A stretch of DNA of 64,000 nucleotides from Microbacterium sp. zg-Y818 (GTDB lineage Bacteria; Actinomycetota; Actinomycetes; Actinomycetales; Microbacteriaceae). This document shows positions 1 through 64,000 of the stretch, piece by piece (positions within the stretch are counted from its first letter, which is position 1; the number at the start of each line of letters is the position of its first letter). A model generated the notes under the pieces. That model did no database searches. It saw nothing but the letters and a program-made list of their open reading frames with translations, and was not told the DNA's origin. The position numbers were made by a program, and so were the translations under genes. The stretch is taken from positions 2,480,001 through 2,544,000 of the forward strand of contig NZ_CP126741.1 in the NCBI RefSeq assembly GCF_030246905.1. The letters run 5' to 3'.

Positions 1-501
1 GCCGCGATCTTCGCCGGCTTCGGGTTGTCGGTGGCGGGCACAGATCCAGCGACGGCTGCACTCTCCGGCGCCGTCGGCGTCGTGATCGCCCTTGCGCTCG
101 CACTGCCCTCGACTCTGCTGCTGTGGCGACTGCATCTGTCAGGACGACGCCTTGCCCGGGCCACGGCCTTCTGGGCAGCGCTGCCGTACCTGTCGGGCGC
201 GCGCCGTCCCGTCCCGGGTGATTATTTCGCGGTGCGCTTCCTTGCCTACTCCCCCGACCTGCTCATCCGGGTGATCTCATCGGTGGGCGCATTTCTGGCG
301 GCGGTGTTCTCGCTGTCGATGATCTTCTACGCCACCGCCGTCGACCCCGACCCGACTCTCGCGGTCATCGCGGTGCTGTGGTCGGTGCTGTTCGTTGCGG
401 TGACGATCGGGCAGTTCGGTGGCATCCAGCGCATTCAGGTGGGCTACAGCCATCGCGATCCACTGGGCTACGAACGGCGGATGCGCCGCGCCCGCACCTG
501 A
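1..501 (+). CDS. Multi-pass membrane protein, 5' end outside window
   Basis: The frame is open from the first base, so the gene begins left of the window; the first internal start codon is a TTG at 25. About 165 residues are visible. They hold three clear hydrophobic segments: one near the start (VVIALALALPSTLLLW), a middle one after a short basic and aromatic loop, and one close to the end (LAVIAVLWSVLFVAVTIG). A basic tail ends in RRMRRART. I do not recognise a family and assign no function. The next gene starts 92 bases downstream behind its own promoter-like element, so the two need not be co-transcribed. Confidence 0.6.
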   Translation, partial: AAIFAGFGLSVAGTDPATAALSGAVGVVIALALALPSTLLLWRLHLSGRRLARATAFWAALPYLSGARRPVPGDYFAVRFLAYSPDLLIRVISSVGAFLAAVFSLSMIFYATAVDPDPTLAVIAVLWSVLFVAVTIGQFGGIQRIQVGYSHRDPLGYERRMRRART

Positions 502-581
502 CCGGCTGCGGCGCGCCCGGCCGACGAGATCCGACCCGCCGCCGAGCGGCGTGGAGGGCGGATGCCGTCGGCGGCCGGGTT

Positions 582-587
582 TAGGGT
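582..587 (+). promoter_or_regulatory. Probable -10 element of a leaderless promoter
   Basis: TAGGGT ends six bases before the GTG start codon at 594. That places the expected transcription start on, or within a base of, the start codon. No ribosome binding site precedes the GTG. The same TAnnnT-N6-start pattern occurs before the genes at 17332, 25076, 40389 and 47985. Confidence 0.45.
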
Positions 588-593
588 CGATGT

Positions 594-1244
594 GTGACCC
601 CCGAACTCTCCGCTCGCATCGTCGCGGATTCCCGCGACCGCGTGGCGTGGGTGCGGGCGCGCTCGCGCGGCATCACGGCAACGGATGTCGCGGCGCTGAC
701 ATCCGAGAAGGCGATCGCCCGCGCCGCCGACGCCAAGCTGCTCGGATCAGGATTCTCGGGCAACGCCTACACCGATCACGGACGCCGCCGCGAACCGGAG
801 ATCGCCCGCTGGGTCGCCGCGACCCACGGCATCCAGCCGTCGTCGGCACTGTTCCACGCCGTGGTCGAGAAACGGCACCTGGCCACGCCCGACGGCGTCG
901 GACTCGATAAGAACGGCCGGGTGATCCTGGCCGAGATCAAGACGACCAACAAGCACTGGCGGTCGATTCCGCGCTCCTACCTGCGTCAGGTGTGGTGGCA
1001 GCAGCACGTGCTCGGCGCCGAGCGCACCCTCGTGACCTGGGAGCAGCACGTGGACTTCGTGCCCGTCGGCGACGAACCGCGGTGCGCATGGGTGGACCGC
1101 GACGAGTACGAGATCGGCAAGCTGGTGAAGCTCGCCACCGCCCTCATCGACGAGCTGTACCACCGCACGATGCAGCGCCGCACCCTCGTCGCCCCGCCGA
1201 CCGCCCCGCGCGAGCCCTTCCGCGCCCTCGCCCTCGCCGAGTGA
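594..1244 (+). CDS. YqaJ-type PD-(D/E)XK nuclease family protein
   Basis: A 216-residue protein of the YqaJ / lambda-exonuclease-like recombinase nuclease fold. Visible landmarks are GITATD near residue 26, a REPEIA helix around residues 67-72, PDG at 99-101 and EIKTTNK at 114-120. The last two supply the expected active-site trio D100, E114 and K116 of a Mg-dependent PD-(D/E)XK nuclease. In phages these enzymes work with single-strand annealing proteins, but no such partner or other phage gene is nearby. It is probably a resident chromosomal copy, or one left from an old prophage. The GTG start is chosen because residues after it match the family start and a promoter-like element lies just upstream. 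The stop codon overlaps the tandem repeat that follows. Confidence 0.75.
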   Translation: MTPELSARIVADSRDRVAWVRARSRGITATDVAALTSEKAIARAADAKLLGSGFSGNAYTDHGRRREPEIARWVAATHGIQPSSALFHAVVEKRHLATPDGVGLDKNGRVILAEIKTTNKHWRSIPRSYLRQVWWQQHVLGAERTLVTWEQHVDFVPVGDEPRCAWVDRDEYEIGKLVKLATALIDELYHRTMQRRTLVAPPTAPREPFRALALAE

Positions 1245-1320
1245 GTACTCGCGTTCCCCAGTGAGTACTCGCCTTCCCCAGTGAGTACTCGCGTTCCCGA
1301 GTGAGTATTCACCTACGGCG
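1241..1320. repeat. Four tandem 20-bp repeats, each with the palindrome GAGTACTC
   Basis: Copies begin at 1241, 1261, 1281 and 1301. The first three read GTGAGTACTCGC(G/C)TTCCC(C/G)A with one or two differences; the fourth keeps only the first half (GTGAGTATTC). Each full copy is centred on the 8-bp palindrome GAGTACTC. Twenty-base spacing puts every palindrome on nearly the same face of the helix. The array starts inside the stop codon of the YqaJ gene and lies just upstream of the exporter promoter. A protein-binding array or mRNA stabiliser is possible; the function is unknown. Confidence 0.8.
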
Positions 1321-1344
1321 GTGGCGACCCTCTCCGCCGAAATG

Positions 1345-1405
1345 GTTGACTCACGTCAACCCCGGAGATACAGTTGACCTATCTCAACCGTTGATGTCCA
1401 TCAAC
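1345..1405 (+). promoter_or_regulatory. Exporter promoter with three MarR-type operator palindromes
   Basis: Three copies of GTTGA-N6-TCAAC lie at 1345-1360, 1373-1388 and 1390-1405. The first is a longer perfect palindrome (GTTGAC-N4-GTCAAC) and the third is GTTGAT-N4-ATCAAC. A good vegetative promoter overlaps them: TTGACT at 1346-1351, a 17-base spacer, then TACAGT at 1369-1374. Site 1 covers the -35; site 2 starts within the -10 and runs through the start point; site 3 lies just downstream. This is a repression layout. The MarR repressor encoded after the exporter is the obvious candidate ligand-responsive protein. Confidence 0.75.
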
Positions 1406-1456
1406 TTCCGGTCGCCAGCGTGGTCGCACCGTCTCGCATCCATCCCAAGGAGACCC

Positions 1457-3202
1457 GTGCCGAAGTCCCCCCGCCCGAACGATCCCGCCACCACTGCGGA
1501 GAAGCTCGCCCACCGCCGCGTGCTCGAAGCCCTCTCCGGCCTGATCCTCGGCATGTTCGTGTCGATGCTCGCCTCGACGGTGGTCTCGACGTCACTGCCG
1601 GTCATCCTGCACGACCTCGGCGGCGGCCAGTCCGCATTCACGTGGGTCGTCACCGCGACGCTGCTGACGACCGCGATCTCCACGCCTATCTGGGGAAAGC
1701 TCGCCGACCTCACCAACCGCAAGGTGCTGTACCAGCTTGCGATCGTGATCTTCGTGCTCGCCACGGCGGCTGCCGGGTTCTCGCAGAACCCCGAGACCCT
1801 CATCGCCTTCCGGGCGCTTCAGGGCATCGGCGCCGGCGGCCTCGCCGCCCTCAGCCAGGTGCTCATGGCCGACATCATCAGCCCACGCGAACGCGGCCGC
1901 TACATGGGCCTGTTCGGCGCCGTCATGGCCGTCGCAACCGTAGGCGGTCCGCTCCTGGGCGGCCTCATCACGGATGCCTGGGGCTGGCGCTGGAACTTCT
2001 TCGTCGCCCTCCCCGTCGCGGTCGCGGCCCTGCTCATCGTGCAGCGCAACCTGCACGTGCCGCCGCGGCCGAAGCAGAAGGCCCGCATCGACTACCTCGG
2101 CATCGTGCTGCTGTCGGTCTCGGTGTCGCTGCTGCTGATCTGGGTGTCGCTCGCGGGTGACTCGTTCCAGTGGTGGAGCGTCGAGTCGGCGCTCATGCTC
2201 GGCGGCGCAATCGTCGGCGCCGCCCTGTTCGTGCTGGTGGAGCTGCGCTCGCGCGAGCCGCTGATCCCGCTGACGCTCTTCCGCGACCGCACCTTCACGC
2301 TGTCGGTCATCGCCTCGATCGCCACCGGCATCGCGATGTTCGGTGCGTCGGTCTACCTCAGCCAGTACATGCAGCTCGCCCGCGGCGCGACGCCCACCGA
2401 AGCCGGCATCATGACCATCCCGATGATCGCCGGCCTGCTGGTCTCGTCGATGGGCATCGGCGCGCTGATCACCAAGACGGGCCGCTGGAAGGCGTTCCTG
2501 GTGATCGGTGCCGTCCTGCTGACCGCCGGCTCGACGCTGCTGTCGACGATCGAGTACGACACCGACTTCACGCTCGTGTCGATCTACATGTTCCTGCTCG
2601 GTGCGGGTGTGGGCATGACAATGCAGAACCTCGTGCTGGTGGTGCAGAACACCGCCAAGCCCTCCCAGATCGGCGTCGCGAGCTCGGGAGTGACGTTCTT
2701 CCGCAGCCTCGGCGGCACGATCGGCGTGTCGGTGATGGGCGCCGCCCTCGCCTCGCGCGTCACCGAGCTCGTCGCCGAGCGCGCCGACGACATCGCCGCC
2801 GCCCTGGCGAGCCTCGGCGAGCAGGGCCCGGTCTGGGCCGCCCAGCTGCAGACCGGCGCCCTCCCCTCCGTCGCGACCATGCCCCCCGCGCTGCGGGTGA
2901 TCTTCGAGCAGATGTACGCCAACGGCATCTCGCGCGCCTTCCTCATCGCGGTGCCGTTCGCCGTGGTCAGCCTCGTCGCGATCGTCTTCCTCCCGCGCAC
3001 CCCGCTGACCTCGATGACCACCACCGAACGCCTGCACGCCGCGGAGGCCGACTTCGCGACGGTCTCGGTTCCCGAGGGGATGAGCTCCCTCACGGCCTCC
3101 AACCGCGTCATGGACGCGACGGATGTCGTGGACCCGACGGATGCCGCAGACCCGACGGATGCCGCAGACGAGGCCTCCGGCCCCCGCGATGCGCGCCGGT
3201 AG
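1457..3202 (+). CDS. DHA2-family MFS multidrug exporter (EmrB/QacA type)
   Basis: A proton-driven drug exporter of the 14-transmembrane DHA2 branch of the major facilitator superfamily. The GTG at 1457 is chosen because AAGGAG lies four bases before it and because the frame upstream runs through the operators. This gives 581 residues. Family motif A is seen as GKLADLTNRK (residues 80-89), and the antiporter motif C region as VATVGGPLLGG further on. The long loop before the last helices (about residues 450-490) is usual in this family. The C-terminal tail is hydrophilic and contains an Asp-rich triplicated six-residue unit encoded by an 18-bp tandem repeat. The marR gene follows after 10 bases, so the pair probably forms an autoregulated operon. 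The substrate cannot be read from sequence. Confidence 0.88.
   Translation: MPKSPRPNDPATTAEKLAHRRVLEALSGLILGMFVSMLASTVVSTSLPVILHDLGGGQSAFTWVVTATLLTTAISTPIWGKLADLTNRKVLYQLAIVIFVLATAAAGFSQNPETLIAFRALQGIGAGGLAALSQVLMADIISPRERGRYMGLFGAVMAVATVGGPLLGGLITDAWGWRWNFFVALPVAVAALLIVQRNLHVPPRPKQKARIDYLGIVLLSVSVSLLLIWVSLAGDSFQWWSVESALMLGGAIVGAALFVLVELRSREPLIPLTLFRDRTFTLSVIASIATGIAMFGASVYLSQYMQLARGATPTEAGIMTIPMIAGLLVSSMGIGALITKTGRWKAFLVIGAVLLTAGSTLLSTIEYDTDFTLVSIYMFLLGAGVGMTMQNLVLVVQNTAKPSQIGVASSGVTFFRSLGGTIGVSVMGAALASRVTELVAERADDIAAALASLGEQGPVWAAQLQTGALPSVATMPPALRVIFEQMYANGISRAFLIAVPFAVVSLVAIVFLPRTPLTSMTTTERLHAAEADFATVSVPEGMSSLTASNRVMDATDVVDPTDAADPTDAADEASGPRDARR
3118..3173 (+). repeat. 18-bp tandem repeat encoding the exporter's acidic tail
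   Basis: Three consecutive copies of an 18-base unit, two of them GACGGATGCCGCAGACCC-like, start at 3118, 3136 and 3154; the third is incomplete. They encode a repeating D-A/P-T-D-(V/A)-(V/A)-D-P pattern at the C-terminus of the exporter. The length is probably variable between strains. Confidence 0.7.
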
Positions 3203-3212
3203 GGTGGTCACG

Positions 3213-3674
3213 ATGACGAGCGAGGAGACCTCCGAGGAACGCGCCGAGGCGGTGCGGGCCCTGGAAGGGGAGTTCAGCGAGCTGATCGTCCGCTTCCGCA
3301 AGATCATCACCGAGAACGCCGACCGGGTGAGTCCCGGCATGCTGCCCGGCGCCTACAAGGTGTTCACCAGCATCGTGCGCTGCGAGCCGGTGACGCAGGC
3401 TGCCCTGGCCGAGACCCTCGCGGTCGACAAGGGACAGCTGAGCCGCACCGTGCGCGAGCTCGAGGATCTGGGGCTGGTCACGCGCACGCCGGATCCCGCG
3501 GACGGCCGATCGAGCCTGTTGTCCCCGACCCCCGAGGGGCTGGCGCGCCTGGCCGCGGCCCGTGCGCCGCAACAAGGCACGCTGCACGCCGCGCTCGAGG
3601 ACTGGGATCTGGGCGACATCCGCAACCTCACCGAACTGCTGCGCGCCCTGACGACCGGCACGCCCCCGGCCTGA
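3213..3674 (+). CDS. MarR-family transcriptional repressor
   Basis: A 153-residue winged-helix regulator. The ATG at 3213 follows AGGGTGG at a five-base spacing, and the upstream in-frame residues look like non-coding overlap with the exporter end. A dimerisation helix comes first (residues 1-40). The helix-turn-helix region holds the recognition helix DKGQLSRTVRELEDLG (72-87), and the beta-wing carries the typical DGRSS (97-101). MarR proteins bind palindromes as dimers and release them on binding small phenolic or drug-like ligands. Its place directly after the exporter and the three palindromes before that gene make it the likely local repressor of both. No cysteine suited to redox sensing stands out in the DNA-binding region. 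Confidence 0.88.
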   Translation: MTSEETSEERAEAVRALEGEFSELIVRFRKIITENADRVSPGMLPGAYKVFTSIVRCEPVTQAALAETLAVDKGQLSRTVRELEDLGLVTRTPDPADGRSSLLSPTPEGLARLAAARAPQQGTLHAALEDWDLGDIRNLTELLRALTTGTPPA

Positions 3675-3712
3675 CGGGACCCGCTTTCCCGGCTTCTGAA
3701 CCGTGAGACCCG

Positions 3713-3761
3713 ATCTGGCGGCCGAGACCATGGTTGTTTCCCACGGTCTCGGCCGCCAGAT
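3713..3761. terminator. Long hairpin between convergent genes, probable terminator
   Basis: ATCTGGCGGCCGAGACC (3713-3729) is the exact reverse complement of 3745-3761. Three further pairs continue inward across one mismatch, giving a stem of about 20 bp around a 7-base loop. It lies between the convergent marR and isomerase genes and would fold on both transcripts. There is no clean T-run, only TGTCGTTTC on the plus side. It may therefore act as a bidirectional terminator, or be a dispersed palindromic repeat. Confidence 0.55.
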
Positions 3762-3846
3762 GTCGTTTCAGCGATTGCGGGGGCGGGGGCGGGCGGGCGG
3801 GCGGCTGCGCGGCAGCGGGCGCGGCGCGGCCCGGTACTCCCCCCGC

Positions 3847-4854
3847 CTACTGGTTCTGGAAAGCGGCGTCGAACGACGCTGTCGGAGCCTCCCACAGCAG
3901 CGAGCGCACGAACCCCAAGGCCTCCGCGGCCCCGTGCAGCCGGTCCATGCCGGCATCCTCCCACTCGACCGAGATCGGCCCGACGTAGCCGATCGCATCG
4001 AGGGCGCGGAAGGCATCCTCCCACGGCACGTCGCCCCGCCCGGTCGAGACGAAGTCCCAGCCGCGGCGCGGATCACCCCACGGCAGGTGCGAACCCAGCA
4101 CGCCGGCGCGGCCGTTGCGCGGGCGCAGCCGGGTGTCCTTGCAGTCCACGTGGTAGATGCGGTCGGGAAAATCGAGGATGAACCCGACGGGGTCGATGTT
4201 CTGCCACATCATGTGGCTGGGGTCCCAGTTGAACCCGAACGCGCCGCGATGGTCGATCGCCTCCAGCGCCCGCACCGAGCTCCAGTAGTCGTACGCGATC
4301 TCGCTCGGGTGCACCTCGTGCGCGAACCGCACCCCCTCCCCGTCGAAGACGTCGAGGATCGGGTTCCAGCGGGCGGCGAAATCCTCGAAGCCCGCCTCGA
4401 TGACGGATGCCGGCACCGGCGGGAACATCGCCACGTACGGCCAGATCGATGACCCCGTGAAGCCGACGACGGTGTCGACGCCGAGCTTGCGGGCCACCCG
4501 CGCGGCGCGCTTCATGTCCTCGGCCGCGCGCCGGCGCACCCCCTCGGGCTCGCCGTCGCCCCACACGTAGTCGCGCAGGATCGCCTTGTGACGGAAGTCG
4601 ATCGGCGCGTCGCACACCGCCTGCCCGCCCAGGTGGTGCGAGATCGCGAAGAGCGACAGCCCGTGGCGGTCGAGGATCTCGAGCCGCGACCTCAGGTACG
4701 CGTCGTCCTCGTCGGCGCGGCGGAGGTCGAGGTGGTCCCCGGATGCCGCGACCTCGAGGCCGTCGTAGCCCCATCCCGCGGCCAGGCGCGCGACCTCCTC
4801 GAAGGGCAGGTCGGCCCACTGGCCGGTGAAGAGGGTGACGGGGTGGTGTGCCAT
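3847..4854 (-). CDS. Sugar phosphate isomerase/epimerase (TIM barrel)
   Basis: A 335-residue member of the xylose-isomerase-like TIM-barrel family (AP endonuclease 2 fold). The probable divalent-metal ligands are E180 in FAHEVHP, D211 in NWDPSH with H214 next to it, the H235/D237 pair in YHVDCKD and E297 in SVEWED. An insert rich in Gly, Trp and Pro around residues 250-275 resembles IolE/IolH-like catabolic isomerases rather than xylose isomerase itself. AAGGAG lies six bases before the ATG. It is the last gene of the leftward sugar operon, 45 bases after the previous isomerase, so it probably acts on an oxidised intermediate made by the operon's dehydrogenase. The exact substrate cannot be told. 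Confidence 0.8.
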
Positions 4855-4899
4855 GTGTGCTCCTTCGCAAGTGGTGCCCGCATCGTCGGCGATGCGGGG

Positions 4900-5757
4900 T
4901 CAGCGCTGTTCGTCCAGCGCGGTGAGATAGGCCAGCGATCTCTCCGCCAGCGCATCCTGGGATGCCGCAAGCGGACGCCACACAGATGCCGCGACGGCGA
5001 TGGTGGCATTGTCCCCCGTGAAGCTCTCCACGCCCAGGATCCCGTCGTATCCCGCGTCGTCGAGTGCGTCGAGCACCGCCGGCCAGTCGGTGTGGTCGTC
5101 TCCGACCGGGCCCCGGTCGTTGCCGCACACCTGCACGTGGGCGATGGCGCCTCCGGCGGCACGGATGGCGTCGGTGGGGCGCTTCTCCTCGATGTTGAGG
5201 TGGTAAGTGTCCAGCGCCAGGCCCACGCCCGACCCCAGCAGCGGCCCGAACACCTCCAGCGCCTGCCCCACGGTGTTCACCACGCTCGTCTCGTAGCGGT
5301 TGAGGGGCTCGATCGCGAGCGTGACCCCGCTGTCGACGGCGAGCTCGGCCAGGGGCGCGAGGTTGCGGCGAAGCTGCGCGGCGGCATCCTCCCGCTCCGC
5401 CGCGCTCATCCGCCAGGTGACCCCCGTGGGGGCGTAGAGGGGCCCGGCCACGACGGGGCTCCCGAGCACGCGGGCCGCCTCGATGCAGACGCGGAGGTAC
5501 TGCTGGGTGGCCGCGACGTTTCCCGCCCGCTCGAGCAGGGAGCGCCCTGGTCCCATCGCCCCGACGACGACACCGCGCAACCCGAGCGCGTCGAGCAGGT
5601 CCCGCGCTCGCGATGCCGACCAGTCGCCGACGCTTTCGAGCGGCAGCTCGACCGCCCCGAACCCCATCGCAGCGATTCGGGGAGCGAGGCGGTCGAGCGA
5701 CTCATCCGTCAGCGGCGAGGTCCACACCCAGGTGTTGACGCCGATGATCCGACGCAT
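4900..5757 (-). CDS. Ketose epimerase / hydroxypyruvate-isomerase-like TIM barrel
   Basis: A 285-residue TIM-barrel isomerase resembling D-tagatose 3-epimerase. Matching landmarks are EPLNRYE (E150 and E156), DTYHLNIEE (D183 and H186), R215 and E244 in GVESF. At the third metal position the epimerases I remember have a histidine (HxH), while here it reads HVQ (H207, Q209). A Gln at this point is what I recall for the hydroxypyruvate-isomerase-like YgbM group. The specificity is therefore open between ketose 3-epimerase and a related isomerase. The ATG at 5757 lies five bases before the end of the upstream gene's stop, suggesting coupling; longer in-frame starts would run into that gene. Confidence 0.78.
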   Translation of the reverse strand: MRRIIGVNTWVWTSPLTDESLDRLAPRIAAMGFGAVELPLESVGDWSASRARDLLDALGLRGVVVGAMGPGRSLLERAGNVAATQQYLRVCIEAARVLGSPVVAGPLYAPTGVTWRMSAAEREDAAAQLRRNLAPLAELAVDSGVTLAIEPLNRYETSVVNTVGQALEVFGPLLGSGVGLALDTYHLNIEEKRPTDAIRAAGGAIAHVQVCGNDRGPVGDDHTDWPAVLDALDDAGYDGILGVESFTGDNATIAVAASVWRPLAASQDALAERSLAYLTALDEQR

Positions 5758-5761
5758 GTCG

Positions 5762-6976
5762 TCAGGGCATCTGACGCTGCTGCCAGACCTCCGGGTAGCC
5801 CGGGAGGTTCTCACCGCCGAACTTGGCGTAGTGACCGTCGGGCATGCCCTCGTTCTCGGTGAGGTAGCGGTCGAGCTCGTCCTCGGTGACGGGGCTCTGC
5901 GGCAGCACCCACTCCTTGGGGATCTCCTCCCCGGCGAAGATGCTCTGGATCGCCAGCAGGGGCGTGCGCCACTGGAAGTTGGAGTACACCGGCGCCAGGC
6001 CCGTGAGGCCCGTGTCCTGCCACTTGCGCAGGAAACTCATCTCGTCCTCCCCCGTCATGACGGGGTAATCCGCACCGGCGTCCTCGAACGCCTCGATGGC
6101 GGCCACGGCGCCGTCGCCGGCATCCATCCAGACACCTGCCACGTCACCCTTCGCGAGCTCGTCGCTGAGGATGTTCTTGATCTCGGCCGGGTCGCCGCCG
6201 GAGAAGTAGTCGACCGCCTCGATGCCGGCCTCGTCGAAGAGCTTCTCCGCCGCCGCCCAGCGATGCTCGAGCACGTCGACGCCCGGGAGGATCCGCAGCG
6301 CCACGACCTTGTCGCCCTCCTGCAGGTTGTCGATGAGGAACTGGGCGGTGTCGATGCCCCACGCGAACCCGCCGATCGGGTGGATGAAGGTCACCGGGCA
6401 ATCCGTGTTCACGCCCCGGTCGAACACGATCACCGGCTTGCCGGTCTCGCAGGCGCGTTCGACGGCGGGCGTCATGGCCGCCGTGGAGTTGGGCGAGATG
6501 ACGAACACGTCGCAGTCACCCTCGGCGATGAAGTAGTCGATGTCCGCGATCTGGGTGTCGTCGGAGTCCTGCGCGTCGCGGGTCTCCATCTCACTGATGA
6601 CGCCCGCGTCCTGCAGCGCCTTCAGCTGCTGGTTCATCGTGATCCAGCCGGTCTGACGCCACGGGTTGGAGATCGACGCGTTGGCGAAGCACGCCTTCTT
6701 CGCACCGTCGCTGGCGTACTGCGCGGTGTCGACCATCTCCGCGTCGATGTGCTGCAGGTACGGCTCGTCCTCGGGGCCGGCGGGTTCCACCTCGCGCTGG
6801 GCGAACTGGGCGTCGAAGAGCTCCTGGTCGAACCACTCGTTGCCGGCCGGCGCCGCCGCGTCACCGGATTCGGTGGCGTCCGGCGGCGCCACCGCGGGGT
6901 CGGTCGTGCACGCCGCGAGGGCGAAGAGGCCGACGAAGGCCACCGATGTGGTGGCGATCTTCATTGATCGTCGCAT
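5762..6976 (-). CDS. Sugar ABC transporter substrate-binding lipoprotein
   Basis: A 404-residue periplasmic-binding-protein type 1 (ribose/galactose cluster) solute receptor. The N-terminus is a lipoprotein signal: basic MRRSMK, a hydrophobic stretch, then the lipobox LAAC with Cys23 as the lipidated residue. After a 40-residue acidic linker come the two alpha/beta lobes, with FANASISNPWRQTGW near the entry strand, VFVISPNSTAAM, and VIVFDRGVN typical of this family's sugar-binding cleft. GAGGAG stands seven bases before the ATG. The gene sits directly after two permeases and an ATPase, so it delivers the substrate to that transporter. The ligand is unknown; sugar, sugar acid and cyclitol are all possible. 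Confidence 0.9.
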   Translation of the reverse strand: MRRSMKIATTSVAFVGLFALAACTTDPAVAPPDATESGDAAAPAGNEWFDQELFDAQFAQREVEPAGPEDEPYLQHIDAEMVDTAQYASDGAKKACFANASISNPWRQTGWITMNQQLKALQDAGVISEMETRDAQDSDDTQIADIDYFIAEGDCDVFVISPNSTAAMTPAVERACETGKPVIVFDRGVNTDCPVTFIHPIGGFAWGIDTAQFLIDNLQEGDKVVALRILPGVDVLEHRWAAAEKLFDEAGIEAVDYFSGGDPAEIKNILSDELAKGDVAGVWMDAGDGAVAAIEAFEDAGADYPVMTGEDEMSFLRKWQDTGLTGLAPVYSNFQWRTPLLAIQSIFAGEEIPKEWVLPQSPVTEDELDRYLTENEGMPDGHYAKFGGENLPGYPEVWQQRQMP

Positions 6977-6979
6977 TGC

Positions 6980-8059
6980 TTATTCTCCTCTGGTTGCCGT
7001 GCCGCCGTCGGCGGCCAGGACGGATGGTGCGGGCGTGGCATCCGACCCGCCCGGAGGCGTCTCGGAGTCCGCCTCGGGTGCGGGGGTGGCCGGTGGTGTC
7101 GCGCGGCGGCGGGCGCGGAACGCGACACCCGAGTACGCCACGGCGGCGATGATGATGACGCCCTGCACGGAATCGCGCAGCGACGTGGGGATCTCGGCGA
7201 AGTTCATCAGCAGGAACAGTGCCTCGAGCACGAACGCCCCGGCCACCGCGGAGACGATCCAGCCGCGGCCCCCGCCGAGCACGACGCCGCCGAGCACGAC
7301 GGCGGTGATGGCGATGAACTCGTAGCCGCGACCGACCGCGGGGTGCACACCGGCGTAGCCGACCAGCAGCACGGCGGTGAGGGTGGCCGACAGCGACGAG
7401 AGCACGAACGCGCGCGTGACGATCCACCAGTCCCGCGCGCCGGAGTACCGGACGGCACGCGGGTTGTCGCCGATCGCGATGAGCATCTTGCCCAGTGGGC
7501 GGCGGGTGAGCCAGATCGCGAAAGCCAGCCAGGCCCCGAGAATCGGCACCGCCCACGGCAGGAACTCGATGAGCGGGATGTCGCGGATGCCGCCGCGCCC
7601 GATCTGCCGGAAGCTGTCGGCCGGGTTGCCTGTGGCCGCTCCTCCGGTCCACCACATGACCGCTCCCAGCAGCGCAAGCATCATGCCGAGGGTCACGATG
7701 AACGACGGCACTTTCAGCAGGGTCGTGAGCAGCCCGTTGACGAGCCCCACGGCGACCCCGAAGACGGCCATGAGCGCCAGCACCGGCACGGTCCGCGAGT
7801 CATCCTGGCCAACGAGGTTGCCCGCGATGATCACCTGCGCGGTGATGAGCGACCCCTGCGACAGGTCGAACTCGCCGGCGATGATGACGAAGTACTGCCC
7901 GATGGCGACGATGGCGATGGGCGCCACGCGCTGGATGAACCGCATGAGCTGTGCGGGCTCGGCGAAGCCGGGGTTGAGCACCGTCACCGCCACGAGAAGA
8001 ACGACCAGCAGCAGGAACACCGCACCCCGAGGGCTCAGCAGCGTGCGCACCGCGTTCAT
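6980..8059 (-). CDS. Sugar ABC transporter permease (RbsC-like), second copy
   Basis: A 359-residue inner-membrane subunit of the BPD_transp_2 (RbsC/XylH/AraH) family, with about ten hydrophobic segments. The signature loop reads VIIAGEFDLSQGSLIT in the first third, and GVVLGGGRGWIVSAVAG stands near the end, both typical of the family. The ATG overlaps the stop of the preceding permease by four bases (ATGA), so translation is coupled. A C-terminal hydrophilic tail of about 50 residues, rich in Pro, Thr and Ala, is longer than in RbsC. With its neighbour it probably forms a heterodimeric channel served by one double-domain ATPase. Confidence 0.9.
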   Translation of the reverse strand: MNAVRTLLSPRGAVFLLLVVLLVAVTVLNPGFAEPAQLMRFIQRVAPIAIVAIGQYFVIIAGEFDLSQGSLITAQVIIAGNLVGQDDSRTVPVLALMAVFGVAVGLVNGLLTTLLKVPSFIVTLGMMLALLGAVMWWTGGAATGNPADSFRQIGRGGIRDIPLIEFLPWAVPILGAWLAFAIWLTRRPLGKMLIAIGDNPRAVRYSGARDWWIVTRAFVLSSLSATLTAVLLVGYAGVHPAVGRGYEFIAITAVVLGGVVLGGGRGWIVSAVAGAFVLEALFLLMNFAEIPTSLRDSVQGVIIIAAVAYSGVAFRARRRATPPATPAPEADSETPPGGSDATPAPSVLAADGGTATRGE

Positions 8060-9165
8060 CTGCCGTCACCTCCTCCGGTCGCCGCCGCCGGCCGGCTGCC
8101 CACGTGGTCGGCGTCCGCGAGCAGGTCGGCCGATGCCGCCACCATCGCCGGCGCGGCCGCCGCCGCCCTGGCATCCCCACCCGTCCGCGTGCCGCCGGGG
8201 CCGAACCGTGCCCGCCGGCGCACGATGGCGCGACGGCTGTAGACGGCGACCGCCGCGACGATCACGACACCGCGGACGACGTCCTTGAGGAACGGGTTCA
8301 CCTGCATCACGCTCATCACGTTGTCGACGACGGCGAAGATCGCCACGCCGCCGATGGTTCCCCACACCGAGCCGCGGCCGCCCATGAGCAGGGTGCCGCC
8401 CAGCACCACCGCCGCGATCGACAGCAGCGCGTAGCCGCCCTGCTGTCCGACCGTGGGACTTCCCACCCCCAGCCTGCTCGCCAGCAGCAGCCCGGCGAGA
8501 CCGGCGAACACCGAGCAGAGCACGTGGGCGACGATGAGCGGCGGCTGCGTGCGCAGACCCGACAGCCGTGAGACGTCGGGGTCGCCGCCGACGGCGTACA
8601 GGTGCGCACCGGTGCGGGTGCGATCGAGCAGGAACCACACGGCGGCTGCGAGGGCGAGCATGATCACCGTCGAGACCGGGATGGGGCCGATGCCCGTCGC
8701 GCCGACCAGCTGGAAAGACCACGGCACCGACCCGGCGCTCCCCTGGTACCCGGTGTTGAGCACACCCTGCAGGATGAGCCCCACGCCCAGCGTCGCGATG
8801 AAGCCGTTCACCTTCAGCGCGGTCACGATGAGACCGTTGGCCAGGCCGATGCCGGCGCAGACCAGCAGCGTCAGGGTCACCGCCCAGGGCACGTTGCCCG
8901 CGTTCCCCGCCATGGTCGTCGCCGCGATGAGACTGGCCAGACTCATCACGTACGTCACGGACAGGTCCAGCGATGACCCCAGGATCACCAGCGTCTGCCC
9001 GATGGCGACCAGCCCGAGCACGCTCATGCCGGTGAGGATGTCGCGGATGTTGCCCGGGCTGAAGAAGCTGCGTCCGGTGGTGGCGACGAGGATCGCGCCC
9101 ACTGCGATGACGAGGATGAGAATGCCGAGCACGATGAGGCTGGCGTCGATCCGCAGGCGCTTCAT
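8056..9165 (-). CDS. Sugar ABC transporter permease (RbsC-like), first copy
   Basis: A 369-residue RbsC-type permease with about ten transmembrane helices. Family landmarks are VILGSSLDLSVTYVMSLAS, VNGFIATLGVGLILQGVL and VVLGGTLLMGGRGSVWGT. The ATG at 9165 overlaps the stop of the ATPase gene by four bases and is preceded by a GGGAGG-rich stretch. Residues after about 320 form an Ala/Gly-rich cytoplasmic tail with no recognisable domain. Tandem distinct permeases fed by one ABC ATPase occur in several actinobacterial sugar systems. Confidence 0.9.
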   Translation of the reverse strand: MKRLRIDASLIVLGILILVIAVGAILVATTGRSFFSPGNIRDILTGMSVLGLVAIGQTLVILGSSLDLSVTYVMSLASLIAATTMAGNAGNVPWAVTLTLLVCAGIGLANGLIVTALKVNGFIATLGVGLILQGVLNTGYQGSAGSVPWSFQLVGATGIGPIPVSTVIMLALAAAVWFLLDRTRTGAHLYAVGGDPDVSRLSGLRTQPPLIVAHVLCSVFAGLAGLLLASRLGVGSPTVGQQGGYALLSIAAVVLGGTLLMGGRGSVWGTIGGVAIFAVVDNVMSVMQVNPFLKDVVRGVVIVAAVAVYSRRAIVRRRARFGPGGTRTGGDARAAAAAPAMVAASADLLADADHVGSRPAAATGGGDGR

Positions 9166-10724
9166 CGCCCCGCCTCCCCCGTGCCACGATGCGGCTCCGT
9201 GACGGCCCCTGATCCCGTCGCGGCGGCCAACACCTCGTGCTCGCCCGCGCCGGCGGGCAGCTCGGCGACCAGCTCGCCGTCGCGCATGACGAGGATGCGG
9301 TCGCTCATGCCGATGACCTCGGGCAGTTCGCTCGAGACCATGAGCACCGCTTTGCCGTCTGCGGCCAGCTGCCGCATGAGCTGGTAGACGGCGATCTTCG
9401 CGCCGACGTCGATGCCTCGGGTGGGTTCGTCGAACAGCACCACGTGCGGACCGGTCACGAGCCACTTCGCCAGCACCACCTTCTGCTGGTTGCCGCCGGA
9501 GAGGTAACGCACCTCCTGGTCGAGCCGGCCGGCGGTCACTTCGAGCGAGCTGAGGATGCCGGGTGCCTCGCGGCGCGCCGCGCGGGTGCGCCCTGCGAAG
9601 ACGCTGCGGACGACCAGCAGGGTGTTGTCCCGTACGGACTGGCTGAGTGCGAGCCCCTGAGCCTTGCGGTCCTCGGTGATCAGCGCCAGCCCCGCCCGGA
9701 CGGCGGCGCGCGCTGTGTGCAGTCGCACGGGGCGCCCGTCCAGACGCATGGTGCCGCGGGTGAACCCGTGCACGCCGAAGATCCCCTCGACCAGTTCGGT
9801 GCGTCCCGACCCCTGCAGCCCCGCAATGCCGACGATCTCGCCGGCGTGCGCGACCAGGGTCACCCCGTCGACGAACTCGTTGCCGCACGCCTCCAGCTCC
9901 ACGCGCGCGTCGCCGCGCACGGTGCCGGCCACCGGCCCGGGGAAGTACGACTGGATCGGCCGGCCGACCATGCGACGCACCAGCTCGCCGGTCGTCAGGT
10001 CCGCCGCGCGGTCGGTCGACACCAGCATCCCGTCCTTCAGCACGGTGATGCGGTCGCAGAGGTCGAAGATCTCCTTCAGCCGATGGGAGACGTAGAGCAC
10101 GGCGACGCCCCGCGCGGTCAGCTTGCGCACGATCGCGTACAGCAGCTCCACCTCGTGGTCACTGAGGGCGGCGGTGGGCTCGTCCATGGAGATCACCCGC
10201 GCGTCGAACGACAGCGCCTTGACGATCTCCACGATCTGCTGCTCGGCGACCGTGAGCGAGCCGACGCGGCCGGCGGGGTCGATGAACGAGACGCCCAGGT
10301 CGTTCAGCAGTGCGCGGGTGCGCGCCACCATGCCGCGCTTGTCGACGAGGCCGCCGCGACGCGGCTCCCGCCCGAGGAAGACGTTCTGGGCGACCGACCG
10401 CTCGGGCAGCAGGGTGAACTCCTGGAACACGGTGACGAGTCCGGCATCCATCGCCTGGCGGGGGTGGCTGAACGAAACGCGCTCCCCTTCGTACTCCACG
10501 GTTCCGGCGTCGGGCTGATGCACGCCGGCGAGGATCTTCATGAGGGTGGACTTGCCGGCACCGTTCTCGCCGACCAGGCCGTGCACCTCGCCGCGACGCA
10601 GTTCGATCGCCACGTCCTGCAGCACGGGCACGCCGAAGAAGCTCTTGCCGATGCCGTGTGCGCGCAGCACGACGTCCCCCGGCCCGGCGGGGACCGGGGC
10701 GTCTGCCAGCGCGGTGTCGGTCAC
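9162..10724 (-). CDS. Sugar ABC transporter ATP-binding protein (RbsA/MglA-like)
   Basis: A 520-residue protein with two fused ABC ATPase domains, as in RbsA and MglA. Domain 1 has Walker A GENGAGKST (52-60), a degenerate signature SLTVAEQQ (156-163) and Walker B VISMDEPTAAL (177-187). Domain 2 has the family's degenerate P-loop GLQGSGRTEL, an intact signature LSGGNQQKV and Walker B VVLFDEPTRGID. The GTG at 10724 is chosen because it overlaps the stop of the dehydrogenase gene as GTGA and has GAGGTGG five bases upstream. The frame remains open further upstream but there it is only the shadow of the dehydrogenase gene. It energises import by the two permeases downstream. Confidence 0.92.
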   Translation of the reverse strand: MTDTALADAPVPAGPGDVVLRAHGIGKSFFGVPVLQDVAIELRRGEVHGLVGENGAGKSTLMKILAGVHQPDAGTVEYEGERVSFSHPRQAMDAGLVTVFQEFTLLPERSVAQNVFLGREPRRGGLVDKRGMVARTRALLNDLGVSFIDPAGRVGSLTVAEQQIVEIVKALSFDARVISMDEPTAALSDHEVELLYAIVRKLTARGVAVLYVSHRLKEIFDLCDRITVLKDGMLVSTDRAADLTTGELVRRMVGRPIQSYFPGPVAGTVRGDARVELEACGNEFVDGVTLVAHAGEIVGIAGLQGSGRTELVEGIFGVHGFTRGTMRLDGRPVRLHTARAAVRAGLALITEDRKAQGLALSQSVRDNTLLVVRSVFAGRTRAARREAPGILSSLEVTAGRLDQEVRYLSGGNQQKVVLAKWLVTGPHVVLFDEPTRGIDVGAKIAVYQLMRQLAADGKAVLMVSSELPEVIGMSDRILVMRDGELVAELPAGAGEHEVLAAATGSGAVTEPHRGTGEAGR

Positions 10725-11827
10725 GGCGCCACCTCGATCCATTCGCGCCGCGCGGCCGACGCCAGCACCGCCTCGGCGAGCACCGCCGCCCGCAGCCCGT
10801 CGGCGAACGTCGGAAGGCCGTCGGGCGCTTCGCCCCGGACGGCGGCGTGCACGTCGGCGACGAAGCCGTCGAAGGCGTCCTGATATCCCATCGGGTGCCC
10901 CGCCGGCATCCGCTGCAGGCGGGCCGATGACGGGTCGGCCGTGGCAGGATCGCGCAGGAGCAGCTGGGAGCCGCGGCGCCCCCCGACCCACAGCTCCTCC
11001 GGCTGCTCCTGCGCGAATCGGAGGCTCTCCGAGCTGCCGTGCAGCTCCAGGACGAGCCCGTTCTTGCGCCCGGGTGCCATCTGCGACACCAGCAGGCTGC
11101 CGACTGCGCCCGAGCGGAGCTCGACCGTCAGCGCGGCGATGTCCTCGTTGCCGACCGCGTGACCGCCCCGCCGGTCGAAGACGCGGCGGGTGACGGCGGT
11201 GAGGCGCACGATCGGCTCTCCCGCGACGAACTCGAGCAGGTCGCACAGGTGCGAGCCGATGTCGGCGAACGCCCGTGACGGCCCGCCCGCCGCGGTGTCG
11301 GCCCGCCAGTCGTCGTCGGATGCCGCGAGCAGCCAGTCCTGCAGGTAGGCCCCCTGCAGGCTCAGCAGGGTGCCCACCTCTCCCCGCGCCACTCTGGCGC
11401 GCGCTTCGCGCACCATGGGGTGGTAGCGGTAGACGAACGGGACGGCCGCGACGACACCGGCATCCGCTGCGGCCTCGACCAGGCGGCGCGCGTCGGCGGC
11501 GCTCGTGGCGAGCGGCTTCTCGCACACCACGTGCCGCCCCGCGGTGAGTGCGGCCAGCGCGTACGCCGCGTGCGTGGCGTTCGGCGTGCAGACGTGCACG
11601 ATGTCGATGTCGGATGCCGCCACCAACGCCCCCGCGTCCGCTTCGCTGCGCTCCGCGCCGAGCCGACGCGCCGCCTCAGCAGCGCGGGCGGGCGTGGAGG
11701 ACGCCAGGGCGATCAGCCGCGATCCGGCCGCCCGCGCCGCTGCGGCGTGCACGCGGGCCATGAAACCGCCGCCGAGCAACCCCGTGCGGATCGTGTCGAC
11801 ACCGGTGTCGAGAACGTCCGTGGTCAT
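10721..11827 (-). CDS. Gfo/Idh/MocA-family NAD(P)-dependent oxidoreductase
   Basis: A 368-residue sugar or inositol dehydrogenase. The N-terminal Rossmann fold shows GLLGGGFMARVH (residues 17-28) and the family's catalytic EKP at 103-105. The C-terminal alpha/beta domain begins with DIGSHLCDLLEF, which carries the conserved active-site histidine. It is the first gene of the leftward operon and is divergent from the ROK regulator. Such enzymes oxidise a ring hydroxyl of a sugar or cyclitol, making a keto compound that the two isomerases downstream could then process. It lacks a signal peptide and should be cytoplasmic. Confidence 0.88.
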   Translation of the reverse strand: MTTDVLDTGVDTIRTGLLGGGFMARVHAAAARAAGSRLIALASSTPARAAEAARRLGAERSEADAGALVAASDIDIVHVCTPNATHAAYALAALTAGRHVVCEKPLATSAADARRLVEAAADAGVVAAVPFVYRYHPMVREARARVARGEVGTLLSLQGAYLQDWLLAASDDDWRADTAAGGPSRAFADIGSHLCDLLEFVAGEPIVRLTAVTRRVFDRRGGHAVGNEDIAALTVELRSGAVGSLLVSQMAPGRKNGLVLELHGSSESLRFAQEQPEELWVGGRRGSQLLLRDPATADPSSARLQRMPAGHPMGYQDAFDGFVADVHAAVRGEAPDGLPTFADGLRAAVLAEAVLASAARREWIEVAP

Positions 11828-11855
11828 GCCGGTGATTCTGACACGCGGACGACAG

Positions 11856-11879
11856 CTTTTGCTAGTACCCCGTCAAAAG
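11856..11879. promoter_or_regulatory. Inverted repeat CTTTTG-N12-CAAAAG, candidate ROK operator
   Basis: CTTTTG at 11856-11861 is mirrored by CAAAAG at 11874-11879 in the 116-base gap between the divergent dehydrogenase operon and the ROK regulator. It is the most AT-rich part of the gap. ROK repressors of the XylR/NagC type bind AT-rich inverted repeats in such places. I could not place a convincing -35/-10 pair for the leftward operon. Confidence 0.4.
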
Positions 11880-11943
11880 TTCTCGCGTACAGATGCGAAT
11901 GCCGTCGCAAAGGCGCGCACAAGTCGTGTGCTTTACTGTCCGC

Positions 11944-13134
11944 ATGGTCGACGTCGCACGGGGCACGGGAATGGGAAACCCCGAGGCCGGCGAGATCTTC
12001 CAGATCCTGCGGGACGGGCGCGCGCGCACGAAGGCGGAGCTGGCCACGCTCACCGGACTGGCACGGTCGACGGTCTCATCCCGCGTCGACGCGCTGCTGG
12101 CGGCAGGGCTCGTGCGGCCGGCGGGAGAGGCGGTCTCGACCGGCGGACGGCCGCCCGCCCGCATCGCCTTCAACCCGCTCGCCGGGCTCACCCTCGCCGT
12201 CGACCTCGGTGCCACCCACGTCACCGTCGCGGTCGCGGACCTCGCGGGGCACATCCTCGCCTCGCGCACGCGCCCGCAGGACATCGCAGAGGGCCCCGAG
12301 GCGGTCCTCGACAGCGCCCTCGCCGACGCCCACACACTCCTTGACGAGATCGACGCCGCGCCCGCGCGCCTCGTCGGCGTAGGCATCGGCGTGCCGGGCC
12401 CGGTGGAGCACTCCACCGGCCGCCCCACCAACCCGCCCATCATGCCCGGTTGGGACCGGTTCGACGTGCCGGGCTATGTGCAGCGCACCTTTGCCGTCCC
12501 CGTGCTCGTCGACAACGACGTGAACATCCTGGCCCTCGGCGAGCAGGCCGTCAGCTGGCCGGGGGTGAACGACCTCGTCTTCGTGAAGGTGTCCACCGGC
12601 ATCGGCGCGGGGATCATCTCGGGCGGCCGGCTCCAGCGCGGCGCCCAGGGCTCGGCGGGCGACATGGGCCACGTGCAGGTGCCGTACAGCCGTGACTCCC
12701 CCCGGCCGCCGGGCGACGAACGCGACCTCGAGGCCATCGCGAGCGGCACCGCGATCGCCGCGGAGCTGCGCACCCAGGGCATCGACGCGCGCACGAGCGC
12801 GGACGTCGTGGCCCTGGTGCGCCTGGGCGACCCGGCGGCGATCGCGGCGACCCGCCAGGCGGGGCGCGAGGTCGGCGAGGTGCTCGCGACCGTGGTGAAC
12901 ATGCTGAATCCATCGATCATCGTGATCGGGGGAAGCATCGCCCACGCCGGCGAGCACCTGCTGGCCGGGGTGCGCGAGGTGGTGTACCGCCGGTCCATCC
13001 CGCTGGCGACGCAGCACCTCGGAATAGTGCAGTCGCAGGCGGGCGAGACCGCCGGTGTGCGGGGGGCGGCGATCATGGTGACTCAGCACGTGCTGTCTCC
13101 CGCCAACGTCGACGCCCTGGCCGCCCGCGCCTGA
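11944..13134 (+). CDS. ROK-family transcriptional repressor without the zinc motif
   Basis: A 396-residue repressor with an N-terminal winged helix (residues 14-60; recognition helix around RSTVSSRVDALLAAG) and a C-terminal sugar-kinase-like domain. The kinase fold shows AVDLGATH (85-92), VLVDNDVNI (187-195) and STGIGAG (217-223). In the usual ROK motif a GH pair is followed by the zinc-binding CxCGxxGC and then an E. Here MGHVQV (241-246) is followed by SRDSPRPPGDER and LEAIASG, with no cysteine at all. The zinc centre is therefore absent. The ATG at 11944 removes a basic upstream stretch that does not look coding. Being divergent from the sugar operon, it probably represses that operon until the inducing sugar binds. 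Confidence 0.87.
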   Translation: MVDVARGTGMGNPEAGEIFQILRDGRARTKAELATLTGLARSTVSSRVDALLAAGLVRPAGEAVSTGGRPPARIAFNPLAGLTLAVDLGATHVTVAVADLAGHILASRTRPQDIAEGPEAVLDSALADAHTLLDEIDAAPARLVGVGIGVPGPVEHSTGRPTNPPIMPGWDRFDVPGYVQRTFAVPVLVDNDVNILALGEQAVSWPGVNDLVFVKVSTGIGAGIISGGRLQRGAQGSAGDMGHVQVPYSRDSPRPPGDERDLEAIASGTAIAAELRTQGIDARTSADVVALVRLGDPAAIAATRQAGREVGEVLATVVNMLNPSIIVIGGSIAHAGEHLLAGVREVVYRRSIPLATQHLGIVQSQAGETAGVRGAAIMVTQHVLSPANVDALAARA

Positions 13135-13305
13135 CCGCCCACCCACCCCAACCGCGAGGACGCCGGGGGCGGATGCCGCGGGGGCGAGTCGTTGCACCCG
13201 CGTAACACGGGCGAGACAAATTGCGGGTTGACTGGGACGACACCCCATCCCGGGCCGAACCGAGCAGCGCCGCCGCCTACCCGCGGGGCGCGGAAGGAGC
13301 GACCG

Positions 13306-14337
13306 ATGCGATTCCGGCCGCTGAGATCGACCACCGTCCCCGACGCCGGGGCCGTCGTCGTCTCCGATCCCCCACCCACGATGCGCGCCGTCGTCTTCGA
13401 CCACCCCGGCGGGGCCGAGGTCCTGCGGGTCGACGACGTGCCGGTGCCGAGCCCCGTCCTCAGTGAGGTGCTGGTGCGCGTCGTCGCCGCCGGCGTGAAC
13501 CCGATCGATGCGAAGACCCGCGGCGGCGCCGGGGCGACCGCGGGCATCACGTCGTATCCGAGCACCCTGGGCTTCGACTTCAGTGGCGTCGTGGTGAAGT
13601 CCCCGTACGAGTCGCACCCGCTCCCGCCGGGCACCGAGGTCTACGGCATGGTGCCGTTCCCCCGCTCGGGCGGCACGTACGCGGAGTACGCGGTCGTGCC
13701 CACGCTGTCGGTCGCGCGCAAGCCGGCATCCCTGTCCCATGCCGAAGCGGCCGGCGTGCCCCTGGCCGCCCTCACCGCCTGGGGCCTCGTGGTCGAGACC
13801 GCGCACGCGCATGAGGGGCAGCGCATCCTGATCCACGCCGGCAGCGGCGGCGTCGGCCACTTCGCCGTGCAGCTGGCCGCCTACTTCGGTGCCCATGTCA
13901 CCGCCACCGGCTCCGAGCGCAACCTACCGTGGCTGCGCGAGCTGGGGGCGTCGGTGGTCATCGACTACGCGACCACGCGGTTCGAGGACGTCGCCGGCGA
14001 CGTCGACGTCGTCATCGACCTCGTCGGCAATGTGCACGACGATACCGGCAGCCGCTCCCTCTCGGTGCTGCGCCCCGGCGGCCTGTACATCCTGGTGCCG
14101 ACGGGCGGCTGGCCGGGCTATGCCGAGGCGGCCGCCGCGGCGGGCGTGCGCGCGACGTCGTACAAGGTGATCCCCGACGGCGGGGTGCTGGCGACGCTCT
14201 CGCGGCTGCTGGAGTCCGGGTCGATCCGGGTCTTCCTCGATCGCGTGTTCGACCTGGATGAGGCCGCCGCGGCGCACACCGAGCTGGAGCGTGGACACAC
14301 CCGCGGCAAGTCGGTGCTGCGCGTCAGCGACGACTGA
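13306..14337 (+). CDS. Zinc-independent quinone oxidoreductase-like MDR protein
   Basis: A 343-residue medium-chain dehydrogenase/reductase of the NADPH:quinone oxidoreductase class. It opens with an 18-residue non-conserved leader, then MRAVVFDHPGG starts the GroES-like domain. The cofactor fold shows HAGSGGVGHFAVQLAAYFGA, and the PTGGWPG loop follows. There are no structural-zinc cysteines, as expected for QOR. The ATG at 13306 is favoured by AAGGAG six bases before it; the ATG at 13381 is an alternative. It probably reduces quinones or enones, but the substrate is unknown. The TetR gene converges on it only 12 bases after its end. Confidence 0.8.
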   Translation: MRFRPLRSTTVPDAGAVVVSDPPPTMRAVVFDHPGGAEVLRVDDVPVPSPVLSEVLVRVVAAGVNPIDAKTRGGAGATAGITSYPSTLGFDFSGVVVKSPYESHPLPPGTEVYGMVPFPRSGGTYAEYAVVPTLSVARKPASLSHAEAAGVPLAALTAWGLVVETAHAHEGQRILIHAGSGGVGHFAVQLAAYFGAHVTATGSERNLPWLRELGASVVIDYATTRFEDVAGDVDVVIDLVGNVHDDTGSRSLSVLRPGGLYILVPTGGWPGYAEAAAAAGVRATSYKVIPDGGVLATLSRLLESGSIRVFLDRVFDLDEAAAAHTELERGHTRGKSVLRVSDD

Positions 14338-14349
14338 CCGGGCGCAACG

Positions 14350-14928
14350 TCAGTCCGCAGCAGCGGGAAGCAGTCCCGCGACGAGGGCGTCGACAACAGC
14401 GTCCGTCGGCGTCTCCGGGTCGATAGGGGTCCCGAGGCGATCGAACAACAACCCGTCGATCGCATAGTGGAACAGCGCGATCTCCCTGCGCCCGCCGGGG
14501 AGCCCTGCCTGTTGATTGAACGCGACATCGCCTTCGAAGCCGCCGCGCCGCCACGATCCCAGCAACTGCGCGACCTCCGGGCGGCGCATGCTCTCCAATC
14601 GCAACTCGAACAGGGCGATCGTGACGTCACGGTTCTCGGACAGCCGATGCACGATGTCCCGGAGGTATTCGGTGAACAGGGCACGACTCGGCGGTCGTGC
14701 GGCGCGCTCCTGCAAAGCCGCTGGATCGGGCGCGAGCCGCTCACCGATACGGTCGACCAGGCCGGTGATGAGCGCCTCACGACTACGGAAGTAGTTCGAC
14801 GCTGTGCCGATGGGTACACCCGCGGCCTCGTCCACCGCGCGGTGCGTGAGCCCCCGGGAGCCTTCCTCGGCCAGCACGGTGAGTCCGGCATCGGCCAGCA
14901 GTCGTCGGCGTTCATCGTTTCTGGCCAC
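14350..14928 (-). CDS. TetR-family transcriptional repressor
   Basis: A 192-residue TetR regulator. The N-terminal helix-turn-helix spans about residues 26-47 (GLTHRAVDEAAGVPIGTASN) followed by YFRSREAL, which is diagnostic. The ligand-binding C-terminal half is all-helical and variable. The GTG start lies five bases after TACCAT, so the transcript may be leaderless. It is divergent from a RibD-like reductase gene, with two palindromic sites between them. It therefore probably represses both genes and responds to an unknown small molecule. Confidence 0.85.
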   Translation of the reverse strand: MARNDERRRLLADAGLTVLAEEGSRGLTHRAVDEAAGVPIGTASNYFRSREALITGLVDRIGERLAPDPAALQERAARPPSRALFTEYLRDIVHRLSENRDVTIALFELRLESMRRPEVAQLLGSWRRGGFEGDVAFNQQAGLPGGRREIALFHYAIDGLLFDRLGTPIDPETPTDAVVDALVAGLLPAAAD

Positions 14929-14949
14929 AGCCCATGGTAGCGCGAACCA

Positions 14950-14989
14950 CTACACCTGCTGTAGGTTCGGACCACTACAGCAGTTGTGA
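14950..14989. promoter_or_regulatory. Two TetR-type operator palindromes
   Basis: CTACA-CCTGC-TGTAG at 14950-14964 is a perfect-arm palindrome. CTACA-GCAGT-TGTGA at 14975-14989 is a close copy with a centre-to-centre distance of 25 bases. Both are preceded by ACCA. The first overlaps the expected -35 region of the tetR promoter (its -10 would be TACCAT on the minus strand at 14939-14934). The second ends 10 bases before the reductase start codon. Confidence 0.65.
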
Positions 14990-14999
14990 TTGGAACGTC

Positions 15000-15584
15000 A
15001 TGCGCGAACTCACCTACTACGTCGCCGTAACCCTCGACGGATACATCGCCGGCCCGGGCGGCGAGTTCGGCTCCTTCGTGTTCGACGGCGACCACATGGA
15101 CGCCATCAACGACCGGTTCGCCGACACCATCCCGACGCACCTGGCACAAGCGCTCGGCATCGAACAGCCGCGCACCACGTTCGACACGGTTCTCATGGGG
15201 TGGAACACCTACGCGGTTGGCCTGCCAGAATCGCCGAGCCCGTACCGCCACCTGCGGCAGTTCCTGTTCTCCCGCACCCGCACGGCCGCGGATCTGACCG
15301 GCGACCGGGTCAACCTCACGGTCACCGCCGAGGACCCCGTCGCGGTGGTGCGCGACCTCAAGCGCGAGCAGGGCGCCGACATCTGGCTGTGCGGTGGCGC
15401 GACTCTCGCCAGTGCTCTGGTCGACGACATCGATCGCCTCGTGCTCAAGCGGCATCCAGTCCGCTTCGGCGACGGCATCCCCCTGTTCGCGCCGAGCGGC
15501 TATGCCCCGCAGCGTTTCGACGAGGTCGCCACCACGGCTTACCGCTCGGGCGTCGTGGTGTCGGAATACGTTCGCGCCGGCTGA
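15000..15584 (+). CDS. RibD C-terminal / dihydrofolate-reductase-like protein
   Basis: A 194-residue protein of the RibD_C (bacterial bifunctional deaminase-reductase C-terminal) fold, common as stand-alone YyaP/YwjB-like genes. Landmarks are the first strand TYYVAVTLDGYIAGPGGEF (residues 5-23), VLMGWNTYAVG mid-way, and DIWLCGGATLASAL, the NADPH-binding part. The ATG at 15000 matches the family start; an upstream in-frame start would overlap the operators. Stand-alone members are usually uncharacterised reductases. Divergence from TetR suggests it is induced by a compound it may reduce. Confidence 0.82.
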   Translation: MRELTYYVAVTLDGYIAGPGGEFGSFVFDGDHMDAINDRFADTIPTHLAQALGIEQPRTTFDTVLMGWNTYAVGLPESPSPYRHLRQFLFSRTRTAADLTGDRVNLTVTAEDPVAVVRDLKREQGADIWLCGGATLASALVDDIDRLVLKRHPVRFGDGIPLFAPSGYAPQRFDEVATTAYRSGVVVSEYVRAG

Positions 15585-15832
15585 GCCTGCGGCCGACCAG
15601 AAGGTGCCGACCGTGCCACAACTCAGGAAGGTTGGGGGCATGGGCTGTCTGCAGCCCGGTTGCGGGCCGTTCTGACTGAGTCATGCGCCGGGCGTGACGA
15701 GCACCCGCCGCCGGTGGACGTGGACCCGCCCCCTAAGCGGCGCCTCCTCCACAGTCGGAGATGTCCGCGATTCGAACGTGGGCGGGGTCTTCTGGGGCTG
15801 CGAGTGTCGGCGATGGTCCGCAGGGTGAGCGC

Positions 15833-16327
15833 ATGACCGATTCGACAAACCATCTACCCATCGGACCCCTGTCGCTCTTCGCCCTGAGACAGGAGTTCAC
15901 GGAGAACCGGCGGCTGCTCGCAGCGTGTCACGCGGACGTATTGCAAAGCCTGGCGGAGCTGAACGCGATCGTGATGAGAGAGGCCGCAGCGGTCCAATCC
16001 GCCCCGCGCCGAGCAGCTGCGGCGTGCGCGATCGCGGAGCAACTGGGCGCGGCGCTGGGCTGCCCTGCCGCCGAGGCGCAGGAACGCATGAGCGACGCCG
16101 CCAGCCTGATACGCGACTACCCGGCGACGTTCGCGGCGCTCAGGGCAGGCGAGATCGAGATAGATCACGTTCGTCGAATTCAGCGGGGCGGTGTCGGCAT
16201 GACCGACCGCACGACCCGCGCCCGGTTCGAACATGCTGCGCTCGCGATCGCCAAGCAGCACGCCGCCGACCGGACCGAGGAGATCAAGGCGATACTCGTG
16301 GGTGCCGCACCGCGCCTGCGATGCTGA
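15833..16327 (+). pseudogene. DUF222 (13E12-type) gene remnant, HNH end missing
   Basis: The 164 residues match the N-terminal part of the DUF222/13E12 repeat family: a helix with LLAACHADVLQSLAELN, then AQERMSDAASLIRDYPATFAALRAGEIEIDHVRRI split by short loops. Full proteins run 400-550 residues and end in an HNH endonuclease domain. Here translation stops soon after the DUF222 core, and the next 45 bases reach the end of the convergent lysG gene. Nothing HNH-like follows. I read it as a truncated copy, perhaps cut when the neighbouring locus was rearranged. It may still be expressed. Confidence 0.65.
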
Positions 16328-16372
16328 GCGCGCCACACAGGCAATGCGTCGCACGCAGGACGACCCCTCCGC

Positions 16373-17263
16373 TCACTCCGACACGAGCACCCGCCGCGCT
16401 TCGCCGACGAGCTCGTCGGCGATCGCATCCAGCAGCGGGGACCGCAGATTCCACTGCTGCCAGTACAGCGGCACGTCGACCGCGTCGTCGCCCAGCAGCA
16501 CGAGCTCTCCGGCATCCAGGGCGCGCTGCGACTGCAAACGGGGCAGCATCGCCCAGCCGAGCCCCAGCGCGACGGCGGAGGCGAAGTCGTGGGATGCCGG
16601 CACATAGTGCCGCGGCGGCGCCCCCGGGTCGACGCCGCGACGGCCGAGCCACGCGCGCTGGATGTCGTCGCGACGGTCGAAGTCCACGCGCGGCGCCTCG
16701 GCGAGGGCACCGACGTCGGCTCCGTCGGGGAACCACCGCGCCACGAAGCCGGGCGTGGCCACCGGCTCGTAGCGCAGCGTGCCGAGCGCGGTCACGGCGC
16801 ACCCGGCGACCGGCGCGCCCTGCGAGGTCACGGCCGCCATCACCGTGCCGCTCTCCAGCAGCCCCGCGGTGAAGTCCTGGTCGTCGCGGTGCAGATCGAA
16901 CACGACCGGATGCCGGCGCGACAGCCGCGCCAGCGGCGGCAGGAACCACGTCGCCAGCGAATCCGCGTTGACGGCCAGCGGCACCGAGGTCACCGCCGCC
17001 TGCTCGCCGCCGAGCGCACGCACCGCATCGTGCTCGAGCAGCGCGAACTGGCGCGCCAGGCGCACGACCGCTCGGCCGGCATCCGTGGCGCGCACGGGTT
17101 TCGACCGCACCAGAAGTACACGGCCCATGTGCTGCTCCAGCGTCTTGATGCGCTGGCTGACCGCCGAGGGCGTCACGTGCAGGCGCCGCGCCGCGGCATC
17201 CAGCGTGCCCTCATCGATGACGGTCGTCAGGGTCTCGGCCAGGTCCACGGGGATTCGAGGCAT
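16373..17263 (-). CDS. lysG: LysR-family regulator of amino-acid export (LysG/ArgP)
   Basis: A 296-residue LysR regulator of the ArgP/LysG branch. The N-terminal HTH (DAAARRLHVTPSAVSQRIK, about residues 22-40) and linker helix are followed by an effector-binding domain. The opening motif LAETLTTVIDEGTLDAAA and the internal NADSLATWFLP are typical of ArgP/LysG. It is divergent from lysE with a 68-base gap. In Corynebacterium glutamicum LysG activates lysE when basic amino acids accumulate. The same role is inferred here. The gene name rests on this pairing and on sequence type. Confidence 0.87.
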   Translation of the reverse strand: MPRIPVDLAETLTTVIDEGTLDAAARRLHVTPSAVSQRIKTLEQHMGRVLLVRSKPVRATDAGRAVVRLARQFALLEHDAVRALGGEQAAVTSVPLAVNADSLATWFLPPLARLSRRHPVVFDLHRDDQDFTAGLLESGTVMAAVTSQGAPVAGCAVTALGTLRYEPVATPGFVARWFPDGADVGALAEAPRVDFDRRDDIQRAWLGRRGVDPGAPPRHYVPASHDFASAVALGLGWAMLPRLQSQRALDAGELVLLGDDAVDVPLYWQQWNLRSPLLDAIADELVGEARRVLVSE

Positions 17264-17319
17264 AAGCCATGCTAACGGGACTGAAGAATCATGAGCTGTA
17301 CTGATCCGCCCGGGGGACG

Positions 17320-17325
17320 TAACGT
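17320..17325 (+). promoter_or_regulatory. Probable -10 of a leaderless lysE promoter
   Basis: TAACGT ends six bases before the GTG start of lysE, with no ribosome binding site in between. An ATG at 17330 is out of frame. The 68-base gap to lysG must also hold the LysG binding site. Confidence 0.45.
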
Positions 17326-17331
17326 CGACAT

Positions 17332-17994
17332 GTGCTCCCCTCCCTCGTCGCCGGCTTCGCGCTCGGTCTCTCGCTCATCGTCGCGATCGGCGCGCAGAAC
17401 CTCTTCGTGCTGCGCCAGGGGGTGCGCCGCGAGCACGTCGCGGCTGTCGCGATCGTGTGCGCGCTGTCGGATGCCGCGCTGATCGCGGCCGGAGTGGCGG
17501 GACTCGGCATCGCGCTCGAGGCCGTGCCGTGGCTCGTCGACGTCGTGCGGTGGGCGGGCGCGGCATTCCTGCTCGGCTATGCCGTGCTGGCCGCTCGGCG
17601 GGCGTGGCGACCCAGCGGCGCGGCGCTCACCGCCGGCACGTCGCAGGCGCAGCCGGCCCGCGGCGAGACGGCATCCGCCCCACCCGGCGCGACCATGGCG
17701 CGGACTCGACTCGCGCCGGTGCTGCTGACCTGCCTCGCACTCACCTGGCTGAACCCGCACGTCTACCTCGACACGGTCTTCCTGCTCGGCGGCGTCGCCA
17801 CCACCCACGGCGACCTGCGCTGGGTGTTCGCCTTCGGCGCGATGGCCGCGAGCGTCGTGTGGTTCTTCTCGCTCGCCTACGGTGCACGATTCCTCGGGCG
17901 GTGGCTGGCGACTCCCCGCGCGTGGCGCGTGCTCGACGCCGTCATCGCCGTCGTGATGGCGGTGCTCGCGGTCAGTCTCGTGCTGCCGCACTGA
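17332..17994 (+). CDS. lysE: LysE-family basic amino-acid exporter
   Basis: A 220-residue inner-membrane exporter with about six hydrophobic segments. The family's first helix reads GFALGLSLIVAIGAQNLFVLRQG in two overlapping parts, with the diagnostic GAQN. LTWLNPHVYLDTVFLLG carries the second diagnostic NPH(V/A)YLDT segment. A 30-residue Ala/Pro-rich loop separates the two halves. LysE exports excess lysine and arginine in exchange for protons. The GTG start fits the family and lies behind a leaderless promoter element. The divergent lysG supplies control. Confidence 0.9.
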   Translation: MLPSLVAGFALGLSLIVAIGAQNLFVLRQGVRREHVAAVAIVCALSDAALIAAGVAGLGIALEAVPWLVDVVRWAGAAFLLGYAVLAARRAWRPSGAALTAGTSQAQPARGETASAPPGATMARTRLAPVLLTCLALTWLNPHVYLDTVFLLGGVATTHGDLRWVFAFGAMAASVVWFFSLAYGARFLGRWLATPRAWRVLDAVIAVVMAVLAVSLVLPH

Positions 17995-18035
17995 CCCAGG
18001 TCGCGCGCCGACGCCGCGCGCGGCAGGATGGTGCC

Positions 18036-18311
18036 ATGAGGCGTGTGCACGTGATCGTCCGCGGCGAGGTGCAGGGCGTCGGCTACCGGTACACCCTGCG
18101 GATGGTGGCGACGGATGCCGGCGCATCGGGCTGGGTCCGCAACCGCCGAGACGGCTCGGTCGAGGCCGAGATCGAGGGCACCGCGGACCAGGTCGACGCC
18201 GTGCTCGCGTGGATGGCCGACGGCCCGCCGGGCTCTCGCGTCGATGCCGCAGCGGTGACCGAGCGCGAGGCCGGCGGCGGCGCCGGGTTCGACGTCCTGC
18301 CCACCGCTTGA
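18036..18311 (+). CDS. acyP: Acylphosphatase
   Basis: A 91-residue acylphosphatase, the normal family length. GEVQGVGYR (residues 10-18) provides the phosphate-binding cradle and catalytic R18. WVRNRRDGSVE provides catalytic N36. The enzyme hydrolyses acyl phosphates such as 1,3-bisphosphoglycerate and acetyl phosphate in the cytoplasm. The gene lies 41 bases after lysE and may be read through from it. Confidence 0.93.
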   Translation: MRRVHVIVRGEVQGVGYRYTLRMVATDAGASGWVRNRRDGSVEAEIEGTADQVDAVLAWMADGPPGSRVDAAAVTEREAGGGAGFDVLPTA

Positions 18312-18476
18312 CCAGCCTCACGCTCCACTGTCCCCGCCACTCCCGTTCGCGCTCCCGCTCCTCCCGCCCACCCCTCACCTGACGCGGACGACGCTTTCCC
18401 GGCGCCTGCAGCGACCATTCGCGACAGGCGAGCACCCTCTCGTGAGCGCCCTCGCCCGGCAGACCGCCCGGAAACG

Positions 18477-18512
18477 ACGCAGGGACCCCGCCCGGAGGCG
18501 AGGTCCCTGCGT
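18477..18512 (-). terminator. Terminator after rplA
   Basis: ACGCAGGGACC at 18477-18487 is the exact reverse complement of 18502-18512, an 11-bp GC-rich stem with a 14-base loop. On the minus strand it begins 15 bases after the rplA stop and is followed by CGTTTCC. The 165 bases between it and the end of acyP show no further coding signal. Confidence 0.75.
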
Positions 18513-18526
18513 GTGAGCGGGTCGGC

Positions 18527-19213
18527 TCAGAAGACGTTGACGTCCAGCGGGATGCCGGGGCCGAACGTGGTCGACATGGCACCCTTCTGGATGTAACGGC
18601 CCTTGGAGCTCGACGGCTTCAGACGCACGATCTCTTCGAGCGCGGCCTTGAAGTTCTCGTCCAGCTGCTCGGCCGAGAACGACGCCTTGCCGATGACGAA
18701 GTGCACGTTGGCGTGCTTGTCGACACGGAACTCGATCTTTCCGCCCTTGATCTCCTCCACGGCCTTGGCCGGGTTGGGGGTCACGGTGCCGGTCTTCGGG
18801 TTGGGCATGAGGCCACGGGGACCCAGCACCTTACCGAGGCGACCGACCTGGCCCATGAGCTCGGGCGTGGAGACCGCGGCGTCGAAGTTGGTCCAGCCAC
18901 CGGCGACCTTCTCGATGAGCTCGGCGCCGCCGACCTCATCCGCGCCCGCGGCGATGGCGGCCTCGGCCGCCGGGCCCGTCGCGAACACGATGACGCGGGC
19001 GGTCTTGCCCGTGCCGTGCGGCAGGATGACCGTGCCACGGACCATCTGGTCCGCCTTGCGCGGGTCGACGGCGAGCTTGAGCGCGACCTCGACGGTCGAG
19101 TCGAACTTCTTCGACCCGGTCTCCTTGGCCAGCTGAACGGCCTCGGTGGACGAGTAGAACTTGCCGGGCTCGAGCTTCTCGGCCGCTGCGTTGTAAACCT
19201 TGGACTTAGCCAT
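18527..19213 (-). CDS. rplA: 50S ribosomal protein L1
   Basis: A 228-residue ribosomal protein L1, full length. Recognisable parts are [55 protein letters not shown], the L1-stalk-binding loop, and the conserved end [17 protein letters not shown] lies seven bases before the ATG. It follows rplK by 14 bases. In bacteria L1 binds its own operon leader to repress translation of rplK-rplA. The usual rplJ-rplL pair does not follow here; a terminator and unrelated genes do. Confidence 0.97.
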
Positions 19214-19227
19214 GTTCGTTATCCCCC

Positions 19228-19659
19228 TCAGTCCTCAACCGTGATGCCCATGGAGCGGGCGGTGCCGGCGATGATCTTCGAGGCGGCCTCGATGTCGTTC
19301 GCGTTCAGGTCAGGCTGCTTGGTCTCGGCGATCTGACGCACCTGCTCCTTGGTGAGCTTGCCCACCTTGGTGGTGTGCGGCGTCTGCGAGCCCTTGGCCA
19401 CTCCGGCGGCCTTCTTGATGAGCTCCGCGGCCGGCGGCGTCTTCAGGACGAACGTGAAGCTGCGGTCCTCGTAGACGGTGATCTCCACGGGGATGACGTT
19501 GCCGCGCTGCGACTCGGTCGCGGCGTTGTACGCCTTGCAGAACTCCATGATGTTGACGCCGTGCTGACCGAGCGCCGGACCGATCGGCGGCGCGGGGTTC
19601 GCGGCGCCGGCCTTGATCTGGAGCTTGATCAGGCCGGTCACCTTTTTCTTGGGTGCCAT
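19228..19659 (-). CDS. rplK: 50S ribosomal protein L11
   Basis: A 143-residue ribosomal protein L11 of normal length. It begins [18 protein letters not shown], contains the conserved [20 protein letters not shown] in two overlapping pieces, and ends in the rRNA-binding half [13 protein letters not shown]. It forms the GTPase-associated centre with 23S rRNA and is the site linked to thiostrepton and to RelA activation. The ATG at 19659 is preceded by an AGGAAG site. The frame upstream is open but lacks any L11 similarity. Confidence 0.97.
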
Positions 19660-19793
19660 GTGTAGCTTCCTCTCTTCGAAGGACCGATCCCTCGCCAGGC
19701 TCGGGACCGTGTCCATCTCCCGCGTGTCCGGCGGTTCCGGACGGCGGTTGGTCTGCCCGCGCGCTGAACGCACGTGCAAACCCCACAATCTTA
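19660..19793 (-). promoter_or_regulatory. rplK-rplA promoter and ~120-nt leader
   Basis: TAAGAT on the minus strand (19793-19788) is a five-of-six match to the -10 consensus, though I see no good -35. Transcription from it would give a leader of about 120 bases before rplK. L1 autoregulation in other bacteria acts in such a leader by mimicking its 23S rRNA site. I did not identify the mimic by eye. With the terminator at 19958-19992 this suggests rplKA is transcribed separately from nusG. Confidence 0.5.
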
Positions 19794-19811
19794 CCCGATC
19801 CCCGGCCCCTC

Positions 19812-19931
19812 CCGCGCATCGGCCACTGCGCCACCTTCGAGCCGGTGACGCAGCGTGGCGAGGGCTGGTGGTCAGCGACCATCGCCGACCCCTTCGGCAA
19901 CCTCATCGGTCTCATCCACAGCCCGCACTGG
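19812..19931 (+). pseudogene. Remnant of a VOC/glyoxalase-family gene
   Basis: A plus-strand frame in the 350-base nusG-rplK gap reads [19 protein letters not shown] followed by HSPHW. This matches the final strand pair of small VOC (glyoxalase/bleomycin-resistance) proteins, where a DPxGN turn precedes the metal-ligand strand. Only about 40 residues resemble the family. Upstream the frame has no VOC-like sequence and downstream it runs into the nusG terminator. The rest of the gap holds the terminator and the rplK promoter and leader. Confidence 0.5.
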
Positions 19932-19957
19932 GCGGGCACGCACGCCCGTGAACGCGA

Positions 19958-19992
19958 GAACGCCCCGCAGGCAAAGGCCTGGCGGGGCGTTC
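19958..19992 (-). terminator. Terminator after nusG
   Basis: GAACGCCCCGC at 19958-19968 pairs exactly with 19982-19992. A nested AGGC/GCCT pair in the loop extends the stem. It begins 18 bases after the nusG stop on the minus strand. The T-tract is weak. Confidence 0.75.
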
Positions 19993-20009
19993 GTCGTGAC
20001 CGAATGCGG

Positions 20010-21116
20010 TCAGAGCTTCGTGACCTGGTCGAACGACAGCTCGACAGGGGTCTCGCGCTCGAACAGGGAGACGAGCACCGTGAGCTTGCCGCTCTCGGGC
20101 TTGATCTCGCTGATCGAACCGGGAAGGCCGGCGAACGAGCCCTCCTTGATCGTGATGGTCTCGCCCACCTCGAAGTCGACCTCGGCGGGAATGCTGCGCG
20201 CCTGCGTGGCCGATCCCTTGGCGCCGCCACCCTTGGCGGAGGCGACCTCCTTGACCTCGACGAGGGACTTCAGCATGTTGAAGGCCTCTTCGAAGCGGAG
20301 CGGGGTCGGGTTGTGGGCGTTGCCGACGAAGCCGGTGACGCCGGGCGTGTGACGCACGACCGACCAGGTGTCCTCGTTGAGCTCCATGCGCACGAGCACG
20401 TAGCCGGGGATCCGGACGCGCGTGACCATCTTGCGCTGACCGTTCTTGATCTCGACGACGTCCTCCATGGGGACCTCGACCTGATAGATGTCCTCTTCGA
20501 CCTCGAGCGTCGACTTGCGCTGCTCGATGTTGGCCTTCACCTTGCGCTCGAAACCGGCGTAGGAGTGGATGACGTACCACTTGCCCGGAAGGCTGCGCAG
20601 CTCGGAGCGGAACGCCTCGTAGGGGTCCTCTTCGGCGTCTTCGTCCTCGTCCCCGGACTCTTCCGCAGCCTCGGCGTCGTCGACGATGCGGCCGGCGGCG
20701 GCGAAGTCCGCCAGGAAGCCCTCGTCCTCGACGGGTGCGTCCGGCTCGCCGTTGACATCGGGGCCGTCGTACGGGGTGACCTCGTCGGCCTGCTCGGCGA
20801 CGCGCTCGGCCTGCTCTTCGGCGAGCGAGTCGTTGAGCACCTCGGCGGCGGCCTCAGCCTCGGCAGCCTGGTCGATCTCCAGAGCGTCGTTCACGATGGC
20901 GTCAGCCTCGGGGTCGTCGATCTCGATGTCGTCCATCTCAGTGGCGTCGTCCTGCTCGCCGTCGCCGTCCTCGACGATGTGCACGGCGGCACGCTCAGCC
21001 GGCTCGGATGCGCGCTCTTCTTCGGCGAGCACGTTGCCCTCCTGGGCCTCGTCGTCCTCGCTGGACTGCTCGGCAGCGGTCGCCCAATCGGCGTCGTCGA
21101 CATACTTTTCAGACAC
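20010..21116 (-). CDS. nusG: Transcription termination/antitermination factor NusG with long acidic N-terminus
   Basis: A 368-residue NusG, twice the length of the E. coli protein. The conserved NGN domain starts at [13 protein letters not shown] (about residue 178) and includes [14 protein letters not shown] and [11 protein letters not shown]. The KOW domain follows as [19 protein letters not shown] (about 315-335). The first 177 residues are a low-complexity, strongly acidic extension (Asp, Glu, Ala) without predicted fold. Actinobacterial NusG proteins often carry acidic extensions, and this one is at the long end of what I recall. A GTG start is preceded by GAAGAG. It lies 69 bases after secE. 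Confidence 0.95.
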
Positions 21117-21185
21117 TTGGGTTCTCTTCCGTTCTTGGATCCGGCGCCATGTCCCGGGTCACCGGAGTGGATCCGGCGTGTGCGC

Positions 21186-21446
21186 TCAGAGCGGGACGCC
21201 GAAGACGATCTGCGCCAACCAGGTGAACACCCAGTCGAGACCGTAGACGATCGCCATCATCACGACGACGAAACCGAGCACGACCCCCGTGAACTTCAGG
21301 AGTTCCTGGCGGGTCGGTGTCACGACCTTGCGGAGTTCCGCAAAGACCTGGCGGATGAAGATGGCGATGCGCTGGAAGAAGTTGGGCTTCTTCTCGCGCG
21401 GCGCGTCGTTGGCGACGACCTCGCCCTTCGACTCGTCCTGGACCAT
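21186..21446 (-). CDS. secE: Preprotein translocase subunit SecE
   Basis: An 86-residue single-helix SecE. The amphipathic segment FIRQVFAELRKVVTPTRQEL is the conserved clamp on SecY, and the following hydrophobic stretch FTGVVLGFVVVMMAIVYGLDWVF is the membrane helix. The ATG at 21446 follows AGGTGGGG; a GTG nine bases upstream is less well placed. It lies between tRNA-Trp and nusG, the standard actinobacterial order. It stabilises the SecYEG channel. Confidence 0.95.
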   Translation of the reverse strand: MVQDESKGEVVANDAPREKKPNFFQRIAIFIRQVFAELRKVVTPTRQELLKFTGVVLGFVVVMMAIVYGLDWVFTWLAQIVFGVPL

Positions 21447-21493
21447 CAACCCCACCTGTGTGTGACCTGGTGTGTCAGCGTGTGCTGACGCGC

Positions 21494-21565
<72 letters not shown>

Positions 21566-21738
21566 AAAGGCCCGGGGGCCTCGGGATGAAATCGCATTCC
21601 AGTCATGACAAAGCGGAAATTCCGCTCCGGGCATGGCGAAAGAGTGCAGATTTCGACTGCATGACCCAGTGTACGGCATGGCCTCTGCGCCCGGCGAATC
21701 CCCCGGCGGACGGAGGGCCGGCCGGCCGCTCGGCGCCG

Positions 21739-22176
21739 TCAGTATTCCGCGATCCCGTAGCGGTCGGGCTCGGGCTTACGGGCGAAAGCGCGCCCCGAAA
21801 GTGCAACGGGCTCGATCCGCACGTAGTGGTACTTGAGGGTGGGGATCCACGAATGAAGCGGCAGCGCGTCGGCCGCGCGCACCTCTTCGGTCGTGTCAAG
21901 CACCCGGGCGTGCCCGCGCACCACCACGCTCCACGCGTCGTCGTCATCGTGGTCGTCCGCTTCGAAGAGCACCTCGTCGTTGACAGTCAGCTCGAACAGC
22001 TTGCTGCCCGGCGCGGTGCGGAAGACGATGGTGCCGTCGTCGACGACGAAGTTCACGGGGAAGATGTCCAGCACGTCCTTGACGTGCGTGACGAGGCGTC
22101 CGAGCTTCTGCCCGGCGAGCCTTTCCCAGCACTCCTCATCCGACAGGGCGTCGACGAACTCCTGCAGCTGGTCCAT
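21739..22176 (-). CDS. Pyridoxamine 5'-phosphate oxidase-family protein
   Basis: A 145-residue split-barrel flavoprotein-like protein of the PPOX class. The family pattern is visible: a first helix with LSDEECWERLAGQKLGRLV, then FPVNFVVDDGTIVFRTAPGSK with the strand and turn that bind the flavin phosphate, and an ending WIPTLKYHYVRIEPVALSG. Such small actinobacterial members bind FMN or F420, or have lost cofactor binding; which applies here is unclear. The ATG at 22176 is preferred to a TTG four codons upstream. Confidence 0.8.
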   Translation of the reverse strand: MDQLQEFVDALSDEECWERLAGQKLGRLVTHVKDVLDIFPVNFVVDDGTIVFRTAPGSKLFELTVNDEVLFEADDHDDDDAWSVVVRGHARVLDTTEEVRAADALPLHSWIPTLKYHYVRIEPVALSGRAFARKPEPDRYGIAEY

Positions 22177-22215
22177 ACCACCATCCAACCGCCGATGGCC
22201 GGCGGATGCCAGGGG

Positions 22216-23589
22216 TCAGGCAGTCGGCGCGACGCGGATCAGCTTCTTGTTGACGAACTCGTCGGCCGCGAGCAGTCCGAGCTCCCGCCCCGTGCCGCTG
22301 CGCTTGACTCCCCCGAAGGGCAGCTCCGGCGAATCCGCCAGCACGACGTTGACGTAGACCATCCCGGCATCGATACGATCGGCCACGCGCTGCGCCTGCT
22401 CCGGGTCGGTGGTGAAGACGTACGAGCCCAGGCCGAACCCGGTGTCGTTGGCGATCTCGATCGCCTCGTCCTCGTCGGCGACCCGGTACACGACGCCCAC
22501 GGGACCGAAGAACTCCTCGCGGTAGGCGTCCATGTCGCGCGTGACCCCCGTCAGCACGGTGCCGGGGTAGAACGCGCCGTCGCGGGTGCCCCCTGTGACC
22601 AGCGTCGCGCCCTGCGCCACGGCGCGGTCGACCTGCTCGGCCAGGCGCTCCGCGGCAGTCACCGATGACAGCGGGCCGAGCACGGTGTCTTCTGCGAACG
22701 GGTCGCCCACGGTGGCGGCGGCCATCGCGGCCGTGAACTTCTCGAGGAAGGCGTCGTAGAGGTCATCGACCACGAGGAAGCGCTTGGCACCGTTGCAGGA
22801 CTGTCCGACGTTGTCCAGCCGCGCGTCGACGGCGGCCTGCACCGCCTGGTCGAGGTCGTCGGTGGAAAGCAGCAGGAACGGGTCGGAACCACCCAACTCC
22901 AGCACGGCCTTCTTCAGGTTGCGTCCGACCACCTCGGCCACGGCCGCGCCCGCGCGCTCGGAACCGGTCACCGACACGCCCTGCACGCGGCGGTCGGCGA
23001 TGACCTCGGCGGCCTGCTCGTTGGTCAGGCGCAGGTCGGTGTACACCCCTGCCGGGAAGCCGGCGTCGGCGTAGATCTTCTCGATCGCCTCGGCCGACTG
23101 CGGGCACTGTGATGCGTGCTTGAGCAGGATCGCGTTGCCGATCGCGATGTTCGGGGCCGCGAAGCGCGCCACCTGGTAGTAGGGGAAGTTCCACGGCATG
23201 ATCCCCAGCAGCACTCCGAGCGGCGCACGGCGGATGACCGCGGTCCCCTCCCCCAGGATGTCCACGGGGGTGTCGCCGGTGATCTCGCCGATGTGGTCGG
23301 CGTAGTACTCGGTGATGTCTGCGGCGAAGTCCACCTCGCCCTCGGCGGCGGCCAAGGGCTTGCCCATCTCCCGCACGATGATCGCGGCGAGGTCGTCCCG
23401 GCGCTCGCGGTGGAGCTCGGCGACCCGGCGCAGCAGCCGCGCCCGCTCGTCGGCCGACGACTCGCGCAGCCAGCCGCGCGCGGCCTCGTCTGCGACGGCG
23501 ATGGCCTGCTCGACCTCGGCGGCGGTGGCGGTGGGATAGGTGGCGAGGGTCTCCCCCGTGGCGGGGTTCACGACGGCGTACGTGCTCAT
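22216..23589 (-). CDS. gabD: NAD(P)-dependent succinate-semialdehyde dehydrogenase
   Basis: A 457-residue aldehyde dehydrogenase, full length for the short GabD1-like branch. MPWNFP (131-136) marks the cofactor domain, and SVTGSERAG (207-214) the nicotinamide-binding turn. The catalytic general base is E231 in VLELGGSDP, and the nucleophile is C265 in GQSCNGAKR. The C-terminal FGGVKRSGTGRELG is the usual oligomerisation segment. It oxidises succinate semialdehyde to succinate, the second step of the GABA shunt. It lies 128 bases after gabT on the same strand, so the two steps are encoded together. The exact aldehyde is inferred from that context. Confidence 0.88.
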   Translation of the reverse strand: MSTYAVVNPATGETLATYPTATAAEVEQAIAVADEAARGWLRESSADERARLLRRVAELHRERRDDLAAIIVREMGKPLAAAEGEVDFAADITEYYADHIGEITGDTPVDILGEGTAVIRRAPLGVLLGIMPWNFPYYQVARFAAPNIAIGNAILLKHASQCPQSAEAIEKIYADAGFPAGVYTDLRLTNEQAAEVIADRRVQGVSVTGSERAGAAVAEVVGRNLKKAVLELGGSDPFLLLSTDDLDQAVQAAVDARLDNVGQSCNGAKRFLVVDDLYDAFLEKFTAAMAAATVGDPFAEDTVLGPLSSVTAAERLAEQVDRAVAQGATLVTGGTRDGAFYPGTVLTGVTRDMDAYREEFFGPVGVVYRVADEDEAIEIANDTGFGLGSYVFTTDPEQAQRVADRIDAGMVYVNVVLADSPELPFGGVKRSGTGRELGLLAADEFVNKKLIRVAPTA

Positions 23590-23717
23590 GGGTGCTCCGT
23601 TCCCCCCGCCCCATCGGCGGGGATCGGCGTGTGCTTGACGCCCATCATGCCGCCCCCGAGGCTCGGCACGCACGCCGCACGCCCCGGGGTGCGCCGCGGT
23701 GGGGCGGCGCGGACGGC

Positions 23718-25076
23718 TCAGTGCGAGGCCAGGGCGGACGCGACGACGTCGAGCCCTTCTTGGAGCAGGTCGTCGGTGATCGACAGAGGCGGGAGGAAGC
23801 GGATGACGTTGCCGTGGGTGCCGCAGGTGAGCACGATGACGCCCTCGGCGATGGCCGACTTCGCGACCGCGGCCGTCAGCGTCGCATCCGGCGCACCCGT
23901 CTCGGGATCGACGAACTCCATCGCCATCATCGCGCCGCGGCCGCGCACCTCGCCGATGCGCGCGTCGGCGGCGGCGAGCGGCTCCAGACGGCCCCGCAGG
24001 AGCTGCTCGATCTGCTGCGCCCGCTCGATGAGGCCGTCGTTCTCGAAGGCCTCGATCGCGGCGAGCGCGGCGGCGCACGCCACCGGGTTGCCGCCGTAGG
24101 TGCCCCCCAGTCCGCCGACGTGGGCCGCATCCATGATCTCGGCGCGGCCGGTCACCGCGGCCAGCGGCATCCCCGCTGCCATGCCCTTCGCCGTCGTGAC
24201 CAGGTCCGGCACGATGCCGAACAGGTCGCTGGCGAACATCGCGCCCGTGCGCGCGAAGCCCGACTGCACCTCGTCGGCGATGAAGACGACGCCGTTGGCG
24301 CGACACCAATCCGCGACGGCGGGCAGGAATCCGTCGGCCGGGACGATGAACCCGCCCTCCCCCTGGATGGGCTCGATGATGACGGCGGCGAGGTTGTCGG
24401 CGCCCACCTGCTTGTCGATGAGGGCGATCGCGCGAGCGGCGGCATCCGGGCCGGAGAGACCGTCACGCAACGGGTACGACCCCGGGGCGCGGTAGACCTC
24501 CGGGGCGAACGGTCCGAACCCGCTCTTGTAGGGCATCGACTTCGCCGTCAGCGCCATCGTGAGGTTGGTGCGGCCGTGATAGCCGTGGTCGAACGCGACG
24601 ATGGCCTGCTTGCCGGTGTACTTGCGCGCGATCTTCACGGCGTTCTCTACGGCCTCGGCGCCGGAGTTGAACAGCGCGCTCTTCTTGTCGTGGTCGCCCG
24701 GGGTCAGGCGGTTCAGCGCCTCGGCGACGGCGATGTACGACTCGTACGGCGAGATCATGAAGCAGGTGTGGGTGAACTGCGCCGCCTGGTACTGGATCGC
24801 CGCGACCACCTTGGGGTGCGACGAGCCGACCGTGGTGACGGCGATCCCCGAGCCGAGGTCGATGAGGGAGTTGCCGTCGGCGTCGACGACGACCCCGCCG
24901 CCGGCGGCGATCGCGGCCACCGGCACGGTGTGCCCCACGCCCTGGGGCACGGCAGCGGCCTTGCGCGCGAGGATCTCCTGGGAACGGGGTCCGGGAAGGG
25001 CGGTCACGAGGTGCCGCCGCTGGGGCAGGTCTGGCCCGCCCGTCGGCATGATCGGGCCCGCGTCGCTGAGTGTCAT
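23718..25076 (-). CDS. gabT: 4-aminobutyrate aminotransferase
   Basis: A 452-residue class III PLP aminotransferase. NSGAEAVE (137-144) binds the PLP phosphate, D268 in IADEVQSGFAR contacts the pyridine nitrogen, and K297 in TTAKGMAAGMP forms the Schiff base. The family start GPRSQEILARK and VGHTVP resemble actinobacterial GabT. It transfers the amino group of GABA to 2-oxoglutarate, giving succinate semialdehyde for the dehydrogenase next door. The ATG has no ribosome binding site but lies six bases after TACGCT. Succinate produced here enters the TCA cycle, matching the glyoxylate genes beyond. Confidence 0.92.
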   Translation of the reverse strand: MTLSDAGPIMPTGGPDLPQRRHLVTALPGPRSQEILARKAAAVPQGVGHTVPVAAIAAGGGVVVDADGNSLIDLGSGIAVTTVGSSHPKVVAAIQYQAAQFTHTCFMISPYESYIAVAEALNRLTPGDHDKKSALFNSGAEAVENAVKIARKYTGKQAIVAFDHGYHGRTNLTMALTAKSMPYKSGFGPFAPEVYRAPGSYPLRDGLSGPDAAARAIALIDKQVGADNLAAVIIEPIQGEGGFIVPADGFLPAVADWCRANGVVFIADEVQSGFARTGAMFASDLFGIVPDLVTTAKGMAAGMPLAAVTGRAEIMDAAHVGGLGGTYGGNPVACAAALAAIEAFENDGLIERAQQIEQLLRGRLEPLAAADARIGEVRGRGAMMAMEFVDPETGAPDATLTAAVAKSAIAEGVIVLTCGTHGNVIRFLPPLSITDDLLQEGLDVVASALASH

Positions 25077-25082
25077 GGCGCG

Positions 25083-25088
25083 AGCGTA
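25083..25088 (-). promoter_or_regulatory. Probable -10 of a leaderless gabT promoter
   Basis: On the minus strand TACGCT stands exactly six bases before the gabT ATG, with no Shine-Dalgarno sequence. The same hexamer and spacing occur before the aminotransferase at 40389. Confidence 0.45.
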
Positions 25089-25228
25089 GCGCCCGGCCGC
25101 TATCTCGGGCGTCGCGCGCGCTGCGAGCCCAGGCGGGCGTTCGGTCGTCCCATCCGGCCCCGGCGAGCGCCTGGAAGGGCGCATTCGCGACGACCGAAGC
25201 CCACGGCAGCAGCACCCTGCGGCAATAG

Positions 25229-25253
25229 CGCCCCGCGAACTCAGCGCGGGGCG
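25229..25253 (-). terminator. Hairpin overlapping the end of the RamB-like gene
   Basis: CGCCCCGCG (25229-25237) pairs with 25245-25253, and the stop codon of the regulator lies in the loop. The last codons therefore form one arm. There is no clear T-run, so termination is uncertain. Confidence 0.4.
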
Positions 25254-26719
25254 TGGGCCTCGAGGAATTCGTACACCTCGGTCGAGTCCACACCGGGGAA
25301 CGAACCCGTCGGCAGGGTCGCCAGGAGCGTGCGGGGCGTGCGCACGTTGGGCCACGAGTGCTCGCGCCACGCCGACTCGAGCTCCACCGGCGCGCGCCGG
25401 CAGCAGGCCTCCACGGAGTGCTTCGATACGCCCCGGTTCGGGGTGTCCCGGCCGAGGAACCACTTCGTGTCGTCGAACCGCACGCCCACGCTCACCGAGT
25501 GCGCCCCCTCGCTCGATGCCTCCACCCGCGCCGTGCACCAGTAGGTGCCGTTGCCGGTGTCCGTGTACTGGTAGTACGGGTTGAAGTGGTCGTCGACGTC
25601 GAAGACGACCCGGCTCGTCCACTTGCGGCAGCACATCTGGCCCTCGATCGACCCCAGCCGGTCGGTCGGAAAGTTCACGTCGTCGTTCTCGTACGCCTTG
25701 GTGATCGTGCCCGACTCGTGGACCTTCAGGAAGTGCACGCGGATGCCGAGATGCACCGTCGCCAGATTGGTGAATCGGTGGGCGGCGGTCTCGTACGACA
25801 CCGAGTAGGTGTCACGCAGATCCTCGATCGACAGGGCGCGGCGCTCCTTGGCGTCGGTGAGAGCCGGCACCACGTGCCCCTCGGGGATGAGCAGCGCCCC
25901 GGTGAGGTAGTTCGTCTCCACCCGCTGGCGCAGGAACTCCGCGTAGCTGTGCGGCTCGGAGTGCCCGAGGATGCGGCTCGACAGCGCCTGCAGCACGGCG
26001 GTGCGCGGGTCGGACTGCGCCCGCACCCGACTCGACAGGTACAGCCGCCCGTTCTTGATGTCCGCGACACTGCGGGTGGTCTGCGGCAGGTCGGGCACGT
26101 AGTGCAGCGTGAAGCCGAGGTGCGCGGCGATGTCGGATGCCGTGCGCTGCGTCAGCGGGCCTCCCGGGTGCCCCACGGCGTCGAGGAGGTCCCGGGCGTG
26201 CTGCTCCAGGTCGGGGAAGTAGTTGTTCTGCGTGCGCATCAGGCGCCGCAGCGCCACGTTCGCACGCCGTGCCTCTTCCGGCGTCGCCGATCGCTCGTCG
26301 CTCAGCCGCTCGATCTCGCTCTGCAGGGCGAGCATCGCCTTGATCGCCTCGGTGGGCACCGTCTTGCCCACTCGGAAGGGCGCGATGCCGAGCGCCTGGA
26401 ACGTCTGGCCGTGCATCGCTCGCTCCATCTGGATCTCGAGCGTCGAGCGCTCATCCAGCGGCTCGGTTTCGAGCAGCGCGTCCAGCGTCGACCCCAGCGC
26501 CCGTGCGATCGCCCGCAGCAGGGTCAGCTTCGGCTCCCGCCGACCGTTCTCGATCATCGAGAGCTGACTGGGGGCGCGGTCCACCGCGGCGGCGAGCTCG
26601 TCGAGGGTCATCCCCCGCGCCGTGCGCAGCTGCCGGATTCGACGGCCCATCGTGAGTGCGTCCACACCTTGATCGTCTGCCGTGACGGTCGACGCGGGTC
26701 CCGCGAACTCGATGCTCAT
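25241..26719 (-). CDS. ramB: RamB-type XRE regulator with ImmA/IrrE and ScfR domains
   Basis: A 492-residue regulator. An XRE helix-turn-helix spans about residues 25-80 (IRQLRTARGMTLDELAAAVD, then PSQLSMIENGRREPKL). A degenerate ImmA/IrrE peptidase-like region follows about 190-320, but I see no HExxH. The C-terminal domain, rich in Cys and Trp (GQMCCRKWTSRVVFDVDDHF; HSVEACCRRAP), is the short-chain fatty-acyl-CoA regulator type. This architecture is that of RamB, which in corynebacteria and mycobacteria controls acetate and glyoxylate-cycle genes. Its divergence from malate synthase and isocitrate lyase supports the name. The upstream gap holds two similar palindromes that may be its sites. 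Confidence 0.87.
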   Translation of the reverse strand: MSIEFAGPASTVTADDQGVDALTMGRRIRQLRTARGMTLDELAAAVDRAPSQLSMIENGRREPKLTLLRAIARALGSTLDALLETEPLDERSTLEIQMERAMHGQTFQALGIAPFRVGKTVPTEAIKAMLALQSEIERLSDERSATPEEARRANVALRRLMRTQNNYFPDLEQHARDLLDAVGHPGGPLTQRTASDIAAHLGFTLHYVPDLPQTTRSVADIKNGRLYLSSRVRAQSDPRTAVLQALSSRILGHSEPHSYAEFLRQRVETNYLTGALLIPEGHVVPALTDAKERRALSIEDLRDTYSVSYETAAHRFTNLATVHLGIRVHFLKVHESGTITKAYENDDVNFPTDRLGSIEGQMCCRKWTSRVVFDVDDHFNPYYQYTDTGNGTYWCTARVEASSEGAHSVSVGVRFDDTKWFLGRDTPNRGVSKHSVEACCRRAPVELESAWREHSWPNVRTPRTLLATLPTGSFPGVDSTEVYEFLEAHAPR

Positions 26720-26750
26720 TCCGCGATTCTGTCACGAACGCAGAACTATC

Positions 26751-26796
26751 GGGAAAGTTCACACCGGTTTCGGTCATCAAGGGCGTGAAACTTCAC
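26751..26796. promoter_or_regulatory. Two candidate RamB operators (GTGAA-N2-TTCAC type)
   Basis: GTGAAACTTCAC at 26785-26796 has perfect 5-base arms. GGGAAAGTTCAC at 26751-26762 is the same unit read on the opposite strand with one changed base (GTGAA-CT-TTCCC). They are 34 bases apart, in the 205-base gap between ramB and aceB. The first lies 32 bases before the ramB start codon. Such placement fits regulation of both divergent transcripts. Confidence 0.5.
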
Positions 26797-26924
26797 CGGA
26801 TAGTGGACACACGACGCACCGCCCAGGGATCCGAACCGCGGATCACGGGGTGCCGGACCGGCGCACACGCCGGGCGACGCACCTCGGAACACTCACCCGC
26901 ACTCGCTCACAGGAGAACAGGGAC

Positions 26925-28589
<1,665 letters not shown>

Positions 28590-28647
28590 CCCGCACCCGT
28601 CGCCGCGCGCGCGACTCCACCGTCACACCCCAACGAAGGGACCAGAA

Positions 28648-30243
28648 ATGACCACCTACCAGGACGACATCGAAGCCATCCAATCGCTCAAGGCGGAGCA
28701 CGGCTCCGCCTGGGATGCCATCAACCCCGAGTCCGTCGCCCGCATGCGGGCGCAGAACCGCTTCAAGACCGGGCTCGAGATCGCTCAGTACACGGCCGAC
28801 ATCATGCGGCGCGACATGGCCGAATACGACCAGGACTCATCGGTGTACACCCAGTCGCTCGGTGTCTGGCATGGCTTCATCGGCCAGCAGAAGCTGATCT
28901 CGATCAAGAAGCACCTCAAGACGACGAACAAGCGCTACCTCTACCTCTCGGGGTGGATGGTCGCCGCGCTCCGCTCGGAGTTCGGGCCGCTCCCCGACCA
29001 GTCGATGCACGAGAAGACGTCCGTGCCCGCCCTCATCGAGGAGCTCTACACGTTCTTGCGCCAGGCCGACGCCCGCGAGCTCGACCTGCTCTTCACCCAG
29101 CTCGACACGGCCCGCCTGGCCGGCGACGAGACGGGGGCCGAGTTCATCCAGACGCAGATCGACAGCTACGAGACCCACGTCGTGCCGATCATCGCCGACA
29201 TCGACGCCGGGTTCGGCAACCCCGAGGCCACGTACCTGCTGGCCAAGAAGATGATCGAGGCGGGCGCCTGCGCCATCCAGATCGAGAACCAGGTGTCGGA
29301 CGAGAAGCAGTGCGGCCACCAGGACGGCAAGGTCACGGTGCCCCACGAGGACTTCGTCGCCAAGATCAACGCCGTGCGCTACGCGTTTCTCGAGCTGGGC
29401 ATCGACAACGGGATCATCGTCGCCCGCACCGACTCGCTCGGCGCCGGCCTGACGCAGAAGCTCGCCGTCACGAACGAGCCCGGCGACCTGGGCGACCAGT
29501 ACAACTCGTTCCTCGATGTCGAGGAGATCTCGGAGAGCGACCTCGGCAACGGCGACGTCGTCATCAAGCGCGAGGGCCAGCTGCTGCGACCCAAGCGTCT
29601 CGCGAGCAACCTCTACCAGTTCCGCGCGGGTACCGGTGAGGAGCGGGTCGTGCTCGACTGCATCACGTCGCTGCGCAGCGGCGCCGACCTGCTGTGGATC
29701 GAGACCGAGAAGCCGCACGTGGAGCAGATCGCCGCCATGGTCGACGCGGTCCGCGCGGAGATCCCGGACGCGAAGCTCGTCTACAACAACAGCCCGTCCT
29801 TCAACTGGACGCTCAGCTTCCGCCAGCAGGCCTACGACCTGCTCGCCGAGCAGGGCGAGGACGTCTCGGCCTACGACCGCGGCGATCTCATGAACGTCGC
29901 GTACGACGACACGGAGCTCGGCCGGCTGGCCGATGAGAAGATCCGCACGTTCCAGCGCGACGGGTCGGCTCGGGCCGGCATCTTCCACCACCTCATCACG
30001 CTGCCGACCTACCACACGGCCGCGCTGTCGACCGATGACCTCGCCAAGGGGTACTTCGGCGACGAGGGCATGCTCGCCTACGTCCGCGGAGTTCAGCGCC
30101 GTGAGATCCGCGAGGGCATCGCAACGGTCAAGCACCAGAACATGGCCGGGAGCGACATCGGCGACAACCACAAGGAGTACTTCGCCGGCGCGGCGGCCCT
30201 CAAGGCAGGCGGCGCACACAACACGATGAACCAGTTCAGCTGA
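28648..30243 (+). CDS. aceA: Isocitrate lyase, long Pseudomonas-type
   Basis: A 531-residue isocitrate lyase. Mg ligands and substrate residues are in ADIDAGFGN (183-191). The catalytic loop reads DEKQCGHQDGK (218-228), with catalytic C222. The common short enzymes (about 430 residues, as in Corynebacterium and E. coli) have KKCGH. The KQCGHQDGK form, the length and the inserts around 250-330 match the 531-residue enzymes I remember from Pseudomonas and Acinetobacter. The protein cleaves isocitrate to glyoxylate and succinate. A GAAGGGACC site precedes the ATG. Confidence 0.95.
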   Translation: MTTYQDDIEAIQSLKAEHGSAWDAINPESVARMRAQNRFKTGLEIAQYTADIMRRDMAEYDQDSSVYTQSLGVWHGFIGQQKLISIKKHLKTTNKRYLYLSGWMVAALRSEFGPLPDQSMHEKTSVPALIEELYTFLRQADARELDLLFTQLDTARLAGDETGAEFIQTQIDSYETHVVPIIADIDAGFGNPEATYLLAKKMIEAGACAIQIENQVSDEKQCGHQDGKVTVPHEDFVAKINAVRYAFLELGIDNGIIVARTDSLGAGLTQKLAVTNEPGDLGDQYNSFLDVEEISESDLGNGDVVIKREGQLLRPKRLASNLYQFRAGTGEERVVLDCITSLRSGADLLWIETEKPHVEQIAAMVDAVRAEIPDAKLVYNNSPSFNWTLSFRQQAYDLLAEQGEDVSAYDRGDLMNVAYDDTELGRLADEKIRTFQRDGSARAGIFHHLITLPTYHTAALSTDDLAKGYFGDEGMLAYVRGVQRREIREGIATVKHQNMAGSDIGDNHKEYFAGAAALKAGGAHNTMNQFS

Positions 30244-30258
30244 GCGCCAGAACGACAT

Positions 30259-30298
30259 CGGCGGATGCCTCGGACCAGCCGGTCCGGGGCATCCGCCG
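30259..30298 (+). terminator. Strong terminator after the aceB-aceA operon
   Basis: The 11-base arm CGGCGGATGCC at 30259-30269 pairs with 30288-30298. Together with the inner CGGACC/GGTCCG and one G-U pair this makes an 18-bp stem on a 4-base loop, followed by TTTCCGTT. It starts 15 bases after the aceA stop. Confidence 0.88.
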
Positions 30299-30380
30299 TT
30301 TCCGTTCCTCGAAATGTCGATTTCCCCTGCCGCCGAACCGACGCGTTGTCGTAACGTCACTCCCAACGAAAGGCGACGCG

Positions 30381-30716
30381 ATGCGATACCTCATGCTGGT
30401 GCTCACCGATCCGGAGCTCGAGACCCCCGAAGAGCCGCCCGTGTCGATCGAGCAGTGGGTCGACGAGGCCTACGGCACCGACCGGGCCGTCGAGGGCGAC
30501 CGGCTGCGGCCCGCGTCCGAGGCGAAGACCATCCGACGGCGTCGGCGCGAGGTGATCGTCAGCGACGGCCCGTTCGCCGAGGCCTACGAACTCATCGGGG
30601 GCTTCGACGTGCTGGAGTGCGACAACCTCGATGAGGCGGTCGAGCTCGCGTCGCGGCATCCGATGGCCACCGCGGGGGTCATCCAACTGCACCCCGCCTG
30701 GCCACTGGACCTCTGA
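30381..30716 (+). CDS. YciI-like (DGPF-domain) protein
   Basis: A 111-residue protein of the YCII-related/DGPF family. The family signature SDGPFAEA stands at residues 61-68, after a beta strand RREVIV, and is followed by IGGFDVLECDNLDEAVELA and a final helix and strand. Such proteins are ferredoxin-like dimers of unknown function, often next to ECF sigma factors; none is nearby. TAACGT at 30352-30357 is a possible -10, and GAAAGG precedes the ATG. It converges on the adenylate-forming enzyme gene. Confidence 0.85.
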   Translation: MRYLMLVLTDPELETPEEPPVSIEQWVDEAYGTDRAVEGDRLRPASEAKTIRRRRREVIVSDGPFAEAYELIGGFDVLECDNLDEAVELASRHPMATAGVIQLHPAWPLDL

Positions 30717-30728
30717 CGTCGCCGCAGG

Positions 30729-32090
30729 TCAGCCGAGGGCGCTGCGATAGCGGCGGGGCTTTCCCTCGCCGAGGTCGGCCGGTCGCTCGACGCGCTCGAG
30801 CGTGAGCGGCCGACCGAGGAGGGCGTGCAGCGCCCGCGTCACGGCATCCGCGTCGCCACCGGCGATGCGGGCCGAGACGCTCCCGTCGGCCGCCTGCTCG
30901 ACGCTCCAGCCCAGCACGCCGTGGGCCTGCAGCTGCTGCGTGACGTCGACGCATGGCACCAGTCGACCGTCGGCGGCGGCGAAGCGGGTGTGCTCGCGCC
31001 CCTCCAGGTCGGCGATCCCGCGCGCCCCGTCGGCGAGGCGCACCAGCCGCCCGAAGTCGCCGGTGCGGTAGCGCACGAGGGGAAGCAGCGGGTTCTCCCC
31101 CGCCGTCACCACGATCTCGCCGACCTCGCCGTCGCGCACCGGCTGCCCGTCCGCATCGAGCGTCTCGACCACGACCCGCCGATCCAGCACCCGGAAGGGG
31201 CCGTCATCGGTGCGCACCGCGATCGGTCGCGTCTCGTGCAGGCTGTACACGTCGAACACCGGGCAGGCGAACGCCGCCTCGAGCTCCGCGCGGAGGGGTG
31301 CGGACAGCGCCATCGCGCTGGAGAACAGCGCGAGCGGACGCACGACGGCGCGCAGGTCGTCGGCGAGCAGCTCCGCCAGGCTCGTCGGGTTGCCGGTGAG
31401 CACCTGCGGGTCGGCGTCGGCGAGGAACCGCGCCCGGGCACCGGCATCCGTCCACGCCCGCTCGTGCAGGTTGATGCGCGCCATCGCCCGCTGGCCGAAG
31501 CCGCTCACGAGCGAGACGTACGTGAACGCATCCCGCTGGTGCACGAGATGGGCCAGGGCGAGGCGCTCGCCGTCGGGCGCCCAGCCGACACCGGCATCGT
31601 GCACCAGCGCGACGAGATCGTGGAACCCGCGGGCGACCTCCTCGACGTCGTCGGGAATGAGCAGCGCCGCTCCCGTGGAGCCCGAGCTGGTGCCGTGCAC
31701 CATGCGGTCGAGGTCCGCGTCGAGCGGCACGAACGACGCGAGGTCGTCGACGAGGTGGCGCCGCGTGATCGGGGGGAAGTCCTCGAAGGCATCCAGCCCC
31801 GGCATCCGCCGGTAGTAGAGCAGCCGCCGCGCCGTTGCCAGGTGCTCGTCGAGCCACCCCGCGGTGGGCAGCGGCCTTCGTGCCCGATCGGTCATCTCGG
31901 CGGTCAGGCGGTCCCCCGTCGCGTGCGTCCACGCCGGGGCGCTCGGATGCCGCCGCCACCGCGCCAGCCGGGCGGCGCCGTCGGCGTCCATGGTCGGCCA
32001 CCGCTCCGCATCGGTGAGCACCGCTGCGGCACCGGGCGTGTATTCGTCGAGGACCAGCGGATCGCGCTCGTCGCGGTGCGCAGCGGTCAC
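30729..32090 (-). CDS. PaaK/CapK-like adenylate-forming enzyme
   Basis: A 453-residue member of the phenylacetate-CoA ligase / CapK-like branch of AMP-forming enzymes. The ATP-loop reads GTSSGSTGAALL in the first third, where most relatives have a Lys or Arg after the TG. VYSLHETRP is motif A5, YRTGDFGRL is motif A7, and GKPRRYRS at the C-terminus holds the likely catalytic lysine of the mobile domain. It should adenylate a carboxylate and may pass it to CoA or another acceptor; the substrate is unknown. The GTG start lies 9 bases after the preceding gene. It is the last gene of the MoxR-VWA cluster, an unusual partner for an acyl-activating enzyme. Confidence 0.72.
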   Translation of the reverse strand: MTAAHRDERDPLVLDEYTPGAAAVLTDAERWPTMDADGAARLARWRRHPSAPAWTHATGDRLTAEMTDRARRPLPTAGWLDEHLATARRLLYYRRMPGLDAFEDFPPITRRHLVDDLASFVPLDADLDRMVHGTSSGSTGAALLIPDDVEEVARGFHDLVALVHDAGVGWAPDGERLALAHLVHQRDAFTYVSLVSGFGQRAMARINLHERAWTDAGARARFLADADPQVLTGNPTSLAELLADDLRAVVRPLALFSSAMALSAPLRAELEAAFACPVFDVYSLHETRPIAVRTDDGPFRVLDRRVVVETLDADGQPVRDGEVGEIVVTAGENPLLPLVRYRTGDFGRLVRLADGARGIADLEGREHTRFAAADGRLVPCVDVTQQLQAHGVLGWSVEQAADGSVSARIAGGDADAVTRALHALLGRPLTLERVERPADLGEGKPRRYRSALG

Positions 32091-32099
32091 CTGGACCGC

Positions 32100-32708
32100 T
32101 CACTCACTGGTGTACCTGGCCGCCGCCTCGCGCGCGCGGGCCTCGGACAGGCGGCGGGCGATCTCGGACCGGTGACGGTGCTCGGCGTAGGCCTCGGCGA
32201 GCGCGGCGTTGCGGCGCAGCGAGTCGCGTGCGTCCAGCAGCGACCGCGCGGTGTCGATGCTCTCGCCCGCCGGAAGGAATCCGCACCACAGCAGAAACGT
32301 GCGCGCCGCCTCCTCGCGGCGCTCGTCGTCGCTGATCCAGTCGAGCGGATCGACGATCGGGGCCAGTCGCAGCGCGAGGGCATCCACCGCCATGGCGCGG
32401 TCGCCGCCGACGAGGGTGGGCGTGAACGGCTCGACGACGTCCTCGCTCGCGATCAGCCACAGCGCCACCGACGCTCCGAGCTGCACGCGCGCATTCTGCG
32501 TGACGGAGAGGCACCGCAGCGATTCGCCGAGGATGTCGCCGGCGAGCGCAGGCAACGAGATCCGTTCGTCGAGGAACGGGCGCGGCACGCTGGACAGCCG
32601 GGAGGCGACGGCCGCAAGCGACGGGCCGGGGCGGGCGGACCGCCAGGCGTCGTCCTCCGCCGGCGCGCGCTCCGCCCACGCCGCGAGCAGATCGTCGATC
32701 TCAGCCAT
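32100..32708 (-). CDS. Unknown helical protein of the MoxR-VWA cluster
   Basis: A 202-residue protein with no family I recognise. It looks mostly helical, without signal peptide, transmembrane segment or conserved Cys/His pattern. It opens with an acidic helix MAEIDDLLAAWAER. The C-terminal 60 residues (from about ARSLLDARDSLRR) are rich in Arg, Ala and Glu and could form a coiled coil. The ATG overlaps the stop of the metallopeptidase-VWA gene by eight bases, so the two are translationally coupled. A role as an adaptor for that protein is inference from context only. Confidence 0.7.
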   Translation of the reverse strand: MAEIDDLLAAWAERAPAEDDAWRSARPGPSLAAVASRLSSVPRPFLDERISLPALAGDILGESLRCLSVTQNARVQLGASVALWLIASEDVVEPFTPTLVGGDRAMAVDALALRLAPIVDPLDWISDDERREEAARTFLLWCGFLPAGESIDTARSLLDARDSLRRNAALAEAYAEHRHRSEIARRLSEARAREAAARYTSE

Positions 32709-34575
32709 GCAGTGCCTCCGCCAGACGCGCGCACACCGCGGGCGCGTCGTCCATCGTCTTCAGGAACAAGGTGTCGTAGCCCACGCCCGCCGCCACGTGT
32801 TCGATACGTCGGGCGCGGTCCATCAGAATGAGCGTTCCCGAGGTGAGCTTCGTGCGCGTGGCCGCCGCCACGTGCGCGTAGATCTCGTTGCGCACCCCGA
32901 ACATCGACTCGAGGCCGTCATCCGAGAGCACGACGAGGTGCCGGCGCACCTCCTCCGCCGGTGGCGGCAGCGGGGCGTACCTCCGCTCGAGCAGGTCGAG
33001 CGGAAAGGTCGTGCCCCCGGCGAAGAACCACGCGAGGTCGCCCACGATCCGCGCGGGGTCGCGCGAGAACGCTTCGTCGCCGGCCACCTGGCCGGAGCCC
33101 GAGAAGCTCGTCACGCGCACCCGCCCGCCGCCGCGCAGGACCGAGAGGGCGAGGATCGTTCCGGCGAGCACCGCGGGGGAACCGTCCCGAGGGTCGGGCA
33201 TGGAGCCGGACGAGTCGACGTACAGGTCCAGGGCGATGCTCGACTCCTGCGGCTCCGGCTCATCGTCGAGGAACGAGCGGCGCCGAGTCGTCACCCCTGG
33301 GACGATGTCCGCGCCGGCCTGCAGCGTCGCCGACCAGTCGATGTCGGCGAGATCGTCGCCCAGCTCCCACGCTTCGAGCGGACCGGGCAGTTCGGGGACC
33401 GGCCGCGCGGGGCGACGCTGGCGGAGGGGCCTGACCCAGGGCGTGGCCTCGAGGCGGTACCACGCGGCCGTGACCGCCTCGGCGTCGACGGTGGAGTAGA
33501 GCTCGAGGGTGCGGGCCAGATCCAGGCTCTGACCCGGGGCGTCGCCCGCGCGGACCGTGCTGCGCCCCGTCCCGCGTGCGGGCTCGCGCCCGGAACGGTC
33601 GGGAAGAGCACCCGAGAGCCGGCGATCGGCCAGCACCCGGCCGAGTTCGTGCGGCGTGGGCGCTGCCTCATCCGCCGCGCACCCGCCGGGTGCCCCCGCG
33701 ATGCCGGGTCCACCCCGGCGCTGCCCCTCCACGAGATAGGGCGCAGCGAGCACGCCGAAGCGCAACGCGCCGCCGACGGGGTCGACGGCGAAGGTGCGCA
33801 CGAGTCCCGCGAGCAGGTCGGCGTCGAGCGCGGGGCGCGTCGTGATGACGCTGTCCAGCTCCGCCGCGATGCGCGCCGCCTCCCGGCGCGCATTGCGCAG
33901 CATCTCCTCACTCATCCGACGGTGCGCCGGGATCTGATCCAGGGGCACCTCGTCGAAGGCATCCACCGCCCGCGGCGCCGGCGGCGCCGGCGGCTGCGCA
34001 GCACACAGGGTCGCGGCCGGCAGATTCCACACCAGCTCGTAGGTGCGCAGGTACACCCACCACAGCCGGTGCGGGGTGTCATAGGAGTCGCGGTACAGCG
34101 CGCGGGACAGTCGGATGATCCCGGGCTCGGGCTCTCCGTCGCGGCGGCGCTGCAGCATGGCGACGCGCGCGTTCACGAGCAGATCGGTCCAGAGGTTGGA
34201 CAGCAGCGCCAGGTCGTCCTTGCGAATGGCGTCCGCTCCGGATGCCACGAGGGCACGTCCCAGCTGGTGGCGGATCTTCAGCGCGTCGATGCGCGTGCTC
34301 GGCGCGAGCACGTGGTGGCCGATCTCGTGGGCGAACACGCTCTCCATCTCGGCCGCACCGCCCATCTCACCGACCATGGCGGGGTCGACGAAGACCGACG
34401 GCGGAAAGGAGAACCACGCCGGCGCGCCGCGTTCGGCTCCTGCGCCGGGCCGCAGCTCGGCGTCGTGCATGCGCACTCCCCAGAGGGCGAGAGCCCGGGT
34501 CCAGGCATCACGCGTCGCGCCGTCCAGCGGCACCGTCGCCGGTGCCGGCGAGGTGGGGGCCGCCTCCGAGCTCAC
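32701..34575 (-). CDS. Zinc-metallopeptidase / von Willebrand factor A fusion protein
   Basis: A 624-residue cytoplasmic protein. The N-terminal domain carries the zincin motif HEIGH at 83-87 in VFAHEIGHHVLAP, followed by LWTDLLVNARVA (129-140), which resembles the second half of the DUF2201-type metallopeptidase core. Then comes a less ordered middle region (about 190-440) rich in Pro, Arg and Gly. The VWA domain begins about 445 with a complete MIDAS: D454, S456 and S458 in VDSSGSM, T522 or T523 in GGTTF, and D552/D553 in VLSDDG. The GTG start overlaps the preceding stop (GTGA). MoxR ATPases commonly remodel complexes through VWA partners; here the VWA is tethered to a putative protease. 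Substrates are unknown. Confidence 0.8.
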   Translation of the reverse strand: MSSEAAPTSPAPATVPLDGATRDAWTRALALWGVRMHDAELRPGAGAERGAPAWFSFPPSVFVDPAMVGEMGGAAEMESVFAHEIGHHVLAPSTRIDALKIRHQLGRALVASGADAIRKDDLALLSNLWTDLLVNARVAMLQRRRDGEPEPGIIRLSRALYRDSYDTPHRLWWVYLRTYELVWNLPAATLCAAQPPAPPAPRAVDAFDEVPLDQIPAHRRMSEEMLRNARREAARIAAELDSVITTRPALDADLLAGLVRTFAVDPVGGALRFGVLAAPYLVEGQRRGGPGIAGAPGGCAADEAAPTPHELGRVLADRRLSGALPDRSGREPARGTGRSTVRAGDAPGQSLDLARTLELYSTVDAEAVTAAWYRLEATPWVRPLRQRRPARPVPELPGPLEAWELGDDLADIDWSATLQAGADIVPGVTTRRRSFLDDEPEPQESSIALDLYVDSSGSMPDPRDGSPAVLAGTILALSVLRGGGRVRVTSFSGSGQVAGDEAFSRDPARIVGDLAWFFAGGTTFPLDLLERRYAPLPPPAEEVRRHLVVLSDDGLESMFGVRNEIYAHVAAATRTKLTSGTLILMDRARRIEHVAAGVGYDTLFLKTMDDAPAVCARLAEALHG

Positions 34576-35243
34576 GCGGCATCCCACACGTGGACCCACG
34601 CGAGGTACGAGCTGGGCGTGCAGACGATCGACGCGGCCGAATCGGATGCCGGCGGGGCCTGCGCGATCGGGTCGCCGTCCGTGTCGTCCATCCTCACCAG
34701 ACGGTGACCCCACACGTCGGCGTCCAGCCGCCACCACTCGTCGCCTGCGCGGATCGCGAAGGCGCCCGGTTCCGACAGCGGCACGCCCAGCTCGGGCGGC
34801 ATGATCCAGGCGCCGCCGAGACCGGCGAAGCCGCCGACGGCGCAGACATACCCGCGCGCGGCGGGTCGCCGCGGCCACCAGAAGCGGTCGGTGCGCTGCG
34901 CCGCGGCGAACGCCGCCACCGATTCCACGCCGTCCAGCCCGAGCGTGCGGCCGGCGGCGAGACCGGCGCCGCCGGCCACCAGCGCGTCGAGCCTGGTCAG
35001 TGCGTCATCGCGGTAGGCGAGCGCTCCGGCGCGCCATGCCGCAACGGCCGCGTAACTCAGCAGCTCATCGCGATCGGGGGCGGGCCTCTCCTCCAGCGCA
35101 GCCGCCAGGCCGGCGCCGAAGAGCGCGGGGTCGCCACCGGCGCGGCGGACGTTCTCGGCGGCGAGGGCGACATCGAATCCGGCCAGCTGAGGCGGACCGC
35201 CCAGCGGCGCCTCGGCGTTCGCGAGATGGCCGGGCCGATTCAC
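34572..35243 (-). CDS. Unknown protein of the MoxR-VWA cluster
   Basis: A 223-residue protein of unrecognised family. The N-terminal half is helical and Ala-rich (FDVALAAENVRRAGGD; LSYAAVAAWRAGALAY). The C-terminal half is rich in Trp and Gly with alternating strands (DRFWWPRRPAARGYVCAVGG; GAWIMPPELGVPL; DEWWRLDADVWGHRLV), suggesting a small beta domain. There is no signal or membrane segment. I take the GTG at 35243, which overlaps the MoxR stop as GTGA like the next junction; a GTG six codons earlier is possible. Tight coupling on both sides suggests stoichiometric production with MoxR and the VWA protein. Confidence 0.7.
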   Translation of the reverse strand: MNRPGHLANAEAPLGGPPQLAGFDVALAAENVRRAGGDPALFGAGLAAALEERPAPDRDELLSYAAVAAWRAGALAYRDDALTRLDALVAGGAGLAAGRTLGLDGVESVAAFAAAQRTDRFWWPRRPAARGYVCAVGGFAGLGGAWIMPPELGVPLSEPGAFAIRAGDEWWRLDADVWGHRLVRMDDTDGDPIAQAPPASDSAASIVCTPSSYLAWVHVWDAA

Positions 35244-36811
35244 GATTGGGTCACCACCCACTTCACATACGCGGTGTAGCGCTGGTGCAGGTACTTGAGC
35301 GTCGTCAGATCGTCGAAGTCACGCCCGTACAGCTTGCCCGTCGCCGCGATGGACCGTATGCGCGCCTCGATCTCGGTGAGGCGGCGGGAGGCCTCGACGC
35401 CCGAGACGCCGTCCAGGCCGGCGTCGAGCTGTGTCAGCAGGTCGCGCACGGGGTCGTCGCTTTCACGGCCGAGCGCGTCGAACTGACGGCAGGATTCGGC
35501 GAACAGGTCGGCGAGCCAGCTCACCGGATCGGTGGCGAGTTCGCGTTCCGCGCCGATGTCGAACCGCGGATGCGTGGTGTTGGGAAGCAGCTTGCCCCGC
35601 AGCACGAACGGCAGCATCGCGGTGACGTCTTCCACGCCGACCACGTCGGCACCGCGGAACCACGCCATGGCCTTGGCGTAGAGGATGAGGGTCTGCATCG
35701 CCCGCACCGACAGTCCGTTGATCGTCTGGGCCCCGACGTCGGCGGCGAGGTCCGCTCCGGTGTTGACGTCGATGATCTCGGCGACCCGTCCGCCGGCCGT
35801 CGTGACGGTGTCCTTGGTGCGGTACTCGAAGCGGCGACCGCCGTGCTGCACGAACTCGAAGTGGCTGAGGAAGAACTCCAGCCGCCGGCGCACCGCGGAG
35901 GGCAGCGGCACGGCACGGATCGCGGCGCGCATCCGCGCGTGCTCCTCGGGCGAGAACACCAGCTCCTCCGGCACGTGCTCCTCGGGCTTCTCTCCCGCCT
36001 CGACGCGCGTGATGAGCTCGTCGAGGAAGCGGCTGTTGAAGCTCGCCGACTGCACGGTCACGTCCATGCGGTCGCGCAGCGCCTGGATGACCGGGAACGT
36101 GCCGCCCCCCGCGTCGTCGTTCGCCGTGAAGAACCAGCTCTCCACGCCCCGGTGGGGGTTGGTCCGGTGCATCTGGTCGTGGCTCTCGACATAGCCCTCC
36201 GCGACCATCGTCAGCAGGGCGGACTGCGTCTTGGTGGGGATGCGGTTGTACTCGTCGATGATCTTCACCGGGCGCGTCAGCCACTCGCGCCAGGCGATCC
36301 CGATCTCCGCCAGGCTCGACGCGTTGATGAGGTCGCGCGGCAGCGGGATGCCGACGAGGTCGCTGATGGTGAGTTGCGGCTGCCCCTGCTGCACGCCGCG
36401 GCGGACGTCGTCTGCGGATGCTCCCGCCAGCACGCCCATGAGCACCGCCACTGTGGTCTTGCCCCGGCCCGGCCCCCCGATCATGAGGCACTTCCCCCCG
36501 ACCGCGAAGGTCAGCAGCGGCAGCAGGACGTTAGACGAGAACGACGCATCGGTGGGGAGGGTCATGACGGCGCCGGCGTCGCCCAGCGCGTAGGTCAGCG
36601 GCGCGCCAGAAGAGAACTCGACGTCGTAGTACGGCGAGATGACGGCCCTGTTGACGATCCAGTAGTACGTCTGGCGCAGCTTCTCATCGAGCGCGGCGTG
36701 GCGTTCCTCGTCGGGCGCGCGGAACAGATCGTCCGCAGTGAGCTGCGCCACGCCCGCAGCGTGCGCGGGAGAGGTGGGCGAAGCCGAGACTCTGTGCCAG
36801 CGGTCGGACAT
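35240..36811 (-). CDS. MoxR-like AAA+ ATPase
   Basis: A 523-residue AAA+ ATPase. Walker A is GGPGRGKT (112-119), Walker B is VKIIDEYNRIP (182-192), sensor 1 is WFFTANDD, and an arginine-finger region RDRMDV follows. The DEYNRIP sequence is typical of MoxR-like proteins. The protein is longer than classic MoxR (about 320-350), with an added N-terminal helical segment of 90 residues and a C-terminal helical extension after residue 420. MoxR proteins act as chaperones that load metals or remodel VWA-containing partners. The ATG lies 9 bases after the nadR stop, so it is probably read from the upstream genes as well. Confidence 0.88.
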   Translation of the reverse strand: MSDRWHRVSASPTSPAHAAGVAQLTADDLFRAPDEERHAALDEKLRQTYYWIVNRAVISPYYDVEFSSGAPLTYALGDAGAVMTLPTDASFSSNVLLPLLTFAVGGKCLMIGGPGRGKTTVAVLMGVLAGASADDVRRGVQQGQPQLTISDLVGIPLPRDLINASSLAEIGIAWREWLTRPVKIIDEYNRIPTKTQSALLTMVAEGYVESHDQMHRTNPHRGVESWFFTANDDAGGGTFPVIQALRDRMDVTVQSASFNSRFLDELITRVEAGEKPEEHVPEELVFSPEEHARMRAAIRAVPLPSAVRRRLEFFLSHFEFVQHGGRRFEYRTKDTVTTAGGRVAEIIDVNTGADLAADVGAQTINGLSVRAMQTLILYAKAMAWFRGADVVGVEDVTAMLPFVLRGKLLPNTTHPRFDIGAERELATDPVSWLADLFAESCRQFDALGRESDDPVRDLLTQLDAGLDGVSGVEASRRLTEIEARIRSIAATGKLYGRDFDDLTTLKYLHQRYTAYVKWVVTQS

Positions 36812-36820
36812 CGCGCCAGC

Positions 36821-37888
36821 CTACCGGCCGGTCTGCCGCGCCAGCGCGCGCTGCTCCTCGTGCGGCCGATCCCCCAGCGGGCGCGCGAATGCCAGCCGGC
36901 GGGCGACGACGTCGCGGATGAGGGGGACGGATGCCGCGACGCGCTCGGCGACGGTGCCCCGCACCTCCGCCCAGGGGGTGCCCTGCCCGGTGAGCGTCTC
37001 TCGGAAGCGGTCCTGCATCGCATGACGGATGTGCTCGCCGTCGCGCATGCCGTCCTGCACGAAGGGGATCTCGTCCCCTGTCAGGAGATAGAGGTCGGGC
37101 GCGTGGGCGGCTGCGCGCTCCCGCAGCCGCGGCGCGTCGACCCCGACGTACCGCTCGTGCCAGAGCGCCGTGGCGAGGACGTCGGTATCGCACACCAGCA
37201 CGGGCGCCGGGACGCGGCGCAGGGCGTCGCGCTCCAGCGCCATCTGGCGGTCGGCGATGAGGTCGAACTCGTCGGTGCGCCACGGGGCGATGAGCCCCCC
37301 GTCCCGCGTCAGGGAGTGCTCGCGTCCGTACTCGGGAACCCAGAGCGTGCCCAGCTCTGCGGCGAGCGCCTCGGCGAGGGTGGTCGAGCCGGTCGATTCC
37401 GCGCCGAGCACCACCACCCGCCCGGCGAGCGACGCCCGCACGGCCGGCGCGAGCTCGCCCCACTGCCCCGCCGGGTCGGCGCGCACTGCGGTGCCCGACA
37501 CGGGATTGAGCCGGCGCTGCGGGTCGACCTGCACCCACGCGGCCCCGAGCCGTCGGGCGAGCTCGTCCCCGTACTCATCGGAGGTGAAGACGGCATCCAC
37601 CGGTGCGTCGAGCAGCCCCGCGATGATGGCGGTGTGCGCATCCCACGCGGTGGAGGACTCGAAGTCGATGGGGGTGTCGTCCAGCTTCGAGACCACCCGC
37701 ACCCGGGGGTGCTCCTCAGCGACCCATTGCGCCCTCACCTCGACCGGGATCGACTCCACGGACGATCCGATCACCTCGACGGTGACACGCGCGCTGGAAC
37801 GCTCCGCCGTGCGGATGAGGTGCCCATGGCCGACGTGCAGCGGGTAGAACTTGCCGATCACGAGTGCGTGGCGGTAGAGCGCACTCAC
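36821..37888 (-). CDS. nadR: NadR-like NMN adenylyltransferase / ribosylnicotinamide kinase
   Basis: A 355-residue bifunctional enzyme. The N-terminal nucleotidyltransferase has GKFYPLHVGHGHL (12-24) with H18 and H21 for ATP binding. The C-terminal kinase domain begins GRVVVLGAESTGSTTL. In E. coli-type NadR the P-loop has Lys after the TG; here the residue is S168 (codon TCG). I recall Thr or Ser at this place in other actinobacterial NadR-like proteins, so it may be normal for the lineage. The HTH domain of enterobacterial NadR is absent. It makes NAD from nicotinamide riboside or NMN delivered by PnuC, whose gene overlaps it by four bases (GTGA). Confidence 0.88.
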   Translation of the reverse strand: MSALYRHALVIGKFYPLHVGHGHLIRTAERSSARVTVEVIGSSVESIPVEVRAQWVAEEHPRVRVVSKLDDTPIDFESSTAWDAHTAIIAGLLDAPVDAVFTSDEYGDELARRLGAAWVQVDPQRRLNPVSGTAVRADPAGQWGELAPAVRASLAGRVVVLGAESTGSTTLAEALAAELGTLWVPEYGREHSLTRDGGLIAPWRTDEFDLIADRQMALERDALRRVPAPVLVCDTDVLATALWHERYVGVDAPRLRERAAAHAPDLYLLTGDEIPFVQDGMRDGEHIRHAMQDRFRETLTGQGTPWAEVRGTVAERVAASVPLIRDVVARRLAFARPLGDRPHEEQRALARQTGR

Positions 37889-38502
37889 GCGCGCGCCGCC
37901 GCGGCGGCATCCGCCGGCGCCGTGGCCTCGGCCGCCCGCTGCACGCGTCGCCACGCGCGCAGGCTGAACACGCACAGCACGATGAAGAGGGCATACAGCG
38001 CGGCGACGATCCACAGGCCGGTCGCGATCGACAGCGCGACGAAGGCGATGTCGACGCCGATCCACACGTACCAGCTCTCGATCCACTTGCGGTTGAGCAT
38101 GTACTGCGCCACGAGGCTCGCCGAGGTGGTGGCGGCGTCCGCGACCGCGACCTGCGAGTCGGTGAAGGAGATCAGCATCCAGGCGATGACGGCGGCGAGC
38201 CCGATGCCGGCGGCGATGAGCCAGAGCACCGCGCGCCGCGGCGTGCGGGCGATGTAGCTCTTGTCCTGCTCGACCGCGCGCGTCCAGCGCAGCCAGCCGT
38301 GGATTCCCAGCCCCAGGTACACCAGCTGCAGCGCGGCCGAGGCGTAGAGGCCGGCGGGGAGGAAGACGGCGAGGAAGACGACGTTGTTCGCGATGCCGAC
38401 GGGGTAGGTCCACACGTTCCGCCGCCCGGCCAGCACGACGCACGCGGCGCCTGTTGCGAACCCTAGAACCTGCATCCACTCCGCCAGAAGCCACTCGATC
38501 AC
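37885..38502 (-). CDS. pnuC: Nicotinamide riboside transporter PnuC
   Basis: A 205-residue membrane protein with about seven hydrophobic segments. The family pattern is clear: NVWTYPVGIANNVVF near residue 30, LQLVYLGLGIHGWLRW around 59-74, and NRKWIESWYVWIGVDI around 136-151. PnuC is a facilitated-diffusion channel for nicotinamide riboside, driven by phosphorylation by NadR in the cytoplasm. That partner is encoded immediately downstream with overlapping codons. I saw no riboswitch directly upstream; the 41-base gap to the ABC permease leaves no room for one. Confidence 0.93.
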   Translation of the reverse strand: MIEWLLAEWMQVLGFATGAACVVLAGRRNVWTYPVGIANNVVFLAVFLPAGLYASAALQLVYLGLGIHGWLRWTRAVEQDKSYIARTPRRAVLWLIAAGIGLAAVIAWMLISFTDSQVAVADAATTSASLVAQYMLNRKWIESWYVWIGVDIAFVALSIATGLWIVAALYALFIVLCVFSLRAWRRVQRAAEATAPADAAAAARA

Positions 38503-38543
38503 GCGACGAGCCTACGGGTCCGCGCGCGCCCCTCCCGACGGCG

Positions 38544-39353
38544 TCAGGCGTCGCGGCGGATCCAGCGGAACGTCGCCCTGCTGAGGATGAGTCCCACCAG
38601 CAGCCAGATGCCGAGCGCCAAAGCCACCCAGCCGAGCTCCCAGCCGTCCCCCGGCTCGAGGGTCGCGTACTCCGGGGGCAGGAACGCCGCCCGCATCCCC
38701 CGCGCCATCCACACCAGGGGGAAGGCGCTGGCGACGTACTGCAACCAGTCCGGCAGCTGCCAGAAGAAGATGTAGACGCCGGAGACGAACTGCAGCACCA
38801 GCGCGATGGGGACCACCACGGCCGTGGCGCTGCGCCCGGAACGCGGCAGCGCAGACACGGCGATGCCCAGGAGCGCCGAGGCGATGAGCCCGAGCAGGAA
38901 CACCCACGCGAAGGTGATCCACGAGTCGGCGTCCGACGGCAGGGCCACATCGAACACCAGGGCGGCCACGACGATGAGGATGAACGCCTGCAGGATGCCG
39001 GTGATCAGCACCTGCCCGATCTTGCCGGCGAAGTAGCTCACCGGTGACAGCGGGGTGCCGCCGAGGCGTTTGAGTGTGCCGTCGGATCGTTCCATCGCGA
39101 TGTCGACGGCGAGGTTCTGGAAGCCCGAGAGCAGCAGCCCCGCGGCGAGCATGGCCGGCAGGTACAGCTCGGCCGCCGACAGCGCCGGGACCCCGGGGCC
39201 GCCGGTGATGTCGCCGTCGTCGCCGAAGATCGTGCTGAACAGGGCCAGCATGAACACCGGGAAGAGGAACGTGAAGAAGAGGGTGTCGCCGGAGCGGAAG
39301 TAGCCCCGCACTTCGTAGGCGGCCCGGTGGGCGCCGAGGGTGATGACGTTCAT
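38544..39353 (-). CDS. ABC-2 type transporter permease
   Basis: A 269-residue permease with a cytoplasmic start, a first helix DTLFFTFLFPVFMLALFSTI, five further hydrophobic segments and a polar end. The pattern LQFVSGVYIFFWQLPDWLQYVASAFPLVWMARG, seen in overlapping parts, is typical of drug- or antibiotic-exporting ABC-2 permeases. The ATG overlaps the ATPase stop by four bases. It is predicted to export an unknown hydrophobic compound or membrane component. Confidence 0.88.
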   Translation of the reverse strand: MNVITLGAHRAAYEVRGYFRSGDTLFFTFLFPVFMLALFSTIFGDDGDITGGPGVPALSAAELYLPAMLAAGLLLSGFQNLAVDIAMERSDGTLKRLGGTPLSPVSYFAGKIGQVLITGILQAFILIVVAALVFDVALPSDADSWITFAWVFLLGLIASALLGIAVSALPRSGRSATAVVVPIALVLQFVSGVYIFFWQLPDWLQYVASAFPLVWMARGMRAAFLPPEYATLEPGDGWELGWVALALGIWLLVGLILSRATFRWIRRDA

Positions 39354-40258
39354 CGTCCCACCTCCTCCTGCGTCGTCGTGGGCGTGCGCGGCGCGCTGTC
39401 CGATTCCTCTCCGGAGGGCGGCTCGTCGACCATATCGAGGTAGATCTCCTCGAGGGCGGGCCGCCGGATCTCGAGCGCCTCGGGCTCACCGCCCAGGCGC
39501 GCGGCGAGCGCCGCCGTGAACTCCCACGGAGTGGCGGTGCGAGCCTCGCGCATGACACCGCCCTCGCGCCATACGACGCGGGGCGTGCGGGCCTCCTCCC
39601 CGCCGAAGGTCGCCACCGGGCCGATCGCGCGCAGCCGGCCCCGCGTGATCACCGCGACCCGGTCGGCCAGCTGTGCGGCCTCGTCGAGGTAGTGGGTCGT
39701 GAGCAGGATGGTGGTCCCCTCCCCCTGCAGCCGTCGGATGAGCTGCCAGAACTCGCGACGCGCCTGTGGGTCGAATCCGGTGGTGGGCTCGTCGAGGAAG
39801 AGCAGCTCGGGACGGCCGATGATGCCGAGGGCCACGTCGACCCGCCGCTGCTGACCGCCGGAGAGCTTCGCGATGCGGGTGCCGGCCTGGCGCTCGAGCC
39901 CGACGGCGGCGATGACCTCGTCCACGTCGCGCGGCCGCGGGTAGTAGGCCGAGAACTGCCGCAGCTGCTCTCGCACGGTGTAGACACCGGCCTGTCCGGC
40001 GGACTGCAGCACGATGCCGATCCGCGCCTTCCATTCCAGGCTCGCCGTGCCGGGGTCGGCGCCCAGCACCGAGACGTCGCCGCCGGTGCGACGCCGGTAC
40101 CCCTCGAGGATCTCGACCGTGGTGGACTTGCCCGCGCCGTTCGGGCCCAGCAGGGCGAAGGTCTCGCCGCGGGCGATGTCGAAGCTCACGTCGTCGACGA
40201 CGGCGTTGCCGCCGTACGTCTTTCGCAGGTTGCGCACCCGAACGGCATCACTGTCCAT
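39350..40258 (-). CDS. ABC-2 type transporter ATP-binding protein
   Basis: A 302-residue ABC ATPase of the DrrA/NatA kind. Walker A is GPNGAGKST (38-46), the signature is LSGGQQRR (132-139), Walker B is LLFLDEPTTGFDP (152-164), and the switch histidine follows in TTHYLDEA. A 70-residue C-terminal extension follows, as in antibiotic exporters. It is the first gene of a long leftward gene series. The ribosome binding site is weak. Together with the permease it would form a homodimer-plus-homodimer exporter. Confidence 0.92.
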   Translation of the reverse strand: MDSDAVRVRNLRKTYGGNAVVDDVSFDIARGETFALLGPNGAGKSTTVEILEGYRRRTGGDVSVLGADPGTASLEWKARIGIVLQSAGQAGVYTVREQLRQFSAYYPRPRDVDEVIAAVGLERQAGTRIAKLSGGQQRRVDVALGIIGRPELLFLDEPTTGFDPQARREFWQLIRRLQGEGTTILLTTHYLDEAAQLADRVAVITRGRLRAIGPVATFGGEEARTPRVVWREGGVMREARTATPWEFTAALAARLGGEPEALEIRRPALEEIYLDMVDEPPSGEESDSAPRTPTTTQEEVGR

Positions 40259-40376
40259 ATGACCAGCTTGGGGGTTCGCGGCCTGATTACCCAGCCACGT
40301 AGGGCTGCTCCCCAGGCGGGAGGGGCGGCACGCCCCGCGAATGACGGTCTGGGGTGAGCCCGAGACCGCCGCGGGC

Positions 40377-40382
40377 TACGCT
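40377..40382 (+). promoter_or_regulatory. Probable -10 of a leaderless aspC promoter
   Basis: TACGCT ends six bases before the GTG at 40389, and no ribosome binding site precedes it. It is identical in sequence and spacing to the element before gabT. Confidence 0.5.
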
Positions 40383-40388
40383 CGTAAC

Positions 40389-41588
40389 GTGACCGAACGC
40401 GCCCCACTCTCCCGCAAGCTGTCCGCCATCGCCGAGTCCGCGACGCTCAAGGTGGATGCCAAGGCGAAATCGCTGCAGGCTGCCGGTCGCCCCGTCATCT
40501 CGTACGCCGCCGGCGAGCCCGATTTCGCCACGCCGCAGTTCATCGTGGATGCGGCCGCAGAGGCGCTGAAGGACCCCGCGAACTACCGCTACACGCCTGC
40601 GGTCGGGCTGCCCGTGCTGCGCGACGCGATCGTCGCCAAGACGCTGCGCGACTCCGGGCTCGAGGTCTCGCCCTCGCAGGTCATCGTGACCAACGGCGGA
40701 AAGCACGCCGTCTACCAGGCGTTCCAGACGGTGGTGAACCCCGGCGACGAGGTGCTGCTGCCCGCACCGTATTGGACCACCTACCCCGAGGCGATCGCCC
40801 TCGCCGACGGCGTGCCCGTCGAGGTGTTCGCCGGTGCCGACCAGGACTACAAGGTGACCGTGGAGCAGCTCGAGGCGGCCCGCACCGACAAGACGACGGC
40901 GCTCGTGTTCGTCTCGCCGTCCAACCCGACGGGCTCGGTCTACACCGCCGAGGAGACCAAGGCGATCGGCGAGTGGGCACTCGAGCACGGCATCTGGGTG
41001 ATCACCGACGAGATCTACCAGAACCTGGTCTACGAGGGCGTCCGCGCCGTCTCGATCGTCGAGGCCGTGCCGGACCTCGCGGGACAGACCCTGCTGGTCA
41101 ACGGCGTCGCGAAGACCTACGCGATGACCGGCTGGCGGGTGGGCTGGATGGTCGGGCCGGCCGACGCCATCAAGATCGCCGGCAACCTGCAGTCCCACCT
41201 CACCTCCAACGTCAACAACATCGCCCAGCGCGCGGCCCTCGCAGCACTGACCGGCCCGCAGGAGGACGTCGAGCAGATGCGCCTGGCGTTCGACCGCCGC
41301 CGTCGGCTGATCGTCGAGGAGCTGTCGAAGATCGAGGGCGTCACCGTGCCCAAGCCGCTCGGCGCGTTCTACGTGTATCCGGACGTCAGCGGGCTTCTCG
41401 GCCGCACGTGGGGCGGTGTCACGCCCACCACCTCGCTGGAGCTGGCCGACCTCATCCTCGACCAGGCCGAGGTTGCCGTGGTCCCGGGCGAGGCCTTCGG
41501 CCCCTCGGGTTACCTGCGCCTGTCGTACGCGCTCGGCGACGACCAGCTGCTCGAGGGCGTGCGCCGGCTGCAGGACCTCTTCGCCTGA
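40389..41588 (+). CDS. aspC: Pyridoxal-phosphate aspartate aminotransferase (class I)
   Basis: A 399-residue class I aminotransferase of the Iβ/γ bacterial AspAT kind. N179 in VSPSNPTG and D207/Y210 in ITDEIYQ contact PLP, K242 in [10 protein letters not shown] forms the Schiff base, and R250 in GWRVG follows. [12 protein letters not shown] near the start is the usual substrate-arm region. It interconverts aspartate and oxaloacetate with glutamate and 2-oxoglutarate. The GTG start fits the family and a leaderless promoter. In other actinobacteria I recall aspC lying close to murB and to tRNA-Trp-secE-nusG; here only murB is still near. Confidence 0.9.
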
Positions 41589-41596
41589 CGCCCCGG

Positions 41597-41615
41597 CGGC
41601 CGGTATCGCCGGCCG
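41597..41615. terminator. Short hairpin between convergent aspC and murB
   Basis: CGGCCGG at 41597-41603 pairs with CCGGCCG at 41609-41615 around a 5-base loop, nine bases after the aspC stop. There is no T-run, so its strength is uncertain. Confidence 0.35.
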
Positions 41616-41636
41616 AACCGCGCCCTGCCGAGGTTC

Positions 41637-42776
41637 CTAGAGCTCCACGCCCACCAGCACCGGCTCCGGCTGCAGGATGAGGCCGAAATCGGCCTGCACC
41701 CGTTGCTGGATGAATCGGGCGAGCTCGGCGAGCTCGGCAGCCGTGGCCGAGCCGCGGTTGGTGAGTGCCAGGGCGTGCTTGGTCGACAGTCCGGCGCGCG
41801 AGCGCGGCAGCCTGAAGCCCTTGCGCAGCCCCGCGTGCTCGATGAGCCACGCCGCGCTCACCTTGACTTCCGATTCCTGCGCCACCGGCGGCGGCACGCT
41901 GCCGTCGAACTGCGAGAGCGGGATGACGGTCTCCGCGGAGACCTCGGGGGTCATCGGCCAGCGGGGGCATTCCGGGGGAAGCGTGCGGGCGAAACCGGCC
42001 GAGACGACCGCGTTCTGGAAGAACGAACCCGCGCTGTAGGTGTCGGGGTCGGCGTCGTCGAGCACCATCCCCTTCGCTCGGCGCGTCGCCAGCACGGTCT
42101 CGCGCACCCAGTCCAGGGTCACCGCGGCATCCGGCTCGAGCCGCAGCGCCTGCCGCAGCTGCGCTCCCCGCACCGGGAACTCGCCGTGCCCGACCTCGGC
42201 CAGCTCCAGCGTCACGGAGACGATGACCCCGCGCCGCCGGGCACCCACGCCGTAGTGGTCCTTCAGGACCGAGGTGCGAAAGCCGAGGCCGAGCTCGGCG
42301 GCCGGGACGGTCTCCACCTCGCCGGTGGCCTCGTCGAGCAGCTCGATCTCGACGAGCGTCTGCACGATCTCCTGGCCGTAGGCGCCGACGTTCTGGATGG
42401 GCGCGGCCCCCGTGGTGCCCGGAATGCCGGACATCGCCTCGATCCCGGCGAGTCCCTCGGCGACGGTGTACGCCACGAGCTCATCCCAGTCGTGACCGGC
42501 CTGCACCCGCAGGCGCACGAACCCGTCGCGGGGCGATGCGAGACGCTCGATGCCGCGGCTGCGGACCAGCACGACCGTGCCCTTGAACGGATCGTCGGAC
42601 ACCAGCAGGTTCGACCCGCCGCCCACGACCAGCCACGGCTCGCCCTCGGCCCAGATCTGTCGCACCGTCTCGACGAGCTCGTCGCGCGTCTGCGCTTCGA
42701 CGACGCGCTGCGGGGTGCCGCCGACGCGCAGCGTGGTCAGCTGGGCCAGCGAAGGAGCGGGAGTGATCTCCGGCAT
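41637..42776 (-). CDS. murB: UDP-N-acetylmuramate dehydrogenase
   Basis: A 379-residue MurB of the long type found in actinobacteria. The FAD-binding segment reads LVVGGGSNLLVSDD (about 49-62), followed by GIPGTTGAAPIQNVGAYGQE and the active-site strand YSAGSFFQNAVV with the catalytic serine. It reduces UDP-GlcNAc-enolpyruvate to UDP-MurNAc in peptidoglycan synthesis. The ATG lies one base after the stop of the MaoC gene. The downstream C-terminal part (ALTNRGSATAAELAEL) is also typical. Confidence 0.96.
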   Translation of the reverse strand: MPEITPAPSLAQLTTLRVGGTPQRVVEAQTRDELVETVRQIWAEGEPWLVVGGGSNLLVSDDPFKGTVVLVRSRGIERLASPRDGFVRLRVQAGHDWDELVAYTVAEGLAGIEAMSGIPGTTGAAPIQNVGAYGQEIVQTLVEIELLDEATGEVETVPAAELGLGFRTSVLKDHYGVGARRRGVIVSVTLELAEVGHGEFPVRGAQLRQALRLEPDAAVTLDWVRETVLATRRAKGMVLDDADPDTYSAGSFFQNAVVSAGFARTLPPECPRWPMTPEVSAETVIPLSQFDGSVPPPVAQESEVKVSAAWLIEHAGLRKGFRLPRSRAGLSTKHALALTNRGSATAAELAELARFIQQRVQADFGLILQPEPVLVGVEL

Positions 42777-42777
42777 G

Positions 42778-43179
42778 TCAGAGGCGCACCCGGACCTGAG
42801 CCTTGCCGAGCACCGTCGTCGCCGCGCTGGAGACGGTGAGGTCGATGCGCAGGGTGTCGTCGAGGATCGCGCCCACGGTGGCCACGACCTCGACGTCGGC
42901 GCCCGCCTCGGCGTCGACGACGACAGGGCGCGTGAAGCGCACGCCGTACTCGAGGATGCGACCGGAGTCACCGAGCCACGGCACGATCGTCTCGACGGCC
43001 AAGCCCATCGTCAGCATGCCGTGGGCCAGCACGCCGGGCAGCCCGACACGGGTGGCCACGTCGTCGCGGTAGTGGATGGGGTTGTAATCCCCCGACGCGC
43101 CGGCGTAACGCACCAGCGACTCGCGGGTGAGGTGCACGGTGCGCTGGGCGACGACGTCTCCTACGGTGAGCTCGCTCAT
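42778..43179 (-). CDS. MaoC-like dehydratase (HadB type)
   Basis: A 133-residue hot-dog-fold protein. The hydratase-2 motif reads YAGASGDYNPIHYRDDVA with D31, N33 and H36 as the active-site group, followed by LPGVLAHGMLTMGL. It pairs with the upstream FAS1-like protein, as HadB does with HadA in mycobacterial fatty-acid elongation. Together they would dehydrate 3-hydroxyacyl thioesters. The ATG overlaps the preceding stop by four bases, so equal production is likely. Confidence 0.87.
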   Translation of the reverse strand: MSELTVGDVVAQRTVHLTRESLVRYAGASGDYNPIHYRDDVATRVGLPGVLAHGMLTMGLAVETIVPWLGDSGRILEYGVRFTRPVVVDAEAGADVEVVATVGAILDDTLRIDLTVSSAATTVLGKAQVRVRL

Positions 43180-43625
43180 GCGTCCTCTCCTCCCACCAGC
43201 AGCACGGACACGGCCGTCACGACGTGACTGCCGGCGGCATCCGTCATCTCGGTCTCGCTCGTGACCATCGCGCCCTTGCCGAACGGGCGCACCGTGCTCA
43301 CCGTCAGCGTCGCCGTGATCTCGTCGCCGGCCACGATCGGCCGGGAATAGCGGAACCGCTGCTCGGCGTGGATCGTGCGCTCCAGGGCGATGCCCGAATC
43401 GGGCTCGGAGAGCAGCTGTTGCAGCGCGAGGTCCTGCACCACCATGGCGAACGTGGGCGGCGCCACGACGTCGGCATATCCCAGGGCCGCAGCTGCGGTC
43501 GGGTCGGTGTGCTGCGGGTCGGTGGCGAAGACGGCGCGGGCGAATTCACGCACCTTCTCCCGCCCCACGAGGTACGGCGGGGTCGGCGGGAAGACTCGGC
43601 CGACGAGCTCGGGATTCACGGACAC
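43176..43625 (-). CDS. FAS1-like (3R)-hydroxyacyl dehydratase subunit (HadA type)
   Basis: A 149-residue protein of the N-terminal MaoC-dehydratase family (FAS1-like). It starts VSVNPELVGRVFPPTPPYLVG, contains PTAAAALGYADVVAPPTFAM and AEQRFRYSRPIVAGDEI, and resembles mycobacterial HadA. The GTG at 43625 is preferred because GGGAGG stands nine bases before it; an ATG three codons upstream would sit directly on that site. Members of this pair lack the catalytic residues in one subunit and act as a heterodimer. Its substrate here is unknown since no other lipid genes are near. Confidence 0.85.
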   Translation of the reverse strand: MSVNPELVGRVFPPTPPYLVGREKVREFARAVFATDPQHTDPTAAAALGYADVVAPPTFAMVVQDLALQQLLSEPDSGIALERTIHAEQRFRYSRPIVAGDEITATLTVSTVRPFGKGAMVTSETEMTDAAGSHVVTAVSVLLVGGEDA

Positions 43626-43664
43626 GCGTTCCATCCTCCCACAGCCGTGACGACCGGCAGCGGT

Positions 43665-44462
43665 CTAGGAGCGCCGGGAGCGCAGCGCCCGCAGCGCCAT
43701 CTGAACGGCGATGAAGGCGAGGAAGACGGCGAACAGGATGTTCGCGGTGAAGGGATCCAGCAGGGTCGCGATCCATGCTCCGAGCGCCGTCGTCGTGCAG
43801 GCGGCGACCCCCACCAGCGCCGCGGCGACGAGGTCGACATTGCCTCGGCGGACGTTGCCGATCGTTCCCGACAGCGCGGTGGGGATCATCATCAGCAGCG
43901 ACGTGCCCTTGGCGATCAGGTCGCTGGTGCCGAAGAGCAGCATGAGCGCCGGGACGACCACGACTCCCCCGCCGACACCCAGAAGGCCGGCCAGGATGCC
44001 GGTGATGAAGCCGAGCGCCACGAGTCCGAGGCCGGACGCCCAGGTCAGCACCAGCTCGGCATCGCGGGAGGGCACCACGATGAACAGCGACACGATGACG
44101 GCGACGAGGAACACGACGAAACCCCAGCGGAGGGCGTTCTGGTTGACACGGGCCAGCAGCCACGAACCCAGCTGTGCGCCGATGACGGCGGCGCCCGCCA
44201 GGATCAACGCCGGGACCCAGGCCACCGAGCCGTTCACCGCGTAGGAGATGACCCCCACCGTCGCCGTCGGAACGATCGCGGCCAGCGACGTGCCGGCCGC
44301 GAGCCGCTGGTCGAAGTGCAGCAGCAGCACCAGCAGCGGCACGATGACTGTGCCGCCGCCCACGCCGAAGAGGCCCGAGAGCAGCCCGGCCGCGAGGCCG
44401 ACGCCGAGGCAGCTGAGGATGAAGCGGGGGGTGCGCCGAACGGGCGCTGCAGAATCGGTCAT
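43665..44462 (-). CDS. TSUP-family (TauE/SafE) permease
   Basis: A 265-residue membrane protein with eight or so helices and the duplicated TSUP glycine motif: AGLLSGLFGVGGGTVIVPLL in the first half and AGLLGVGGGVVVVPALMLLF in the second. Members export sulfite, sulfoacetate or other sulfur anions, or take up organic anions. The substrate cannot be told. The ATG at 44462 lies two bases after the stop of the DUF2510 gene; a TTG two codons upstream would overlap it. Confidence 0.9.
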   Translation of the reverse strand: MTDSAAPVRRTPRFILSCLGVGLAAGLLSGLFGVGGGTVIVPLLVLLLHFDQRLAAGTSLAAIVPTATVGVISYAVNGSVAWVPALILAGAAVIGAQLGSWLLARVNQNALRWGFVVFLVAVIVSLFIVVPSRDAELVLTWASGLGLVALGFITGILAGLLGVGGGVVVVPALMLLFGTSDLIAKGTSLLMMIPTALSGTIGNVRRGNVDLVAAALVGVAACTTTALGAWIATLLDPFTANILFAVFLAFIAVQMALRALRSRRS

Positions 44463-44464
44463 CG

Positions 44465-45322
44465 TCAATACACGTCGTCGATGGCCCAGCCACCGTCCGC
44501 CCGCACCAGGGTGTACTCGTAGGGCGACGCCACAGGTTCCGGATCGGCCAGCGGCTCGCCGGTCTCATCGGTCAGGGTGAGGAAGCTCTCCGTCGTGTAC
44601 ACGGTGATGACCCCGTCCGCCTGTTCGACCGAGTCCACCTGGATCTCGTACTCATCGGTCGCGGCGCCGAACCGCTCGGCCTCGGCCTCGAACGCGGCGC
44701 AGTCGGGAAGCTCGAGCGCCTCGCGGAACGATTCGGTCGTGGTGCGGAAGTACAGCTCGCAGTCCGCGTCGCTCCACGCTTCGTCGTACGCCTCCACGAC
44801 CTCGACCGCCACGCGCTCCGCTTCGCCGCCGCTGCTCGCGCCGCCGGCGGTGAGCGCACCGATCACCCGCGGGATGAAGACCGCGGCGAGCACGATGAGG
44901 CCGATAACGACGACCCCCACCACGACGAAGACGATCCACAGCCGCGACCTCCGGGGAGGCTCTGCAGCCGGCGTGTGCCCGGGATAGCCAGCAGGGGCGC
45001 CACTGGCGCCGGACGCCGGGCCTGCGGGGAATCCGCCGGGGTACCCGCCGACGGCTGCGTCCGTCGCGCCGCCGCCGGGGTAGCCGGGGGTGGTCGGCAT
45101 GGTGCCGGCGGGCGCGATACCCGCGGCCGCCGCTGCGGCGGGGTCGAGGCCGGCCAACGCCTCAGCCGCCGAAGGAACAGCAGGCGGCCCCGAGACGCTT
45201 GCCTCGACCGCCGAAGCAGTCGCCTGCGGCGCGGGCTGCACGTGCTGCGTCCACGCCACACCGTCCCACCACCGCTGCGTCCCGCTGCCGTCGTCGTACC
45301 AGCCGGGAGGCGTTGTGCTCAT
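44465..45322 (-). CDS. DUF2510 membrane-anchored protein
   Basis: A 285-residue actinobacterial envelope protein. The DUF2510 zipper PPGWYDDGSGTQRWWDG comes first, then a 90-residue linker rich in Gly, Pro and Ala. One transmembrane helix follows (LWIVFVVVGVVVIGLIVLAAVFI, about 132-154). An extracellular domain of about 125 residues starts VAVEVVEAYDEAWSDADCELYF and resembles DUF4878/NTF2-like lumazine folds. AGGGGA lies five bases before the ATG. Its function is unknown. Confidence 0.85.
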   Translation of the reverse strand: MSTTPPGWYDDGSGTQRWWDGVAWTQHVQPAPQATASAVEASVSGPPAVPSAAEALAGLDPAAAAAAGIAPAGTMPTTPGYPGGGATDAAVGGYPGGFPAGPASGASGAPAGYPGHTPAAEPPRRSRLWIVFVVVGVVVIGLIVLAAVFIPRVIGALTAGGASSGGEAERVAVEVVEAYDEAWSDADCELYFRTTTESFREALELPDCAAFEAEAERFGAATDEYEIQVDSVEQADGVITVYTTESFLTLTDETGEPLADPEPVASPYEYTLVRADGGWAIDDVY

Positions 45323-45401
45323 GACGTTCCCCTCGCTCGTGCGGCGACCGTGCCGCGCCGCGCCCGTCAGCCTATCCGGCGCCGCAGCGCCGTCCTGGCG
45401 C

Positions 45402-46443
<1,042 letters not shown>

Positions 46444-46580
46444 GCAGGCACCGTAAGCCGGACAAGCGGATGCGAGCGAGAGGTTGCGCATGGCCCCGGC
46501 GCGACGTAAGGGTAAGCTGGAACAGCTCCCCGCTGGTCGGGTCGAATGCCAGTACTGGCCGGAACTGAGGAAGTGGCGTT

Positions 46581-46931
46581 TTGGGTACGCTTTATTACGG
46601 CGGCGAATCGACGCCTGTGCACATCGAGGATCGGGCTCTGGCCCACCTCAAGGTCGTCATCGCGACCAAGCTCCGCCGCGGCGAGAGCTTCACGGTCTCG
46701 TGGCGGCACCCCGACGATCAGCCCCGCGGGCGAAGCACCGTCTGGATCCACCCCTCGATTCCGTTGCGGTTCGTCTTCGATGACCCGGAGCCGGCGCAGC
46801 TGAGCCGCACGTGGGTCGAAGAGCTGGCCAGCAGCGCAAACTCGTCAGGGGGCATCCTGCTGATCTCCGAGCACTTCGACACCGAGGCGCTGGATGTGGT
46901 CGCCGACGGCCAGGAGTCACCCGCTCGCTGA
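46581..46931 (+). CDS. DUF7882-family protein
   Basis: A 116-residue protein of a family frequent in Microbacteriaceae, often mislabelled ATP-dependent DNA ligase. The pattern is GTLYYGG, HIEDRALAHLKVVIATKLRRGESF, then WRHPDD, RSTVWIHPSIPLRFVF and WVEELASSANSSGGI. It has no ligase lysine motif. The start is a TTG after AGGAAG. A possible promoter is TTGCGC (46484-46489), 17 bases, TAAGGG (46507-46512). Function unknown; a small beta-rich cytoplasmic protein is likely. Confidence 0.75.
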   Translation: MGTLYYGGESTPVHIEDRALAHLKVVIATKLRRGESFTVSWRHPDDQPRGRSTVWIHPSIPLRFVFDDPEPAQLSRTWVEELASSANSSGGILLISEHFDTEALDVVADGQESPAR

Positions 46932-47007
46932 CCTGACGTCAGGGCCCTGCTCCGCCGGGACCTGCCGACGGCACGACGGCTGCCCGGAAGGCGTCACCTC
47001 GGCGTGC

Positions 47008-47985
47008 TCAGGACGCGGTCCGCACGGCACGGCGCATCGGCCACTCGAACAGCCACCGCACCACCGGGATGCGGTCCCGAGCGACGGTGAGGACGACCCC
47101 GACCGCCAACGCGGCGACCATCGTGAGCGTGGCCGAGATCCACAGCGAGCCGTCGTCAGTGGCGGCGAGCAGCCACGAGTCCAGCGCCAGGATCACGGGG
47201 TAGTGAGAGACGTAGAAGACGATGGAATTGCGGCCTACGAATTCCAGCGGGCGCGCCCAGCGCCGGGTTGCCGTCGAGGGAAGCCCGAGCGCGATCGCCG
47301 CGATCAGCCCGACCGTGCCCCAGGCGAACAACGCCTCGTACCGCTCCACCGTGCCGGTGGCCGACAGCACCGCCGTCGCGGCCGCCAGCAACAACCCGAC
47401 GGCAACGATCGCCACTCGCGTCCGCAGCCCGATGCGCAGCCTCTCCTCCGCCTGCGCCCACCACCAACCGGCGAAGAAGAACGCCATCAGGAATGCGAAA
47501 CGGGCGAGGCGATAGTCGTCGGGAAGGAACATGGAGGCGACGAGGATGACGGCGGATGCCCCCAGCGGAGGCACCGAGAACCGGTGCAACACCCACGCGA
47601 TGACGTAGAAGGCGAAGAGGAACCAGAGATACCAGAGGTACGTCGGCGGATACACCACGACATTGAGCAGTATCCTCGCCGAGAGCTCCCCCGCGATGGC
47701 CAAGACGATGAGCGACCAGACGAGGTAGGGCCAGAGGATGCCGCGGGCCTTGCCGACGAAGTAGTCGCGCGCCGGGCGACGGAACGATCGCGGCAGGAGC
47801 ATGCCGGAAAGGAACATGAGCAGCGGCATGCGAAACGGCGCGAAGACCGCGTCGACGGCGGCGAGAGCGCGCGGGGCACCCACGCCGAGGGTCTCGGGGA
47901 TCTCGATGCTGTGATGAAGCACGACCAGCAGGATCGCGGTGCCCCGCGTGAGGTCCATCCACCGCAATCGACCCTGTGCCCCCAT
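47008..47985 (-). CDS. Acyltransferase 3 family membrane protein
   Basis: A 325-residue multi-pass protein of the acyltransferase 3 (OafA/NodX/WcjE-like) family, with about ten hydrophobic segments. WMDLTRGTAILLVVLHHS carries the conserved R and H of helix 1-2, and FRMPLLMFLSGMLL follows. These enzymes acetylate or succinylate extracellular polysaccharides from acyl-CoA. The ATG lies six bases after TAACGT, and a MerR-type palindrome sits just upstream, so the neighbouring MerR regulator probably controls it. Confidence 0.86.
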   Translation of the reverse strand: MGAQGRLRWMDLTRGTAILLVVLHHSIEIPETLGVGAPRALAAVDAVFAPFRMPLLMFLSGMLLPRSFRRPARDYFVGKARGILWPYLVWSLIVLAIAGELSARILLNVVVYPPTYLWYLWFLFAFYVIAWVLHRFSVPPLGASAVILVASMFLPDDYRLARFAFLMAFFFAGWWWAQAEERLRIGLRTRVAIVAVGLLLAAATAVLSATGTVERYEALFAWGTVGLIAAIALGLPSTATRRWARPLEFVGRNSIVFYVSHYPVILALDSWLLAATDDGSLWISATLTMVAALAVGVVLTVARDRIPVVRWLFEWPMRRAVRTAS

Positions 47986-47991
47986 GGGGTC

Positions 47992-48024
47992 ACGTTAGCG
48001 CAACTCTTCCGTAACGTAAGAGTT
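47992..48024 (-). promoter_or_regulatory. Leaderless promoter with a MerR-type operator
   Basis: AACTCTT-C-CGT-A-ACG-T-AAGAGTT at 48002-48024 is a 23-base palindrome with one mismatched pair. On the minus strand it is followed by TAACGT (47997-47992), then six bases and the acyltransferase ATG. The palindrome thus covers the zone between -35 and -10, exactly where MerR activators bind. It lies between merR and the acyltransferase gene. Confidence 0.65.
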
Positions 48025-48037
48025 ATTCAGCCCGTCT

Positions 48038-48424
48038 TTACAAGGCCTTGAGCCGCTCGACGAACTCGTGCGCCGCGGCAAGATGGCGGCTGAGTCTTTC
48101 GCGACGCTCCATCGCGCCCTCGCGGATCTTCTCCAGCCTCGCCCTCATGGTGGCATCCGCAGGGTCGGCCGCGAGCGCGTCGACCACGCTGAGAAGGTCT
48201 GCCATTTCCTCGAGGGTGTAACCCAGCGGCTTCATCCTGCGGATGAGCAGCAGCCTCGCCTCGTCAGCGGCCGTGTACAGGCGGAAGCCCCCCTCGGTCC
48301 GCCCCGTGGGACGGAACAGGCCGACCTCGTCGTAATGACGGATGGTGCGGTGGGACATCTCGGTGCGCTCCGCGAGTTCGCCGATCCGCATCATGGGCCG
48401 GCCGTCGCGCGCGGGGATTGACAT
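48038..48424 (-). CDS. MerR-family transcriptional regulator
   Basis: A 128-residue MerR regulator. The winged helix reads MRIGELAERTEMSHRTIRHY followed by DEVGLFRP and GGFRLY. A dimerisation helix covers about 75-120 (TMRARLEKIREGAMERRERL). There is no metal-binding cysteine set, so it is of the small-molecule or unknown-ligand class. The ATG at 48424 follows GGGAGAG. It lies 52 bases upstream of the acyltransferase on the same strand, with a palindrome in that gap. Confidence 0.87.
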   Translation of the reverse strand: MSIPARDGRPMMRIGELAERTEMSHRTIRHYDEVGLFRPTGRTEGGFRLYTAADEARLLLIRRMKPLGYTLEEMADLLSVVDALAADPADATMRARLEKIREGAMERRERLSRHLAAAHEFVERLKAL

Positions 48425-48467
48425 GGGTTCACTCTCCCACAGCACGCCGACACGCCGCGTCGCCGCG

Positions 48468-49700
48468 TCAGGTGCCGGATCCGCGATCGCGCCGGATCGC
48501 AGCGCCCAGCGCGGCCGCTTGGATCGAGATGGCCGTGATCTCGGCGACGACTTCACCGAGGACAGCCCCGATCGCGCCTCCGAGCGCCGCGAAGACGCAG
48601 ATGGCCGGCACCCCGACGACGGCCGCTGCGGTCGCCGAGACGGTCAGCGTGTGGATGCGGCCGTATCGGACCAGGCCGAGCGGTCCGGTGGCCCGCGAGA
48701 CGCAGACCAGCGCGAGCACGCCGCCGGAGACCACCGCGAGCAGGGGGTCGATGTCGACGGTGCCGCTGAAGAGCACGGTGCTCACCCAGGGTGCGAGCAG
48801 GGCGAAGCCGGCCCCGGCGACCACACCCATGCCGGTGTTGACGAGGATCGCGCGCTGGATCCGGTGCCGGCGCTCGGCCGCGGACGACGCCGACCCCACC
48901 CAGTTCTGCATGGCATTGGGCAGCGCGAGAAGCACGGTCAGCGCCATGCGCATGAGTCGGTCGGCTGCGGCGAAGACCGCAAGGGCCGACGGCGCGAAAG
49001 CGGCGACGAGGGTGACCGGCAAGGCCATGTACAGGGCCGCGACGGATCGCCCGCCCATGGCTGCCCACTGCGACCGGATGGAGCGAAGGTCCTCACGAAG
49101 GGTGAAGGTCACCCGCCCCTCCCGCTCATCCCGTGCCAGCGAGAGGGCCGCAACCGGGCCGTACAGCACGGCCAAGAGATAGCCGACCGGCACCACCCAG
49201 ATGGGCGCCCCGTTCGCCACGGCGATGGCGGCCACCGTGACCATCAGGGCCCGCGGGATGGCATCGGAGGTCAGGATCCGCAGCGGCCGCCCGACGCCGG
49301 TGAAATACCAGCTGCAGGACAGCCCCGCGGCGGCGCTGGCGAAGGCCATGAGCACGGTAGTGGTCTCGTGCTCCGACCCCGTCGCCTGCGTCAGCGCGAC
49401 GGCCAGCACGATGGCCACGGGCGCCAGCACGATCAACGCCATCGCTCGCGTGCGCAGTGACTGCAGCAGCGTCGCCCACCGGACGCCCGGCGCCTCAGCG
49501 GCGACGCGCTGCGGGCCGGTCAGCGGCCAGCCGAGTTCCACGATCACGCACACGAGCGACCCGATGGAGATGCCCAGTGCATACGCTTCCCACCCACCGG
49601 CACCTGCAGAGGCGGTGATCGCGGGCACCGCCACCAGCGGCGTGACCGCGCTCAGTGCCGGTACGAGCAGAAATGCCGACAGATACAGCAGGCGTCGCAC
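48468..49700 (-). CDS. Polysaccharide flippase-like membrane protein (MOP family)
   Basis: A 410-residue protein with about twelve hydrophobic segments, resembling O-antigen and teichoic-acid flippases of the MOP superfamily. It shows a duplicated pattern: a first half starting YLSAFLLVPALSAVTPLVAVPA, and a middle RSQWAAMGGRSVAALYMALPVTL where the second repeat begins. The GTG follows GGGGGGAC. No glycosyltransferase lies beside it, so its lipid-linked substrate is unknown. The acyltransferase, merR and beta-helix genes around it suggest cell-surface glycan work. Confidence 0.72.
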   Translation of the reverse strand: MRRLLYLSAFLLVPALSAVTPLVAVPAITASAGAGGWEAYALGISIGSLVCVIVELGWPLTGPQRVAAEAPGVRWATLLQSLRTRAMALIVLAPVAIVLAVALTQATGSEHETTTVLMAFASAAAGLSCSWYFTGVGRPLRILTSDAIPRALMVTVAAIAVANGAPIWVVPVGYLLAVLYGPVAALSLARDEREGRVTFTLREDLRSIRSQWAAMGGRSVAALYMALPVTLVAAFAPSALAVFAAADRLMRMALTVLLALPNAMQNWVGSASSAAERRHRIQRAILVNTGMGVVAGAGFALLAPWVSTVLFSGTVDIDPLLAVVSGGVLALVCVSRATGPLGLVRYGRIHTLTVSATAAAVVGVPAICVFAALGGAIGAVLGEVVAEITAISIQAAALGAAIRRDRGSGT

Positions 49701-49821
49701 GAGAGTCCCCCCTTGACGCGATCGCGCCGTGTCCCCAGAACCGAGCCCGCCACCCCCGGCAGTTCGGTCGGGCCAGTCTGGCAGATGCGGGCGTGCTGTC
49801 CAATCGCCGCTCCGAGCCGGG

Positions 49822-51351
49822 CTACCGCGCGCCGTTGCCGTCCACGACGGCGCCTGCCGGCGCTTCCACCTCGGTCACCACTCCGCGGATGACGTTGTCG
49901 GTGATCCGGCCGGAGGCCTTCTCCGCCGTGACACCGGCTCGCGCATCGGCGCCGCGCAGCTCGTTGCGGTCCACGACATAGTCCGACGCGCCGCCGATCG
50001 CCACCCCCGCCCCGGTGAAACCCGACAGACGGTTGTCGGTGACGCGCAACCCGCGCACCGCGCCCGCTGTGGCGACTCCGTTCTCGACTGCGCCGCCCTC
50101 GATCGCGCCGGTGTTTCCGTCCACCGTGATGTCGGTGGGGATCTGGTCGCCGGCGCCCTGGACGGTGACGAAGGCACGGGCCGACGCCCCCTCGGCGACC
50201 ACGAGGGAGTTACCCGTGACCAGTGCGCGCTGCACTCCTCCATAGATCATGATCGGACCCCGCTGGGGGTCGTAGTTCTGACCTTGGCGATCAGAATCGG
50301 TGCGGGTGAAGATGACGGTGTTGCCGCTGACGACGCTGTCGTCCGACTGCAGAATGACGGCGATCCCCCACCACGTGGCATCCGCCACGGTGTTGCCGGT
50401 GATGGTGGTGTGCGCGACGTTCTCGCTGACGATCGACCGTCGGAAGGTGCCGTAGACCACGTTGTCCGAAATGGTGACCATCGACGCGGAGTGCGGGGCG
50501 TCGGTGGCGTTTTCGAGCGTGATGCTCTCGGTGTGGATGCCGACGCGGGCGTCCGTCCCCGGCTTGGCGTTGACGATGTTGCCGGTGACCGTCGCCTGTG
50601 CACCCCACACGACGATGCCGTCGCCGCGGTCCTCCCCGATGTTCTCCCCCGAGTCGGGCCCTCCCCCCACGCCCACGATGTCCTTGACACGGTTGTCGGC
50701 GATGATGATGTCGTGGTATTCGCCGCCATAGCGCACGGCGATGCCGTTCTGGAAGGACTCCAGATGGTTGCCGATGATGCGCACATCGGATGCCTTGATC
50801 TCGATGCCGTAGTTGCGGTCACCGTCGGCCGTGCCCAGTTCGTTGGGGTTCGTGAGGGTCACCCCGGTGATCTGCACGTTGTCACCCACGACGCTCAGGG
50901 CGGCCGACTGGGCGATGCCCCCGGTCCACCGCAGCTCTCCCCCGCCACGCACGATCGTGCGCTCCGGGATCTCGATCGTGCCGTCCAACTGGATCACGCT
51001 GCCGGCGGGCACTTCGATCACCCGCACCCCCTCGGCGGGCAGGCTCGCGATGAAAGCGCGCACCCCGTCGGTCGAGACGGTCTGGCCCGTCGGGTCGATG
51101 CCCGGTCCCGCCATGACCGCCGACGTGCCCGCGGGCACCGTCGAGGTGATGAGCGGGACGAGCGTCGTCTGCGTCGGAGCCGGACCGCTCTGAACCGTGA
51201 CCGCGAGAGGCGCGACCACCCAGATCAGCGCAGCCACCGCGGCGAGCGCGGCCAGCACCACCCCTGCGATCCCCGCCCGGCTCAGCCGCCGAGGCGGTTT
51301 GCGCCGGTCGCGGGCGGAAGTGCGGGCGTCTGATTCCCCAATCGAGTCCAC
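49822..51351 (-). CDS. Membrane-anchored right-handed beta-helix protein
   Basis: A 509-residue protein. A basic cytoplasmic start is followed by one membrane helix (about residues 27-50). The extracellular part, from residue 110 on, is a series of PbH1 repeats, seen as recurring (V/I)xGNxV(x) units: VTGNIVNA, ISDNVVYG, ITGNTVAD, VSGNTVIF, VTGNSLVV, VTDNRLSG, ITDNVIRG. This is the fold of pectate lyases and alginate epimerases. The catalytic residues of those enzymes are not obvious. It may bind or modify a polysaccharide on the cell surface. A GTG start is used; the upstream site is weak. Confidence 0.83.
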   Translation of the reverse strand: MDSIGESDARTSARDRRKPPRRLSRAGIAGVVLAALAAVAALIWVVAPLAVTVQSGPAPTQTTLVPLITSTVPAGTSAVMAGPGIDPTGQTVSTDGVRAFIASLPAEGVRVIEVPAGSVIQLDGTIEIPERTIVRGGGELRWTGGIAQSAALSVVGDNVQITGVTLTNPNELGTADGDRNYGIEIKASDVRIIGNHLESFQNGIAVRYGGEYHDIIIADNRVKDIVGVGGGPDSGENIGEDRGDGIVVWGAQATVTGNIVNAKPGTDARVGIHTESITLENATDAPHSASMVTISDNVVYGTFRRSIVSENVAHTTITGNTVADATWWGIAVILQSDDSVVSGNTVIFTRTDSDRQGQNYDPQRGPIMIYGGVQRALVTGNSLVVAEGASARAFVTVQGAGDQIPTDITVDGNTGAIEGGAVENGVATAGAVRGLRVTDNRLSGFTGAGVAIGGASDYVVDRNELRGADARAGVTAEKASGRITDNVIRGVVTEVEAPAGAVVDGNGAR

Positions 51352-51404
51352 ACCGCCATGCTAGAGGGCCACCGCAAGCCCCCTCGGATGGAACGCTCCG
51401 GTTG

Positions 51405-52265
51405 CTACAGCAGGTCGTTGAGCCCGAGCGGCAACTCGGCAGCCAGCTCGCGGGCGAGGAACCCGAGTCCCAGGCGCTCGGTCAGCCGATCGCCGGCGCG
51501 CGCGTGTGCGGCCGATCCCCAGACCGCCGCCCTCTCCAACCCCGTCCCGCGCGCGACGAAGCCGGTGACCGCACCGGCCAGCACGTCGCCGCTGCCCGAC
51601 GTCGCCAGGCCCGGCCCCCCGCCCTCGATCCGCCAGGACGCGCCGTCGGGCGCGGCGACGACGTCGTAGCACGTCACCACGGCGAGGTAGCGGCGGGCGA
51701 CGTGTGCGACCGCAGCAGCCAGATCGTCGCCGAAGTCGTCGGCGTCCTCGCCGAGCAGAATCGCCAGCTCCTCGCGATTGGGAGTGAGCAGCAGCTCTTC
51801 CGGCAGCCGCGCGCGGTCGACGTCGGGCAGCACCCCGAGTGCGTAGGCGTCCAGCACGAGACGCGCCGGCTCCGCGTCACCGATGGCAAGGAGCGTGTCG
51901 CGCGTCTCGTCGGCGTCGTCGAAGCCGGGGCCGACCAGCACGGCATCCGCCGCGGCGATCTTCTGCCGCGCCGGACCGTCGAAGGGCTCGGATGCCTTTT
52001 CGGGCAGGGCGTAGATGCCGGCCTCGGGCAGCACCGTGCCGACTTGGGCGTCGATGGAGCCCGGCACGAAGACGCTGAGCCTGCCTGCTCCGACACGCAG
52101 CGCGGCTTCACCCGCCAGCATGATGCCCCCGGGGGTGCGACGAGAGCCCCCGACCACGATGACGTCGCCGCGGGACTTCTTGTCGGCGCCCGGGTCGGGA
52201 AGTCCCCACGCCGACAGCAGTTCGCGGGTGACCGGCTCCGGGGTGGTGTCGCGCGTTTCGGTCAT
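51405..52265 (-). CDS. nnrD: ADP/ATP-dependent (S)-NAD(P)H-hydrate dehydratase
   Basis: A 286-residue stand-alone NAD(P)HX dehydratase (CARKD type). GDVIVVGGSRRTPGGIML is the first nucleotide-contact segment, LLTPNREELAILLGE follows, and the phosphate-binding motif GSGDVLAGAVTGF is intact. It repairs hydrated NADH and NADPH. The NnrE epimerase half is not fused. Its ATG overlaps the phosphatase stop by four bases. Confidence 0.93.
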   Translation of the reverse strand: MTETRDTTPEPVTRELLSAWGLPDPGADKKSRGDVIVVGGSRRTPGGIMLAGEAALRVGAGRLSVFVPGSIDAQVGTVLPEAGIYALPEKASEPFDGPARQKIAAADAVLVGPGFDDADETRDTLLAIGDAEPARLVLDAYALGVLPDVDRARLPEELLLTPNREELAILLGEDADDFGDDLAAAVAHVARRYLAVVTCYDVVAAPDGASWRIEGGGPGLATSGSGDVLAGAVTGFVARGTGLERAAVWGSAAHARAGDRLTERLGLGFLARELAAELPLGLNDLL

Positions 52266-53014
52266 GCTCGCTCGCCCCCTGGAGCGTCTGCGGGTTCGGG
52301 ATCGCCGATGTCGGGCGTTCCGGGATGCACGGTGACCGTCGCGCCCTCTTCGCGCAGGTGGCTGACGTCGGAGAAGAGCGGCATCTGCCAGTCATCGACT
52401 GCGAATTCCAGCCGGGTCACCGAGGCGTTGAGCACCGGGTTGCCCGACGCGAATTCCAGGATCTCCTGCTCCTGCATGCGGCGCAGCAATGACGTGATGA
52501 GGGTGACCACCGCATCGTGGGCGACGATGAGCGCGGACTCCTGCGGCGTGACCAGCAGGTCGCCGAGGAGGGACCGAAGCCGAAGGGCGACGTCGGCCCA
52601 CGATTCGCCGCCCGGGGGGCGGTGGTAGAACTTGCCGAGGTGGCGTCGGCGCTCTGCCTCTTCGGGGTGCAGCCTGGCCACCCCGCGGGTGGTGAGCAGG
52701 TCCAGGATGCCGAGCTCCCGATCCCGCAGCCTCTCATCGACGACGACGGGCGCCGGATCGTCGCCGAGCGCGATCGCCAGCGTCTGACGGGCGCGCAGGT
52801 ACGGCGAGACCCAGAACGTCTCGATCGCAGCGCGGTGCTCCATCAGCCATTCGCCCAGCGCCTCCGCCTGCTGCTCACCGGTCGGCGACAGCGGCACGTC
52901 GGAGTCGCGGATGTCGATCGGTATGCGCTCGAGGCCCTCGCGCTCAGCGCGCGTCGCCGCGACGTTTCCCACGCTCTCGCCGTGTCGGACGAGCCACAGA
53001 GTCTTCACTGGCAT
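52262..53014 (-). CDS. Histidine phosphatase (phosphoglycerate-mutase-like)
   Basis: A 250-residue histidine phosphatase. The RHG motif is LVRHGESVGN with catalytic H11, and the second active-site histidine is in LIVAHDAVV. GGESWADVALRLRS is typical of broad-specificity bacterial members. It hydrolyses an unknown phosphoester in the cytoplasm. The tight overlap with nnrD suggests one transcript. Confidence 0.92.
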   Translation of the reverse strand: MPVKTLWLVRHGESVGNVAATRAEREGLERIPIDIRDSDVPLSPTGEQQAEALGEWLMEHRAAIETFWVSPYLRARQTLAIALGDDPAPVVVDERLRDRELGILDLLTTRGVARLHPEEAERRRHLGKFYHRPPGGESWADVALRLRSLLGDLLVTPQESALIVAHDAVVTLITSLLRRMQEQEILEFASGNPVLNASVTRLEFAVDDWQMPLFSDVSHLREEGATVTVHPGTPDIGDPEPADAPGGERA

Positions 53015-53099
53015 CCGCCCACACTAGGAGCACCGGCCGGGGTGCACATCGGGGTTGCGCCGACCTCACTTGTGGGCAAGTCGGCGCAACCCCGCGCGA

Positions 53100-53627
53100 C
53101 TACTCGGCGGCCGTGGGGGCAGGCGCCTGGGCCTGCGCGCCACCGCTCAGGTCGTGCACAAGCTCACGCTCGTCCGCCTCCGACAGCGAGGTCTGCATGA
53201 GGGTGCCGTGGAAGGGGGCCAGCGCGGCGGCGAACTTGTCGGCCGTCAGCTTCGTCGCGTAGATCACGACGGCCGACTTGCCGGACGAGACCGCCGATTG
53301 CACGCGGCGACGGAACTCCGAGTCCATGCCGGCCTTGTCGAGACCTGCGAACAAGGCTCCGACGAGCCCGCCGAGGACGAGTCCGCCGACCGGAACGAAG
53401 AAGAGGATGCCGATGAGGGTGCCGAACAACGCCCCGCCGAGAGCCCCGAACCCGATGTTCGCGAGGCCGCCCGGATACTCGACGCTCGTCTTGCCCTCGC
53501 TGTTCACCTTGACCAGCGCCAGGCCGGCCAGTTGCACCACCATGTCGTCCTGCAACTGCTGCACCGTGTTGTACGCCGCTTCGGCGTCGGGCTCGGAGTC
53601 GAAGGCGATGACGATCAGATCAGCCAT
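53100..53627 (-). CDS. DUF1269-family membrane protein
   Basis: A 175-residue protein. The first 65 residues resemble a stress-type alpha/beta fold (MADLIVIAFDSEPDAEAAYN). Two glycine-rich membrane segments follow (FGALGGALFGTLIGILFF and VGGLVLGGLVGALFAGL). A hydrophilic C-terminal part ends in an Ala/Pro/Gln tail. This is the pattern of DUF1269. Function unknown. Confidence 0.85.
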   Translation of the reverse strand: MADLIVIAFDSEPDAEAAYNTVQQLQDDMVVQLAGLALVKVNSEGKTSVEYPGGLANIGFGALGGALFGTLIGILFFVPVGGLVLGGLVGALFAGLDKAGMDSEFRRRVQSAVSSGKSAVVIYATKLTADKFAAALAPFHGTLMQTSLSEADERELVHDLSGGAQAQAPAPTAAE

Positions 53628-53820
53628 GGAATTGCCCACTTTACGATCAGGCTGCCCGCAACGCACCGTGACGGGCAGCGTTCGGGATGCACCACCGGGA
53701 CTCGCATGATGCACACTGTGCCGCTGACGCTACTGCCGCGATCAGGGTGCGACAAGGGGGCCTGTCGCGCGGGCCGCGAGGGGAGGAGCATGGCCCCACG
53801 ACGATGACAGGAGGACCCTC

Positions 53821-54876
53821 ATGAAGGCTCTCGTATACCGCGGTGCAGGCGAGAAGGCGTGGGAGGAGGTGCCGGATCCGGTCATCACGAACGCGACGGA
53901 TGCCATCGTCAAGATCGACGCGACGACGATCTGCGGCACCGACCTGCACATCCTCAAGGGCGACGTCCCGGCGGTCACCGAGGGCCGCATCCTCGGCCAC
54001 GAGGGGGTGGGGACGGTCACCGAGATCGGTGCGGCGGTGGAAGGTCTCGCCATCGGCGACCGCGTGATCATCTCGTGCATCAGCGCCTGCGGGCACTGCG
54101 CCTACTGCCGCAAGCAGGTGTACTCGCACTGCCTGGCCCCGGAGGGGCAGTCCGGCATCGGCTGGATCCTCGGACACCTCATCGACGGAACGCAGGCCGA
54201 GTACGTGCGCATCCCGTACGCCGAGAACTCGCTCTACAAGGTTCCGGAGACCGTGACCGACGCCGAGGCGATCCTGCTGTCGGACATCCTGCCCACCGGG
54301 CACGAGATCGGCGTGCAGGCCGGCAAGGTCAAGGCCGGCGACGTCGTGGCCGTCATCGGCGCGGGGCCGGTGGGGCTCGCGACCATCGCGACGGCGGGCC
54401 TGTACGGCCCGTCGCGCGTCATCGCGATGGACCTCGACGCAAACCGCATCGAGCAGGCGAAGCAGTTCGGCGCCACCGACGGCGTGTTGTCGTCGGATGC
54501 CGACTGGCGCGACCAGGTCATGGCGATGACCGACGGGCTCGGCGTCGATGTCGCCATCGAGGCGGTCGGCATCCCCGCCACCTTCGCCGCTGCGCTGGAC
54601 ATCGTGCGCCCCGGCGGCGTCGTGGCCAACGTCGGTGTGCACGGCAAGCCGGTCGAGCTGCCCATCGACCGGCTGTGGATCGCGAACATCGCGATCACCA
54701 TGGGGCTGGTCAACGCGAACACCACCGACACCCTGCTCAAGCTCGTCGAGCAGCACAAGCTCGCGGCGTCGATGTTCGTCACCCACGACTTCACGCTCGA
54801 CAGGATCGAAGAGGCGTACGACGTGTTCGGCCGCGCAGCGGAGACGAAGGCGCTGAAGGTGCTGATCACGGCGTGA
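53821..54876 (+). CDS. Zinc-dependent alcohol dehydrogenase
   Basis: A 351-residue medium-chain zinc dehydrogenase. The catalytic zinc ligands are C38 in TTICGTDLH and the H60-E61 pair in LGHEGVG. The structural zinc is bound by the four cysteines of CGHCAYCRKQVYSHC and its neighbour (about 94-107; the spacing is slightly unusual). VAVIGAGPVGLATI is the NAD-binding turn. A well-placed AGGAGG precedes the ATG. It resembles the actinobacterial secondary-alcohol dehydrogenases, but the substrate is unknown. Confidence 0.92.
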   Translation: MKALVYRGAGEKAWEEVPDPVITNATDAIVKIDATTICGTDLHILKGDVPAVTEGRILGHEGVGTVTEIGAAVEGLAIGDRVIISCISACGHCAYCRKQVYSHCLAPEGQSGIGWILGHLIDGTQAEYVRIPYAENSLYKVPETVTDAEAILLSDILPTGHEIGVQAGKVKAGDVVAVIGAGPVGLATIATAGLYGPSRVIAMDLDANRIEQAKQFGATDGVLSSDADWRDQVMAMTDGLGVDVAIEAVGIPATFAAALDIVRPGGVVANVGVHGKPVELPIDRLWIANIAITMGLVNANTTDTLLKLVEQHKLAASMFVTHDFTLDRIEEAYDVFGRAAETKALKVLITA

Positions 54877-54939
54877 CCCGGGTCTCAGGAGTATCCTGCG
54901 CGACCACGACGAGAGGACCGTGATCCGCGAACCTACGAA

Positions 54940-54965
54940 GAAAGCCCCGGGGATCCGGGGCTTTC
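54940..54965. terminator. Terminator between the dehydrogenase and the tRNA genes
   Basis: GAAAGCCCCGG at 54940-54950 pairs exactly with 54955-54965 around GGAT, followed by TCTTC on the plus strand and CTTCG on the minus strand. It can act for both the dehydrogenase and the leftward tRNA genes. Confidence 0.88.
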
Positions 54966-54972
54966 TCTTCGG

Positions 54973-55046
54973 TAGCAGGAGCGGGGTTCGAACCCGCGAC
55001 CTCACGATTATGAGTCGTGCGCTCTCACCAACTGAGCTACCCTGCC
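54973..55046 (-). tRNA. tRNA-Met (anticodon CAT)
   Basis: A 74-base cloverleaf. The anticodon arm CACGA-CTCATAA-TCGTG gives CAT; the T-arm is GCGGG-TTCGAAC-CCCGC. The acceptor has G-U wobbles at both ends (G1-U72 and G7-U66). The elongator Met type is favoured over the initiator, which would have an unpaired C1. An Ile-2 tRNA with modified CAU is a less likely alternative. CCA is not fully encoded. Confidence 0.9.
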
Positions 55047-55069
55047 GCGTGCATCCGGTGGATGCTGCG

Positions 55070-55141
55070 AGCCCCGAGTCAGGATTGAACTGACGACCCC
55101 TTCCTTACCATGGAAGTGCTCTGCCACTGAGCTATCGGGGC
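55070..55141 (-). tRNA. tRNA-Thr (anticodon GGT)
   Basis: A 72-base cloverleaf. The acceptor GCCCCGA pairs with TCGGGGC, the anticodon arm CTTCC-ATGGTAA-GGAAG gives GGT, and the T-arm is GTCAG-TTCAATC-CTGAC. It lies 23 bases upstream of tRNA-Met and is probably co-transcribed with it. Confidence 0.95.
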
Positions 55142-55206
55142 GTGCTGCCCGCAAGCAGGCAACTAGAAGAGGATATCAGAGCCGCGGCCTGCTCTGAAAC
55201 GCGAGC

Positions 55207-56547
55207 TCACCCGGCGGTGTGATCGCGCATCCATTCCAGCGGGTCGATCCTCGTCGTCCCGTTCTGCCAGATCTCGAAGTGCAAGTGCGCGCCGAAGGAG
55301 TACCCCGTGTCACCGACGGTGCCGAGCACGTCGCCGACCTTGACGGTGTCGCCCGCCTTCACCCGCAGCGAGCCGTATTCCATGTGTGCGTAGTGGCTCG
55401 AGACGAGTTCGCCATCGACGACGTGATCGACGACGACATGGACGCCGTACAGGCCACCGGCCTCTGTCGCGACGCGCACGGTGCCGTCGGCGATCGCGTG
55501 GATCTCGGCGCCCTGACCAGGAACGAAGTCGATGCCGTGGTGCATGCTGCCGTCGCGCATCTGGAAGCCCCACGTGTAAGGCACCCCGACCGGGAACGGC
55601 CACTGCACGGGCGAGTTCGGGTTGTTCAGAAACGAGTTGTCGAAGTTGCGAACCCCGGAGCCTGCCGCCAGGTCGGCCATCGTGGCAGTCGAGTACGTCT
55701 CGTCCCGCGCCAGGTCGACGCTCTCATTCGAGGCCGACGACACGAACGCCTGGATCTCCTCGTGGTCCTGAGAGGACGACACCGCGGTCGTCAGCGACGT
55801 CGAGGCGGCGCCGGCGGGCTTGCTGCCGGCTACCGACGCCATCGCGCCGGCGGGCGTCGTCAGACCGATGGCGAGCAGACCCACCACGCTCATGGCGCCG
55901 AGCGAGGCGGATGCCGCGGCGAGCCGCCGACGTGCCAGCGCCATGCGCGGCGGGCGCGCCGCGTCGCCGGCTGTGTGGGCGATGGCCTCGGGTCGAGCCA
56001 GCCGCGGCGCCGCAGCAGGCGCCGGGGCGGACGCCCCACCCTCGAAGCAGAACAGGCGCGCCGCACGCTCGAACTCATCCGAGGCGAGCTTCTCCGGCGC
56101 AGACGCACCGGCCGCGCGGCGCGCTCGTCGCGAAGTGGGGACGGCGGCCGGCGGTACGGCGCAGGCGATCGGGACGGTGGATGCCACCGGCATGGCACCG
56201 GCGTCGTCGTGAGCGTCATCCCGAACCTCAGGGAGAACCGCGGCGCTGTTCTCCAGCGCGGCCGGAAGCTCCACCGTGGCCGCAGCGACCAGGAAGACGG
56301 CCAGCTCTGCGGCGTGTGTCTGCGCGGCATCGGCCGCTGCGACATCGGACTGCGCCTGCTCGCGCGGGGCAGCGGGCTTCGCCGGGTCTGCGTCGATACG
56401 CGGGTCGTGGACTTCGGCTTGCCGAGCGGCCCGGCGGCGCAGCTCCGCGCGGGTCAGCACGCGCTCCGGCTGCGGTGCAGGCGTGGTGACGATACGGCTG
56501 GAGCGGCGCAGAGGCGCGGCAACGGCCGACGGGGCGTCGAGGGTCAA
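55207..56547 (-). CDS. M23-family (LytM) metallopeptidase with long N-terminal region
   Basis: A 446-residue cell-wall peptidase-like protein. The first 215 residues are Ala- and Arg-rich, low-complexity and probably cytoplasmic. One hydrophobic segment follows (SLGAMSVVGLLAIGLTTPAGAMA, about 214-236), then a linker with NFDNSFLNNPNSPVQWPF. The C-terminal LytM domain has both zinc motifs, HHGIDF and HLHFE, and HYAHM. All ligands are present, so it should be an active endopeptidase rather than an activator. A TTG start is the only far one in frame and is not certain. Confidence 0.87.
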   Translation of the reverse strand: MTLDAPSAVAAPLRRSSRIVTTPAPQPERVLTRAELRRRAARQAEVHDPRIDADPAKPAAPREQAQSDVAAADAAQTHAAELAVFLVAAATVELPAALENSAAVLPEVRDDAHDDAGAMPVASTVPIACAVPPAAVPTSRRARRAAGASAPEKLASDEFERAARLFCFEGGASAPAPAAAPRLARPEAIAHTAGDAARPPRMALARRRLAAASASLGAMSVVGLLAIGLTTPAGAMASVAGSKPAGAASTSLTTAVSSSQDHEEIQAFVSSASNESVDLARDETYSTATMADLAAGSGVRNFDNSFLNNPNSPVQWPFPVGVPYTWGFQMRDGSMHHGIDFVPGQGAEIHAIADGTVRVATEAGGLYGVHVVVDHVVDGELVSSHYAHMEYGSLRVKAGDTVKVGDVLGTVGDTGYSFGAHLHFEIWQNGTTRIDPLEWMRDHTAG

Positions 56548-56697
56548 ATCAGGGGGCTCTCGGGTCGGCCGCTCGCGGGGACGAGGGACGTCTTCGGGTG
56601 GGGGGTGACGTCACTGTTTTCGTTCGGGCGAGAAAAGTAACGATCAGGTAAACACTACCCCGCGCGGACGCGGAATGCCACGTCGCGCTCAGCTCGC

Positions 56698-57522
56698 TTA
56701 CGGAGTCGTCGCATTGTTCCCGGCGGCGCCGGCGAACACGATGGCTGAAAGCCTGGCGACAAGCTCAGCGCTTCCCACGATGGTCATCTCCCGCGTGGGC
56801 GCGGAACCCGGAACGCCTGCGGCGACGCCACCGGCCTCTTCGACCAGCAGCACGCCGGCGGCGTGGTCCCACGGGTGAAGGCCGCGCTCGAAGTATCCGT
56901 CGAGGCGCCCCGCGGCGACATAGGCCAGATCGAGCGACGCCGCGCCGATGCGGCGGATGTCGCGCGCGAGCGGCATGACCCGCCCGAGCATCTCCAGCTG
57001 TGCGGCGTGGGTGGCCGGGTCATAGCCGAACCCGGTGGCCAGCAGAGATCCCGCCGGATTCACTTCGGCGTTCACCTTGAGCCGTTGCCCTCCCAGCCAC
57101 GCGCCCTCCCCGCGCACGACGTGGAAAAGCTCGCCCAACGCCGGCGCATGGATCACCCCGGCGAGCGCCTGCCACTCACGGGGGTCGGGCTCACCCGAGA
57201 CCGCCGCGATGCTGACGGCATAGGAGGGGATGCCGTAGGCGTAGTTCACGGTGCCGTCGATCGGGTCCACGACCCACGTGATCCCGGTGGTGCCCCTCTC
57301 CGCGGCAGATTCCTCACCGAGGAAGCCATCCCCCGGCCGGGCCGCGGCGATCCGCTCGCGGATGAGGTTCTCCACCTCGCGGTCGGCCTCGGTGACGATG
57401 TCGGCCAGCGCGGACTTGCTCGCGGCGATCGACACTCCCTCTTCGCGGCGTCGCCGTGCCAGCGCGCCCGCCTCGTGGGCGATGTCGACGGCGAGTGCTC
57501 CCAGTTCCTGCTGCAGGCTCAT
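56698..57522 (-). CDS. Inositol monophosphatase family protein
   Basis: A 274-residue Mg-dependent phosphatase. Motif 1 is FLGEESAAE, motif 2 is WVVDPIDGTVNYAYG, and motif 3 is HPWDHAAGVLLVEEAGG. It could dephosphorylate inositol phosphate, histidinol phosphate or a nucleotide derivative. The ATG at 57522 is the family start; in-frame sequence upstream is not similar. No inositol or histidine genes lie beside it. Confidence 0.92.
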   Translation of the reverse strand: MSLQQELGALAVDIAHEAGALARRRREEGVSIAASKSALADIVTEADREVENLIRERIAAARPGDGFLGEESAAERGTTGITWVVDPIDGTVNYAYGIPSYAVSIAAVSGEPDPREWQALAGVIHAPALGELFHVVRGEGAWLGGQRLKVNAEVNPAGSLLATGFGYDPATHAAQLEMLGRVMPLARDIRRIGAASLDLAYVAAGRLDGYFERGLHPWDHAAGVLLVEEAGGVAAGVPGSAPTREMTIVGSAELVARLSAIVFAGAAGNNATTP

Positions 57523-57600
57523 GCGCACCACGCTACGCGCACGCCGGCCATGGCCCGTCACTTCGGGCCGGTGCACCTGTCGCCGCCAGGGCGTGACGCC

Positions 57601-58719
57601 TCAGGGGCGCGGGGGCAGCGGCGGGCGCGGGGGCACCGGCGGGAAGTCGTCGGTGCCGGGCGCCGGAGCGGCAGCATCCGTCTGTCCCTCGAGCGAGGGC
57701 TGCTGACCGGGTGCGCGCGTCGACGGCCGCGTCTCTTCGGACGGCTGGTCGCCCTCGTACTGTTCCCGCGCGATCGCACCTTCGGACTCCTGGCCCTCGG
57801 GCTGCGCATACGCCTGCGGCTGCGGCGCCTCGCCCTGCGGCGAAGGCCAGTCTGCGGTCTGCGCGGGCGCAGCCTGGGCGGCGTGGGGGTCGTAGGCCGG
57901 GGGCTGCGCGATGGCCTGCGGGGCCGGCGCGGCGGCGGCGTAGTTCTGCGGGTAGGTCGGGTAACCGGTGTAGTACGCGTTCCAGTCCGGCGATCCGTCA
58001 GGCATGACGGGGAGCGGCGTGAAACCGTCGGCGTACGTGGGCCACTGTGCGGCCTGGGGCTGAGCGGGTCCGCCGGCGTAGGCGGCGGCCTTGGGGCGCT
58101 CGCGCTTGGGCGCGAACAGCACGTTCACGAGCGGGACCAGTGCGGTGCCGACGGCCGCTAGAATGGCCAGCGCGACCACGATCCGCCAGTAGATCGCCTC
58201 GAACTCGAGGTAGTCCGACAGCAACAGCGGCAGCACCAGCATGACCGCCAGGATGACGACGAGTCCGATGGTCACATAGGTCACGGTGGTTGTGAAGGTC
58301 GTCGCGTAGCGGGCGTGCGCCTTGGTGAACAGGCGCACGTGCAGCAGGGCCAGCTGCAGGATCAGCACGATCAGGAGGAACCGGAAGAACCGATCGACAC
58401 CGACTCCGAAGTAACGGTCGGGCTCCGGCATCCAGATCATGAACGCGCCGATCAGCAGCGTCAGGACCCAGGTGGCCATGCTCGCCAGCGCGAACCAGGC
58501 CGGACGGCCGGGTGCCAGTCGGGCCTCGAGGATCGCAACGCCGGCAAAGCCTGCCAGCAGCAGGATGGTGAGGAATGCACGGGCGACGAGTCGCTCTTCG
58601 GGCCCGAACAGCACCCAGACGACACAGACGAACGCTGCGGCGATCAGGGCGCCTATCGCGACCCAGATTGCGGCGCGCAGCAGCTTTGCGGAAGCGGGGC
58701 TGGTGATGGGCTGGGTCAT
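57601..58719 (-). CDS. Multi-pass membrane protein with Pro/Gln-rich tail
   Basis: A 372-residue protein. The first 210 residues contain six hydrophobic segments (for example LLRAAIWVAIGALIAAAFVC and FRFLLIVLILQLALLHV). From residue 225 on there is a 150-residue cytoplasmic tail rich in Pro, Ala, Gln and Tyr, with PTYP, PQPQAYAQP and a final PPVPPRPPLPPRP. I know no family. The proline-rich tail suggests a protein-interaction scaffold, which is inference. Confidence 0.7.
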   Translation of the reverse strand: MTQPITSPASAKLLRAAIWVAIGALIAAAFVCVVWVLFGPEERLVARAFLTILLLAGFAGVAILEARLAPGRPAWFALASMATWVLTLLIGAFMIWMPEPDRYFGVGVDRFFRFLLIVLILQLALLHVRLFTKAHARYATTFTTTVTYVTIGLVVILAVMLVLPLLLSDYLEFEAIYWRIVVALAILAAVGTALVPLVNVLFAPKRERPKAAAYAGGPAQPQAAQWPTYADGFTPLPVMPDGSPDWNAYYTGYPTYPQNYAAAAPAPQAIAQPPAYDPHAAQAAPAQTADWPSPQGEAPQPQAYAQPEGQESEGAIAREQYEGDQPSEETRPSTRAPGQQPSLEGQTDAAAPAPGTDDFPPVPPRPPLPPRP

Positions 58720-58868
58720 CGTCGGTCCTCTCCCGCGGCGCGACACCGCGGCAATCCCCCCATCCTGACACGCCGGGAACGCTCGAACCACTTCGCGTAC
58801 AATTCGCGCCCCGCCGAAGAGGCCGACAACGGAGGGATATTTCCGGCGCGAGTGGTCGTGCACTGGTC

Positions 58869-58901
58869 ATAGGAAACCTATAGGCTGTGGTCAGACCACA
58901 G
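58869..58901. promoter_or_regulatory. Two perfect palindromes upstream of the epimerase gene
   Basis: ATAGG-AAA-CCTAT occupies 58869-58881, and CTGTGGTC-A-GACCACAG occupies 58885-58901. Both are perfect inverted repeats, separated by three bases, 53 bases before the epimerase start. The second is 17 bases long with 8-base arms. They look like binding sites for one or two dimeric regulators. No regulator gene is adjacent on that side. Confidence 0.6.
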
Positions 58902-58953
58902 GCCAGCTGCGTAGATGACAACTGCGAACTGACCCATCACGAAGGGATACAAC

Positions 58954-59946
58954 ATGTCCACAGTTGCGATCATCGGCGGCACCGGCCTCCTCGGACGCGC
59001 CACGGCGCAGGAACTCCTCGCGCACGGCTATGAGGTGCTCTCCATCTCGCTGCCGCCCGAGACCGCCCACCCGCTCGACGGCGTGCAGTACGTGTACTGC
59101 GACGTCGCCACGGCATCCGACGATGAGCTGCTCGCGTTGCTCGACGGTGTGGATGCCGTCGCCTACGCCGCCGGCGCCGACGAGCGCATCGCGCCGCAGG
59201 CGCCCGCGGCGGGCTTCTTCTACCGCGCCAACGTTCTGCCCACCCAGCGCATGGCGCGCCTCGCCCGCCAGGCCGGTGTGACCTCATTCGTCGTCTACGG
59301 CTCGTACTTCGCCGAGTTCGCCGAGCGCTGGCCCGAGCTGGGCCTGCGCGAGAACGCCGGGTACGTCCGCACCCGTCTGCTGCAGGAGCAGGTCGCCTTC
59401 CTCGAGGGCGAAGGCGCGATGACCGTGACCTCGCTGCGTCTCCCCTGGATCTTCGGCACCATGCCGGGCGCCGTGCCGCTGTGGAGCATGTTCGTGGCGA
59501 TGGATGCCGCCGTCCCCGAGGACTCCCCCATCGCCGTCCCCGCGGGCGGCACCGTCATGGTCACCACCAGCCAGGTGGCCAAGGCCGCGCGCGGCGCGAT
59601 CGAACGGGGCGAGCACGGCAAGACCTACGCGCTCGGTGGCATCAATATGACCTACGCCGACTTCCACCGCATGATCGCGGAGGAGGCGGGCCTGGATCCC
59701 GCCCGCGTGATGCCCCTCCCCGCCGAGGCGTTCGCGGCCGCGATGAAGGCGTACGACGAGGCCGAAGCCGGCCGCGGCATCGAGCACGGCATGCACCAGG
59801 CGGATGCCGCACGCGTGCAGGAGCGGTTCGCGTACGTCGAGCCGGAGCCCGTGCAGGCCGCGCTCGGCTACGGACCGGAAGACGTCGAGGCGGCGATCCG
59901 CGAGAGCCTGCGGGTCTGCGTCGCTTCGCGCACCCCGGTCGCCTGA
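58954..59946 (+). CDS. NAD-dependent epimerase/dehydratase family protein
   Basis: A 330-residue short-chain dehydrogenase of the extended type. GGTGLLGRATAQ (residues 8-19) is the Rossmann dinucleotide motif. The usual YxxxK is replaced by a region with YVRTRLLQE at about 146-154, so Tyr is present but the lysine is not. The C-terminal half (GGTVMVTTSQVAKAARGAI; YALGGINMTYADFHRMI) fits an atypical NmrA/epimerase type. It is preceded by GAAGGGAT. The substrate is unknown. Confidence 0.83.
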   Translation: MSTVAIIGGTGLLGRATAQELLAHGYEVLSISLPPETAHPLDGVQYVYCDVATASDDELLALLDGVDAVAYAAGADERIAPQAPAAGFFYRANVLPTQRMARLARQAGVTSFVVYGSYFAEFAERWPELGLRENAGYVRTRLLQEQVAFLEGEGAMTVTSLRLPWIFGTMPGAVPLWSMFVAMDAAVPEDSPIAVPAGGTVMVTTSQVAKAARGAIERGEHGKTYALGGINMTYADFHRMIAEEAGLDPARVMPLPAEAFAAAMKAYDEAEAGRGIEHGMHQADAARVQERFAYVEPEPVQAALGYGPEDVEAAIRESLRVCVASRTPVA

Positions 59947-59956
59947 GCCAGCGAGA

Positions 59957-59990
59957 GAGGGAGCCACCCGCGCCTTCGGGTGGCTCCCTC
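59957..59990 (+). terminator. Terminator after the epimerase gene
   Basis: GAGGGAGCCACCCG at 59957-59970 pairs exactly with 59977-59990 around a 6-base loop, followed by TTCATATT. Confidence 0.92.
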
Positions 59991-60168
59991 TTCATATTGC
60001 TCACGTACCCGCTCGACGGCGGCCGCGGTGTCCCGTCGCTGGCTACGCCGCGTGGGAGACTGAAGGTGCCCTGTCGTTCTCGCTTTGCGCCGCGGGCCCC
60101 ACCCGCGCGGCGCGACTCCCGAAGGGACCCGAGCCCTGCAAGGAACTCAGACTCCCCAGCCGAGCGCG

Positions 60169-61620
60169 ATGGCGGCGCGCCTGCACGCCGCCCGCACGTC
60201 AGGCGACGCCGTCGGCGTGTTCCGGATCGTCGCCGAGAACCCCCTCGTCGCCTGGTACGCCATGCCATTGCCCGAGCTCGCGGAGACGATCGCAGAGGCC
60301 ATGGCCGGTGTCTCGGATTCTTCCGACGACAAGCAGATCTGCCGCGGTCTGCTGCAGGTCCTGCGCGGCGAAGAGATATCCATCACCCTCCCGGCGCGAC
60401 TGCAGGCCATGCCCCTGGCGATGCGCGGTATGCAAGAGCGGCTGCGGGGCGCTCCGAGTGCGGCGCTCCGACTCCAGCTGACGGCGCGCACGCAGCGGGT
60501 GCGCTCGGCGAGCACGCTGTTCGACACGACCGATGGACTCGCCGCGTTCGAGGCGATGCAGATGGGCATCACCCGCATGCTGGCCGGGGACCTGGTCGGC
60601 GCGCTCACCGATTTCACGGCCGTCCGCTGGTCGCCGACCCCCTCGCTCCCTTTCCTGATGCGCGACGCGCACGTGAAGTCCGCCCTGGTGCACGCCCTGT
60701 ACGGGCGACCGGCGGACGCCCACCGCAGCATCCAGGCTGCCCGCTCGATCCCTCGCACCGCGAGCTGGGTCGAGGAAGGGCTGGACGCGCACCTCGAGAT
60801 GGCCGCCGCAGTGCTTGAGGAGGACGCGCACGCCGCCGTCTCACGGCTGGAATCGATCCCGCTGGACGCGGTCGGCGAACTGTGGCCGTTCCTTGTGGAG
60901 GCCATGTACCGCGCCCATTCGCGCGCCGGGCGCGGTGAGGCAGCCGCACTGCGCTTCGAGCGCCTGCGCGACGCCGCACCCCCCGCGAGGCCGGGCGATG
61001 GGATGCCGGGCAACGTCTTCGACTGCATCCTCGCCCTCGTAGCCTTCTTCCGCGGCGACGCGACGATGGCCCGTCGACTGAACGCGACCGTGCCGCCGAC
61101 GTTCTTCCGCGGGGCGATGATGCAAGCCATGCTCGACATCGTCGCCGGGCGTCCCGACGAGGCCCTGCGCATCCTGGCGGAACTGCGTCCGTCAACGGAC
61201 GGCCTCGATCAGCTGGAGGGACAGCGCCTCGCGCTTCGGGCGCAGGCCCTGTTCGCACGGGGGCAGCGCGTCGATGCCCTTGTCGCTCTGTCCGAGGTCC
61301 GCGATCTGCCCGACGGCGCCGGACGGCTGGGCGCCCGCCTGCTCACTGCGGACCTGCACGACCTCGCCCGCGCGGAGGTTGCCGGTTGGGAGTCGATTCC
61401 CACCAAGGCGCTCTGGCCCGAAGACACCATCGCGCTCACCGTGCGTGAACGCGAACTGCTCGCTGCCCTGCACGCGGGTCTGACCCGCACGGAGATCGCC
61501 GAGCGGCTGTTCGTGTCCTTGAACACGATCAAGACGCACCAGCGGTCACTGTTCCGCAAGTTGGGCGTCTCGACACGGGCCGAGGCCGCCGCGATCGCCG
61601 AGCGTCGCGGCCTGCTCTGA
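60169..61620 (+). CDS. LuxR-type HTH transcriptional regulator with helical sensor
   Basis: A protein of about 483 residues. The C-terminal 65 residues are a LuxR/GerE helix-turn-helix: LTVRERELLAALHAGLTRTEIAERL in overlapping parts, then FVSLNTIKTHQRSLFRKLGV. The rest is helical and repetitive (for example GRPADAHRSIQAARSI; GRPDEALRILAEL), like TPR-type sensor regions of LuxR ATPase relatives, but with no ATPase domain. The ATG at 60169 is a compromise: a TTG at 60085 is in frame, but the residues between look non-coding. No target is evident. It converges on the sortase gene nine bases after its end. Confidence 0.75.
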   Translation: MAARLHAARTSGDAVGVFRIVAENPLVAWYAMPLPELAETIAEAMAGVSDSSDDKQICRGLLQVLRGEEISITLPARLQAMPLAMRGMQERLRGAPSAALRLQLTARTQRVRSASTLFDTTDGLAAFEAMQMGITRMLAGDLVGALTDFTAVRWSPTPSLPFLMRDAHVKSALVHALYGRPADAHRSIQAARSIPRTASWVEEGLDAHLEMAAAVLEEDAHAAVSRLESIPLDAVGELWPFLVEAMYRAHSRAGRGEAAALRFERLRDAAPPARPGDGMPGNVFDCILALVAFFRGDATMARRLNATVPPTFFRGAMMQAMLDIVAGRPDEALRILAELRPSTDGLDQLEGQRLALRAQALFARGQRVDALVALSEVRDLPDGAGRLGARLLTADLHDLARAEVAGWESIPTKALWPEDTIALTVRERELLAALHAGLTRTEIAERLFVSLNTIKTHQRSLFRKLGVSTRAEAAAIAERRGLL

Positions 61621-61629
61621 CGGTTCGGG

Positions 61630-62475
61630 TCAGCGACGACGCCAGACGAGCGCACCCGTGCCACCCGCGACGGTGACGGCGAGCGCGAGCGCCCACCAGG
61701 GGAAAGGCACCGGAACCTCAGGGACGAACCGCGCAACCTCCGCGGGCAGGCTGGTCCGCTCGGCGTGCACGAGGATGCGGTGCGAGTTGATGCCGATGGG
61801 CGTGCAGGTGACGAGGGTGACGAGGTCGCGACCGGGGACGATGCGCAGCGAGTCGACGTCGTCGGGCTCGACGACCTGTGTCTCGGTCACGCGGTAGGCG
61901 AGGGTCTGCCCCAGCACCGTCAGAGTGAAGGTGTCCCCCTCCGTAAGCCGGTCGAGGTGGGTGAAGAGGGCGGACTGCGGGTAGCCGCGGTGCCCCGTGA
62001 GGACCGCGTGGGTGCCGGCGCCGCCGACGGGGAGGGACGAGCCGGTCAGGTGACCGATGCCGCGCTCGAGCGTTGCGTCGGACGTTCCGGAGTACACCGG
62101 CAGCGCAGCGTCGATCGCCGGTATGCGCAGCTGCGCGAGGACGCCGTCGGGTTCGTCGGTGACCAGCTCCCGCGCCTCGACGACCTCCGCCGTGTCCTCC
62201 TCGCCTGCCCCGAACGGGTCGCGCGCGATCCCCGCGCCGAGGGCGGCGTTGTAGGCGCGGGATGCCGCGAGTCTGCGGTCGAGTTCGGCGGGACCGACGG
62301 CGTCGATCGTCTCTGCGTAGCCTTGCAAGCGATCGCGCTGCGAGAGGTCTGAGAACCAGCTCGCCGCCGAGGGGTAGATCATGATCGCTACCCCCGCGAC
62401 GACGAGGGCCACCACGAGCACGCGGGCGCGCAGAAGCCCCGGCCGACGCGGGTGCGCCGACCGGGGCTCGTGCAT
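61630..62475 (-). CDS. Class C (pilin-polymerising) sortase
   Basis: A 281-residue class C sortase. There is an N-terminal membrane helix (about 18-34) and a second one at the C-terminus (about 257-277), the class C arrangement. The catalytic residues are H162 in TGHRGYPQ, C224 in LVTCTPIGIN and R233. The lid region before the core contains DPF (86-88), matching the DPW/DPF lid of pilus sortases. It links pilin subunits through an LPxTG motif and a pilin lysine. Its substrate is encoded just upstream. Confidence 0.94.
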   Translation of the reverse strand: MHEPRSAHPRRPGLLRARVLVVALVVAGVAIMIYPSAASWFSDLSQRDRLQGYAETIDAVGPAELDRRLAASRAYNAALGAGIARDPFGAGEEDTAEVVEARELVTDEPDGVLAQLRIPAIDAALPVYSGTSDATLERGIGHLTGSSLPVGGAGTHAVLTGHRGYPQSALFTHLDRLTEGDTFTLTVLGQTLAYRVTETQVVEPDDVDSLRIVPGRDLVTLVTCTPIGINSHRILVHAERTSLPAEVARFVPEVPVPFPWWALALAVTVAGGTGALVWRRR

Positions 62476-62520
62476 GTCCGTGATGATGATCGATCCGGCT
62501 CGGTGGTTCCGATCAGGACG

Positions 62521-64000
62521 TCAGGCGACGGCCCGGCTGCGGCGCGCGCGGATGGCGATGCCGGCCGCCAGCAGGAGCAGTCCGGCGCCGGTACCCCAGA
62601 ACACGACGGTTCCGGTGCCGCCGGTGAGCGGCAGCTCGAACCCCGCGTTGTGCGGTGCGTTGCGCACCGCAGCCTGGTAGGTGAACGGACCGGTCACGGC
62701 GCCCGCGTCGACGAGCTCGACCTCGATCGGGTCGGCGAGCAGCCCATAGCCCTCTGGCGCCACGACCTCGACGAGATAGTAAATGCGGTACTCCGGGTCG
62801 GTGTCGGCGATGCGGGCACCGTCGACGAAGTTGCTCAGGCGCAGGCCCCCGATCGCGGCTTCACCGCGTGCGTCGGTCGTGACGACCTTTGTGCCGGCCG
62901 GCTGGCCGGGGATGTCGACCGCCTGGGTGAGGTCGCCCGCGCGGGCGGCGGCCTCGTCGAGGAACACGGCGAACTGGGCCCCGGCGAGGGCGGTGGTGCC
63001 GTCCATCGCCGTCTTGGCGATGCGGATGCTGCCCAGGCGCGTCTCGACCTCGTTGGACGGGATGCCGCTCGGGTTGTGGTCGACCTGGTACTGGTTGGGG
63101 AACAGCACGGCGTCGTTAGGGATCACGCCGTCGCCGATCGCGGTGGAGAGGGTCGTGATGCTGATCCGCACCTGCGCGGCGGGGTTGGCCTTCTTCGCCT
63201 CCTCGATCTTGGCGAGACCGGTCGCGGTCAGCTCGATGGTGACGCGGGTGTGCTCGTCGACCGTGGCCGCGGAGCCGATGAGGGTGGTCTGCCGGGTCGC
63301 GGTGACGGTGTAGTCGGCGGCGATCAGGTCGAGGGCGGGGGCGGTGAGCCCGTCGATGGTCACGGCCGTCTCCGCGGCGACGAACTCGAGACGCGGGTCG
63401 AGGTCGTCGACGACGAGCCAGCGGTCGGTCTGGCCGCCCTCGGGGATGCTGGCGTCGATCGTCCAGACGACGGCATTGTTGTTGCCGTTGTCGGGCGCGG
63501 TCGTGCCGATCGTGTCGGAGTCCTCCACGCGCTTGACGATCGCGTCGTTGTTGTTCTTGGGATAGACGTGCACGTCGTACAGCCAGGCGTCGAGGTCGGC
63601 CGGGTGTGTGATCGGCACGGTCACGACGAACGGTGCACCGGGGGTGAGACCCGAGGCGAGCTGCGCCGCCGTCAGGTGCTCCTGCACGTAGTAGGCCCCG
63701 AGGTCGAGGTCGTCGAAGACGACGACGCCGTCGGACGCGGTGATACCGTCGGCATCCGGTGTCGCGCCGGCCACGGCGGCAGCCGCGTCGGCCACCGTCA
63801 TCGCCGCGGCGGCGCTCCACCCCGCGTCCGTGCCGAGGTCGATGCCGGGCACGCGGGCGGCGGTGAAGCGGATGTCGGCCAGCGCGTCCCATCCGGCGGT
63901 GTCGGCTGCGGGCAGCTCGAGACCGTCGCCCGCGTCACCACGCAGCAGCGGCTGCTCGTACTTGTGGACCGTGATGCTGCCCGTCTGAGCCGGGTCGATC
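62521..64000 (-). CDS. LPxTG-anchored pilus shaft protein (SpaH/EbpB type), 5' end outside window
   Basis: The frame is open to the window's right edge, so the start and signal peptide are missing; 493 codons are visible including the stop. The visible part begins IDPAQTGSITVHKYEQP, the normal first strand of the mature shaft pilin. The pilin motif WLYDVHVYPKN contains the lysine used for polymerisation (codon near 63556). The E-box appears as YYLVEVVAPEGY. The cell-wall sorting signal is LPLTG (62634-62620), then a hydrophobic segment and a basic end RARRSRAVA. The sortase gene follows after 45 bases. Pili of this type mediate adhesion. Confidence 0.93.
   Translation of the reverse strand, partial: IDPAQTGSITVHKYEQPLLRGDAGDGLELPAADTAGWDALADIRFTAARVPGIDLGTDAGWSAAAAMTVADAAAAVAGATPDADGITASDGVVVFDDLDLGAYYVQEHLTAAQLASGLTPGAPFVVTVPITHPADLDAWLYDVHVYPKNNNDAIVKRVEDSDTIGTTAPDNGNNNAVVWTIDASIPEGGQTDRWLVVDDLDPRLEFVAAETAVTIDGLTAPALDLIAADYTVTATRQTTLIGSAATVDEHTRVTIELTATGLAKIEEAKKANPAAQVRISITTLSTAIGDGVIPNDAVLFPNQYQVDHNPSGIPSNEVETRLGSIRIAKTAMDGTTALAGAQFAVFLDEAAARAGDLTQAVDIPGQPAGTKVVTTDARGEAAIGGLRLSNFVDGARIADTDPEYRIYYLVEVVAPEGYGLLADPIEVELVDAGAVTGPFTYQAAVRNAPHNAGFELPLTGGTGTVVFWGTGAGLLLLAAGIAIRARRSRAVA

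What the first reader, a model, noticed from the sequence alone, without database searches (positions are those of the whole stretch)
30729..36811. Five-gene MoxR / metallopeptidase-VWA / adenylate-forming-enzyme cluster, a candidate new system
Seen: MoxR AAA+ ATPase, unknown 223 aa, HEIGH-zincin plus VWA fusion, unknown 202 aa and PaaK/CapK-like ligase, with stop-start overlaps of 4, 4 and 8 bases and a final gap of 9. Known: MoxR ATPases work with VWA proteins to remodel complexes, and MoxR-VWA pairs take part in stress and some conflict systems. Inference: the two unknown proteins and the acyl-activating enzyme are dedicated parts of one machine that couples ATP-driven remodelling, proteolysis and a carboxylate adenylation or ligation step. 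I do not know this five-gene combination as a described system.
Basis: partly seen in the sequence, partly recalled or inferred. Interest (0 to 1): 0.78.

Follow-up and report, generated by a model that had tools for sequence, protein, structure and literature searches.

The report
NAD-linked MoxR–VWA–ligase gene cassette
A block of seven genes that bacteria of several phyla keep together links a protein-remodelling machine and an acid-activating enzyme to the uptake of a vitamin B3 form and its conversion to NAD; the function of the block is unknown, and the linkage was not found in the papers searched.

Summary
The five genes are as described and the cluster is real: all five lie together in 58 of 62 fetched loci. 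The frame was too narrow: NadR (36821-37888) and PnuC (37885-38502) upstream belong to it. A relative lacks window 30724-38543, exactly these seven genes. PnuC-NadR lies in 38 of the 62 loci. Of the other 24 genomes I searched 23, and 20 have NadR elsewhere; those placed in a tree belong to other NadR lineages. In the Leptospirales class, 11 of 12 genomes with the VWA protein have NadR, against 0 of 36 without. NadR also joins the locus at its other end there and in Acidobacteriota. Exceptions: two Mycobacterium-group genomes with a divergent cluster have no NadR hit.

The 202-aa protein is HEAT-like and ends in a conserved glutamate (81 of 84 ORFs), a candidate ligand for the VWA metal site. 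Best reading: a NAD-coupled MoxR/VWA remodelling machine with a dedicated adenylate-forming enzyme; client and reaction unknown, no structure prediction possible. New variant of the MoxR-VWA kind; the NAD link is testable.

The parts
30724..38543 (.). Seven-gene cassette: the stretch missing in L191 (genome G025, closest by malate synthase), where 56 bp lie instead
   Evidence: Window 26000-30723 and 38544-41598 align to L191 (reversed) 50-4759 and 4816-7848; gene order; closeness
30729..32090 (-). PaaK-like adenylate-forming enzyme, 453 aa; A3-, A5-, A7- and A10-like motifs (motif names recalled)
32100..32708 (-). G4, 202 aa; HEAT-like middle part, charged C-terminus
32103..32129 (-). Last nine codons of G4: conserved C-terminal tail ending in Glu
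   Evidence: 120 of the 120 listed relatives (of 189 found) end in E; 81 of 84 ORFs in the loci
32701..34575 (-). HEIGHH metallopeptidase-like domain fused to a VWA domain, 624 aa
34312..34329 (-). HEIGHH motif (residues 83-88)
   Evidence: HExGHH in 87 of 87 ORFs
33202..33216 (-). MIDAS DxSxS of the VWA domain (residues 454-458)
   Evidence: DxSxS pattern in 87 of 87 ORFs; D454, S456, S458, T522 and D552 invariant in A1 and A5
34572..35243 (-). G2, 223 aa, unknown; invariant GGFxG in its C-terminal half
35240..36811 (-). MoxR-type AAA+ ATPase, 523 aa
36455..36478 (-). MoxR Walker A GGPGRGKT (residues 112-119)
   Evidence: pattern in 73 of 76 ORFs; the three misses are short pieces of 120-236 aa
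36821..37888 (-). NadR: NMN adenylyltransferase / ribosylnicotinamide kinase homologue, 355 aa (start as placed by my gene caller)
37885..38502 (-). PnuC-type transporter, 205 aa
   Evidence: Pfam NMN_transporter 155.6 bits, cut-off 27.3

Best explanation
The finding is the larger part of a seven-gene accessory cassette, PnuC-NadR-MoxR-G2-VWA/zincin-G4-PaaK-like, inherited as a unit. SHOWN: co-inheritance, related gene orders in three phyla, conserved catalytic motifs, and that the five-gene cluster is nearly always found with a NadR, adjacent or not. INFERRED: it is one NAD-coupled remodelling machine. MoxR forms the ATPase ring; the zincin-VWA protein is its adaptor; G4 (HEAT-like) docks on the VWA metal site through its conserved C-terminal Glu; G2 is a further adaptor. 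The machine acts, by ATP-driven remodelling and possibly proteolysis, on a client for which the dedicated adenylate-forming enzyme prepares an activated carboxylate. Salvage through PnuC-NadR supplies the NAD (or NMN) that the client or reaction consumes. The NAD coupling is well supported; the client and the chemistry are a guess.
For: Unit: an otherwise collinear relative lacks exactly the seven genes, while two congeners carry the same seven at other points of the neighbourhood. VWA protein against NadR: 98 relatives, both 6, VWA only 1 (cut off at a contig end), NadR only 1, Fisher p 4.6e-8; Leptospirales class, NadR in 11 of 12 with and 0 of 36 without, p 5.3e-10; genus of G102 (Mycobacterium group), 4 of 6 against 11 of 112, p 2.3e-3; phylum sample of 396, 2 of 2 against 10 of 394, p 8.4e-4. 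In 20 of 23 cluster genomes without NadR in the locus one lies elsewhere; in ten such NadR regions viewed PnuC is next to it in nine and one gene away in one. The unlinked NadRs placed in the tree fall outside the clade of adjacent actinobacterial ones, which argues for a requirement, not hitch-hiking. Different layouts in the Leptospirales class and in Acidobacteriota again include NadR. Motifs: HExGHH and DxSxS 87 of 87, G4 terminal Glu 81 of 84; MoxR Walker A 73 of 76, ligase A3-like 72 of 72. The G4 profile matches designed alpha-repeat proteins (best E 1.9e-7) and a natural HEAT protein (8.8e-5).
Against: Fisher tests ignore kinship, and related genomes inflate them. Two Mycobacterium-group genomes with a divergent cluster have no NadR hit, nor do the genomes of L067, L069 and L070 (L067 is a draft; L069 and L070 show no ligase in the stretch). 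Of the eight Acidobacteriota genomes with the VWA protein only G118 was searched whole for NadR (weak hit); two others have it in the locus, five were not searched; a ligase hit is present in 5 of the 8 loci. NadR also occurs without the cluster: 10 of the 12 NadR genomes of the phylum sample (three of these ten are partial matches near E 1e-21, a fourth partial at 6e-32). The kinase P-loop of the actinobacterial NadRs listed, this one included and L140 excepted, has Ser or Thr for the usual Lys, so the riboside-kinase step is uncertain here. The terminal Glu of G4 is missing in L151 and followed by one residue in L223. No interaction or activity was tested.
Confidence: 0.5

Rival explanations
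1. Biosynthesis: the cassette makes a small molecule or cofactor derived from NAD or NMN. PnuC-NadR feed the precursor, the PaaK-like enzyme activates an acid, and MoxR-VWA matures a metalloenzyme of the pathway.
For: NCBIfam names near the ligase include natural-product enzymes (bagremycin/ferroverdin, flexirubin; weak). In divergent loci a radical SAM enzyme joins: L161 right after the ligase, L068 about 2.5 kb after the VWA gene together with a DegT-type PLP enzyme (Pfam). The next gene of L161 looks PLP-like by eye only (no Pfam hit).
Against: No further gene family is constant beside the seven; most neighbours there were clustered but not annotated. The genome of L161, which has these extras, has no NadR hit.
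Confidence: 0.2
2. Stress or phage-conflict system: the machine answers an insult and PnuC-NadR restore NAD lost to NAD-consuming effectors.
For: Patchy accessory distribution, 6 of 59 genus genomes; MoxR-vWA pairs are proposed cores of conflict systems (PMC7159879, passages).
Against: Only weak P-loop matches in PADLOC, no recognised effector among the seven proteins, housekeeping flanks in the window; no relative of the VWA protein found in viral, plasmid and phage collections.
Confidence: 0.12
3. NadR-PnuC merely travels with the cluster because the carriers need NAD salvage for other reasons (lifestyle).
For: NadR occurs without the cluster; carriers are related within each set.
Against: In the locus in three phyla in different layouts; present or absent as one block; other NadR lineages where unlinked; 0 of 36 Leptospirales-class genomes without the VWA protein have it.
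Confidence: 0.12

Closest known systems
NorQ-NorD type MoxR/VWA chaperones (PMC13036017, passages)
   Same: MoxR-type AAA+ ATPase next to a VWA protein with a MIDAS; remodelling is the likely mode
   Different: Extra zincin domain, G2, G4, ligase and NAD salvage genes; no metalloenzyme client gene was seen to be constant beside it
MoxR plus metallopeptidase-vWA pair of group 2.2 jumbo phages (PMC7824862, passages)
   Same: VWA co-chaperone fused to an N-terminal metallopeptidase domain, paired with MoxR
   Different: The passages mention no ligase, G2, G4 or NadR partner and propose virion assembly; the phage collection has no tblastn match to this VWA protein
MoxR-vWA ternary conflict systems such as VMAP (PMC7159879, passages)
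   Same: MoxR-vWA core with dedicated further proteins
   Different: No iSTAND, FtsH or propeller part by Pfam in the seven proteins; MoxR N-terminal motifs of VMAP systems not seen; no VMAP profile was at hand
PnuC-NadR nicotinamide riboside salvage
   Same: Same two families, adjacent
   Different: Here embedded in a MoxR-VWA-ligase operon; kinase P-loop Lys replaced in the window copy
PaaK-like adenylate-forming enzymes; best NCBIfam match DVU_1553 family
   Same: ANL core motifs
   Different: Far below every curated cut-off listed; substrate unknown

Membership tests
MoxR-VWA co-chaperone pair | MoxR-type AAA+ with Walker A/B, gene near a VWA protein | tested here: met
   Pfam AAA_3 and AAA_lid_2; motifs 73 of 76; co-location
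MoxR-VWA co-chaperone pair | VWA partner with an intact MIDAS (DxSxS, T, D) | tested here: met
   DxSxS pattern 87 of 87; T522 and D552 invariant in A1 and A5; but no Pfam VWA hit for the window protein
MoxR-VWA co-chaperone pair | Complex formation and remodelling of a client | not testable with these tools
   structure prediction unavailable
VMAP-type ternary conflict system | MoxR N-terminal motifs WxhapG and PsWRxa (as quoted) | tested here: not met
   Not conserved in the ten rows of A7, read by eye
VMAP-type ternary conflict system | VMAP, iSTAND, FtsH or propeller component | tested here: inconclusive
   No such Pfam hit in the seven window proteins; no VMAP profile available
DUF2201 (recalled as metallopeptidase plus VWA-like) | Pfam match | tested here: not met
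   No hit at E <= 0.1; the resemblance is recalled only
PaaK / phenylacetate-CoA ligase | Curated equivalog score | tested here: not met
   TIGR02155 36 bits, cut-off 646.3
PaaK / phenylacetate-CoA ligase | ANL core motifs | tested here: met
   A3-like 72, A5-like 68, A7-like 68, A10-like 67 of 72; L067 and L185 are cut ORFs, the other misses were not examined
NadR | Adenylyltransferase HxGH motif | tested here: met
   HVGH in the window; H/RxGH in 57 of 59, the two misses are short ORFs; PDB NadR matches
NadR | Curated equivalog-domain score | tested here: not met
   TIGR01526 162.9 bits, cut-off 341.15
NadR | Kinase Walker A lysine | tested here: not met
   Ser in the window; Ser or Thr in the actinobacterial NadRs listed except L140; Lys in the Leptospirales-class ones
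PnuC | Pfam NMN_transporter | tested here: met
   155.6 bits, cut-off 27.3
Known anti-phage systems | PADLOC model match of the five proteins | tested here: not met
   only weak GajB hits to about 20 residues at the P-loop of MoxR; PnuC and NadR were not scanned

The most novel reading that the evidence does not exclude
The PaaK-like enzyme adenylates the C-terminal carboxyl of G4, which ends in a conserved tail with a final Glu, making G4 a protein tag or carrier. The MoxR ring and the zincin-VWA protein thread, cut or recycle it, and NadR-made NAD (or NMN) is the second substrate: a NAD-dependent protein-conjugation machine unlike the known ones.
Probability: 0.07. Interest if true: 0.95.

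Novelty: new variant of a known kind. Interest (0 to 1): 0.7.

Why it matters
If true, MoxR-VWA machines, known for metal insertion, enzyme reactivation and proposed conflict systems, have a further branch tied to NAD salvage and an adenylate-forming enzyme. The full set is seen in at least three phyla, and the VWA protein has many relatives (556 and, with a second profile, 3204 proteins at E <= 1e-3 among the 8000 candidates scored each time; not all need be of this system). It would give a role to two protein families without a name and makes a clear prediction: the five-gene products need NadR-type salvage. Carriers include named Microbacterium and Agromyces strains, in which gene removal can be tried.

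Tried and rejected
Defence system: PADLOC, viral, plasmid and phage searches gave nothing to support it. Phage morphogenesis pair: no phage match at protein level. Source names: some relatives of the VWA protein are called 'NAD/NADP transhydrogenase alpha subunit' and of G4 'phosphohydrolase'; I found no domain support for either in the window proteins and treat both as mislabels. A cluster-specific kinase defect of NadR: rejected, because the NadRs of genomes without the cluster listed have Thr in place of the lysine too. The f38-lineage MoxR-VWA pairs (L146-L150) show no G2, G4, ligase or NadR hit and score low; distant cousins, left out of the 2 of 396 count. Solved-structure searches with profiles gave nothing convincing for G2 (one hit, E 0.036) or the VWA protein (best E 0.005, to triosephosphate isomerase). 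Promoter and repeat scans were uninformative. My regex for the MIDAS Thr was badly written (3 of 76; 71 of 87); I rely on the alignments for that residue. The pattern for an [ST]D near the last MIDAS residue missed 4 of 76 and 6 of 87.
Full report
OBSERVATION. The five ORFs, lengths and overlaps are as reported. Pfam and NCBIfam name MoxR and the ligase only weakly and leave the 223-aa (G2) and 202-aa (G4) proteins without a family. The window lies in a 3.23-Mb one-contig genome. I place it in Microbacterium by inference: its nearest named relatives in the protein and NadR results are Microbacterium.

CONSERVED UNIT. A profile of the VWA protein found 62 loci in one-genome-per-species data. 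Six-frame profile search finds all five genes in 58 of 62; the other four are L052 (contig end), L068, L069 and L070. Clustering of neighbouring genes showed PnuC and NadR directly upstream of MoxR with differing outer flanks; 38 of 62 loci have both. Over all 87 loci given, which include duplicates of some genomes and regions chosen because they hold the VWA gene, 78 have all five genes; 50 of these also have NadR and 45 PnuC.

GAIN AND LOSS. In the same genus 6 of 59 genomes, the window's own included, have the VWA protein. I fetched 20 regions around malate synthase of the 52 genomes that have it; 18 are from genomes without the cassette. In L191 aceB, aceA, YCII, ABC permease and ABC ATPase follow each other, and window 30724-38543 is missing, with 56 bp in its place. 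The other 17 also lack the seven genes, but their gene content between aceB and the aminotransferase varies. L205 and L206 carry the seven genes at other points of this neighbourhood. Among the ten flanking window genes scanned no integrase or transposase was named.

NADR DEPENDENCE. VWA against NadR: 98 relatives, both 6, VWA only 1 (G054, where the cluster runs into a contig end: L006 ends 14 bp beyond the match), NadR only 1 (G081). 396 phylum genomes, counting only the full-length family at E <= 5e-56: both 2, NadR only 10; 16 further genomes had VWA-domain hits at 1e-16 to 1e-23 and were not counted; the five of these that I looked at are bare MoxR-VWA pairs. 118 genomes of the genus of G102: both 4, VWA only 2 (G581, G598, divergent), NadR only 11. 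48 genomes of the class of G116: both 11, VWA only 1 (G117, draft), NadR only 0 (one of the 11 NadR matches, G660, is partial). Fisher p: 4.6e-8, 8.4e-4, 2.3e-3 and 5.3e-10; the first two sets overlap and kinship is not corrected. Of the 24 genome-contig loci without NadR I searched 23 genomes (L052 left out); 20 have NadR elsewhere, the hit in the Acidobacteriota genome of L068 being weak (E 3e-22). I viewed ten unlinked NadR regions (L132-L140, L145; L138 is a further, broken match in G105, and L140 is G278): PnuC is next to NadR in nine and one gene away in L140. In the NadR tree the 21 adjacent actinobacterial NadRs chosen form one clade (98/97), while the unlinked genomes placed use other lineages (48 rows, a chosen subset). 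The tool warns that long branches meet for the Leptospirales-class rows.

OTHER PHYLA. Group names are those of the record titles of L065 (Leptospirales) and L068 (Acidobacteriota). Leptospirales class (12 genomes with the VWA protein): L178 has MoxR-G2-VWA-G4-PaaK-PnuC-NadR; L179-L183 have NadR after the ligase and no PnuC hit in the stretch; L065, L067, L184, L185 and L187 have the five genes without NadR in the stretch; L186 keeps only part. Acidobacteriota: 8 of 297 genomes have the VWA protein at E <= 1e-40; L220 and L222 carry all five plus PnuC-NadR (in L222 on the opposite strand), L221 the five, and L068, L219 and L223-L225 only part or a divergent set. Names add Chloroflexota; their context was not seen. 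In the divergent L161 and L162 all five genes are found, without NadR or PnuC in the stretch.

ANATOMY. HExGHH and an NxxxDxxxN pattern are in 87 of 87 VWA ORFs, DxSxS likewise. MoxR is 46-70% identical to the window copy in nine rows across phyla. The ligase keeps its ANL motifs and is nearest to PaaK-like structures. G4's profile matches alpha-repeat and HEAT proteins. Its last nine residues are more conserved (0.86) than the rest (0.64); it ends in Glu in the 120 listed of 189 relatives and in 81 of 84 ORFs (L052 is cut by the contig end, L151 and L223 differ). The tail is kept in L219, where no ligase hit lies in the stretch, and in weak G4-like genes of L068 and L069; this favours docking on MoxR-VWA over being a ligase substrate. 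That a target protein supplies the sixth ligand of the MIDAS metal is described for this kind (PMC13036017, passages); acidic-residue precedents in Midasin and CbbO are recalled.

LITERATURE. In 5.39 million open papers, one holds both MoxR and NadR (PMC7824862; passages, show them in separate contexts) and none holds MoxR with PnuC or PnuC with phenylacetate-CoA ligase. Further searches, seen as listings. Most subscription papers and all preprints are outside that library. The metallopeptidase-vWA plus MoxR pair itself is already in print for jumbo phages.

VERDICT. A real, multi-phylum, seven-gene system; membership in the MoxR-VWA kind is met by sequence; the NAD coupling is the new and testable part; the mechanism is open.

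Noticed in passing
window 36821-37888 and NadRs: Actinobacterial NadRs listed there, with or without the cluster, have Ser or Thr in place of the Walker A lysine of the kinase domain (L140 excepted); the Leptospirales-class ones keep Lys.
   Followed up: partly
L161:10226-12054; L068:13067-15606: Divergent clusters have a radical SAM enzyme nearby, with a DegT-type PLP enzyme in L068 and a PLP-like gene by eye in L161.
   Followed up: partly
L064: Mycolicibacterium houstonense locus with altered order: a VWA ORF upstream of MoxR, and VWA, G4 and ligase hits in two pieces or copies.
   Followed up: no
L178:13095-14936 and L065:1337-3136: In two Leptospirales-class loci the gene upstream of MoxR encodes another VWA-type protein; the one in L178 has VWA and CsgG-like Pfam hits, the one in L065 resembles it by eye.
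   Followed up: no
L220: Acidobacteriota locus with two G4 and two ligase copies before PnuC-NadR.
   Followed up: no
L146-L150: A lineage (f38) has a bare MoxR-VWA pair distantly related to this one.
   Followed up: partly
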